Below, piece after piece: positions 1 through 29,733 of a stretch of 29,733 nucleotides of DNA. Below the pieces are notes generated by a model. It was not told the origin of the DNA, ran no database searches, and saw nothing but the letters and a program-made list of their open reading frames with translations. Numbering within the stretch: position 1 is the stretch's first letter; every line of letters begins with the position of its first letter. The DNA is from a virus, in the IMG/VR virus record IMGVR_UViG_3300010885_051081, positions 1 through 29,733 of that record; one strand, 5' to 3'. The translations under genes and the position numbers were made by a program.

Positions 1-54
1 AATATAGGGAATTTAATTTAAAGTTCCAACTATTATTTAATATATTTTTATAAG

Positions 55-126
55 TTTTCCCTCATGGATTTGAACCACGATTTGCTCAGTCAAAGTGAGC
101 CGTCCTGCCAGTTAGACGAAAGGAAA
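55..126 (-). tRNA. tRNA-Gln (anticodon UUG)
   Basis: The minus strand folds into a full cloverleaf. The acceptor stem pairs 120-126 with 56-62 (one G-U). The D-stem is GTCT/GGAC, the anticodon stem GCTCA/TGAGC is perfect, and the loop CTTTGAC gives anticodon TTG. The T-arm is CGTGG-TTCAAAT-CCATG. The discriminator is A at 55 and no CCA is encoded. It lies just downstream of the lipoprotein gene. It reads CAA, which suits an AT-rich genome. Confidence 0.93.
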
Positions 127-133
127 ATAGTGG

Positions 134-448
134 TTAGTGACGAGGCACTACAATTTCTACTTTCTGTTTATTGTACAATGTATGCACATATTTAATGAGC
201 TCGTCTGTAGTAACTTCAAAGTTTAGTTGTGTTATAGACAACTCTTGAATTGGCTTAGCGTATTTACCGTGTCCTGGATTCAATTCATATTCTGAGTGAT
301 CATAATAAGCAACTGGTTTACTATTATAGAAAATAGTATCACTTTTTGATGACCATTTCACAAATTCAGATTTACTGATGAGTTCTTTATCAACTGAACA
401 ACTACCTAAAGCTACTAAAAGCCCTACTAATATTAACGTTTTTTTCAT
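134..448 (-). CDS. Small secreted lipoprotein, function unknown
   Basis: This 104-aa protein begins with a lysine-charged, hydrophobic signal and a lipobox (LGSC, Cys17), so it should be lipidated and anchored in the envelope. The mature part (about 87 aa) is hydrophilic with many Tyr, His and Lys residues (for example YYDHSEYELNPGHGKY), and no family is recognised. Its start overlaps the stop of the upstream endonuclease gene by 4 bp, so the two are probably co-transcribed. Small phage lipoproteins often act in superinfection exclusion or as outer spanins, but nothing in the sequence settles this. Confidence 0.75.
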   Translation of the reverse strand: MKKTLILVGLLVALGSCSVDKELISKSEFVKWSSKSDTIFYNSKPVAYYDHSEYELNPGHGKYAKPIQELSITQLNFEVTTDELIKYVHTLYNKQKVEIVVPRH

Positions 449-1077
449 AATTTTAAATTTTTATTATATAATTTAATAAAATCTTTACCATATGTTTTTT
501 CAACATACTCAAATTCTTTTTTTAAGTCATTTTTTAGCAATACTATTAAATTTGGTATAACTTTAAATTTTTCTTTAGTTTGCTTATTTATATATCCCTT
601 TATTTCAATTATATTATCATTCTGTATAAAATCTGGATAATATTTTAATACTTTGTTATTCCATAAATAACTATAAGCTTGTCTGTTTCTTGTGAAGGAT
701 TGATTATGATCTAATTGATATATAACCCAAACCAACTCATAACTACTATCACACCACACCCCTTTATACCATCCACTCTTTCCAACACCAGACCCTTCTC
801 TATAACCCCCACCAACAAGTAACCAACACTCTTTGTGATATTTTCTAGTATTCAATTTAGAATGTTCAATATTATTATGACAATATTTACATTTTGTTGT
901 TGTCCAACGTTCCAATATTTTTTTACCTTTATTAGATGGTGATTTGCCAATCATTGCAATACGCTTTTTTTGATTAGCTTCATCAGTAAAGGATCTACTA
1001 TTTGCACAACTTCTAGAACAAAATACACCAGACTTCGTGTGGTTAGTTTTACATTTAGGACATTGTTTCATATTCAT
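445..1077 (-). CDS. Zinc-finger and EDxHD/Vsr-like homing endonuclease
   Basis: This 210-aa protein has an N-terminal zinc ribbon (CPKC at about residues 6-9, then CSRSC) and a second CxxC pair (CKYC ... HKEC) near residues 63-85. The C-terminal half has the pattern GVWCDSSYELVWVIYQLDH ... YYPDFI ... IIEIKGY, which matches the PD-(D/E)xK-like nuclease core of EDxHD (I-Bth0305I/Vsr-related) homing endonucleases. Such free-standing nucleases cut a target in related phages and spread by recombination. The gene is flanked by tRNA-Glu on one side and a lipoprotein gene on the other. It looks more AT-rich than its neighbours, with many Lys/Asn/Ile codons, consistent with mobile origin. The family call is by motif only. 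Confidence 0.78.
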   Translation of the reverse strand: MNMKQCPKCKTNHTKSGVFCSRSCANSRSFTDEANQKKRIAMIGKSPSNKGKKILERWTTTKCKYCHNNIEHSKLNTRKYHKECWLLVGGGYREGSGVGKSGWYKGVWCDSSYELVWVIYQLDHNQSFTRNRQAYSYLWNNKVLKYYPDFIQNDNIIEIKGYINKQTKEKFKVIPNLIVLLKNDLKKEFEYVEKTYGKDFIKLYNKNLKL

Positions 1078-1114
1078 AAATATATCGAACTCGCATCAAA
1101 GTAGTGATTATTTG

Positions 1115-1186
1115 TATCGCGTAGCAGGATCGAACTGCTGACTAGAATTAGAAAGATTCTCGTGATTACCACTTCACTAACGCGAC
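1115..1186 (-). tRNA. tRNA-Glu (anticodon UUC)
   Basis: The minus strand gives a complete cloverleaf. The acceptor GTCGCGT pairs with ACGCGAT (first pair G-U). The D-stem is GTGA/TCAC, the anticodon stem AGAAT/ATTCT, and the loop CTTTCTA gives anticodon TTC. The T-arm is AGCAG-TTCGATC-CTGCT. The discriminator is A and no CCA is encoded. It lies directly upstream of the homing endonuclease gene, a common phage insertion context. Confidence 0.94.
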
Positions 1187-1209
1187 AGTTATACAACATA
1201 GGAATTATT

Positions 1210-1734
1210 CTAGCAATCTCCAACCTCTTTCCAATATTTTAAATCTACACAGAAACCGTCCATTTCAATAGATCCGTCTTTTAACTTTTTTTGTATTGTT
1301 TTTGTTAAACTACCTTGAGTTTCACTAATCCACTCTAATACATAAGGTTTTACTTTTTTTAATCGTAAATCTGAAAACACTAAATTCTCTATTAAATGGT
1401 CTTTAACATAGTTCTTAGCGTCTTCTTCGTAGTCTGGACAAATAATGCCATATGACTCTTTTGCTCGTCGTATAGCCCATTTCTCTGCGTTATATTCCAT
1501 TAAATAGCTGTAAACTCTCTCACCTGTACTAACATGACCTATTTCATGTAAACCTACTAAAAAGCTCCATTCACATTCTGGAATTGGAAGACATACCTTT
1601 CGTGCTTCTATAAAGGCTTCATAACCTTGATCTCCATCAGGATGCCACTTTAACCACTTTTTAACTTTTACATTAGTGATTTTAAGTTCTGCTTTAATAA
1701 AGTTTTTATATTCTTTTTTTGTAAAAACTGCCAT
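1210..1734 (-). CDS. Putative zincin metallopeptidase (HEIGH)
   Basis: This 174-aa protein has no signal peptide. The motif LHEIGHVSTGE places HExxH at residues 63-67, with a following helix (YLMEYNAEKWAIRRA, Glu80/Glu84) that could supply the third zinc ligand, as in the gluzincin or M78-like (ImmA/IrrE) peptidases. Trp-rich and Lys-rich N-terminal segments surround the core. The substrate is unknown; host or phage structural proteins are possible. It lies between tRNA-Glu and two virion-like genes. It is one of at least four HExxH proteins in the window. Confidence 0.65.
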   Translation of the reverse strand: MAVFTKKEYKNFIKAELKITNVKVKKWLKWHPDGDQGYEAFIEARKVCLPIPECEWSFLVGLHEIGHVSTGERVYSYLMEYNAEKWAIRRAKESYGIICPDYEEDAKNYVKDHLIENLVFSDLRLKKVKPYVLEWISETQGSLTKTIQKKLKDGSIEMDGFCVDLKYWKEVGDC

Positions 1735-1775
1735 AAGAATAATATAGCAATTTTATTTTAATTAAGCAAATTTAA

Positions 1776-2087
1776 TTAAGAACACACATTCATTGCACTC
1801 CAGATAAGATGGCGACTATCCCAATCAAAATTCTTTTCACCTCGAGCTCCTGGATTATCACCATATGACTTTGAATCAGCTACTGTCGTTAGATATCTGT
1901 CACTATAGATTGTTGCGTTATCGTCAAAAATAGATTGAAAGTTACCATAACTAGACACAGTATAAACATCAACAGCTGTAACACTTCCTGCACAATATGC
2001 TGCTGTATCTGATGCAGCATATCCTGAAAGTTTAAAACCTTCAACTGTACCATTTCCTTGTTGTGCTGCTGCTCCTATTAATGACAT
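1776..2087 (-). CDS. Hypothetical protein, probable virion/fibre-associated
   Basis: This 103-aa protein is rich in Ala, Ser, Tyr, Asp and Thr, with no signal peptide or membrane segment. The centre (TAVDVYTVSSYGNFQSIF, then ATIYSDRYLTTVADSK) resembles short beta-rich segments seen in Bacteroidota phage fibre or appendage proteins. That similarity is an impression, not a family match. It sits 2 bp from the fibre-like gene at 2090-2596 and probably shares its transcript. It is followed by an A/T-rich spacer containing TTAATTAA twice. Confidence 0.55.
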   Translation of the reverse strand: MSLIGAAAQQGNGTVEGFKLSGYAASDTAAYCAGSVTAVDVYTVSSYGNFQSIFDDNATIYSDRYLTTVADSKSYGDNPGARGEKNFDWDSRHLIWSAMNVCS

Positions 2088-2089
2088 AA

Positions 2090-2596
2090 CTATGCTTTTA
2101 AACTTCCTATTAAATAAAAATCTTTACCATTAGCAGTCTTCACAAAAGCTCCAGATCCAACTTTATTCATTTTTAATTTACTATCTTCTGATGTGATTGT
2201 ACAACCACTTCCAGTTGCAAATATAATGTCTGTTGTTAATAGAACTGCTACAAACTCATATTCACTATTAACTCCTCCATTTGATGCATTTGATACATCA
2301 TCTAAAGTTATTGTTATTGGACCAGAAACACCAGCACTCACTATATAGAATTTACCTGAGTATAATGAACTTGCATTTACGCTAGTACCAATATTAGTAC
2401 CAACTAATTTTCGCATTGTACCATTAAAAGCTCCAGTAAGACTACCCGTCACATTACCTTGTAAAGATCCCGTTACACCACCAGTAGCTACAATACTTGC
2501 AGCAGTAGTACCATCTAAGGCATCTATAATATTTGTTATATGAGCGGCTTGTATTGTTTGACTTGATACTATGCCCGTTTTGCTTATTGTTGCCAT
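2090..2596 (-). CDS. Tail-fibre-like structural protein
   Basis: This 168-aa protein is rich in Gly, Thr, Ser and Ala with almost no Cys. It starts with a short adaptor-like segment (MATISKTGIVSSQTIQAAHI), followed by the repeat GVTGSLQGNVTGSLTGAFNG at about residues 40-60. This is the Gly-Ser/Thr turn pattern typical of trimeric phage fibre shafts. The remaining ~100 residues are beta-strand-like and end in a compact segment. It is short for a receptor-binding fibre, so it may be an appendage or fibre tip. Its neighbours are a second beta-rich protein and a GNAT. Confidence 0.65.
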   Translation of the reverse strand: MATISKTGIVSSQTIQAAHITNIIDALDGTTAASIVATGGVTGSLQGNVTGSLTGAFNGTMRKLVGTNIGTSVNASSLYSGKFYIVSAGVSGPITITLDDVSNASNGGVNSEYEFVAVLLTTDIIFATGSGCTITSEDSKLKMNKVGSGAFVKTANGKDFYLIGSLKA

Positions 2597-2607
2597 TTGC
2601 TATTTTA

Positions 2608-2994
2608 TTAGAATGTTTTTGTGTAATATTTTGTTTCTCCTTTAAGGGGTGTGAATCCTAATTTTGTCCAAAACTTTTTACTTGATGGTGTTACCATTGC
2701 TATAATAGTTTTTTGATGTAACACATGAGCTAATGCATTTATTGCATCACCTGCATAATACTTACCTCTATGTTCTTTGTGAACATGTATAGATATTACC
2801 TCAATTGTATTCTCATCTACAAGACCATATTCTATTTCACCAACAACTTCATTAACAGCAACCACTAATTCAAAAAACAAGTGAGGACCTTTTGCAAACT
2901 TGCTATCATAACTACTTCCAAACTCAGATTGAAATTCTTCAATTGGTTTAAGAGTAATTAATGCCTCACTTAGTAATCTGAATAAAGAAATCAT
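2608..2994 (-). CDS. GNAT-family N-acetyltransferase
   Basis: This 128-aa protein shows the GNAT core: a beta-strand ending in VISIHVHKEHRG, then the acetyl-CoA loop RGKYYAGDAINAL (about residues 76-88), and a late segment SKKFWTKLGF that matches the terminal part of GNAT folds. It should transfer an acetyl group from acetyl-CoA to an amine, but the substrate cannot be read from sequence. Small GNATs are common in phages between structural and lysis genes. It lies 2 bp from the endolysin gene upstream and 12 bp from the fibre-like gene downstream, so all three are probably one transcript. Confidence 0.72.
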   Translation of the reverse strand: MISLFRLLSEALITLKPIEEFQSEFGSSYDSKFAKGPHLFFELVVAVNEVVGEIEYGLVDENTIEVISIHVHKEHRGKYYAGDAINALAHVLHQKTIIAMVTPSSKKFWTKLGFTPLKGETKYYTKTF

Positions 2995-2995
2995 A

Positions 2996-3607
2996 TTATT
3001 TTGTATAACTAAAGTATTTTGTTGTAAGTGCCTTACGATGATCTAAACCATTAGTACCACCATTAATTCTTTTTGTTAATACTGTAATTGTAGCCTCATC
3101 AACTCCTTTATCACATATGTCCCATAATTTGTTTTTATCAAAGAAGAACATTGCTGATTCAAAAGCAAACTCAGTAGCTACCAAATCAGGATTAGTCATA
3201 ATTTCTGGTTTATTTAAATACTTAGCGAATGCTTCATAGTTTGACTTACCTGTTAATTGCAAAGCACCACGACCTCTAAATTTATATCCATCTCCAGATG
3301 CTTCATCACCATTACCCATTCTACTACCATATACTCTATTAGCAATCTTTTCAGGTTGCTTAGCATAAGATTCTTCTAAATTGCCTGGAAAGTATTTACC
3401 AAAGGTAGCTGCTAATCCAGTAGCTGAATAATTTAAGTTTTCAGCAAATAGTTTATACTCACCAGTCTCATGTGCTGTTTGTGCAAAGAAGTGAGCAGCT
3501 CTTGTAGGCGTTAATTTATAGTAAGCCATTGCAGCTTTTAAAGTTCCAGGTCCAAATGAACCATCTGCTATAACTCCAATTTTAGTTTGTAAATTTTTTA
3601 AACTCAT
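2996..3607 (-). CDS. GH19 (chitinase-like) endolysin
   Basis: This 203-aa protein has the glycoside hydrolase family 19 fold signature. FFAQTAHETGEY (residues 40-51) carries the catalytic-acid glutamate at about 47. KFRGRGALQLTGKSNYEAF (109-127) is the conserved substrate-cleft motif. TKRINGGTNGLDHR (about 178-191) is the usual C-terminal motif. Residues 5-31 resemble half of a peptidoglycan-binding repeat. Phage GH19 enzymes hydrolyse the glycan backbone of peptidoglycan at lysis. No signal peptide is seen, so export would need a holin; a holin-like gene is at 9002-9295. The start overlaps the stop of the transpeptidase-like gene by 1 bp. Confidence 0.9.
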   Translation of the reverse strand: MSLKNLQTKIGVIADGSFGPGTLKAAMAYYKLTPTRAAHFFAQTAHETGEYKLFAENLNYSATGLAATFGKYFPGNLEESYAKQPEKIANRVYGSRMGNGDEASGDGYKFRGRGALQLTGKSNYEAFAKYLNKPEIMTNPDLVATEFAFESAMFFFDKNKLWDICDKGVDEATITVLTKRINGGTNGLDHRKALTTKYFSYTK

Positions 3608-4191
3608 TATTTTATATCTGTTGATTCAATTAATGTATAGGTAAATGAATTACCATGTTTTTCTTTTGCTATACGACAAATAGTCATAAACTCTTCAAAG
3701 TCAGCTGCTTTCTTAAATACTTGACATCCTTCAGACCAGTTCTCAACATAAGTTGAATCTACACCAGCTTTATGGATATTAATACCAAATACTCCCTCTT
3801 GAATCTTCGACTCATCATAAGTCATATCTCTATTAGCATCACGATAAACCTTAACTGGTTTGTTTTGACCTAATGCTTCATATTTACCTTGATGTAATCT
3901 GATAGTGTGGGATCCTCTATATTGACCTTCAACTAAACGAGCAACACCAGCTGCATTATGATATTCTTTAACACCTTTTGTACCTGGATCTGTTGTGCAA
4001 GTCCAAGTATGAAATTTCCATTCGCTACCTACTTTATAAGATAAAGTCATTGTATCGTCAAATACATTAGTAACTTTATTTCCAGTTGCTGAGTTTCTAA
4101 CTCCAACAATATTTACATCGTAATCTCCGTTCTCAAACCAAGCATAACCTTTAGCTTTAACGGCACCTTCAATTTGTTCTTTTGTGTACAT
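3607..4191 (-). CDS. L,D-transpeptidase (YkuD)-like protein
   Basis: In this 194-aa protein the C-terminal half has VFGINIHKAG (His140) followed by NWSEGCQVF (Cys156). This is the spaced His...(S/T/E)-G-C pattern of the YkuD catalytic cysteine site. YkuD enzymes make L,D cross-links in peptidoglycan or act on stem peptides. Ahead of it lie beta-rich segments with RDANRDMTYDESK. No signal peptide is present. It overlaps the GH19 gene by 1 bp, so cell-wall action at lysis, or cleavage of the host wall at entry, is plausible. It could also be a phage-specific family that only keeps the fold; the catalytic His-Cys pair is intact. Confidence 0.65.
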   Translation of the reverse strand: MYTKEQIEGAVKAKGYAWFENGDYDVNIVGVRNSATGNKVTNVFDDTMTLSYKVGSEWKFHTWTCTTDPGTKGVKEYHNAAGVARLVEGQYRGSHTIRLHQGKYEALGQNKPVKVYRDANRDMTYDESKIQEGVFGINIHKAGVDSTYVENWSEGCQVFKKAADFEEFMTICRIAKEKHGNSFTYTLIESTDIK

Positions 4192-4219
4192 AAAATCTTT
4201 TATTTATAAATATGTCCGA

Positions 4220-4648
4220 TTACTTATTTAACTGTGATTGTGTATGTTCAATTAACCACTGTTCTACATTTGGTATCTGTCTTAGGAAATCCAACTCATA
4301 AACATAACACATATACTCCTCATTCTCTTTTGCTATTTTGATTTTATCATGTTTAATACATAAGTGCATAGACTCATGTACCAATACTGCTGCTATATTG
4401 TTTATGTTTTTAAGCTTTGCATCTTGAGAAGATATTAAAATAGTTGAATCTTCTGTAGTAGAAAAGTTACCGTTCCAAAACCCAATATGATTACAATGCT
4501 TTACAACTATCTTGTATTTTTCTATATCGGTTTTCTTTATTCTATCTAAAGCAAGTTGAACATCCGACTTCCAACCATCACCAACATCATCGATTGTAAT
4601 TCGAGGTGTGCTAAGTGTAACTAAAAATAATATTAATAGTAACTTCAT
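4220..4648 (-). CDS. Secreted HExxH metallopeptidase-like protein
   Basis: This 142-aa protein starts with a short hydrophobic signal segment (residues 1-14). AAVLVHESMHLCIKH puts HExxH at residues 91-95, and the following helix (EENEEYMCYVYELDFL) offers a Glu as third ligand. This suits a small zincin acting in the periplasm or at the cell surface. The family is not certain. It overlaps the short CsgG-like gene upstream by 4 bp (ATGA) and so belongs to the same operon as the envelope cassette. Possible roles are processing of the exported barrel or T9SS proteins, or lysis; neither is shown. Confidence 0.6.
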   Translation of the reverse strand: MKLLLILFLVTLSTPRITIDDVGDGWKSDVQLALDRIKKTDIEKYKIVVKHCNHIGFWNGNFSTTEDSTILISSQDAKLKNINNIAAVLVHESMHLCIKHDKIKIAKENEEYMCYVYELDFLRQIPNVEQWLIEHTQSQLNK

Positions 4649-5088
4649 AACCCAAATACAGCAGCTGTTATAGCTTTCTTAATCGCAGATGATAGTGTTG
4701 TTTTAGAAAATGGAATTGAACCTTCTTGTAGTTCAACCATTATAGCTCGTACTTCAACATCAGATTCACCAATACCTTCGTACTTGATTCCATTATAAAA
4801 TAAACGAACACCTACTTGAGTTGTTTGATTTGATTTTTCCATTCCAGCAATTCTGAATGTAGATTTAGGAAGTCCAAAATGATATACCTCAACCATAATA
4901 GGATTTCCTTTTTCAGATAAACAAAACTTATTAGACAATTCCTCTTCAGCAATTTGCTTGATACCAAATATTATATCTTTGGTTTTAAACTCACGCACCT
5001 TAGCTGTTACATAAACAGTATCTACTTTAACACACTCTTGTCCTAAAGAGAATAAAGGTAGCAATAAAAATAATAATAATTTTTTCAT
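4645..5088 (-). CDS. Short CsgG-like secreted protein
   Basis: The start is chosen at 5088 (MKKLLLFLLLPLFSLGQ). A longer reading frame to 5169 puts 27 unlikely residues before a clean signal peptide and overlaps the previous gene. The mature protein (about 130 aa) resembles the C-terminal half of the CsgG protein at 8292-9002. Shared positions are EVYxF, a G-x-x-K-x-x-QTT segment, the G-x-GE strand, and a final FxxSTxxxxxKKAI-like helix. It therefore looks like a truncated paralogue of the CsgG pore subunit, lacking the N-terminal region. It is paired with a barrel gene (5091-5897), as CsgG itself is with 6862-8292. Confidence 0.65.
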   Translation of the reverse strand: MKKLLLFLLLPLFSLGQECVKVDTVYVTAKVREFKTKDIIFGIKQIAEEELSNKFCLSEKGNPIMVEVYHFGLPKSTFRIAGMEKSNQTTQVGVRLFYNGIKYEGIGESDVEVRAIMVELQEGSIPFSKTTLSSAIKKAITAAVFGL

Positions 5089-5090
5089 GA

Positions 5091-5897
5091 TTAAAATTTT
5101 AGATTTGTTCCAATTAATATATTGTGCATTACACCCCACTTTGGAGTGGTATTCACATTCATTCTCCAATCAATATTGAGTTTGAATTTCTTATGTACTT
5201 TAATTCCAATGTTGTTTCCAACTACTGCATTAAAGGTATTTGACTTAGAATAGAAATGTGCTCCTAAATCATAGTATGGAGAACATAAGGTAATAAATGC
5301 TTCAGGTCTCCAATCAAGTCTTTTTGATAAAGTAATTTCTTTTTGTATTATCAACACACTATATGGAACTAAAACAAAATAAGCATCCTTATCAGTCTTC
5401 TTACCATTTGCTACTACTGAAGTTCCTAACTGAATACCAGCAGTTATCTTTTTAAATTCCCACATTCTTGTTACACTTAAACTAGAATTAAGTGTCATTC
5501 CCATTCTACCTAGATTTAAATGGTAATACCATTTCTTGCGTCTGTAATAAAATGAATATGTTTGTTGAGATAAATCAAATGTTAAAATTGCATTTATACC
5601 AAATCCTTTACCTCCATTAATTCTACTATACCCTATACCAATACCAGGTCTAAACTTAAATGTTTCATAAGTTGGACTTCCTATTAAAGCAAAGTCAGCT
5701 GCTGTAAGCATTGGATTAGGTTTAACTAAAGATCCTCCTCCAAACGATCTACCTTGAGCACCTACAACATTATTTTGTGTGTTTCCAAAATCTTGAGGAG
5801 CAGCTGCTGATGGTGGTGGTGGTGCTGGAGCAACTGTTGGAGTAGGTTGTGCTAACGACCAAATAGGTAAAAGTAGTATTAATATTAGCTTTTTCAT
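5091..5897 (-). CDS. Outer-membrane beta-barrel protein
   Basis: This 268-aa protein has a signal peptide (MKKLILILLLPIWSLAQ, cut about residue 17), a Pro/Ala-rich stretch (TVAPAPPPPSAAAP), and then from about residue 75 an alternating-aromatic beta pattern ending in Phe (GTNLKF), typical of outer-membrane barrels. The last ~45 residues (GIKVHKKFKLNIDW) match the end of the barrel at 6862-8292 (NIKLTKKFKLSIN), so the two are paralogues. No enzyme motif is seen. It may be a pore, an adhesin anchor or a lysis factor. It lies between the lectin-like gene and the short CsgG-like gene with almost no spacing. Confidence 0.68.
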   Translation of the reverse strand: MKKLILILLLPIWSLAQPTPTVAPAPPPPSAAAPQDFGNTQNNVVGAQGRSFGGGSLVKPNPMLTAADFALIGSPTYETFKFRPGIGIGYSRINGGKGFGINAILTFDLSQQTYSFYYRRKKWYYHLNLGRMGMTLNSSLSVTRMWEFKKITAGIQLGTSVVANGKKTDKDAYFVLVPYSVLIIQKEITLSKRLDWRPEAFITLCSPYYDLGAHFYSKSNTFNAVVGNNIGIKVHKKFKLNIDWRMNVNTTPKWGVMHNILIGTNLKF

Positions 5898-6865
5898 CAG
5901 TTAGTAAATCCAGTTCTAATTAGACGAAAATCTGTAGAACCACCATTTACTGGACTTGATATTGTATATGATTGAACTCCAGGATAAGTTGCCTTTAAAT
6001 TTAAATTACTTATTTTAATTATATTCCATTCGGCTGTGGTAAACAATCTATACTTTGGAACTGGATTCATCCAATTAAAAAATCTACCTGATATCATTCC
6101 ATAAGTGTAATATGAATCAGATACTGTTATCTTAGAATCGTTATTAACATCTTGTAAATAATACTTTTTAGCATTAACACTATTTGTTATAACGGTTGAT
6201 AGTATAGATTGTGCATCAGTATTTAGTAATGGAGGCATAAGTAATGAATCTACTACCATATACCACTCTATTGAAGGATTTGATGTCTTAGCTATTGTAT
6301 ATTTACCAGTTGCATCAGTATAAGTAATACCATCTAATACCCAAGGTGTTGTAGTAACAATATAATCAAATTCAATTACATAGGGTAGTGATGTGTTAGG
6401 TAAGTCATTCCATTTACCACCACTAACAAATTGAGTATAATCTTCATTACCTGCATTGTTAGGTTCTCCTGGATTCCAGTTAGTATAAGTTACAGGTTCT
6501 CCAGTTACCCACACAAATGAACCCTCAACAACTTCATCACTAAATCCAATCCATCCAGAAGGCCAAGTATTATATACAAATGTTTGCTCAGCATTATCAG
6601 CAATAGTTACTAAATGTCCTCCCATATTAATACAAGCTTGTTTAGCATCAGTCCAAATCATTGAACCTGTTGATCTATAATAGGAGTGACTATTATAGTT
6701 TGTTTGTGAAGTAAATCCAGTTATAATTGGAGTTGTTCTTTTGTAAATCTTAACAGGTATTCCTGAGATTCCCACCTCATTAGCATTGTAAACATAACCT
6801 GAATAGTTAAATGTCTGTGCTATTGATAGAATAGGTAATAGAAGTAGTAATAGTAATTTTCTCAT
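5897..6865 (-). CDS. C-type lectin protein with nested regulatory-like and dockerin-like domains
   Basis: The start is set at 6865 (MRKLLLLLLLPILSIAQ signal peptide, 322 aa in total). The 7 extra N-terminal residues of the longer frame are unlikely, and this start gives a 4-bp ATGA overlap with the barrel gene upstream. Residues 20-42 (SGYVYNANEVGISGIPVKIY) and 179-191 (GITYTDATGKYTI) look like the two halves of one CarboxypepD_reg/CnaB-like sandwich. Between them, at about 55-168, lies a C-type lectin domain with WIGFSD, EPNN (EPN calcium/sugar motif) and WND. Residues 238-283 (DVNNDSKITVSDSYYTYGMISGRF) are a dockerin-like calcium loop shared with the protein at 9668-11569. No T9SS tail is visible. 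Binding of surface glycans is likely. Confidence 0.72.
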   Translation of the reverse strand: MRKLLLLLLLPILSIAQTFNYSGYVYNANEVGISGIPVKIYKRTTPIITGFTSQTNYNSHSYYRSTGSMIWTDAKQACINMGGHLVTIADNAEQTFVYNTWPSGWIGFSDEVVEGSFVWVTGEPVTYTNWNPGEPNNAGNEDYTQFVSGGKWNDLPNTSLPYVIEFDYIVTTTPWVLDGITYTDATGKYTIAKTSNPSIEWYMVVDSLLMPPLLNTDAQSILSTVITNSVNAKKYYLQDVNNDSKITVSDSYYTYGMISGRFFNWMNPVPKYRLFTTAEWNIIKISNLNLKATYPGVQSYTISSPVNGGSTDFRLIRTGFTN

Positions 6866-8292
6866 ATTGCAAATCTTGTTCCACACATTATTGTAAAGTT
6901 CATAACATCTTGTTGAATGGCATAAGTACCACCCATATTAATGCTAAGTTTAAATTTCTTAGTTAGCTTAATGTTTGTTCCTATCAAAGGCATAACTACA
7001 TAAGGTGATTTTAAAACAAGATCGTTGTAGTAGCTAATAAAAGGAGCATATATAAATAGACCTGTAAACTTAATGTCTATTTTCTTAGTTGCCTTCCAAT
7101 CATACATTCCACCAGCTATGAAAGCTGTACCAGTAAACTTTTCTTGATAAACCTGTCCCCAAGAAGTAGTGGCTAAATAAATAACTTTAAGATTCTTTCT
7201 TAGAGTCCAAAGCTGTCCTACAGCTAAAGTTCCATACATAGAACCTTTACCATAGAAACTGACTGTAGCTGTCCCAGATATTAAGTCAATTCTCTTTTTG
7301 TGTATAATAGCATAAAATGCTGTTCCATTAGGACCTTTCATTGCTGAAGTATAATCTAATAAGAAACCGTGAGTTCTCTTACCATCCCATCTCATTGAAG
7401 TAAATCCACCAGTCACTTTACCTCCATAAGTCATATCGTTCTTTTTGAAGTTAAAGCCTGTAAAGTCGCTACTTAGTATGGTTGTAGGTCCATTCTTCTG
7501 AGTTGATTTTTGCACTGAAGTAACTGCTCCTCCTACAACATTAGATGATTTCTTTTCTTCAGTTCCGTCTGCTTTAGTGTCAGGTGCTTTTTTTTCTGTC
7601 TCATTACCACTACCCGATTTCTCATTTGTATTAGAGCTTGAAGTACTTCCAGTAGTTGAACCACCTTCAGTATTATTTCCTGTTACAGATGATTGAGATG
7701 ATTGATCTCCTCCTTCAGTTGATTGATTTGTACTTGTACTGTTTCCTCCCTCTGTTGTAGAGCTGCTCTCAGTTGAGGAAGTAGATCCTGTATTTGGTTT
7801 TGATTCGTTGCTTGATTGATTTCCTTCAGAAGTTGTTTGACTTCCTGAGTTATTATTTTGGTCATTATTTTTTTCTTTTTTATTTGAAGCTGTGTTGGCA
7901 CTTCCAGCAGCAGCCATTATATCAGTCATACCTTGCATCTCTGATTGTAAGTCAGCTGCTGCAGATAATGAATTGAGGATACTTATTGCGTTTATTGCAA
8001 CATCCTGAGCAATAGTTAAGACACTTGATATTCCTATTACCGAGCCACAAGGACTACTTCCACCATAAGAGCTGTATATGTTTTGAGCCCAATATTGAAA
8101 GTCCCCGTTTTGTATTTGTGATTGTGTAAATGTATTAATCTGTCCGTAATATGTTATAGTAACTCCATCCTTTGGTACATCTATTGTTTTTAAAACACCA
8201 GTACATGGATCACTATAAGCATAAGTAAAAGTGCTTTGTGATTTAATCACGTTAAGTACTAATACAAAACAAATTGTTATAAGTAATTTCAT
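6862..8292 (-). CDS. Outer-membrane barrel with Ser/Thr/Gln-rich linker
   Basis: This 476-aa protein has an N-terminal signal (residues 1-19), a small folded domain with CTG/PCG cysteines to about residue 130, and a low-complexity linker at about 135-260 rich in Ser, Thr, Asn, Gln, Gly and Glu. A 200-residue beta-barrel-like C-terminus follows with alternating aromatics and the terminal segment KKFKLSIN ... MCGTRFAI. That end is related to the barrel at 5091-5897. The long flexible linker suggests the barrel is anchored in the outer membrane and holds the N-terminal domain away from it. It overlaps CsgG by 1 bp. Confidence 0.65.
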   Translation of the reverse strand: MKLLITICFVLVLNVIKSQSTFTYAYSDPCTGVLKTIDVPKDGVTITYYGQINTFTQSQIQNGDFQYWAQNIYSSYGGSSPCGSVIGISSVLTIAQDVAINAISILNSLSAAADLQSEMQGMTDIMAAAGSANTASNKKEKNNDQNNNSGSQTTSEGNQSSNESKPNTGSTSSTESSSTTEGGNSTSTNQSTEGGDQSSQSSVTGNNTEGGSTTGSTSSSNTNEKSGSGNETEKKAPDTKADGTEEKKSSNVVGGAVTSVQKSTQKNGPTTILSSDFTGFNFKKNDMTYGGKVTGGFTSMRWDGKRTHGFLLDYTSAMKGPNGTAFYAIIHKKRIDLISGTATVSFYGKGSMYGTLAVGQLWTLRKNLKVIYLATTSWGQVYQEKFTGTAFIAGGMYDWKATKKIDIKFTGLFIYAPFISYYNDLVLKSPYVVMPLIGTNIKLTKKFKLSINMGGTYAIQQDVMNFTIMCGTRFAI

Positions 8293-9002
8293 TATCTTTT
8301 AAATAATCCCTTTTTAATCATTTTAGATATGATCCTAGAAGAACCAGTTTCTAATGCCTTCTTAGTAGTAATACCTATTGTTGATTGATTAAATTTAATA
8401 TCTGTCACATCCTCTAATATAGATGCTGTTTTAATTGTTGAAGCTTCACCTAATCCACTTCCTGTAAACAATTCACCTGTCTCTGCATCTACAAATCTAA
8501 CCTGTAAACCTAAGCGAGTTGTTTGAGTTGTCTTAGACGTACCATTTATTTTAATTACCTCATCTTCAGATACTGAGAAGTCATACACTTCCATATACAC
8601 AAAATACTTAGCTAATTTAATTTTTCCCTTCCCATCAATTACATTCTCAGTAAAACCTTTTGCTGAAGCTTTAAACTGTGTAATCATTCTTTCTTTTATC
8701 TCTAACCTGTCTTCTGTAAATACAAAACGATTAGTCATATCTAAAAACTCTAAAACCATATTTGCTACTCCTAAACCAACTCTTTTATCTTTTAGTTCAG
8801 GATACATTTCATACAACTCTTCATTAATACCAATCTTTAAAATCTGAATAGGATATTTTAATGAATCGCTATAATCACTTACAACATCCATTGATTGCTT
8901 CTTTTCAAACTCAGATTGATACGATTCCGTCTTAACAGAACCAATCTGTGCCTTACCCAATAAAGGTAAGACACACATTAGTATAATTGTTAATATTCTC
9001 AT
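8292..9002 (-). CDS. csgG: CsgG-family outer-membrane secretion protein
   Basis: In this 236-aa protein a signal peptide (MRILTIILMCVLPLLGKAQ) precedes a CsgG-like body. GLGVANMVLEFLDMTNRFVFTED (about 75-100) matches the CsgG start region. A repeated beta segment VYMEVYDFSV and the strand QTTRLGLQVRFVDAETGELF are the typical CsgG core. A helix with STIGITTKKALETG follows. No lipobox cysteine is visible after the signal, unlike canonical lipidated CsgG. CsgG forms an outer-membrane nonamer that exports curli subunits. Phage csgG homologues are known from marine T4-like phages. No curli subunit is seen here, so the cargo may be the neighbouring proteins or none. Confidence 0.8.
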   Translation of the reverse strand: MRILTIILMCVLPLLGKAQIGSVKTESYQSEFEKKQSMDVVSDYSDSLKYPIQILKIGINEELYEMYPELKDKRVGLGVANMVLEFLDMTNRFVFTEDRLEIKERMITQFKASAKGFTENVIDGKGKIKLAKYFVYMEVYDFSVSEDEVIKINGTSKTTQTTRLGLQVRFVDAETGELFTGSGLGEASTIKTASILEDVTDIKFNQSTIGITTKKALETGSSRIISKMIKKGLFKR

Positions 9003-9295
9003 TAGTTAGCTTCTTCTTCCTCAACATCAGTTCCTGCATCAAGAGTATTCTTGTGCTTTTCGTTATCTGCTTTTTTAGTAACATATTTATCAACTGCTGC
9101 AATACCAAACGAACCTAAAGTAATCACTAAGAATCCATTAAAAATGTATTCATTAATAAGTAACTCTTTGCCCATATAACCTGTTACTAAATCAACACCC
9201 ATAGCAATTACCATCACCATAAATGCCATAAAACCAACTACTGACTTTTCATTGATATCATTGTTGTCACTAAATAAATTTTTTAAAAATCCCAT
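9002..9295 (-). CDS. Two-TM holin-like membrane protein
   Basis: This 97-aa protein has two hydrophobic segments, at about residues 18-38 (SVVGFMAFMVMVIAMGVDLV) and 50-68 (YIFNGFLVITLGSFGIAAV). Both termini are charged, and the C-terminus is acidic (DVEEEEAN). Size and topology suit a class II holin delivering endolysin to the cell wall, and a GH19 endolysin lies 6 kb downstream on the same strand. The first residues (MGFLKNLFSDNND) look like an amphipathic or cytoplasmic start. Assignment rests on topology only. It overlaps CsgG by 1 bp. Confidence 0.55.
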   Translation of the reverse strand: MGFLKNLFSDNNDINEKSVVGFMAFMVMVIAMGVDLVTGYMGKELLINEYIFNGFLVITLGSFGIAAVDKYVTKKADNEKHKNTLDAGTDVEEEEAN

Positions 9296-9331
9296 TTTTT
9301 ACTTTTTTAAATTAAACATTTATATAACCAG

Positions 9332-9664
9332 TTACCAAGGAGCATCCTCAGTTTCACTCTTTTTAGCCTTTTTTTCAACTGGCTTCTCAACAATCTTTTC
9401 TTTAATGATGGTTGTTGTACCACCATTCTTTTGTTGTTGAGTATTCTCTTGATTCTGAGTTAAATTAATAACTACAGGAGCAGCTGCTGGAGCTGTTACT
9501 GGAGCAACCGTCTCAGTTTTGTGTTCTTCTTTATCTTCAGAGTGACCTCCAAATACTGTAGTTGATAAATAAATACCACCACCTGTTACTACCGTTGTTA
9601 AAGTACCAATAATCGTTTTTTTCAAACCTGACCAAGTACCATCATTTGTTGTTTCTTCTGACAT
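9332..9664 (-). CDS. One-TM protein with Pro/Ala- and Gln-rich stalk
   Basis: This 110-aa protein has a short N-terminal cytoplasmic part, then a membrane helix at about residues 17-40 (TIIGTLTTVVTGGGIYLSTTVF). The outside part has a Glu/Lys/His patch, an Ala/Pro/Val stretch (VAPVTAPAAAPVV), a Gln/Asn-rich segment (NLTQNQENTQQQKNGG) and a lysine/glutamate-rich end. The layout resembles an inner-membrane spanin or a TonB-like stalk spanning the periplasm. It lies between the holin-like gene and the T9SS protein, which favours a spanin or envelope-spanning role, but no motif proves it. Confidence 0.55.
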   Translation of the reverse strand: MSEETTNDGTWSGLKKTIIGTLTTVVTGGGIYLSTTVFGGHSEDKEEHKTETVAPVTAPAAAPVVINLTQNQENTQQQKNGGTTTIIKEKIVEKPVEKKAKKSETEDAPW

Positions 9665-9667
9665 AAT

Positions 9668-11569
9668 CTATTTTATTAATATTGTTTTATTTGTAACTGT
9701 ATTTGTTAAAGTTTTTAATACTGTATAATAAGTACCTGCTGATAAGTCTTTCAAGTTAGCTGTGTAGCTATAAGTTCCATTAGGTAAAAAGCGATTAAGA
9801 ACATTAATTACATTATTACCAACTCCATCTACAAAAGATAGATCCACATCACCATCTTGCTCAACATTAAACTGAATCACTACTTCACCAGTTGTTGGGT
9901 TAGGAAACACTAAGATATCATTATTCTTCAGTTTAATTCCAGATCCTATTCTATTAATAGCTACTAAACCATTTGTAGGAATGATGTTCATATCTTTAGC
10001 ATTTTCATCACCAACAAATTTTCTTGTAGTGTATAATGGACTTTCATTCCAAACATTCTGAGGAGCTTTAGCTATAAAATTAAAGGTAAATACTATTTCT
10101 CCGTCCGTTAAAAGGTTGTTTCCATTAGTCATATCAAATCCACCCCATTCAATTATACCGTCCTGAGGATTAATAAAAGACATCCAATTCATCGACTTCT
10201 CTCCATTAGTTAATCTTCTAAAGTCCAACAAATCACTATCAAATTTTAAAGCTAATTGTAATGCTCCTAACTTATTAGCACCTGTTATTACTTTAACTGG
10301 TACTTCAACTAAGTTTCCTTCATTCACTAATAACTCAGGCAATCTAATCTCTACTGTTTGTAAACTTCCATCATACTCAGTTGCTTCATCTATAATGTGA
10401 TATGGAGCATTTGAGGGATTATTAATTTGGATTGGAGTTAAACGAGCCATATGATATCCAGTCCCATTTACATCACCTGGTACTGCAACATAGAAGTCAG
10501 CTGAGTCAGGCATACCTGGTAAAATATTATATGTGAAGTTTGTTACGCCTGGTATAATAGAGGTAAAATTAGTGCTTGGAGCTCCAACTACAGTTGTATA
10601 TTCAGTAGCTGTAAAGAATTTAATATCAGGTACAGCATTAGGCCAAGTTGCAAATCTTCCAGAGATTCTACCAAAGATTCCATAGACATCAGAGATTGTA
10701 ATATCATTTGAACCATTTACATCTCCAGTGTAATAATCAAATCCTTGTGGAGTTGTTGATGTGGTTACAATAGTGTTTAGGTACTGAGCGTCTGGTGTTG
10801 AAACAACACTACCTACACCCATTGTATCACCTCTTACTTCTAATCTAATATTATAGAAGGTTGTATCTATGTTAGTATTGATGTTATACTTTCCTAAAGA
10901 GTTAGTTGCATACACTCCAGCTGTTGTCCAAGTACCAGCTGTCTTTAACTTCTTAGATAACACAACTGTTAAGCTTTTGGATGGAGTTGCATTTACATTT
11001 GTAAAAGTACCATGAAATTTAATTCCTGGTTTAATAAAGTTACCACCGTAGTTATATAAAGATAAACCTACATCATTACCTGCTTGCTCTGTTGCTGTTT
11101 GAGTAAAAGTCGGAAGACCAACCCAAGTTAAATTTGAGATCGTTGCAAGACTTTGGAATGCTGTTGGAGGAGCTAAATGAGTGAATGTGATTTCAAACAT
11201 TTCTCCATCAGGCAAAGTATAAACTGCACTACTCCCAGTATAAACCAAAGTAATGGTTATATATCCACTTATATTATTATCTACATATTGTGTGTATAGA
11301 TTTGGAGGAGTTCCTATTAAGGATACTGTAGCAGCTGTAAAAGCAATCTTATCGTAATAAACTCTGAACTGTGTTCCGGTAGTTTTAGTTACGGTTGTAT
11401 TTCTTAAAGTGATTTTTGCTTTAGTAACTCCAGCTACACTTGTACCAACTGTATAGTCAGTAGGGATGATAGCCCAAATTCCAGGACTTGGAGCAGAAGG
11501 GCCTGTTTGTGAAAAAATTGTTGTGGATAGTAATAATAGACATGCTATTAAACATTGTAGTTTATTCAT
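9668..11569 (-). CDS. Secreted cohesin/dockerin-like protein with T9SS type A sorting domain
   Basis: In this 633-aa protein the signal peptide occupies residues 1-20. Residues 27-170 look like a first cohesin-type beta-sandwich (FRVYYDKIAFTAATVSLIG). Residues 183-235 resemble a regulatory-like sandwich. Residues 283-330 (DVNGSNDITISDVYGIFGRI) are a dockerin-like calcium loop. Residues 408-505 are a second cohesin-like domain (VPVKVITGANKLGALQLALK, then DLLDF). The last ~80 residues (LVFPNPTTGEVVIQF ... DLSAGTYYTVLK ... ILIK) are a T9SS type A sorting domain. The T9SS should therefore export it across the outer membrane and anchor or release it. In a phage genome this is unusual, and surface display or a virion-associated adhesin is the likely role. 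Confidence 0.82.
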   Translation of the reverse strand: MNKLQCLIACLLLLSTTIFSQTGPSAPSPGIWAIIPTDYTVGTSVAGVTKAKITLRNTTVTKTTGTQFRVYYDKIAFTAATVSLIGTPPNLYTQYVDNNISGYITITLVYTGSSAVYTLPDGEMFEITFTHLAPPTAFQSLATISNLTWVGLPTFTQTATEQAGNDVGLSLYNYGGNFIKPGIKFHGTFTNVNATPSKSLTVVLSKKLKTAGTWTTAGVYATNSLGKYNINTNIDTTFYNIRLEVRGDTMGVGSVVSTPDAQYLNTIVTTSTTPQGFDYYTGDVNGSNDITISDVYGIFGRISGRFATWPNAVPDIKFFTATEYTTVVGAPSTNFTSIIPGVTNFTYNILPGMPDSADFYVAVPGDVNGTGYHMARLTPIQINNPSNAPYHIIDEATEYDGSLQTVEIRLPELLVNEGNLVEVPVKVITGANKLGALQLALKFDSDLLDFRRLTNGEKSMNWMSFINPQDGIIEWGGFDMTNGNNLLTDGEIVFTFNFIAKAPQNVWNESPLYTTRKFVGDENAKDMNIIPTNGLVAINRIGSGIKLKNNDILVFPNPTTGEVVIQFNVEQDGDVDLSFVDGVGNNVINVLNRFLPNGTYSYTANLKDLSAGTYYTVLKTLTNTVTNKTILIK

Positions 11570-11628
11570 AGTTAGTGTGTTAGTGTGTTACCAATAAATA
11601 GTATCACCAACAAACAAATATGAAGTTT

Positions 11629-13815
11629 TTACATAAGAATTATGTGTCCAACATAGGTTTTTTCTCTACCCATATAATCTCTTACTCTTATTTTATAGAC
11701 ATATGTATCAGCATTAGCTAATACACTTCCTCTAATTTTGCCATCCCAACCCTTAGTAATATCAGTTGTTTGATAGATCATATTTCCCCATCTATCGTAT
11801 ATACTCATAACAAACCCTTCTGATCTAACACCAACACCACTTACCATAAATACATCGTTATTACCTTGTTTATGTGGTGTAAAAGTGTTTGGAATATATA
11901 TTACATAGTCATCATCGATCTTCAACAACTTAGTAATTGTATCTTTACATCCAAAGCTATTAGTGACAATTAGGGTGACTGGATAAGTATCTACAATATT
12001 ATATGTATGTGATCCATTTTGAGTATTTGCTGTGTCATATATAGGTGCTACAAAAATGTCTCCAAAATCCCAATGCCAATTAGTAATAGGTAATCCTATA
12101 GTTGATTGGTCATAAAAAACTATATCATTCAATAATATGTTTGGATCTTCAGGTGTATAATAAAAGTAAGCATCTGGTTTTGGAAACACAGTGACTGTTG
12201 TAACAGGTGAAATTCCAATACATCCATTAGTTCCAATTACCGTTAGTTGTGTGGTATAAATTCCAGCTGATAGTTGATAATTTATATAACAACTGTTAGT
12301 TGGCACTCCCATAAAATTCCAAATACAATTTGAATATCCAAACGTAGTACTACCAAATTCCACATTAAATGGTTCACAACCTGATAATAATGAAGTAGTA
12401 AATGTAGGTATTGGAGCAATGTTTACAAACACGTTTACATAGCTTGTATCATTTGGAGAGCATCCATCTGAAGTAATGAGAGTGTAGGTTGTTGTAACGG
12501 TTGGGGATACTGAAATTGTATTTGTGTTTATATTTCCAGGCATCCAAGTGTATGTGTAAGGACCTCCATTACCCAACACTCCAGTTGCTGTAAATGTTGT
12601 TACTCCTCCAATACAAATGTCCCCAAATGTTGGAGTATAGTTTGTTTGTAAAGGTGGTAATACATTTACACTAACAGATGATATTGAAGTACAACCATTA
12701 ATATCTTGAACACCAACTGAGTAGAATGTACCACTAATTGGCTGAACCATGAATGATCCTGCAGTTGCTGATGTTGGAGGCCAAGAGTAAATGTATGGAG
12801 GAGTTCCGCCACTTGCATTAGCGTTTAAAGTACTAATACCGTTATAACAAATTATTAATGGTGATGCAGTTGGTGAGAGAGTTAGTTGAGGTGGATTGAT
12901 TAAAGCAAACGTACCAGTTGATGTACAACCACTTACTGTAGCTGAGACACTATAAACTCCAGCTAAGTATGTAGCTGTATTTGTTGAACTTGAATTGGCT
13001 GACCAAATGTATGATGAATAGCTTGGCGGTAATATGACTGTTCCAAAGTTACCAAAACATAGAGGATTAACAATTGTTGGTGTAATAGGTAAAGCTCCAT
13101 TCACAGCTACAAATGCTGTTAATGTTGCTGATTGACCACAACCATTACCTATAATACATGTATAAGTTGTGCTTACTGTTGGAGTTACAACTATAGTTTG
13201 TGGATTACTAGTACCAGGAATATGAAGCCAATCATATGTGTTTAAAGTTCCTGGAGCTACAGTTCCACATCCACCACCAGGATTAGCCGTTAAGACAGCT
13301 GAGCCTCCCAAACATATTGATGTAGTAGAAGTTGTTATTGACCCTGTAAATGCTAATGGAGTTCCAGGCACAGTAAATGAATTGATTGCTGTCCAAGCTC
13401 CAGGAGGCCCTCCTAATGCTCCACATACATTTTCTCTTGCTCTAAAGTAATAAACTTGTCCTGGGCATAAAGAGGAGAATGGAATAAAGATTGGAATGTA
13501 AGGTTCTAAGATACAGTTATCAAACCAAGACGGAGGTCCATAACCAGGTATATTTAATAGTGATCGATACCAAGGATAAGTGTTCCAACCAATACCGGAA
13601 CAGTAAGGTACTAAGCCACTTAATGTGTTAGTACACTTCATTTCTACTTCTAAATAATAAGGACCACAGCCACATGTAGCGGCATTTGAACTTGCATTTA
13701 TTGTTACTCCAGTAGCTCCAACTACATAATTATAATTTACTAAAGGCATTCCATGACACGAAACAATCCGTGTATAAGTTAGCATTAGTAACATTATTAG
13801 GATTGTTTTTTTCAT
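11629..13815 (-). CDS. Large PKD/adhesin protein with T9SS type B (CHU_C) C-terminus
   Basis: This 728-aa protein has an N-terminal signal (MKKTILIMLLMLTYTRIVSC) and then multiple ~80-residue Ig/PKD-like repeats with conserved Cys, Gly, Tyr and Thr (for example SDGCSPNDTSYVNVFVN and GTPPYIYSW). A clear PKD domain (NWHWDFGD ... THTYN-like) lies at about 560-620. Residues 637-728 (IPNTFTPHKQGNNDVFMVSG ... IYDRWGNMIYQT ... GWDGK ... TYVYKIRVRD) are the gliding-motility-associated CHU_C domain, i.e. T9SS type B sorting. The protein is probably an extracellular adhesin. It is first in the cassette, 50 bp downstream of the next gene, so it may start the operon. Confidence 0.85.
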   Translation of the reverse strand: MKKTILIMLLMLTYTRIVSCHGMPLVNYNYVVGATGVTINASSNAATCGCGPYYLEVEMKCTNTLSGLVPYCSGIGWNTYPWYRSLLNIPGYGPPSWFDNCILEPYIPIFIPFSSLCPGQVYYFRARENVCGALGGPPGAWTAINSFTVPGTPLAFTGSITTSTTSICLGGSAVLTANPGGGCGTVAPGTLNTYDWLHIPGTSNPQTIVVTPTVSTTYTCIIGNGCGQSATLTAFVAVNGALPITPTIVNPLCFGNFGTVILPPSYSSYIWSANSSSTNTATYLAGVYSVSATVSGCTSTGTFALINPPQLTLSPTASPLIICYNGISTLNANASGGTPPYIYSWPPTSATAGSFMVQPISGTFYSVGVQDINGCTSISSVSVNVLPPLQTNYTPTFGDICIGGVTTFTATGVLGNGGPYTYTWMPGNINTNTISVSPTVTTTYTLITSDGCSPNDTSYVNVFVNIAPIPTFTTSLLSGCEPFNVEFGSTTFGYSNCIWNFMGVPTNSCYINYQLSAGIYTTQLTVIGTNGCIGISPVTTVTVFPKPDAYFYYTPEDPNILLNDIVFYDQSTIGLPITNWHWDFGDIFVAPIYDTANTQNGSHTYNIVDTYPVTLIVTNSFGCKDTITKLLKIDDDYVIYIPNTFTPHKQGNNDVFMVSGVGVRSEGFVMSIYDRWGNMIYQTTDITKGWDGKIRGSVLANADTYVYKIRVRDYMGREKTYVGHIILM

Positions 13816-13865
13816 AGTCTATATTATTTAAGTTGAAACATTATTGTTTATTATACATAGAGATA

Positions 13866-14081
13866 CTATTCGATTATTTTCTCCAAGCATATGTTGTGTT
13901 CAGTAAATAGATCCTGTATTCTACTTTGAATGAGCTCTAATTCATCACTATCAGATAATCCTCTAAACAAATTATGTTTAATCTCAAACAATACAATTGC
14001 CATATCTAAAGAGCAAGCACATCTCTGAAATGCTCTCTCATCATCTGGATTCTCTAAATTAAAATCTATACTTGCTATCAT
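13866..14081 (-). CDS. Small acidic protein, function unknown
   Basis: This 71-aa protein has no signal peptide or membrane segment and is predicted mostly helical (NPDDERAFQRCACSLDMAIV, then DSDELELIQSRIQDLF). No family is recognised. It follows the single-TM gene at 14084-14233 by 2 bp, so both are probably translated from one message. Composition matches its neighbours. It could be a regulator or a host-interacting protein, but nothing specific is visible. Confidence 0.6.
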   Translation of the reverse strand: MIASIDFNLENPDDERAFQRCACSLDMAIVLFEIKHNLFRGLSDSDELELIQSRIQDLFTEHNICLEKIIE

Positions 14082-14083
14082 TC

Positions 14084-14233
14084 CTATTTAGTTTTTTTGT
14101 CATCTACATCATCTTCAAAAAGATCTTCACCTTTGTAGTCAGGATGGTTTGTATGCATGTAATCTATGTTTGTTACCCAGCACCAAGCTCCTATTCCTAT
14201 AATCACTATTCCTATCATTACTAATATCATCAT
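14084..14233 (-). CDS. Small single-TM protein (49 aa)
   Basis: This short gene reads MMILVMIGIVIIGIGAWCWV followed by a charged, acidic C-terminus (DYMHTNHPDYKGEDLFEDD ... KKTK), ending in TAG at 14084-14086. One membrane helix spans residues 2-20, so it is a cytoplasmic-membrane protein with an acidic tail. It fits exactly between the genes at 13866-14081 and 14245-14661 (2 bp and 11 bp spacing), which supports it being real. The function is unknown. Confidence 0.7.
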   Translation of the reverse strand: MMILVMIGIVIIGIGAWCWVTNIDYMHTNHPDYKGEDLFEDDVDDKKTK

Positions 14234-14244
14234 CTTTATTTATT

Positions 14245-14661
14245 TTAAAATCCTACAAACCAAGGTTCAACTACCTCAACAAAACCCTGCTCAATTAAGT
14301 CAGGATACATCTCATTAATCCACCAAGGACTAGAAGTATCTAACGTCTTAGTTGCTTCCTCATAAATGTCTTCAGCAGACATATGAATCCAACCAAAGCC
14401 ACAAATAGCTTTTGCAATATTGTACATTGGCTCACCAACATAAATTTGTGATTGTGGAGTAAGATCTCCCTCTTCATCGGATTCAGTCTCAGATTCTACT
14501 TCTGAAGTGTCCTCAGTTTTAAATGGTGCATAAGCATCATCTAAAGCTTTCTGAATGTTAGTTTTTGTAATCTCTAATACTAAATCATTGTGTGCATACA
14601 TCTCCTTAGACCAAGGTTTTGTAATCTCAATTCCGTACATTATTTTTGTAGTTTTTGCCAT
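14245..14661 (-). CDS. Acidic protein of unknown function
   Basis: The start is set at 14661 (MAKTTKIMYGIEITKPWS, 138 aa). A longer frame to 14709 runs into the promoter and is A/T-rich. The middle is very acidic (EDTSEVESETESDEEGD, about residues 50-66), probably a disordered linker between two small folds. The C-terminal part is Trp/Gly-rich (WWINEMYPDLIEQGFVEVVE). It is unrecognised. A promoter with GTTG-N25-TATATTTAA lies 12-50 bp upstream of this start, so it is probably the first gene of its transcript. Confidence 0.62.
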   Translation of the reverse strand: MAKTTKIMYGIEITKPWSKEMYAHNDLVLEITKTNIQKALDDAYAPFKTEDTSEVESETESDEEGDLTPQSQIYVGEPMYNIAKAICGFGWIHMSAEDIYEEATKTLDTSSPWWINEMYPDLIEQGFVEVVEPWFVGF

Positions 14662-14672
14662 TTTGTTTTTGT

Positions 14673-14711
14673 TTAAATATAATATATACATAATTTTTGT
14701 TATATCCAACA
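14673..14711 (-). promoter_or_regulatory. Predicted promoter upstream of 14661 gene
   Basis: On the minus strand GTTG (14707-14710) is followed exactly 25 bp later by TATATTTAA (14673-14681). This is the same geometry as the promoters in the right part. An imperfect palindromic half (TTGATTATCAAGTAGTTA, around 14747-14764) lies about 50 bp further upstream, not at the usual fixed spacing, so this copy is divergent. Confidence 0.6.
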
Positions 14712-14939
14712 GCCAAAAAACCCACTAAATACGTTCCCCTAACTAGTTGATTATCAAGTAGTTAAAAACTTATTTTCAACGGTTTTACGGTGTGTTTTTA
14801 CTTAAATGAGGTACTAATATCAAGGAATAAGAAACGCTCTTAAAACGAAGAAAAACATGCTTAAAAACGATTTTTCAAGTGCTATTCGAGTAAGGTTTGG
14901 GGGTAATTTTGGAGCTTTTGAAACCCGCAAAAATGGATT
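14712..14939. other. Non-coding spacer
   Basis: About 228 bp without a convincing gene between 14661 and 14940. It holds the divergent palindrome copy near 14747-14785 and a stretch with repeated CTTAAAACGA/CTTAAAAACGA (about 14838-14870). No terminator or RNA gene is obvious. A plus-strand open frame starting at 14857 continues antisense through a minus-strand gene and is judged spurious. Confidence 0.5.
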
Positions 14940-15161
14940 TTACTTAGATTTCTGGATGTTATTTAAGATACTTTTCAACTTAACTTCACTCTCATCTAAA
15001 TCCTTAGGCATTAGTTTTTCTATTCTCATAGTTAATAAAGGACGTCCATTTATTAATGGTAATCCATATTCGTTATATGTAATACTTTTAACTACAATTC
15101 GCTTGTTTTTAAACTTACCAACATATACTGTATCACCTATTTCAATTGGAATCTTTATCAT
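14940..15161 (-). CDS. Small beta-rich protein, function unknown
   Basis: The start is set at 15161 (MIKIPIEIGDTVYVGKFKN, 73 aa), because the longer frame to 15236 would run through the intrinsic terminator of the VWA gene. Basic and hydrophobic beta-strands (GDTVYVGKFKNKRIVVKSI) resemble a small SH3/KOW-like fold, with a Lys/Asp-rich helical end (MPKDLDESEVKLKSILN). The first half could bind nucleic acid or a protein, but that is an inference from pattern. It is separated from the VWA gene by a terminator and so may be transcribed separately. Confidence 0.55.
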   Translation of the reverse strand: MIKIPIEIGDTVYVGKFKNKRIVVKSITYNEYGLPLINGRPLLTMRIEKLMPKDLDESEVKLKSILNNIQKSK

Positions 15162-15180
15162 ATGATAATAAATAGTGTCA

Positions 15181-15221
15181 GTAAACAAAGAAAGGCCAGT
15201 TACCAATAAAGATAACTGACC
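15181..15221 (-). terminator. Rho-independent terminator of the VWA operon
   Basis: On the minus strand GGTCAGTTA and TAACTGGCC (15213-15221 and 15194-15202) form a 9-bp stem with one G-U, with a ~10-nt loop. It is followed by a T-rich run (TTTCTTTGTTTAC, 15181-15193). It lies 27 bp after the VWA gene stop. This is a standard intrinsic terminator and sets the end of the MoxR/VWA operon. Confidence 0.8.
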
Positions 15222-15247
15222 CTCCTTCTTCAACACACACTACTATG

Positions 15248-17488
15248 TTATTTCTTTAAAAACTTTTTATTTAATTCCTTTGCAATCTGTATAGCACTAT
15301 TACAATCAACTACTGAAGCATCCTTACCGTACATGTTACGAAATGCTCTACCACTTCCACTACTCATGAAAGAAGTGAGTAAGTTAGCATAAGCTTTTTC
15401 TTTTTCCTCATTTGTTGTAACACTATTTCCACCACCTTGTATAAAGAATGACAATACTGAAATATTTAATTCATTTCTCATTTTATCAACTTGACGTTTA
15501 GTATGTAGTTCAGCTGATGTACCACCATAACTACTACATCCAGGTTCTCCATCCGATATATTAAGAAAGTAACTATCCATCTCACTTGAGCTTGGTACTA
15601 ACATATTCTTAGTTAACATTGCCTCAAAACATAAACCTTCAGGTGTCATTGAAGTTGGATTAAAACTACTGAACACAGCTACTAAATGATTAAACTTATT
15701 AACACGACTATCATATACTGATAACGTAGCTGGAGTATCTCCACTACCACCATGAGTAGTAACTCTTATTGATATCTGTACATTTATATTCTGAGTATAG
15801 CTTGCAGCTTTAGCAATAGCTGTTGCCATCTGTATTGTTGATGACCACTTACCACCACTCATACTTCCTGAGCCATCTAACGATATGTGTATATTAGCTT
15901 TCTTATATCTATCTACACTAATCTGCTTAAACACGTTTTCGATTCCATATCCAGCATGTGCAAGTCTCTTACCATCTATCTTACCACTACGTAAACGAGT
16001 ATCAACTCTTTCACGAGACTCATTATGCAATTGTAATTTTTTACCTAACAAACCTCCCATCTCAGTACCTAAACGAACAGCATCAGCATACTCTTCTCTA
16101 CTACCTCCAAACATATGTAATGTATCCAACTTCTTTCTCTCATCTCTAAGAGCATCGTACTGATTCCAAAGATCATTATAAGCAATACTACTACTTAACA
16201 TATTTCTCATCTTCTCATTCACCTCTTCTATTTGAGCATTAAGCTCAACTAACGCTTGAATTTGATTACTTTTAACATAGTCATACAATAATGCTGTACG
16301 AACTCCAACACTTTTATCGCCAACTGTCTGAACATCAATAGTCTGATTTGCAATAGCATCTAATTGTTGTTGTAATTTTTTAGTAGTACTTTTCTTATTT
16401 GTATCACCATTTAAGAAGTTTTTCTGCTCATTAAAAGCTTTTCTAATAGCTTCTACCTCAGCAGGTGTAAGAGCATCTGAAAGCCCTAATCCACCACCTG
16501 TACCTTCATCTTCACCACCATCACCACCTTCACCTTTTCCTTCTCCATCTTCTGTTTCTGTAGTTTCACCTTTACCAGTACCACCTTCACCTTCTCCATC
16601 ACCAGGATTAGTCTTATTCTCTTCTTCTTTCTTTTCGAAATCAATACCTTCTTGAATTAGTATATCAAGAATGTCACAAGTAATAGTAAGAGCTTCATCA
16701 GTATTTTTAATACGAGAAATATTAGGTAAATCAATAATATCAACAATCTTATCCAATCCAGGCATTGCCTTGACATTGAAGTTTGGATTCATCATATTTA
16801 CTATATGAAACAAGTAGTTATCGAGGTTTGTAGGATTAGAAAACTCAGCAGCTAAAAATCCTTTAGTTACATTTTTAGAGTTCCAATAGTGATCATATAA
16901 CTTATGATAATAAGCTTTGTAACCTGGAGAAGTAGTGAATATGTAGTTATCAATACGACGATCTTCTACCCAATTCAATAACGATTTAGCTACTGAAAAT
17001 AGATTAGAATTGTTTAAAGTATGAGTATAGTATTTTTCTCTTATAGCTTCATACTGAGGACATCTCTGATTACGCATATTATCGAATATTTCAAAGTCTG
17101 TCATTATAATGTGAGAAGCTTCGTGTAATGCTAAACCTACAGTAACATCAAAGTTTGTATCCTTAATATCAGTCGATAAGTTAATAGCTTTACCATTAGT
17201 GAATGAATCACTTCCAGCCCACATTACAGGAATATCCTGCTTAGTTACGATCTTCACGAAGTTAGTAATAGCTCGACGATAGTTAGTTAACTTGATTAAC
17301 TTCACTGTATCAGCACTACCAACACGCTCAGAAGACATTCCACTGAACTTATCAGTATTATCCCACCTATCATCCATCCAAAAGCTTGAATAGCTATGCT
17401 TTGTGTTTAACCCACGATAGTCGGTCGATTTCTTCTTCTTCTTTAGTGCAGTTCTAGCACTATCCCAGTAGTTTGTGTAATTTGCCAT
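15248..17488 (-). CDS. Metallopeptidase-like plus VWA protein (CobT-like layout)
   Basis: In this 746-aa protein residues 1-200 hold a zincin-like region with LALHEASHIIM (HExxH at 122-126) and LNWVEDRRID (Glu175). Residues 287-340 are a Gly/Glu-rich acidic linker. Residues 530-720 form a VWA domain with MIDAS motif DGSGSMS (Asp538, Ser540, Ser542) and downstream SMTPEG (Thr). This fits metallopeptidase-like plus VWA proteins that pair with MoxR/CobS AAA ATPases, and phages often carry CobT-like partners of CobS. Here the AAA partner is at 18516-19664. The likely role is an ATPase-driven remodelling or ligand-handling machine; cobalt chelation is not implied. Confidence 0.82.
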   Translation of the reverse strand: MANYTNYWDSARTALKKKKKSTDYRGLNTKHSYSSFWMDDRWDNTDKFSGMSSERVGSADTVKLIKLTNYRRAITNFVKIVTKQDIPVMWAGSDSFTNGKAINLSTDIKDTNFDVTVGLALHEASHIIMTDFEIFDNMRNQRCPQYEAIREKYYTHTLNNSNLFSVAKSLLNWVEDRRIDNYIFTTSPGYKAYYHKLYDHYWNSKNVTKGFLAAEFSNPTNLDNYLFHIVNMMNPNFNVKAMPGLDKIVDIIDLPNISRIKNTDEALTITCDILDILIQEGIDFEKKEEENKTNPGDGEGEGGTGKGETTETEDGEGKGEGGDGGEDEGTGGGLGLSDALTPAEVEAIRKAFNEQKNFLNGDTNKKSTTKKLQQQLDAIANQTIDVQTVGDKSVGVRTALLYDYVKSNQIQALVELNAQIEEVNEKMRNMLSSSIAYNDLWNQYDALRDERKKLDTLHMFGGSREEYADAVRLGTEMGGLLGKKLQLHNESRERVDTRLRSGKIDGKRLAHAGYGIENVFKQISVDRYKKANIHISLDGSGSMSGGKWSSTIQMATAIAKAASYTQNINVQISIRVTTHGGSGDTPATLSVYDSRVNKFNHLVAVFSSFNPTSMTPEGLCFEAMLTKNMLVPSSSEMDSYFLNISDGEPGCSSYGGTSAELHTKRQVDKMRNELNISVLSFFIQGGGNSVTTNEEKEKAYANLLTSFMSSGSGRAFRNMYGKDASVVDCNSAIQIAKELNKKFLKK

Positions 17489-17510
17489 AATTTGTGTGTT
17501 TTATATGTTT

Positions 17511-17549
17511 GTATAGTTAAAGATCACCCTTTTATTTCGATATTGGGTA
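17511..17549 (-). promoter_or_regulatory. Predicted promoter, VWA gene
   Basis: TAACTATAC (17511-17519) follows the conserved GGGTGATCTT block on the minus strand. The GGTTG element seen in other cassettes is replaced by TACCC at the expected place. The spacer keeps ATATCGA. The leader to the start at 17488 is about 22 bp. Confidence 0.6.
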
Positions 17550-17570
17550 ATAATGATGAAAAATAATAGT

Positions 17571-17610
17571 ATTGATAATCAGGTAGTTAGATAACTAGCT
17601 GATTCACAGC
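17571..17610. repeat. Intergenic palindrome copy 1 (cassette G)
   Basis: Imperfect palindrome centred at 17590.5 (TTAGATAA). Arm TAATCAGGTAGTTA pairs with the reverse of TAACTAGCTGATTCA. The centre lies 71.5 bp from the start of the promoter box at 17519. It follows the 17614 gene stop by 3 bp. Confidence 0.85.
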
Positions 17611-17613
17611 TAA

Positions 17614-18210
17614 TTAGATTTTCTCTGCATGAAATGCATTATATACTTTCCGTGGTAATTGGTCGTATCGCATGTTGAATTTACTACTCATAGTGCTGAG
17701 TACAGCCTTATTAGTGTATGGTGCATTACCAGGTTTTGACCATGTTCTACTGTGATACATCCAATTGTAAAAATGCACGTATGCATTAGCCTTTCTTACA
17801 TAATCATCCACATCAATAGCTAGTTTCCACTTCTTCATCATCTTTACAGATCTGCGCTCTTTGTCCAGTTCCAAGTCTCTTGAATGAGCCAAATGAGTAG
17901 CTATATTACGAACGCGTTTACCTTTCAACCAATCCTCTATTTTATTTAATGCATTACCTGCAATATCCCACAGCTCAATACCATCTTGCCACTGTGTTAA
18001 GTGACAGTATTCATGTACTAAAACACCTAAAGCATCTTTGTGTTTCATAGAAACTACTAGCATGCTAGTGTCACTATCGAAGTAACCTGCACATTTAATA
18101 CTACCACAGTAAACGAAGTGAGTTGGACGTAAGTCACATTTAATACCCAGTTCTTTGCAGTGCGCTTTTACATACTCTACAAATGCTTTATCGTTTTTAG
18201 TCATCTCCAT
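17614..18210 (-). CDS. SprT-like zinc metalloprotein
   Basis: In this 198-aa protein ALGVLVHEYCHLTQWQDG holds HExxH. A later helix with HSRDLELDKERR offers Glu as third ligand, as in the SprT/WSS1-like zincins. No signal peptide is present, so it should be cytoplasmic. SprT-like proteases often act on DNA-protein crosslinks, which would suit a phage replication context, but the C-terminal part (residues 120-198, Lys/Tyr/Trp-rich) is unrecognised. The start could be 18210 (MEMTK) or 18204 (MTKND). It overlaps the stop region of the gene at 18197-18514. Confidence 0.68.
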   Translation of the reverse strand: MEMTKNDKAFVEYVKAHCKELGIKCDLRPTHFVYCGSIKCAGYFDSDTSMLVVSMKHKDALGVLVHEYCHLTQWQDGIELWDIAGNALNKIEDWLKGKRVRNIATHLAHSRDLELDKERRSVKMMKKWKLAIDVDDYVRKANAYVHFYNWMYHSRTWSKPGNAPYTNKAVLSTMSSKFNMRYDQLPRKVYNAFHAEKI

Positions 18211-18514
18211 TCTCCTTTGCTAGTTTTTTATAAATTTTATCCTCATTGAAAGCCGCATTTGATTTACGAATCATATTCTGAAACCATGCACCATACTTAG
18301 CTGTATTCCAAGCTCCTCTAACTGTCTTAGAGAAAGGTATTCGAAGCTCTGGATCTACCACTGATAGTCCATCACCATCTACTACTTGAAAATATAACTG
18401 ACTATTAATATTCCTTGCTACTGTGTGAGCCCCAGGAAAGCGCTTATCTATAAAGCGCTTCACCTTAGCAAATTCCTTTTGTTCTGGGGTTTGTACGATC
18501 TTAACTTTCTTCAT
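18197..18514 (-). CDS. Small basic protein of the MoxR cluster
   Basis: This 105-aa basic protein has no signal or membrane segment. It starts with a Lys-rich segment (MKKVKIVQTPEQKEFAKVKRFIDK), has a beta-rich centre (LYFQVVDGDGLSVVDPE) and ends in a Lys-rich helix. No family is recognised. It sits between the AAA ATPase (1-bp gap) and the SprT-like gene (14-bp overlap), so it is translated with them and is probably an accessory of that system. Confidence 0.6.
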   Translation of the reverse strand: MKKVKIVQTPEQKEFAKVKRFIDKRFPGAHTVARNINSQLYFQVVDGDGLSVVDPELRIPFSKTVRGAWNTAKYGAWFQNMIRKSNAAFNEDKIYKKLAKENGDD

Positions 18515-18515
18515 A

Positions 18516-19664
18516 TTAGAATCCTAAGTCAGCAGTATCACCCATTAAGTTATCAGCAGTACCATCATTTACATACTTCTGCACTAATTGCTTAACGAAA
18601 GTACGCTCAGATTGTAAACCTCCATCCTGTGAATATAGTGGATAAATACTTACTTCAGCACACTCAGTAAGCGTGAATCCATCAGTCATTAATCCAGCCA
18701 TCTCCATTACAGATCGTGTTGATATTGGTGTTTGAATACGAGCACTATCCGACTTAATTTCCGAACGTGTTTGTGATGCAATCTCAGCTAAGCTATCAGC
18801 GATCTCCTTATTTAACGTAGGATAAATTTGTAACATTAATTGTGATTCTTCAACAGGTTTTAAGAATGGAATCTCTGCAATAACAAAGCGATCTAATAAT
18901 GCTCTATCCATCACACGAACAGCAGTATACTCACTACCAATGTTAGCAGTACCAATGAAGCTCACACCCTTAGCAACTTTAACAGTTGGAGTATTAACAG
19001 CCTCATCCATACGTAAATAACGCTGACCTGGATCTAACACTGTCATTAAGATATTCCAAGCCTCTGGATGAGCACGAGAAACCTCATCTAACAATACTAC
19101 CATATTCTCAGTCTGTATAGCCTTAACAAACGCAGATTCATTAAAGAAAGTACCTGCATCCTTGCTAAAGTGTGTATTACCAATCAAAGTACCACGTGGA
19201 TCTTGAGTAGCCCCTAAATTCACATAGAAGATCTCTCTATTCATTGCTTTCGCCACAGCCATTGCAGTTTGTGACTTACCACAACCTGTAGGACCTGTTA
19301 ATAGTATGTTACTACCACGCATTACTGAACGACATAAGAACTTCCAAGTTAAATCCTCACAATATAATGATTGAGGACGTTTAGATACGCATGTACTAAG
19401 GAATGCCATAATGTCATTCACTTCTTCAGTAGCAGCTTCTAATACTTCTGCTGATACTACTGGCTCTAAGGCATTAGGATCTACTTGACGCCATTTACCT
19501 GATGCATTTGATAACCACATACCTGCTTTATGCGCTTTACTTAGCGTCATATAAGTAATCTGTGTAGTGATGTCTTCACCCGTTTTAGTGTCAGTTGCAC
19601 GTACTGATTGTCCTTTCTTTCCTGCTCCGATTGCGACTTTTGCGATAATTGCGTTGTTTGTCAT
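18516..19664 (-). CDS. MoxR/CobS-type AAA+ ATPase
   Basis: The start is set at 19664 (MTNNAIIAKVAIGAGKKGQ, 382 aa), matching the ACATACACTATG leader; the 13 extra residues of the longer frame are A/T-rich and unlikely. After a unique ~100-residue N-terminus, Walker A is GPTGCGKS (124-131), Walker B VVLLDEVSRA (189-198), a sensor-like segment is GTANIGS, and the arginine region is DRALLDRF. MoxR ATPases act as chaperone-like motors with VWA partners, and CobS-like members are common in phages. Its VWA partner is at 15248-17488 and two small genes lie between them, so the four genes probably form one functional unit. Confidence 0.88.
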   Translation of the reverse strand: MTNNAIIAKVAIGAGKKGQSVRATDTKTGEDITTQITYMTLSKAHKAGMWLSNASGKWRQVDPNALEPVVSAEVLEAATEEVNDIMAFLSTCVSKRPQSLYCEDLTWKFLCRSVMRGSNILLTGPTGCGKSQTAMAVAKAMNREIFYVNLGATQDPRGTLIGNTHFSKDAGTFFNESAFVKAIQTENMVVLLDEVSRAHPEAWNILMTVLDPGQRYLRMDEAVNTPTVKVAKGVSFIGTANIGSEYTAVRVMDRALLDRFVIAEIPFLKPVEESQLMLQIYPTLNKEIADSLAEIASQTRSEIKSDSARIQTPISTRSVMEMAGLMTDGFTLTECAEVSIYPLYSQDGGLQSERTFVKQLVQKYVNDGTADNLMGDTADLGF

Positions 19665-19684
19665 AGTGTATGTTTTTAGTTTTT

Positions 19685-19724
19685 TTATATATTTAAAGAT
19701 CACCCTAATTGGGTAGTTATGCTA
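19685..19724 (-). promoter_or_regulatory. Predicted promoter, AAA ATPase operon
   Basis: TAAATATATAA (19685-19695) preceded by AGGGTGATCTT on the minus strand. GGTTG is absent (TAGCA in its place). It lies 70.5 bp from palindrome copy 2 and about 21 bp before the start at 19664. Confidence 0.6.
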
Positions 19725-19745
19725 ATTTTGATTGTATTCTTTCTA

Positions 19746-19785
19746 TCTGAGTATCAAGCAGTTATGTAACTACCTGATTATCAAT
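19746..19785. repeat. Intergenic palindrome copy 2 (cassette F)
   Basis: Centred at 19765.5 (TTATGTAA). The arms TGAGTATCAAGCAGTTA and TAACTACCTGATTATCA match 13/17. It follows the 19797 gene stop by 11 bp. Confidence 0.85.
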
Positions 19786-19796
19786 GTGATTAATTT

Positions 19797-20933
19797 TTAG
19801 CTGTTTTTTTCGAAATCGAAAAATTCAACAGCATTTATTAACTGCTCATTTACTGCCTCAGCTACGTCTGTTTCAAACTGACTTGTATTAAGACTAACAC
19901 TAATACTGCGATTGTAGCTATCAAGGTCAAGCTCTACTACATCATCTGCATCCACTGAACTTATTGCATCTTCAACAGCACTCTTAACATCTGAATCCAC
20001 ACTGTTTACAAAGTTTCTTAGTATGTCTTTTACCTGCTCTTTTGTGAATAGCTCACTTGAATTAGGCACTGCAACTGGTGTTGAAATCCTATTTATTTCT
20101 AACGCTTTAACTGCGGCATAATCATCTACTGATTTTAACCACAAATCACTAGCTTCTTGACCCATCATTATGTTAAGAAGGTTTAAGATCTCTCTATAAC
20201 TAGCGGTTGGATTTAGTGCTAAATGCATCTCAGTCTCAGCAACTTCTGCAAAAGGAATACCTTGTTTATCAGGATGAATATTCACCCATGAAACGCAGTG
20301 AATATCAAGTCCAAAAGGTGCTGTTACAGTGAAGTTTACAGTACATGATCTCATTGCTCCGTCGATTATAACGCTAGATTCGTTAACGTTTACTGTGTTT
20401 GTGTTGTCTGTGTTTGTCATAGTTTCAGTAGTTTTAGTAGTTTTAGTAGTTTTAGTTTTTAAATTAGGTGTATACTCTCCAGTTGATGCGTCAATTAGAT
20501 CTTCTAAACGTGCTTGCTTAGGCTCTTCTAATACTGCAGTTTTCCAAGGATTAATTTTATGTTCTTCAGGTAAAGACTTCCAGTATTCACAGCTATGGTC
20601 AGCCCATTTATCATCCTCTGCATACCCGCGCTTTAAGCCCTTAAAGTGAAAGCTTCCAAACCATTCAGGAATTGGACCGTTGATCTTCCACAATCCACGC
20701 TTAATCTTACTGATACATCCTAAATCTCTCAAAACCGTTTGATAGGTACGAGTAGTGTAGAATCGGTTATTAGTGCATCGTTTCCACGACGTGCTATTCT
20801 CGTAATCACCAACCATATGGTTAAGATTAGCTGCTGTATACGTGGTGTTTCCATGCTGTAGATTTTCGTTAATAAAACGCTTATAGCGTGTGAATAGTGT
20901 GATATTAGCTCCCTGTCTTTCTGCGTGTTTCAT
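19797..20933 (-). CDS. Two-part protein: HTH-like N-terminus fused to an unknown domain
   Basis: In this 378-aa protein residues 1-100 (TTYTAANLNHMVGDYENS, TYQTVLRDLGCISKIKRG) look like a winged-helix DNA-binding region. Residues 155-175 hold three exact repeats of KTT (9-bp ACTAAAACT units), followed by ETM, at about 20419-20460. An internal ATG at 20420 (MTNTDNTNTVNV) directly follows an A-rich leader-like sequence resembling those before other genes here, so the second half (about 207 aa) may be an independent product or a fusion partner. Its C-terminus is acidic. No family is recognised. Confidence 0.65.
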   Translation of the reverse strand: MKHAERQGANITLFTRYKRFINENLQHGNTTYTAANLNHMVGDYENSTSWKRCTNNRFYTTRTYQTVLRDLGCISKIKRGLWKINGPIPEWFGSFHFKGLKRGYAEDDKWADHSCEYWKSLPEEHKINPWKTAVLEEPKQARLEDLIDASTGEYTPNLKTKTTKTTKTTETMTNTDNTNTVNVNESSVIIDGAMRSCTVNFTVTAPFGLDIHCVSWVNIHPDKQGIPFAEVAETEMHLALNPTASYREILNLLNIMMGQEASDLWLKSVDDYAAVKALEINRISTPVAVPNSSELFTKEQVKDILRNFVNSVDSDVKSAVEDAISSVDADDVVELDLDSYNRSISVSLNTSQFETDVAEAVNEQLINAVEFFDFEKNS

Positions 20934-20956
20934 AGTGTATGTTTTTTAGTTAATTT

Positions 20957-20995
20957 CTATATATAAAGGTCAGGATCTTTTGTCGATATCCAACC
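20957..20995 (-). promoter_or_regulatory. Predicted promoter of 20933 gene
   Basis: GGTTG (20991-20995) is exactly 25 bp from TATATATAG (20957-20965) on the minus strand. The spacer holds GATATCGA and CTGACCTT. The leader to 20933 is about 23 bp. Confidence 0.75.
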
Positions 20996-21016
20996 GTTTG
21001 TTAGTGTTATTTAGCA

Positions 21017-21056
21017 CTTGATAATCAAGTAGTTATATAACTTATTGATACTCAGA
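21017..21056. repeat. Intergenic palindrome copy 3 (cassette A)
   Basis: Centred at 21036.5 (TTATATAA). Left arm CTTGATAATCAAGTAGTTA. It follows the 21066 gene stop by 9 bp, and its centre is 41 bp from GGTTG and 71.5 bp from the promoter box. Confidence 0.85.
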
Positions 21057-21065
21057 GCCGTTGTT

Positions 21066-21515
21066 TTAGTTGTGTAAAACACGCATTATTTGTCGTAATT
21101 GGAAGGCTTGAGATCCACTAATAACATAGTCTTTTACCTCCTTATCAACGTACAATGATGCAGTGTCAAAACCCTTTGTTTCGCACAAATATAGTGCTTC
21201 TTCACCCACTCTTTCGAACAGTTTCTCAGAGCCAATAGTGGCCATTGAAACCTTATGTTTAGTGTGTTTTGGGTTGTATGAATCGCTCTTAGAACCACCC
21301 TTTAACACAGTGCCAAAACGCTTTCTTTCACCGATTTTATTGATGGCTTCAGCCTGTTCTTTCGGCATTGTTTGCACTGTATTACCAGTCTTATGATTCA
21401 CGATATTCACGAATCCATAACTGTCTGTAGTTGAACAATTAACGCAGGTTTTATAACCTAATTCAGTGCGTTTTTGCGGTATATCATTACCGCATTCAGT
21501 GCATATTTTATCCAT
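21066..21515 (-). CDS. Zinc-ribbon protein, function unknown
   Basis: This 149-aa protein has an N-terminal zinc ribbon KICTECGNDIPQKR ... TCVNC (Cys5, Cys8, Cys24, Cys27) that probably binds zinc and may bind nucleic acid or a protein; the ribbon resembles those of TraR/DksA-like proteins but is too short to assign. The remainder has Lys/His-rich segments (SYNPKHTKHKV) and a helical C-terminus (SGSQAFQLRQIMRVL). The end overlaps the start of the gene at 21508-21804 by 8 bp. Confidence 0.6.
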   Translation of the reverse strand: MDKICTECGNDIPQKRTELGYKTCVNCSTTDSYGFVNIVNHKTGNTVQTMPKEQAEAINKIGERKRFGTVLKGGSKSDSYNPKHTKHKVSMATIGSEKLFERVGEEALYLCETKGFDTASLYVDKEVKDYVISGSQAFQLRQIMRVLHN

Positions 21516-21804
21516 TTAACTTACATTTAAAGATTGCTACAAACCCTGTAGAAACGGTATCAAAGGGTGTGATATAACCTGCGTCAACTAACGCGGATAA
21601 CACTCCTTCATTCTCACTATAATCCTTAATGAAAACTTCGTCATCAGCGCATTGCTCGTTCGGCATGCACACTGATGCTGTAGCGACAGCTTGTCCATCT
21701 TCGCTGTCTATAAGGGATAATGCATTCTGCCCATTGGCATATTTTGCACGACTTACGTTGCATGTAAAGCCTGCAAATAGTACTTGTTTATTAGACGCTT
21801 TCAT
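21508..21804 (-). CDS. Small conserved-looking protein, function unknown
   Basis: This 98-aa protein is beta-rich with Cys residues (FTCNVSRAKYANGQNALSL, ASVCMPNEQCADDEVF). It has no signal, membrane or catalytic motif. The pattern of an N-terminal strand and a C-terminal acidic/hydrophobic segment resembles small phage structural or regulatory proteins. It is co-transcribed with the zinc-ribbon gene (8-bp overlap) and the TM gene (3-bp gap). Confidence 0.55.
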   Translation of the reverse strand: MKASNKQVLFAGFTCNVSRAKYANGQNALSLIDSEDGQAVATASVCMPNEQCADDEVFIKDYSENEGVLSALVDAGYITPFDTVSTGFVAIFKCKLNG

Positions 21805-21807
21805 ATC

Positions 21808-22023
21808 TTATTTTTTTAATTGTTCTACGATTACTACCACTAATCCTGCAATGATCATGATGATCAAAACAGCCGTTATTGGCACCCATAATGGCGATGT
21901 TACCTGCCACCAATTCCAGTCTTTAACTGGCCCTATTTCTGCGAGTTTTAATGTCAAAAATATTAAGAACAGTATTGTTCCTATGCTTATGCCACTACCT
22001 GTGTTTTCGCTAGTTTTGCTCAT
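21808..22023 (-). CDS. Two-TM small membrane protein
   Basis: The start is set at 22023 (MSKTSENTGSGISIG, 71 aa). The longer frame to 22113 adds 30 residues that overlap the neighbouring gene. It has two hydrophobic segments (ISIGTILFLIFLTLKLAEI and LWVPITAVLIIMIIAGLVVVIV) separated by a Trp-rich turn (KDWNWWQVTSPLW), a layout seen in many small phage membrane proteins. It is 1 bp from the gene at 22025. The function is unknown. Confidence 0.68.
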   Translation of the reverse strand: MSKTSENTGSGISIGTILFLIFLTLKLAEIGPVKDWNWWQVTSPLWVPITAVLIIMIIAGLVVVIVEQLKK

Positions 22024-22024
22024 A

Positions 22025-22741
22025 TTAGTTAAATTTAATAGGGTTAAGTTTTTCTGCATGTATTGTGGCACTACGGTAACCATATGGAGATCCACTAACA
22101 TAGTTTGAATCAAAGATCACCTTGTATACTGCACCATCAGCAATGAATGTAGGATTGAGTTTAATATACTTTGCAATTGCAGGACTTGGTAGCTTAGTGC
22201 CTGTAACCCAGTATTTAGTGCGAGCTCCACGAGATCTCTTCTCAGTGAATAACCTGCAATACATGTCAGTCTCAATATTGCAAGCTTTATGCATTGCTTT
22301 TCTCCATGCACAAAATGCAGGGCTTACTGATTTGTGATACTGTAACTTAGTGATTTTAGTGGGCTTAACGGTTTTAGTGGGTTTCATAGTGTGTTTTTTA
22401 TTCGCATATAATCCAGCAGAAGGTTGGCCATCCCAACTACACTCATCTTTAAAGGTCACTTCATAAACCTCATTATTAGCGGTAAATGTAGGATTATTTA
22501 GCACATATACTGATATCTCATAGATAGGTAAAGCTCTGTGTTTACCCCAGTATTTACTACGTGCTCCACGCATACGCTTTTCAGTGAATAATCGGATGTA
22601 AGGAACATTCTCTTTTTTAATGCCTAACTTCTTATGCATCTCGTTTCTATACACTGCTAATGCAGGTACTAAGTGATCATGATATTCAGACTTTGTGATC
22701 TTAGCGATTTTAGTGGGCTTAACGGTTTTAGTGGGTTTCAT
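22025..22741 (-). CDS. Internally duplicated protein (fused tandem genes)
   Basis: This 238-aa protein is made of two copies of the same ~115-residue unit (1-117 and 118-238). Each begins MKPTKTVKPTKI, then has YH...PA...R..MHK and RLFTEKRxRGARxKYW, and closes with NPTF/VYxVxF. The second copy starts with its own ATG (at 22386) preceded by the same AAAAAACACACT leader as the first, so it seems to be a gene duplication that kept the leader but lost the stop of copy 1. Basic residues and repeated KPTK suggest nucleic-acid binding. It may be translated as a fusion and also as a shorter product. Confidence 0.72.
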   Translation of the reverse strand: MKPTKTVKPTKIAKITKSEYHDHLVPALAVYRNEMHKKLGIKKENVPYIRLFTEKRMRGARSKYWGKHRALPIYEISVYVLNNPTFTANNEVYEVTFKDECSWDGQPSAGLYANKKHTMKPTKTVKPTKITKLQYHKSVSPAFCAWRKAMHKACNIETDMYCRLFTEKRSRGARTKYWVTGTKLPSPAIAKYIKLNPTFIADGAVYKVIFDSNYVSGSPYGYRSATIHAEKLNPIKFN

Positions 22742-22763
22742 AGTGTGTTTTTTTTAGATTGTT

Positions 22764-22803
22764 TATATAGGTAAAGTTCAGTATAATAATTCGTACAACA
22801 AGC
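22764..22803 (-). promoter_or_regulatory. Predicted promoter of 22741 gene (class 2)
   Basis: GCTTG (22799-22803) is 25 bp from TACCTATATA (22764-22773) on the minus strand. The spacer TTGTACGAAT-N6-ACTGAACTT differs from the GGTGATC class and resembles that of cassette C. The leader to 22741 is about 23 bp. Confidence 0.7.
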
Positions 22804-22824
22804 GCTCGATAGTAAAATATAGCA

Positions 22825-22864
22825 TCTGAGTATCAGATAGTTATATAACTACTTGATATTCAGA
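22825..22864. repeat. Intergenic palindrome copy 4 (cassette B)
   Basis: Centred at 22844.5 (TTATATAA). The arms match 17/20 and this is the closest copy to the consensus CTGAGTATCAGGTAGTTATA plus its reverse complement. It follows the ligase stop by 9 bp. Confidence 0.9.
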
Positions 22865-22873
22865 GCCATTATT

Positions 22874-23983
22874 TTATTCGTAATCTCTGATTGCTGTAAC
22901 CTTAGGGAAACGTGGTATTCCAGCTGGGGTAAGATTGAAGTACTTAACTGTCGCACTCTTACCGATAAGAGACGCTCTATCTTTCCATAACTCCTGTAAA
23001 TGCTCCCAACCACCGTTAACAGATGCGTTGAAAAACGATGAAGTAGTGGCGGTAGGACAATCTAACTCTAACGCGCCAACCATGCCGGCTAAGTTACCAT
23101 TGCCTTCAATAACCCCAGTAATAGTGTATTCATCATCAACGAAAAACTTATGCTTAAGTAGTGTGTTACTGCGCTTATTCTCATACTTACCATCCACTCT
23201 AATCATCTGTCCTTCGTAGCCTTGTGCCACATAATTCTCATGCTGTAAATGCACATCCTTCTCACTTAGAATGAGAAACGTACTAACTATCACGCAGCAT
23301 TTAGGTAATGCAATACTCAGTAAATCTAAAGCCTTAGATCGCTCACTAAATGTGCCTTTATGAGACGGTAAGTCATAAATATGATACTGAATAACCTTTG
23401 CACTATCTGCAAGATCTTTAGCTGTTGGTTTTGTCTTTTTTACAAGGGATACAATGGCATTGAAGTCATTAGCGTATTTATCGCAGTATAATTCACCATC
23501 AAGTATTAGCTTGGGATCTGCCTTAAATAAGGGCTTCAAAGCCTCGAATATATGTGATGCTGAAATGATAGCTTTACCTGTTCTTGTCCACATTCCATCA
23601 GCTTTTACAATGCATCTAATACCATCTAACTTAGGCTGCGAATACACAGGATAAGTGAGTTTATCCACACGATCTTCCCACTTATTTGCGAGCATTGGTT
23701 TAAATAATACGGATGTGTCAATTTGCTTGATATCAGCGAAATAACCACTATCAACTTTCTTATTGATCTTAGCTTGCGCTTCTGATACGGCTTGTTGACT
23801 TGGTGTAGTTTCGTTAGATCTACCAATGTTTTTGCCGGAGCAAACAGTCCATTCGGATGTGGTTTTTGCCCCATCAGTATACCCACTAATAGTGCGGTAT
23901 TTATTGTCTTCAACTTGAATAGTGTATTCTTGAATTTTATTAAGCGACTCTTGGCGCTTGTATAGTGTGTTTGTTGATTTCAT
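22874..23983 (-). CDS. ATP-dependent DNA ligase
   Basis: This 369-aa protein has the ligase motifs in order: KLDGIR (118-123, Lys118 adenylated), LDGELY (161-166), YHIYDLP (200-206), EGQMIR (257-262) and LLKHKF (275-280), followed by an OB-fold-like C-terminal region. Residues 18-85 (TSEWTVCSGKNIGR, ETTPSQQAVSEA) resemble a WGR-type DNA-binding domain, as in other phage ligases. It joins nicks in double-stranded DNA during replication, repair and recombination. It is preceded by the GIY-YIG gene (2-bp gap) and followed by cassette B. Confidence 0.92.
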   Translation of the reverse strand: MKSTNTLYKRQESLNKIQEYTIQVEDNKYRTISGYTDGAKTTSEWTVCSGKNIGRSNETTPSQQAVSEAQAKINKKVDSGYFADIKQIDTSVLFKPMLANKWEDRVDKLTYPVYSQPKLDGIRCIVKADGMWTRTGKAIISASHIFEALKPLFKADPKLILDGELYCDKYANDFNAIVSLVKKTKPTAKDLADSAKVIQYHIYDLPSHKGTFSERSKALDLLSIALPKCCVIVSTFLILSEKDVHLQHENYVAQGYEGQMIRVDGKYENKRSNTLLKHKFFVDDEYTITGVIEGNGNLAGMVGALELDCPTATTSSFFNASVNGGWEHLQELWKDRASLIGKSATVKYFNLTPAGIPRFPKVTAIRDYE

Positions 23984-23985
23984 GG

Positions 23986-24315
23986 TTATATTGATTTTCG
24001 TTTTGTATTTAGTTCAGCTTGCACTTCGTTAATAAGTGCAGCTTCTGCAGCAAAAGCACTCTTTTTACCTCGCACTATATCAAGGATTGACATGGTGAAG
24101 CTATCAGCCCCATACTCACGTATAGTAGCTGGTAGTACCCAATCTTCCTGTGTTACCAGTGCTTTATAGACGTGCCCTTGCCACCGCTGTTTTAGCGTCT
24201 TTGCTTTGCTTGTGGAACTCATAACAGTAACGCCAATATAGCGTTCATCAGTGGGTTCACAAGTGAGCATGTAAATAATGTGGTTTCTATCCGATCTCTT
24301 CTTTCTCTTTGTCAT
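23986..24315 (-). CDS. GIY-YIG endonuclease-like protein
   Basis: This 109-aa protein has a GIY-YIG core: NHIIYMLTCEPTDERYIGVT (about 11-30) with KQRWQGHVYKA containing the catalytic Arg, and Glu at about residue 91 in AFAAEAALINE. This fits a small GIY-YIG nuclease such as a Seg-like homing endonuclease or a phage nuclease with a replication role. It is immediately upstream of the ligase. The ORF is intact and shows no sign of decay. Confidence 0.82.
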   Translation of the reverse strand: MTKRKKRSDRNHIIYMLTCEPTDERYIGVTVMSSTSKAKTLKQRWQGHVYKALVTQEDWVLPATIREYGADSFTMSILDIVRGKKSAFAAEAALINEVQAELNTKRKSI

Positions 24316-24321
24316 AGTGCG

Positions 24322-24603
24322 TTAGTTTAAAATAGTGATGCTTGAATACTGGATATTAGAGGTAGTTCTATTACGCATTAAGTCATAGCTATAAAGCGAT
24401 AAAAAGCGACCTTTACTACGTTCTCTGTCAACGTTCATTTGACGTGGATACCAAGGATCTGAATCAATAATTACATCCCCTTTACATGCGGTTTCAAACA
24501 CTATTAAATTATTAGTACCATAGTCAATAAACCCGTCAATAGTGAATTTTACACCTTCTGCGCTAATTGCGGCTTTCTTTAAATTACTCTTAGTTTTTCT
24601 CAT
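24322..24603 (-). CDS. Small protein, function unknown
   Basis: This 93-aa protein begins with a Lys-rich segment (MRKTKSNLKKAAISAEG), has beta-rich parts (KFTIDGFIDYGTNNLIVFE) and ends in NIQYSSITILN. No family is recognised. The start ATG at 24601-24603 lies inside the promoter box of cassette C (TACTATATG), so the transcript would start after this ATG; either another promoter is used or the real start is elsewhere. The gene is separated from the GIY-YIG gene by 6 bp. Confidence 0.55.
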   Translation of the reverse strand: MRKTKSNLKKAAISAEGVKFTIDGFIDYGTNNLIVFETACKGDVIIDSDPWYPRQMNVDRERSKGRFLSLYSYDLMRNRTTSNIQYSSITILN

Positions 24604-24639
24604 ATAGTAAAGTTCTGGATAATATTCTGAACAACAACC
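24601..24639 (-). promoter_or_regulatory. Predicted promoter of 24603 gene (class 2)
   Basis: GGTTG (24635-24639) is 25 bp from TACTATATG (24601-24609) on the minus strand. The spacer has a near-dyad (GTTCAGAAT ... ATCCAGAAC). The box includes the ATG of the following gene. Confidence 0.65.
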
Positions 24640-24659
24640 GTTTAAGACAAATCTATTAC

Positions 24660-24699
24660 CCTAAGAATCAGCTAGTTATATAACTACCTGATCCTCAGA
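24660..24699. repeat. Intergenic palindrome copy 5 (cassette C)
   Basis: Centred at 24679.5 (TTATATAA). Arms CTAAGAATCAGCTAGTTATA and its near reverse complement. It follows the 24717 gene stop by 17 bp, with its centre 70.5 bp from the promoter box. Confidence 0.85.
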
Positions 24700-24716
24700 G
24701 GCATTATTTCACACAT

Positions 24717-25211
24717 TTACATTCCCCAATAGCCACGCGGTTCTTCACACATCAAGTTATCAGGAGTGGTGTATTCCCAGCCCCAAGAACCCTCACAGTC
24801 CTCAGAAGATGCATGGATCCAGTCTTCCAAAGCCTTAACGCTTGTAAAGCTCGTATTATTTGCAGAACTACATCCATCACAATCAGTACTCCAATAGTTA
24901 ACGTATATACAACCATACTCTTTAAGTTGTTTTGTAGCTTCTACAAACTCGGGATATAAGGCATTCTCCTTAGCTTCCAATATAGCTAAATGCTCAGCAT
25001 CAGTCTTAAAGCAGGTTTCAGAGTAGTCATCATTAAGATCCGCAAGTATGTAAAGATCTGTCATGTACTTTCCTAACAAGCCACTATTCTCTTCGTTTAC
25101 ATCAATCCCATCACCAAAACCCAGTTTTACTAATTCATCATTTAAACCTTGTGTACATTGGGATAGTAACACAAAGCGTCTTTCTAATTGCTCTCTCGTT
25201 AATTTATTCAT
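24717..25211 (-). CDS. Acidic cysteine-containing protein, function unknown
   Basis: This 164-aa acidic protein starts with a helical N-terminus (NKLTREQLERRFVLLSQC), has a Glu/Asp-rich centre, and a C-terminal Cys/Trp-rich region (YWSTDCDGCSSANNTSF, DCEGSWGWEY) that may form a small metal-binding or disulphide-stabilised fold. No family is recognised. It is close to the membrane protein gene (4-bp gap) and ends before cassette C. Confidence 0.55.
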   Translation of the reverse strand: MNKLTREQLERRFVLLSQCTQGLNDELVKLGFGDGIDVNEENSGLLGKYMTDLYILADLNDDYSETCFKTDAEHLAILEAKENALYPEFVEATKQLKEYGCIYVNYWSTDCDGCSSANNTSFTSVKALEDWIHASSEDCEGSWGWEYTTPDNLMCEEPRGYWGM

Positions 25212-25215
25212 ATGT

Positions 25216-25404
25216 TTATTTTACTATTAATGTTATTAATGCGATAATTGCTGCTCCAAGGACCATCCCTATAGCAAGAAACCAATACATTTGAGAGTCT
25301 ATTAAATCAATACCATCTTCTAAACCCTTGATATATGCACTACACTCATCTGTGGAATGTTTGTCTCGAACATACTGATCTACCATTTTTTCTAGTTTTT
25401 TCAT
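25216..25404 (-). CDS. Small one-TM protein
   Basis: The start is set at 25404 (MKKLEKMVDQYVRDKHS, 62 aa) because the longer frame to 25476 overlaps the gene at 25409-25654. The N-terminal part is charged; the C-terminus has a single membrane helix (YWFLAIGMVLGAAIIALITLIV). It is probably a tail-anchored inner-membrane protein. It is preceded by a second membrane protein with a 4-bp gap. The function is unknown. Confidence 0.65.
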   Translation of the reverse strand: MKKLEKMVDQYVRDKHSTDECSAYIKGLEDGIDLIDSQMYWFLAIGMVLGAAIIALITLIVK

Positions 25405-25408
25405 ATGC

Positions 25409-25654
25409 TTAGGGTTTAGTGTAATAAGTGAATATATCTGCGTATACAGCGTAAATACCTGATCCAAATAATCCAATCAATGCGAGACCTATGGCCCCGA
25501 TCATCCACGTAGCTACATGATCACGATCTGTTCTATTCATCTTAAAAAGGCGATCAATTGCAAGTCCTACAAGGTAGGGAAGGCCTATGATCACAAAGGC
25601 CATTGCGAATAATGTTACTGTTGTTGCTAAGTGCATTGTTACTGTGTTTTCCAT
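25409..25654 (-). CDS. Small two-TM protein
   Basis: This 81-aa protein has hydrophobic segments at residues 8-30 (HLATTVTLFAMAFVIIGLPY) and 48-70 (TWMIGAIGLALIGLFGSGIYA), separated by a basic turn (RLFKMNRTDRD). It is an integral membrane protein, possibly holin-like, but no lysis gene is near. It is followed by the one-TM gene at 25216-25404. Confidence 0.62.
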   Translation of the reverse strand: MENTVTMHLATTVTLFAMAFVIIGLPYLVGLAIDRLFKMNRTDRDHVATWMIGAIGLALIGLFGSGIYAVYADIFTYYTKP

Positions 25655-25680
25655 GTCTTATTTATTTTTATAGTTTTTAA

Positions 25681-26001
25681 TTAAATGTGTGAGTTTAAAC
25701 CGTATCCTCCTGCAGGATCACAGTCATCCGGATCTCCATTCTCATAGAAATCATTATTGTTATTAGCTTCATCAGCACGAGACAGTATACCATCAGTATC
25801 ATTGCTAATCCAATCCATTGCTTTGTATAGATGCAATTCTAATAAGTCTAATAGGTAGTCTCTGATTTCTTCATACTCCCAACCTTCTTCAAGCATATCT
25901 TCTGTAATCTTACTGATACTAAATTTTAATTCGATTAATGCTGTTTGGTTTATTAAGCCTTCAATGCGCTCTGTAGTGTGTTTGTCTAATCTTTTGTCCA
26001 T
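25681..26001 (-). CDS. Acidic helical protein, function unknown
   Basis: This 106-aa acidic protein is mostly helical (TERIEGLINQTALIELK, EEGWEYEEIRDYLLDLLELH) and has a Asn/Asp-rich, probably disordered C-terminus (DEANNNNDFYENGDPDDCDP). No family is recognised. The gap to the upstream gene at 26003 is 1 bp. Confidence 0.58.
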   Translation of the reverse strand: MDKRLDKHTTERIEGLINQTALIELKFSISKITEDMLEEGWEYEEIRDYLLDLLELHLYKAMDWISNDTDGILSRADEANNNNDFYENGDPDDCDPAGGYGLNSHI

Positions 26002-26002
26002 G

Positions 26003-26197
26003 TTATACGGTTTTAGTGGGTTTCTTACTTACTTTATGTTTCTCTACTAAGTGGATAAACGCCATATTAAATCCACCAATGTGAATGATGCGTTTATACC
26101 CATTTGCAATGTAGCTATCATATAGCTTTCTTCCTGGCTGTGAATACGTGTGTACAACCTTCTCTTCTTTAAAGTTTATTAATATTTCTGCTGTCAT
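26003..26197 (-). CDS. Small protein with KPTKTV tail
   Basis: This 64-aa protein has a basic/aromatic centre (PGRKLYDSYIANGYKRI) and an HLVEKHKV segment. The last residues KKPTKTV are encoded by a 17-bp sequence (26007-26023) identical to that coding KPTKTV at the starts of both copies of the duplicated protein at 22025-22741. That shared tail suggests local recombination or a common interacting peptide. The leader ends in CACAGACTATG. Confidence 0.55.
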   Translation of the reverse strand: MTAEILINFKEEKVVHTYSQPGRKLYDSYIANGYKRIIHIGGFNMAFIHLVEKHKVSKKPTKTV

Positions 26198-26231
26198 AGT
26201 CTGTGTTTTAAGTGTTTTTATAGGTTATAGA

Positions 26232-26699
26232 TTAATTATTTTGCATGAAGGCTTTACACTCCCAATGAACAGCGTTTACAGCCTTATATTGATACTGATT
26301 GTATAATGTAGTCTTAGACCAATTTTGATTGATATGACCCACTTTCAATGCAGCCAATAAATCAGTATCGATAGTAGTCACTTTATTCCCCGTTCTTGAG
26401 AACACTGTAACCCAATGATCAAAGCCATATGGCTGAAACTGTATTACTTGTAATGCTCCTTTTTTAAAGTTAAGGAATACCTCTAAAGCACTTGACCACT
26501 GCGGTTTTTCCCAACCACTTAAGATCCCTAAATCCTCAACTACTGTTAAACCTCCTTTGGTCTTAACAATCGCTCTATATGCGCCTTTACGGCCTTGTAT
26601 GTAGCTATGCTGAGCTCTTCTGATTTCTTCCGTTGCTACTATTACTCCAAGTACTCTGTACTCTGGGTCAAATGCGGTAATTTTGTTGTTCTTTTTCAT
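26232..26699 (-). CDS. Unknown protein with leader hairpin
   Basis: The start is set at 26699 (MKKNNKITAFDPEYRVLG, 155 aa), supported by the CACACACTATG leader and the promoter upstream; the longer frame to 26828 reads through promoter and palindrome. It is beta-rich with basic patches (SYIQGRKGAYRAIVKTKG) and Trp/Gln-rich parts (FQPYGFDHWVTVFSRTG). No family is recognised. A 5-bp hairpin lies in its leader. Confidence 0.6.
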   Translation of the reverse strand: MKKNNKITAFDPEYRVLGVIVATEEIRRAQHSYIQGRKGAYRAIVKTKGGLTVVEDLGILSGWEKPQWSSALEVFLNFKKGALQVIQFQPYGFDHWVTVFSRTGNKVTTIDTDLLAALKVGHINQNWSKTTLYNQYQYKAVNAVHWECKAFMQNN

Positions 26700-26721
26700 A
26701 GTGTGTGTTTTAATTGTATTC

Positions 26722-26736
26722 CCGCAATTAGTGCGG
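26722..26736 (-). promoter_or_regulatory. Leader hairpin of 26699 gene
   Basis: On the minus strand CCGCA-CTAAT-TGCGG forms a 5-bp stem, 5-nt loop in the ~55-nt leader between promoter and ATG. Other cassettes have shorter leaders without it. It may affect mRNA stability or translation. Confidence 0.45.
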
Positions 26737-26757
26737 ATCTGTATTTTTAGGTATTTC

Positions 26758-26796
26758 CTATATATAAAGATCACCCCTTTATATCGATATACAACC
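26758..26796 (-). promoter_or_regulatory. Predicted promoter of 26699 gene
   Basis: GGTTG (26792-26796) is 25 bp from TATATATAG (26758-26766) on the minus strand. The spacer includes ATATCGATAT and GGGGTGATCTT. Confidence 0.75.
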
Positions 26797-26816
26797 GTTA
26801 GAACTAAATCTATTGT

Positions 26817-26856
26817 ACTGATACTCAATGAGTTATGTAACTACCTGATCCTTAGG
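26817..26856. repeat. Intergenic palindrome copy 6 (cassette D)
   Basis: Centred at 26836.5 (TTATGTAA). Left arm ACTGATACTCAATGAGTTAT. No gene ends nearby (the closest upstream stop is at 27231), yet the centre keeps its 70.5-bp distance to the promoter box. Confidence 0.8.
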
Positions 26857-27230
26857 ATGATTATTTTTTATTTTTTTTATTTTTAATGCCATGTGGATTA
26901 TGGGGGTATTAGTGGGTCCTAAAGTGTGTATGGCTTATTGTAGTATGGGTGGGTTGGTATCATACATTACACGCAGTGTAGCCGAAGTGTCTAAGTCCTA
27001 TAGAGAAAAAAAATAGCATTAAAATGTGTATGAGTGTAATTGGATCCAAGACCCGCTATCCATGGTGGTTTTCACGATATTATCATACCCTACCCCCCCT
27101 ATAAAACACCGTATTTTGTGCTGTTTTAATGGGGATACCCCCCTCGTTATATGTGTTATTATAGATGGGGGATACCCCCTATTATATACAAGCATTGATA
27201 CCCCCCTCTACATACACATACTACTATGTA
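26857..27230. other. Non-coding region with GATACCCCC repeats
   Basis: About 374 bp without a convincing gene. It begins with an A/T-rich run (T-tracts 26866-26885), has G/T-rich plus-strand sequence (GGGGGTATT at 26904-26912), and then three direct copies of GATACCCCC(C) at 27134-27143, 27171-27179 and 27197-27206, with a related ATACCCTACCCCCCC at about 27086-27099. The copy at 27167-27179 is a perfect inverted repeat GGGGGATACCCCC. It could be protein-binding sites, a leader or an origin-like element. Confidence 0.5.
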
Positions 27231-27500
27231 TTATCCCTCTACTATCCCGTCATTCCAATACCCTAAGAACAAGCATCCTCCAGCTCTGTCGTCTGGATAA
27301 TCATATGCAAACATGATATCATGTGTCCCGTTGTACTTGGGGCATACAAGCTCTATGTAGTTGTAGTTCTTAGGCTTTGATAGTACGGTTAGCGTGAACT
27401 CTAATCCTGCACGATTCTCTGAAGATAGCACTGATAAGAACTTAATGTACTTATTGCTTCTATTACTGTGGGTCTCCCCGATTACTATTGTCTTTGTCAT
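27231..27500 (-). CDS. Small protein, tandem paralogue 1
   Basis: This 89-aa protein begins MTKTIVIGETH and shares with its neighbour at 27520-27792 the features NYxxIEL/FIELV, DxMFAYDxPDxR, a Gly-rich LFxGYWNDG ending and similar length. They are tandem paralogues separated by 19 bp. The shared core looks like a small beta-rich fold, possibly a phage regulatory or host-inhibitor family. The function is unknown. Confidence 0.62.
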   Translation of the reverse strand: MTKTIVIGETHSNRSNKYIKFLSVLSSENRAGLEFTLTVLSKPKNYNYIELVCPKYNGTHDIMFAYDYPDDRAGGCLFLGYWNDGIVEG

Positions 27501-27519
27501 GTGTCTCTTGTTTAATTGA

Positions 27520-27792
27520 TTATTCCCCTACTACCCCGTCATTCCAGTATCCGATGAATAAGTAACCATCTACTCTTTGATCTGGTGCATCATATGCGAA
27601 CATTACGTCCATGTCACTTCCGTAACCTTTACTTACTAATTCGATGAATGCCCACTCTTCTGGTCGGTTTGATACTAAGAATGGATCTACGCATACTACG
27701 TTGTAATCCCCGGTTAACTGCTTAATGAACTTAATGTTTGTGTACTTCTTTGTCTTTGTGTGCTCTGCGCCTAATACGATTGTTTGTGTCAT
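27520..27792 (-). CDS. Small protein, tandem paralogue 2
   Basis: The start is set at 27792 (MTQTIVLGAEHTKTKKY, 90 aa) because the longer frame to 27828 would overlap the tRNA-like gene at 27822-27890, and the paralogue starts identically. It shares WAFIELVSKGYGSDMDVMFA, DAPDQR and LFIGYWNDG with the previous gene. Copies this close suggest recent duplication and divergence. Confidence 0.62.
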   Translation of the reverse strand: MTQTIVLGAEHTKTKKYTNIKFIKQLTGDYNVVCVDPFLVSNRPEEWAFIELVSKGYGSDMDVMFAYDAPDQRVDGYLFIGYWNDGVVGE

Positions 27793-27821
27793 GTTGTGTT
27801 GTTTTATATTGTTACTGTTTG

Positions 27822-27890
27822 TAGTCATAGCAGGACTTGAACCTGCATCATCCTAACCCGAGTTAGGGCTCTACATTGAGCTATATGACT
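27822..27890 (-). tRNA. tRNA-like gene with short anticodon loop (isotype uncertain)
   Basis: On the minus strand the acceptor AGTCATA pairs perfectly with TATGACT. The D-stem is GCTC/GAGC with a 6-nt loop (AATGTA) lacking the usual GG. The T-arm GCAGG-TTCAAGT-CCTGC is perfect. The anticodon arm is CCTAA/TTAGG enclosing only 6 nt (CTCGGG), so no standard 7-nt anticodon loop forms. CGG (Pro) is only a guess. The discriminator is A and no CCA is encoded. It directly abuts the next tRNA gene. It may be a decayed or non-canonical tRNA. Confidence 0.6.
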
Positions 27891-27999
27891 TGGTAGTCAG
27901 GACAGGATTCGAACCTGTATGCGTAACTTTCTTGGTTCTACCCCAATGGCACGCTGTCCACCCATTATTTTAGCGTCTAACCAATTCCGCCACCTGACT
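27891..27999 (-). tRNA. Leu-like tRNA with an internal insertion (possible UAG anticodon)
   Basis: The minus-strand acceptor AGTCAGG pairs with CCTGACT. D-arm GCG/CGC with loop GAATTGGTTAGA and the start TGGCGGAATTGGTTAGACGC are Leu-like. The T-arm is ACAGG-TTCGAAT-CCTGT. A73 is followed by encoded CCA (27891-27893). About 106 nt without CCA instead of about 85: roughly 20 nt extra lie between D-arm and a TTGG-GGTAGAA-CCAA hairpin, whose loop would give UAG but has G33 instead of U33. An alternative stem ACGCT/AGCGT is also possible. It could be a decayed tRNA, contain an insert, or have unusual folding. Confidence 0.6.
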
Positions 28000-28006
28000 A
28001 TTACTA

Positions 28007-28132
28007 TTAGTGCAGTATAGAGATGACAGTGAATAAGCATGCATAGATTGCGATGATTATTACTACTGATCCCCACAATTCACTTGGGTTTTTCTTTGCT
28101 TCTTTTACTACTGTTTTGATCATGTGTTTCAT
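28007..28132 (-). CDS. Small one-TM protein (41 aa)
   Basis: The reading frame is MKHMIKTVVKEAKKNPSELW, then a hydrophobic segment (GSVVIIIAIYACLFTVISIL) and stop TAA at 28007-28009. The basic N-terminus followed by one membrane helix indicates an inner-membrane protein. The ACAACACAACATG leader and its place between tRNA genes and the 28166 gene support it being real. The function is unknown. Confidence 0.68.
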   Translation of the reverse strand: MKHMIKTVVKEAKKNPSELWGSVVIIIAIYACLFTVISILH

Positions 28133-28165
28133 GTTGTGTTGTTTTAGTGCGTGATTAGTGATTGA

Positions 28166-28528
28166 TTAAGCTGCTACAATGTCCCATTTCTTGCTGTCTT
28201 TAGCTGGAGTCATTGGCACTAATACTCCGTCTTTCATCTTGTATGGCTTACCACCAACCATCACGAACTTCATGTCCTTAGGTTGTGCCATTGGTGCAGG
28301 ATTATGTCTTACCTTCTTAGCAGCCTTTACTACAGCTTTCACTTCTGACTTAGAAACCTCATATACCAAGGGTTTAGAAGCAGGTTCAAATGATGCAGTA
28401 TTGTAAAAGGTTAAAGCAATGTCACGATAGATTTTAGCTTGCCAATTCGCATTCTCACGCTGAGAAGCTGTCATTGGTTTGTATGCTGCAGTATTAGAGG
28501 GTTTGTACGATTTTGCTGGGTTTTTCAT
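28166..28528 (-). CDS. Basic protein with KPYKMKDGVLVPM segment
   Basis: The start is set at 28528 (MKNPAKSYKPSNTAAYKP, 120 aa), since the longer frame to 28573 contains the promoter box. It is Lys/Pro/Ala-rich and probably partly disordered, with a helix (ENANWQAKIYRDIALTFYN), a basic stretch (VKAVVKAAKKVRHNPAPM) and a compact C-terminal segment (MKFVMVGGKPYKMKDGVLVP). Such a segment may bind nucleic acid or another protein, but no family is recognised. Promoter with GGTTG-N25-TATATATAG lies just upstream. Confidence 0.62.
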   Translation of the reverse strand: MKNPAKSYKPSNTAAYKPMTASQRENANWQAKIYRDIALTFYNTASFEPASKPLVYEVSKSEVKAVVKAAKKVRHNPAPMAQPKDMKFVMVGGKPYKMKDGVLVPMTPAKDSKKWDIVAA

Positions 28529-28553
28529 ATATCTTAGTTTATTAGTTAAATTC

Positions 28554-28592
28554 CTATATATAAAGGTCCGCACTTTATTCCGACCAGCAACC
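28554..28592 (-). promoter_or_regulatory. Predicted promoter of 28528 gene
   Basis: GGTTG (28588-28592) is 25 bp from TATATATAG (28554-28562) on the minus strand. The leader to 28528 is about 25 bp and lacks the CACACT motif. Confidence 0.75.
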
Positions 28593-28613
28593 GCTCAGCC
28601 ATGTATTAATCCA

Positions 28614-28653
28614 TCTGATACTCAGTTAGTTACATAACTACTTGGTACTCAGA
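28614..28653. repeat. Intergenic palindrome copy 7 (cassette E)
   Basis: Centred at 28633.5 (TTACATAA). Left arm CTGATACTCAGTTAGTTAC. No gene end is nearby; the next gene upstream (28861) already has its own terminator, but the centre keeps its 71.5-bp distance to the promoter box. Confidence 0.85.
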
Positions 28654-28812
28654 GTGATTGTTTTTGTATATCGTTTCGTCTCTGTCCCCGTGTGTTTTAG
28701 CATGCTTTCACAAGCCATTTGGGTCAAACTGCATTATTAGCAAGTGAACACCGGGTTACAGCTAGTTAATGCATATCGACTAGTTTTACGAGCCAGAAGA
28801 CGACTGGGTATA
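28654..28812. other. Non-coding spacer
   Basis: About 159 bp between cassette E and the intrinsic terminator. It contains no convincing gene; a 26-residue minus frame (MACESMLKHTG...) ends inside the palindrome and looks fortuitous. A weak 4-bp hairpin (CCAG-TCGTCTT-CTGG) occurs near 28790-28806. Confidence 0.4.
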
Positions 28813-28838
28813 GGAAAAGCCCCTTTAATCGGGGCTTC
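28813..28838 (-). terminator. Rho-independent terminator after 28861 gene
   Basis: On the minus strand AAGCCCC (28831-28837) pairs perfectly with GGGGCTT (28817-28823), loop GATTAAA, followed by TTTTCC. It lies 23 bp after the stop of the gene at 28861-29106. A standard intrinsic terminator. Confidence 0.85.
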
Positions 28839-28860
28839 TCTCGTTATAACCTGTGAAATC

Positions 28861-29106
28861 TTAAGCGTTTAATGCTTTTAAACCCTTCTTAGTGATCTTA
28901 AACTCACCAGCAGCAGTACGCTTTAACAACTTAGTCTCAGCCATTAAACGTGCAGTACGCATGATTGTTCCACTGAAAGACACATTATCCATCTCAGTAC
29001 GGGGGATACGAAAGCGAGATCTTAATGTTCCCATAGTGATTGATTCCTCTTTACTTGCGGCGTTTAGGATACGCTCCGACCACGTTTTTGAATTACGTTT
29101 GTTCAT
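28861..29106 (-). CDS. Small winged-helix-like DNA-binding protein
   Basis: This 81-aa basic protein has a helical arrangement (WSERILNAASKEESITMGTL, RSRFRIPRTEMDNVSFSGT) and ends in a hairpin-like KLLKRTAAGEFKITKKGLKAL, which matches the wing of small winged-helix regulators. It may control phage transcription, for example at the palindromes seen nearby, but this is not shown. It has its own promoter (GTTG-N25 element) and intrinsic terminator, so it is a single-gene unit. Confidence 0.68.
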   Translation of the reverse strand: MNKRNSKTWSERILNAASKEESITMGTLRSRFRIPRTEMDNVSFSGTIMRTARLMAETKLLKRTAAGEFKITKKGLKALNA

Positions 29107-29125
29107 CTTGTATTTGTTTTTATTT

Positions 29126-29167
29126 GTTTATACTACAATATACGGACTTTTATCCGTGTTTGCAACT
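29126..29167 (-). promoter_or_regulatory. Predicted promoter of 29106 gene
   Basis: AGTTG (29163-29167) is followed 25 bp later by TGTAGTATAAAC (29126-29137) on the minus strand. The spacer has an inverted repeat ACGGA-TAAAAG-TCCGT (about 29143-29158). A one-sided degenerate palindrome (CTGATACTCAGTGAGTTAG, about 29187-29205) lies further upstream. Confidence 0.6.
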
Positions 29168-29547
29168 ATTTTTAAACTCTTTCTACCTGATACTCAGTGA
29201 GTTAGAAACCCTTTTAAATGCGTTCTAAGAGGGGATCGTTTGTGAGTGAGGTCTTATGTCATCTGCTTGTGTGATAATGCCAGACATATGTGGTAGAATG
29301 GGGATATGTATGGTTTGTATAGGAAAAAAAATGCGCATCGGCAAAGATTTGCCTGACATTTCCCGATTCCTCCCAAATTTAAAAATGTCTATACTCATCT
29401 TAGGTGTCTCTTTTATAAACCCTAACATAATCTACATACTTTCTAGTCCTGAGTGTCTATTCATGTAATGGATTATCTATATGATGGGTTGGACATCTAG
29501 CCCCTTTATGCTTCTTCCCCCCCGTACTATCTGTATTACTTGCTATA
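29168..29547. other. Non-coding region
   Basis: About 380 bp without a convincing gene. It has the degenerate palindrome copy near 29183-29210 and a perfect 6-bp inverted repeat GGCAAA-GA-TTTGCC (29340-29353), beside an A8 run (29323-29331) that reads T8 on the minus strand, possibly a weak terminator. Two short overlapping frames on opposite strands (29225-29428, 29256-29468) have no supporting features. Confidence 0.45.
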
Positions 29548-29733
29548 TTATCTAGATCCTGTAATAGTAAGTCTTGTGTATCCCTTAGATTCTTTAGTCT
29601 TTCTATTGTCTTGTTTGTTTAGTGATAAAATTAAACTTTCATAATCTACTTTAATATCCTCATATCCTTGTTTGTTTTTTTCTTCTACACCTTTTATCAA
29701 TTCATTAGCAAAAAACCTTAACTGCAATTCTGT
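29548..29733 (-). CDS. Partial gene running off the right end
   Basis: From the window's right end an open minus-strand frame encodes TELQLRFFANELIKGVEEKN, continuing ...KQGYEDIKVDYESLILSLNK and ending ...TRLTITGSR with stop TAA at 29548-29550. That is 61 residues of the C-terminus of a gene whose start lies beyond the window. It is mostly helical and charged with plausible codon use. It is unrecognised. It would be the nearest upstream gene to the 29106 gene. Confidence 0.6.
   Translation of the reverse strand, partial: TELQLRFFANELIKGVEEKNKQGYEDIKVDYESLILSLNKQDNRKTKESKGYTRLTITGSR

Follow-up and report, generated by a model that had tools for sequence, protein, structure and literature searches.

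A viral gene in a 29.7-kb virus record (29,733 nucleotides, IMG/VR record IMGVR_UViG_3300010885_051081, here called the window) encodes a protein, T9A, that ends in a type A sorting domain of the type IX secretion system (T9SS). We conclude that T9A is confirmed as phage-encoded and as bearing a T9SS type A sorting domain, and we infer that the T9SS exports the protein and cleaves its tail. We further propose that T9A is probably a cellulosome-like scaffold, exported by the T9SS, whose cohesins hold dockerin-bearing lectins and thereby give infected cells a phage-made glycan-binding coat. The computational basis for the proposal consists of the domains, the sorting tail, the homology between modules, the linkage of the genes, and the exported character of their products.

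The T9A open reading frame was located on the minus strand at positions 9668 to 11569, and the plus-strand translation of the same interval was riddled with stops. Pfam searches, AlphaFold2 prediction with PDB comparison, and homologues indicated that the 633-amino-acid product is laid out as a signal peptide, a first cohesin (residues 29 to 181), a dockerin-like module (residues about 223 to 370), a second cohesin (residues 401 to 532), and a T9SS type A tail (residues 551 to 633). The sequence-only reading had reported a 633-residue protein with a signal peptide and a convincing type A tail, and both held. Rated crudely for hydrophobicity and a cleavage site, the N terminus resembled a Sec-type signal peptide (K-x-hydrophobic stretch-FSQ), and it was kept among homologues. 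PF18962, the type A family, matched residues 554 to 630 with 33.1 bits (gathering score 27), such that the claim was not refuted by the absence of a match to sorting models, but TIGR04183 scored only 18.6 bits on the single T9A sequence, below its cutoff of 23. Moreover, the predicted tail (residues 547 to 633) superposed on the PorU C-terminal domain 6za2_A (Z 10.2, rmsd 2.3, 85 residues), and complement C3 domains gave scores similar to PorU. Among close homologues, dN/dS was approximately 0.12 in the tail, indicating purifying selection, 0.11 in cohesin 2, and 0.07 to 0.09 in cohesin 1 and the dockerin-like module.

Relatives of T9A were sought by scanning viral contigs with a three-sequence alignment, which identified 231 stretches encoding relatives, the best 80 of which were fetched. 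The T9A alignment held 38 distinct members including the window protein, to which the others were 46 to 59% identical. The sorting domain PF18962 was matched in all 38, the cohesin family PF00963 in 35, and the dockerin family PF00404 in 12. Whole records were represented by 14 viral contigs of 118 to 292 kb and Flavobacterium phage Immuto, 10 of which, Immuto included, matched a terminase profile. Each of the 15 contained exactly one sorting-domain match over the cutoff, and 14 control genomes contained none. A tblastn search with a consensus type A tail, which is a weak test, matched no other deposited phage. Separately, another phage-encoded T9SS type A protein (284 amino acids, 54.5 bits) was noted at positions 6483 to 7337 of contig L109, a phage-like contig of a Bacteroidetes metagenome-assembled genome (MAG).

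Of the features named in the sequence-only reading, the two cohesin-like domains were supported by structure comparison, and the dockerin-like loop rests on a profile match. T9A was modeled with AlphaFold2 on the 38-sequence alignment, from which one row taken from a deposited phage record was left out, at a mean pLDDT of 82.5, and the model was compared with the PDB by VIA-align. Residues 29 to 181 superposed on cohesin 3ul4_A (Z 13.8, rmsd 3.0, 139 residues) and residues 401 to 532 superposed on cohesin 6kgf_C (Z 14.1, rmsd 2.6, 131 residues). The two domains were not joined to one another by hhalign (2.7%), though both fold as cohesins. Within the intervening module, the T9A profile at residues 247 to 312 matched the ScaB dockerin 4uyp_B (E 6.6e-4), and the first calcium-binding loop was degenerate.

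A candidate partner for the scaffold is encoded nearby on the minus strand at positions 5897 to 6868. The 323-amino-acid product, called DOC, has a signal peptide, a C-type lectin domain (Lectin_C, 57.3 bits, with EPN and WND motifs present), no T9SS tail, and a C-terminal module homologous to residues 223 to 367 of T9A (hhalign probability 99.8, E 1.6e-27); the same module aligned to cohesin 2 as a control gave 0.5%. Among DOC homologues, the C-terminal module remained constant while the binding domain changed: 29 of 37 carried a C-type lectin domain (Lectin_C), 12 a LamG-like domain, and one or two each a PA14, pentaxin, or GEVED domain. The main ground for proposing a cohesin-dockerin assembly is that a cohesin scaffold adjoins a partner with a matching type of dockerin. 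Glycan binding, one of the roles suggested in the sequence-only reading, has become more concrete because the partner gene encodes a C-type lectin joined to a T9A-type dockerin module.

T9A and DOC belong to a block of genes with a near-invariant order, which across approximately 80 loci around T9A reads T9A, p110, small transmembrane (TM) protein, CsgG-fold protein, barrel-like protein, lectin-dockerin protein, short CsgG-fold protein, and HExxH protein; the lectin gene sits elsewhere in the block in Immuto and a few other contigs. Signal-peptide-like N termini were found in 8 of the 10 open reading frames between positions 4220 and 13815 versus a single frame elsewhere in the window, which is lipoprotein-like and has 104 amino acids. 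The window members that follow are all encoded on the minus strand. The p110 protein (9332 to 9664) has 110 amino acids, one hydrophobic segment, a proline-rich linker, and a conserved acidic C terminus ending in tryptophan, and it adjoins T9A in 79 of the 84 loci of the first set; its homologues share the acidic stretch with an invariant terminal tryptophan (EDAPW, EEDSW). The small protein at 9002 to 9295 has two predicted TM segments and is holin-like by topology only. Two different proteins of this kind, which look unrelated, interchange at this position, the window type in 37 loci and the type found at positions 8743 to 9099 of contig L075 in 31. The barrel-like exported protein (6862 to 8292, 476 amino acids) consists of a conserved N-terminal domain, a low-complexity Ser/Gly/Thr linker, and a C-terminal part that resembles an outer membrane barrel by inspection only. 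A second exported barrel-like protein (5091 to 5894) was found in only 6 of the 84 loci of the first set. An exported protein with an HESMH motif (4220 to 4648), a putative metallopeptidase, is a usual downstream member. In 12 loci, the block also includes an exported DNA/RNA nonspecific endonuclease (PF01223, 70 bits; positions 17174 to 17764 of contig L022), and in Immuto the block is adjoined by a gene whose annotation names a nuclease of the DNA/RNA nonspecific type.

The product of the gene at 8292 to 9002 (236 amino acids, with a signal peptide) was assigned a CsgG fold. Its predicted structure (pLDDT 74.5) ranked CsgG chains first, with Z up to 13.1 over 160 residues (4uv2_E); Foldseek against CsgG gave an E of 5.5e-9, and profile-profile alignment of the family to bacterial CsgG by hhalign gave an E of 3.5e-5 at 72% probability. 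The likeness emerged only through these structure and profile-profile comparisons, and sequence models were weak: the family profile found no match among PDB sequences, and the Pfam CsgG model matched nothing in the 15 viral records. No lipobox was found at the end of the signal peptide (MRILTIILMCVLPLLGKAQ). The model had long strands, an indistinct second barrel hairpin, and a hydrophilic hairpin tip. Because of the missing lipobox and the indistinct barrel hairpins, we do not claim that the protein forms a pore. A second, shorter protein at 4645 to 5088 on the minus strand is a paralogue of the first (hhalign probability 97.9, E 4.9e-13); its sole profile match, to ribosomal protein S1, was weak and was taken as chance. 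The CsgG-fold protein is encoded by 437 viral stretches. When further loci were fetched around its gene, T9A with its tail lay upstream in 77 of 77 that had 3 kb of upstream sequence, and the barrel-like, lectin, and short CsgG-fold genes lay downstream in 59 of 59 that had 5.5 kb of downstream sequence. The 77 loci are not independent events, as many come from closely related contigs and some of these contigs had already appeared in the first scan.

CsgG-type proteins are already known in phages, namely, pelagiphages and methylophage Melnitz (PMC7029224, PMC9004378), where they likewise occur in an export-related operon. Those phages have proteobacterial hosts and a recognizable CsgF (PMC7029224, PMC9004378), whereas the T9A block has two CsgG-fold paralogues without a lipobox, linked to a T9SS scaffold and a lectin.

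A cultured relative was found in Immuto, which was isolated on Flavobacterium sp. LMO8 and has head genes of the T4-like kind; gp13 to gp19 of this phage share the block and its protein family with the window. A search of other Bacteroidota phages, which had been suggested as a check, recovered the block in a cultured phage and many viral contigs. A bacterial chromosome as the source of the window, which would have refuted the sequence-only reading, was rejected: the window is a virus record and the gene block is present in a cultured phage. Unlike in the window, T9A is split in Immuto, such that gp14 contains cohesin 1 and the dockerin module and gp15, which passed both Pfam models, contains cohesin 2 and the tail; the annotation reads hypothetical, lectin, and cohesin, with the T9SS tail unmentioned. 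The same split occurs in contigs L027, L040, and L049. Each of gp14 and gp15 has its own signal peptide, which fits parts that meet outside the cytoplasm.

The position of the block in Immuto bears on two weaker rivals of the proposed coat. One is a cassette for lysis or outer membrane disruption, in which the two-TM protein is a holin, p110 resembles an inner spanin, opening of the outer membrane falls to the CsgG-fold and barrel-like proteins, and T9A is an accessory. Within the block there is indeed a small two-TM protein, a GH19 endolysin and a lysis-type PHROG gene are often beside it, and a role in lysis has been put forward for the CsgG of phage Melnitz (PMC9004378). We nevertheless consider a lysis cassette unlikely, as the two-TM proteins of the block match no holin family, the Immuto block is approximately 27 kb from the endolysin and holin, and neither the lectin-dockerin partner nor the T9SS tail has an obvious role there. 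The other rival holds that the lectin and scaffold decorate the virion or serve in receptor binding, either as built-in components or by attaching to the particle in the periplasm. The exchangeable lectin domains do resemble receptor-binding modules, and no virion proteomics was found that could exclude a place in the particle. The signal peptides, T9SS tail, and CsgG-fold proteins nonetheless point outwards from the cell, and the Immuto block (10.5 to 16.4 kb) is remote from the structural genes for capsid and tail (about 114 to 160 kb), and we judge a virion role to be quite unlikely.

A third alternative is that phages recently captured a host cluster for polysaccharide use or adhesion, which does during infection what it ordinarily does in the bacterium. 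In favor of such a capture, Bacteroidota commonly possess T9SS tails, lectins, and cohesin-like domains. Among 84,980 species genomes, however, only two T9A relatives were found. The first was on a phage-like contig of 254 kb, which carries genes for a topoisomerase, a tail-collar-like protein, and an endolysin and belongs to a Bacteroidetes MAG whose other contigs encode further T9SS cargo. The second was on a 16.5-kb contig of a MAG labeled Sphingomonadaceae, a group not known, to our knowledge, for the T9SS. Moreover, the homologues are approximately 50% divergent yet syntenic over hundreds of viral contigs, which argues that the block is old in phages. Recent capture from a host is therefore very unlikely.

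Returning to the glycan-binding coat, T9SS export, surface display, cohesin-dockerin pairing, the role of the CsgG-fold proteins, and the benefit are all inferred. Sec would take T9A to the periplasm, as its signal peptide suggests. Judging from the tail family, the host T9SS would then recognize the C-terminal domain and carry T9A through the outer membrane, where the tail would normally be removed by cleavage and T9A either anchored or released. On the cell surface, by the identity of the domains, the cohesins may bind the dockerin modules of DOC and perhaps those of other scaffold copies. DOC itself lacks a tail and its route across the outer membrane is unexplained; the two CsgG-fold proteins and the barrel-like protein probably help to export or seat it. 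An infected cell would thus display a phage-made glycan-binding coat. The likeliest benefit would be an altered cell surface, which either masks phage receptors and so wards off superinfection or lets infected cells and progeny adhere to sibling cells or particles rich in glycans; receptor masking and adhesion cannot be separated and are equally compatible with the evidence. Against the coat stand the lack of data on secretion, surface location, binding, or benefit, the subcutoff TIGR04183 score, the dockerin match in a minority of homologues with its degenerate first loop, and a place in the particle that is not excluded. We advance only tentatively, and with some doubt, the wider claim that a widespread lineage of Bacteroidota phages builds an extracellular cohesin-dockerin assembly on infected cells for dedicated surface remodeling, in which the scaffold leaves through the host T9SS and exchangeable lectins through a phage CsgG-fold apparatus. 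If true, rebuilding of the cell surface during infection through the host T9SS, with a modular lectin display, would be routine among lytic phages of abundant aquatic bacteria. Mutations in T9SS genes confer resistance on phage-exposed Flavobacterium columnare (PMC9233685), and the T9SS may therefore be both door and tool for phages. Immuto and Flavobacterium sp. LMO8 constitute a cultured phage-host pair in which the coat is directly testable.

The proposed assembly resembles the scaffoldins of clostridial cellulosomes in that cohesin and dockerin modules are distributed over a surface scaffold and its glycan-binding partners. It differs in being viral, in anchoring by a T9SS tail, and in bearing lectins rather than cellulases, with binding inferred only. 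The sequence-only reading rightly held T9SS cargo in phages to be little described; the earlier reports are the crAss-like BACON protein (PMC6949934) and Cryophage, for which hijacking of the host T9SS and superinfection exclusion were suggested (Bellas et al. 2020, PMC7468147). Cryophage likewise encodes proteins with type A sorting domains, there on three variable genes (endoglucanase, GH39, and PA14) in one phage (PMC7468147), whereas T9A is one cohesin scaffold that is conserved, together with the surrounding block, across hundreds of viral contigs and in a cultured phage. No description of the combined module of scaffold, lectin, and CsgG-fold protein was found in the literature searched, a search that was not exhaustive.

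Other features were noted in the window. Adjoining T9A on the minus strand (11629 to 13815) is T9B, which encodes a 728-amino-acid protein with a PKD domain and a T9SS type B tail (CHU_C, 55 bits; TIGR04131, 54.2 bits; both over their cutoffs). T9B was rejected as a member of the conserved block, as a relative was present in 1 of 84 loci. Type B tails were present in four large viral records, and the 642-kb phage LR756502.1 had three, one of them on an exported open reading frame of 1670 amino acids. Genes for CobT-like VWA and CobS-like AAA proteins, as in other large phages, lie at 15248 to 19703 on the minus strand with a putative metallopeptidase gene between them. Finally, a palindromic element, TAGTTATATAACTA flanked by TGATACTCAG, occurs in about seven copies between genes at positions 17535 to 28663. 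The copies are confined to the right half, with none in the exported-protein block; the pattern matched 11 times versus 0 expected, and the element is possibly a phage regulatory signal.

Follow-up and report, generated by a model that had tools for sequence, protein, structure and literature searches.

In bacteria, T9SS type B adhesins such as those of the SprB/SprF system of Flavobacterium johnsoniae combine a Sec signal, a long repeat or PKD-type body and a C-terminal CHU_C domain, and such type B cargo needs, binds and is anchored by PorP/SprF-like proteins (PMC9143113, PMC12618676). T9SS sorting domains have also been described on phage genes, namely in Cryophage, for which type A enzymes have been reported together with a PA14 protein (PMC7468147), and in crAss-like phages with BACON proteins (PMC6949934); in these phages host secretion is needed and the genes vary between phage variants. 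A further type of system is represented by the csgGF modules of pelagiphages and of the methylophage Melnitz, for which either adhesion ('sibling capture') or a role in lysis has been proposed (PMC7029224, PMC9599517, PMC9004378). The locus described here, located in a window of 29,733 nucleotides of viral DNA (the whole stretch that was analysed), resembles each of these systems in part: it encodes a protein with the PKD-type body and C-terminal CHU_C domain of the bacterial adhesins and a putative Sec signal, it places T9SS sorting domains on phage genes that would depend on host secretion and vary between phages, and it includes a phage cassette with a CsgG-fold protein. The type B gene and its domains are as follows.

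11629..13815, minus strand: type B cargo gene, the main finding (728 aa, T9SS type B cargo; PF13585 and TIGR04131; relatives in contigs L002, L003 and L004)
11641..11898, minus strand: CHU_C type B sorting domain, residues 640-725 (PF13585, 9e-15; TIGR04131, 1.2e-14)
11932..12090, minus strand: PKD domain, residues 576-628 (PF18911, PKD_4, 3.4e-08, 33.9 bits; phmmer match to the PKD region of ColH)
13366..13815, minus strand: signal peptide and N-terminal domain without a named family, residues 1-150 (87% identical in L003)

The reading frame on the minus strand is uninterrupted across all 728 aa. In the Pfam profile search, residues 640-725 match PF13585 (CHU_C) with 55 bits (cut-off 27; E 9e-15), covering profile positions 2-84 of 86, and in the NCBIfam search residues 640-727 of 728 match TIGR04131 ('T9SS type B sorting domain') with 54.2 bits (cut-off 35). 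The complete CHU_C domain that the sequence-only reading had placed behind PKD/Ig-like repeats is thus borne out by two profiles, both well above their cut-offs and both at the C-terminus; of the repeats, a single PKD module in the 728-aa protein exceeds its cut-off, and the others have been seen by eye and are named by no model. We regard the protein as a putative adhesin. By inspection, the protein starts with a hydrophobic Sec-type signal, MKKTILIMLLMLTYTRIVS directly followed by C, and this Cys20 matches a lipobox (I-V-S-C), so that processing by signal peptidase I or II is ambiguous. A lipobox on a T9SS cargo protein would be unusual and would count against the type B cargo reading.

Relatives with 78-79% identity have been found in three viral contigs, at full length in L003 and partially in L002 and L004. 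The comparison of the window with L003 has yielded a dN of 0.14 and a dS of 0.94 (dN/dS ~0.15), and owing to this purifying selection the gene is no chance reading frame; the central residues ~150-310 are best conserved (91% at the amino acid level) and the sorting domain least (61%). Weaker relatives occur in two other phage records (642 kb and 635 kb) with 3 and 4 CHU_C genes, respectively, and a profile search for relatives of the protein has added nothing beyond the single-sequence search. Matches to the 728-aa protein occur in 95 of 296 sampled Bacteroidota genomes, with identities of 25-43% among the matches listed, none of which reaches residues 1-139 (earliest start at residue 140). 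Taking together the close viral relatives and the distant bacterial matches, those listed being devoid of residues 1-139, the gene belongs to a phage lineage and is no fresh acquisition from a host. A recent passenger, meaning that a single phage acquired an adhesin gene from its host and derives no function from it, would agree with the frequency of related CHU_C adhesins in Bacteroidota and with the accessory position of the gene beside a cassette that normally lacks one; we regard it as very improbable, as the relatives in other phages are far closer than any of the listed bacterial matches, which do not exceed 43% and lack the N-terminal region, as dN/dS is low, and as the phage records searched lack the shuttle gene to which type B genes are often linked in bacteria. 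The partial relatives of L002 and L004 show a sharp change within the coding sequence, where DNA identity steps from ~83% to 100% at L002 positions 1295/1296: the shared upstream part of the CHU_C gene (~555 bp) contains 93 differing positions, and from position 1296 of L002 the two contigs are identical across 3,282 bp. The sharpness of the step points to recent recombination or an exchange of ectodomain alleles; an assembly effect may also account for it, both contigs ending within the CHU_C gene.

Regarding the genomic context, the gene directly after CHU_C in L002 and L004 codes for a small protein related to the holin-like TM2 of the window; three more small genes, a gene for 246 aa and the gene of a GH19 endolysin come next, in identical order in both contigs. 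Among the small genes of L002, one resembles Rz-like spanins; the endolysin of L002 is 90% identical to that of the window, and a GH19 endolysin is found near the CHU_C gene of L003 as well. The type B gene is an accessory separate from the neighbouring cassette, with its closest relatives in lysis neighbourhoods. A profile scan for CHU_C has detected at least 332 viral contigs, 80 of which were fetched, and a common order in ~25 of the fetched loci is tail sheath, tail tube, CHU_C protein, small gene, baseplate hub and tape measure. These tail-operon CHU_C proteins are mostly ~819 aa long, carry a signal peptide and belong to myophages (example: L128, 1-12276). In L183 (3840-6276) and similar loci, a PKD-like surface protein is divided among successive secreted pieces, all with a signal peptide of their own, and CHU_C is present solely on the last piece, a secreted protein of 190 aa. 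Of 50 tested records of both kinds, 26 have a terminase.

PKD/Ig-like domains are common on virions. This general frequency, along with the ~25 loci in which the gene is flanked by those of the tail tube and the baseplate hub, where products of a tail operon could serve the virion, would suit a protein that forms a tail part or decoration and has borrowed CHU_C and PKD merely as adhesive modules. We nevertheless hold a virion component to be unlikely, considering that a Sec signal and a complete C-terminal sorting domain would not be expected if the protein were assembled in the cytoplasm and that the closest relatives of the window's gene adjoin lysis genes and no tail genes. Positions next to lysis genes or within tail operons suggest that the CHU_C gene would be expressed late.

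In the window itself, a fragment of 29.7 kb, no capsid or terminase gene has been identified. Further features of the window are a protein that consists of an internal duplication (22025-22741), two small paralogues encoded in tandem (27231-27500 and 27520-27828), and a block formed by a CobT-like gene (15248-17488, phrog_1576) and a CobS-like AAA gene (18516-19703, phrog_249).

Downstream of the type B gene, the window contains a type A cargo gene and the remaining members of a multi-gene cassette, followed by lysis genes.

9668..11569, minus strand: COH, type A cargo of 633 aa that contains cohesin-like and dockerin-like modules (Por_Secre_tail)
9332..9664, minus strand: TM1, 110-aa protein with a single TM segment; its position between COH and the CsgG-fold gene is conserved
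9002..9295, minus strand: TM2, 97 aa with hydrophobic segments, holin-like by inspection; a relative lies directly downstream of CHU_C in L002 and L004
8292..9002, minus strand: secreted protein with a predicted CsgG fold, 236 aa (AlphaFold2 model, Foldseek, VIA)
6862..8292, minus strand: BAR1, 476 aa, with an N-terminal domain, a disordered linker and a predicted 12-stranded outer-membrane barrel (AlphaFold2)
5897..6886, minus strand: LEC, 329-aa secreted C-type lectin with a dockerin-like C-terminal module (Lectin_C, 3.1e-15)
5091..5897, minus strand: BAR2, 268-aa secreted protein, barrel-like by inspection, ending in a strand with terminal Phe (relatives in L064, L069, L090 and L106)
4645..5169, minus strand: SMG, small secreted cassette protein with probable start at 5088, conserved in 72 searched loci
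4220..4648, minus strand: P142, 142-aa secreted protein, conserved in the cassette
3607..4191, minus strand: endolysin-associated protein, 194 aa (phrog_3000; phrog_33083, endolysin)
2996..3607, minus strand: GH19 endolysin (PF00182; the 90% identical relative in L002 matches phrog_181, endolysin)

The type A assignment of COH is based on PF18962 (33.1 bits, cut-off 27), TIGR04183 staying with 18.6 under its cut-off of 23; among 37 COH relatives, Por_Secre_tail has been found in 37, Cohesin in 32 and Dockerin_1 in 12. The 39 LEC relatives contain Lectin_C in 28, Laminin_G_3 in 15 and Dockerin_1 in 8 cases, and EPN and WND motifs, which are typical of calcium-binding C-type lectins, are present in 28 of 39. 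Across these proteins the dockerin-like end is constant and the binding domain differs (C-type lectin, LamG, PA14 or GEVED), and the binding domain has the appearance of an exchangeable tip.

The cassette, consisting of cohesin/type A cargo, one or two small membrane proteins, the CsgG-fold protein, a 12-stranded barrel and a C-type lectin and adjoining lysis genes, is widespread. A scan with the CsgG-fold gene has detected 345 viral contigs, of which 80 of up to 434 kb were fetched, and a single contig, L106 (254 kb, within a MAG), among 84,980 scanned species genomes; L106 is probably of phage origin and ended up in a bacterial bin. Searching this MAG with the window's CHU_C protein has given no match; it contains other CHU_C genes, one with a PorP gene adjacent. 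We have examined 84 cassette loci from 82 distinct records (~37 once near duplicates are removed), and all 84 have the cohesin/type A gene just upstream, then small membrane proteins and the CsgG-fold gene; where the contig extends far enough, BAR1, LEC and SMG usually follow, often with P142, and in many loci GH19 and the 194-aa gene lie nearby. The cassette is also carried by the isolated Flavobacterium phages 'immuto', in which the cohesin gene is split in two and LEC is located upstream, and related cassette phages infect Flavobacterium sp. LMO8. Two tRNA genes occur in the window, tRNA-Gln and tRNA-Glu (54-126 and 1114-1186), and immuto phages have tRNA-Glu and tRNA-Gln near the cassette. 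A chromosomal origin of the genes has been considered and rejected, given the cassette in isolated phages, the terminase in 26 of 50 tested records and the single contig among the species genomes. The sequence-only reading had named absence from all relatives together with chromosomal flanks as the finding that would refute it; the genes are phage genes, present in relatives and without chromosomal flanks, and this refutation therefore fails.

The same reading had taken the side-by-side arrangement of type A and type B cargo as a sign of a dedicated surface-display program. Both genes are real and phage-borne, but their adjacency is not conserved: among 38 virus records that contain the type A cassette, 4 have any CHU_C gene, the CsgG-fold gene is found in 0 of 34 CHU_C-bearing records, and of the 84 cassette loci the window alone has this CHU_C gene or a relative of it within reach. 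The check for conservation of the two genes as a pair in related phages has hence turned out negative. Both cargo types are nonetheless encountered in one record in the window, in L003, in both huge phages, in the four cassette records and in 5 of 32 CHU_C records, and L174, outside the 38-record set, carries a CHU_C gene downstream of a cassette; this gene is unrelated and lies ~6 kb past the type A gene. What supports a display program is accordingly the conserved multi-gene type A cassette and the co-occurrence of cargo types, and not the adjacent pair as a unit.

The 236-aa protein has been modelled by AlphaFold2 from 27 relatives with moderate confidence (pLDDT 69). In the Foldseek comparison of the model with the PDB, ranks 1-23 are all CsgG (E down to 1.1e-08), and VIA has aligned 167 residues to CsgG with a Z of 12.0 at 3.8 A, PelC reaching a Z of 10.2; this monomer model thus predicts a CsgG fold. 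By sequence, a CsgG family match is absent in 27 members of the protein family at E up to 1, a profile search of the PDB with the family has returned no CsgG entry and no named family has been assigned, and by inspection the signal MRILTIILMCVLPLLGKAQ has no lipobox. For lack of a sequence family match and a lipobox, the protein is named CsgG-fold and not CsgG. The AlphaFold2 model of BAR1 shows a confident 12-stranded barrel after a disordered linker, and the closest structures are autotransporter translocators (Z 25.5), with KdgM and FapF near a Z of 20; FapF is a functional-amyloid transporter. One T9SS complex chain, 8gl6_F, is also matched (Z 12.9).

The adjacent endolysin, spanin and holin-like genes invite the reading that disruption of the outer membrane is assisted by the CHU_C gene together with the CsgG-fold/barrel cassette, as has been proposed for the CsgGF of methylophage Melnitz, and a CsgG-type pore hypothesis has been published for pelagiphage relatives (PMC9004378). 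Such a lysis accessory seems to us quite unlikely, since no function in lysis is known for cohesin, dockerin, lectin or T9SS sorting domains and CHU_C genes are found far from lysis genes too.

The reading we lean towards, by a modest degree, is that of a phage-borne T9SS type B cargo which alters adhesion or receptors at the surface of the infected cell late in infection. Just 59 bp separate the CHU_C gene from the type A gene downstream of it, and both share one strand, which makes co-transcription likely; the type B gene and the cassette probably form one transcription unit. No PorP/SprF shuttle (TIGR03519) has been detected in the window or in 20 other phage records, the search being positive in 5 of 5 control bacteria, so the host shuttle would be needed as well as the host T9SS. 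In bacteria, the shuttle gene is often, but not always, linked to the cargo gene; none has been detected in the window. Type B cargo may be an orphan whose shuttle is unlinked (PMC12618676), and the lack of a linked shuttle therefore lowers just the claim of a self-contained system. BAR1 and BAR2 have been considered as PorP/SprF shuttles for the CHU_C protein and rejected, a TIGR03519 match being absent and the BAR1 barrel resembling autotransporter translocators, KdgM and FapF. In the proposed sequence of events, the 728-aa protein would be exported by Sec in late infection of a Bacteroidota host, its CHU_C domain would be recognised by the host T9SS and a PorP/SprF-type shuttle of the host, and the protein would be anchored on the outer surface of the infected cell, where the PKD-like stalk and the conserved N-terminal domain would alter adhesive or receptor properties; export would hinge on the fit between the CHU_C protein and a host PorP/SprF. 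The likeliest benefit would be control of what adheres to the infected cell, either by masking receptors against rival phages or by retaining siblings near burst. The receptors of flavobacterial phages have been proposed to belong to the gliding machinery, of which SprB is a component (PMC7345892), and competing surface cargo could therefore mask them; adhesion that retains sibling cells has been proposed for pelagiphage curli (PMC7029224, PMC9599517). More speculatively, and with considerable doubt, one may envisage a hybrid surface-display apparatus of large Bacteroidota phages, in which a T9SS-anchored cohesin scaffold would dock dockerin-bearing C-type lectins that exit via the phage CsgG-fold/12-strand-barrel route, and interchangeable type B adhesins would be added to re-coat the infected cell.

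If the favoured reading holds true, Bacteroidota phages would routinely hijack a whole host secretion system to alter the surface during infection. Superinfection could be excluded or host cells captured in this way, and new lectins and parts for surface display could be drawn from such phages. Since hundreds of viral contigs and the isolated, culturable immuto phages carry the type A cassette, these ideas are testable. As phage type A cargo has already been published, the principle is known; the open-access papers searched have yielded no specific report of phage type B cargo, of phage cohesin/dockerin or of this cassette, and within that literature type B cargo in phages and the cassette of cohesin, CsgG-fold protein, barrel and lectin seem to be undescribed, the neighbouring cassette being the more surprising part compared with the type B gene. 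In comparison with SprB/SprF, the protein of the window is phage-borne, much shorter, without a linked PorP/SprF and flanked by phage late genes. The pelagiphage and Melnitz modules belong to phages of SAR11 and OM43 hosts and their CsgG and CsgF are recognisable by sequence, whereas the window is without a Pfam CsgG match and has in addition T9SS cargo, cohesin/dockerin modules, a lectin and a 12-stranded barrel. Relative to Cryophage and the crAss-like phages, finally, the window is distinguished by type B (CHU_C) cargo and by a conserved, non-enzymatic cohesin/lectin cassette.
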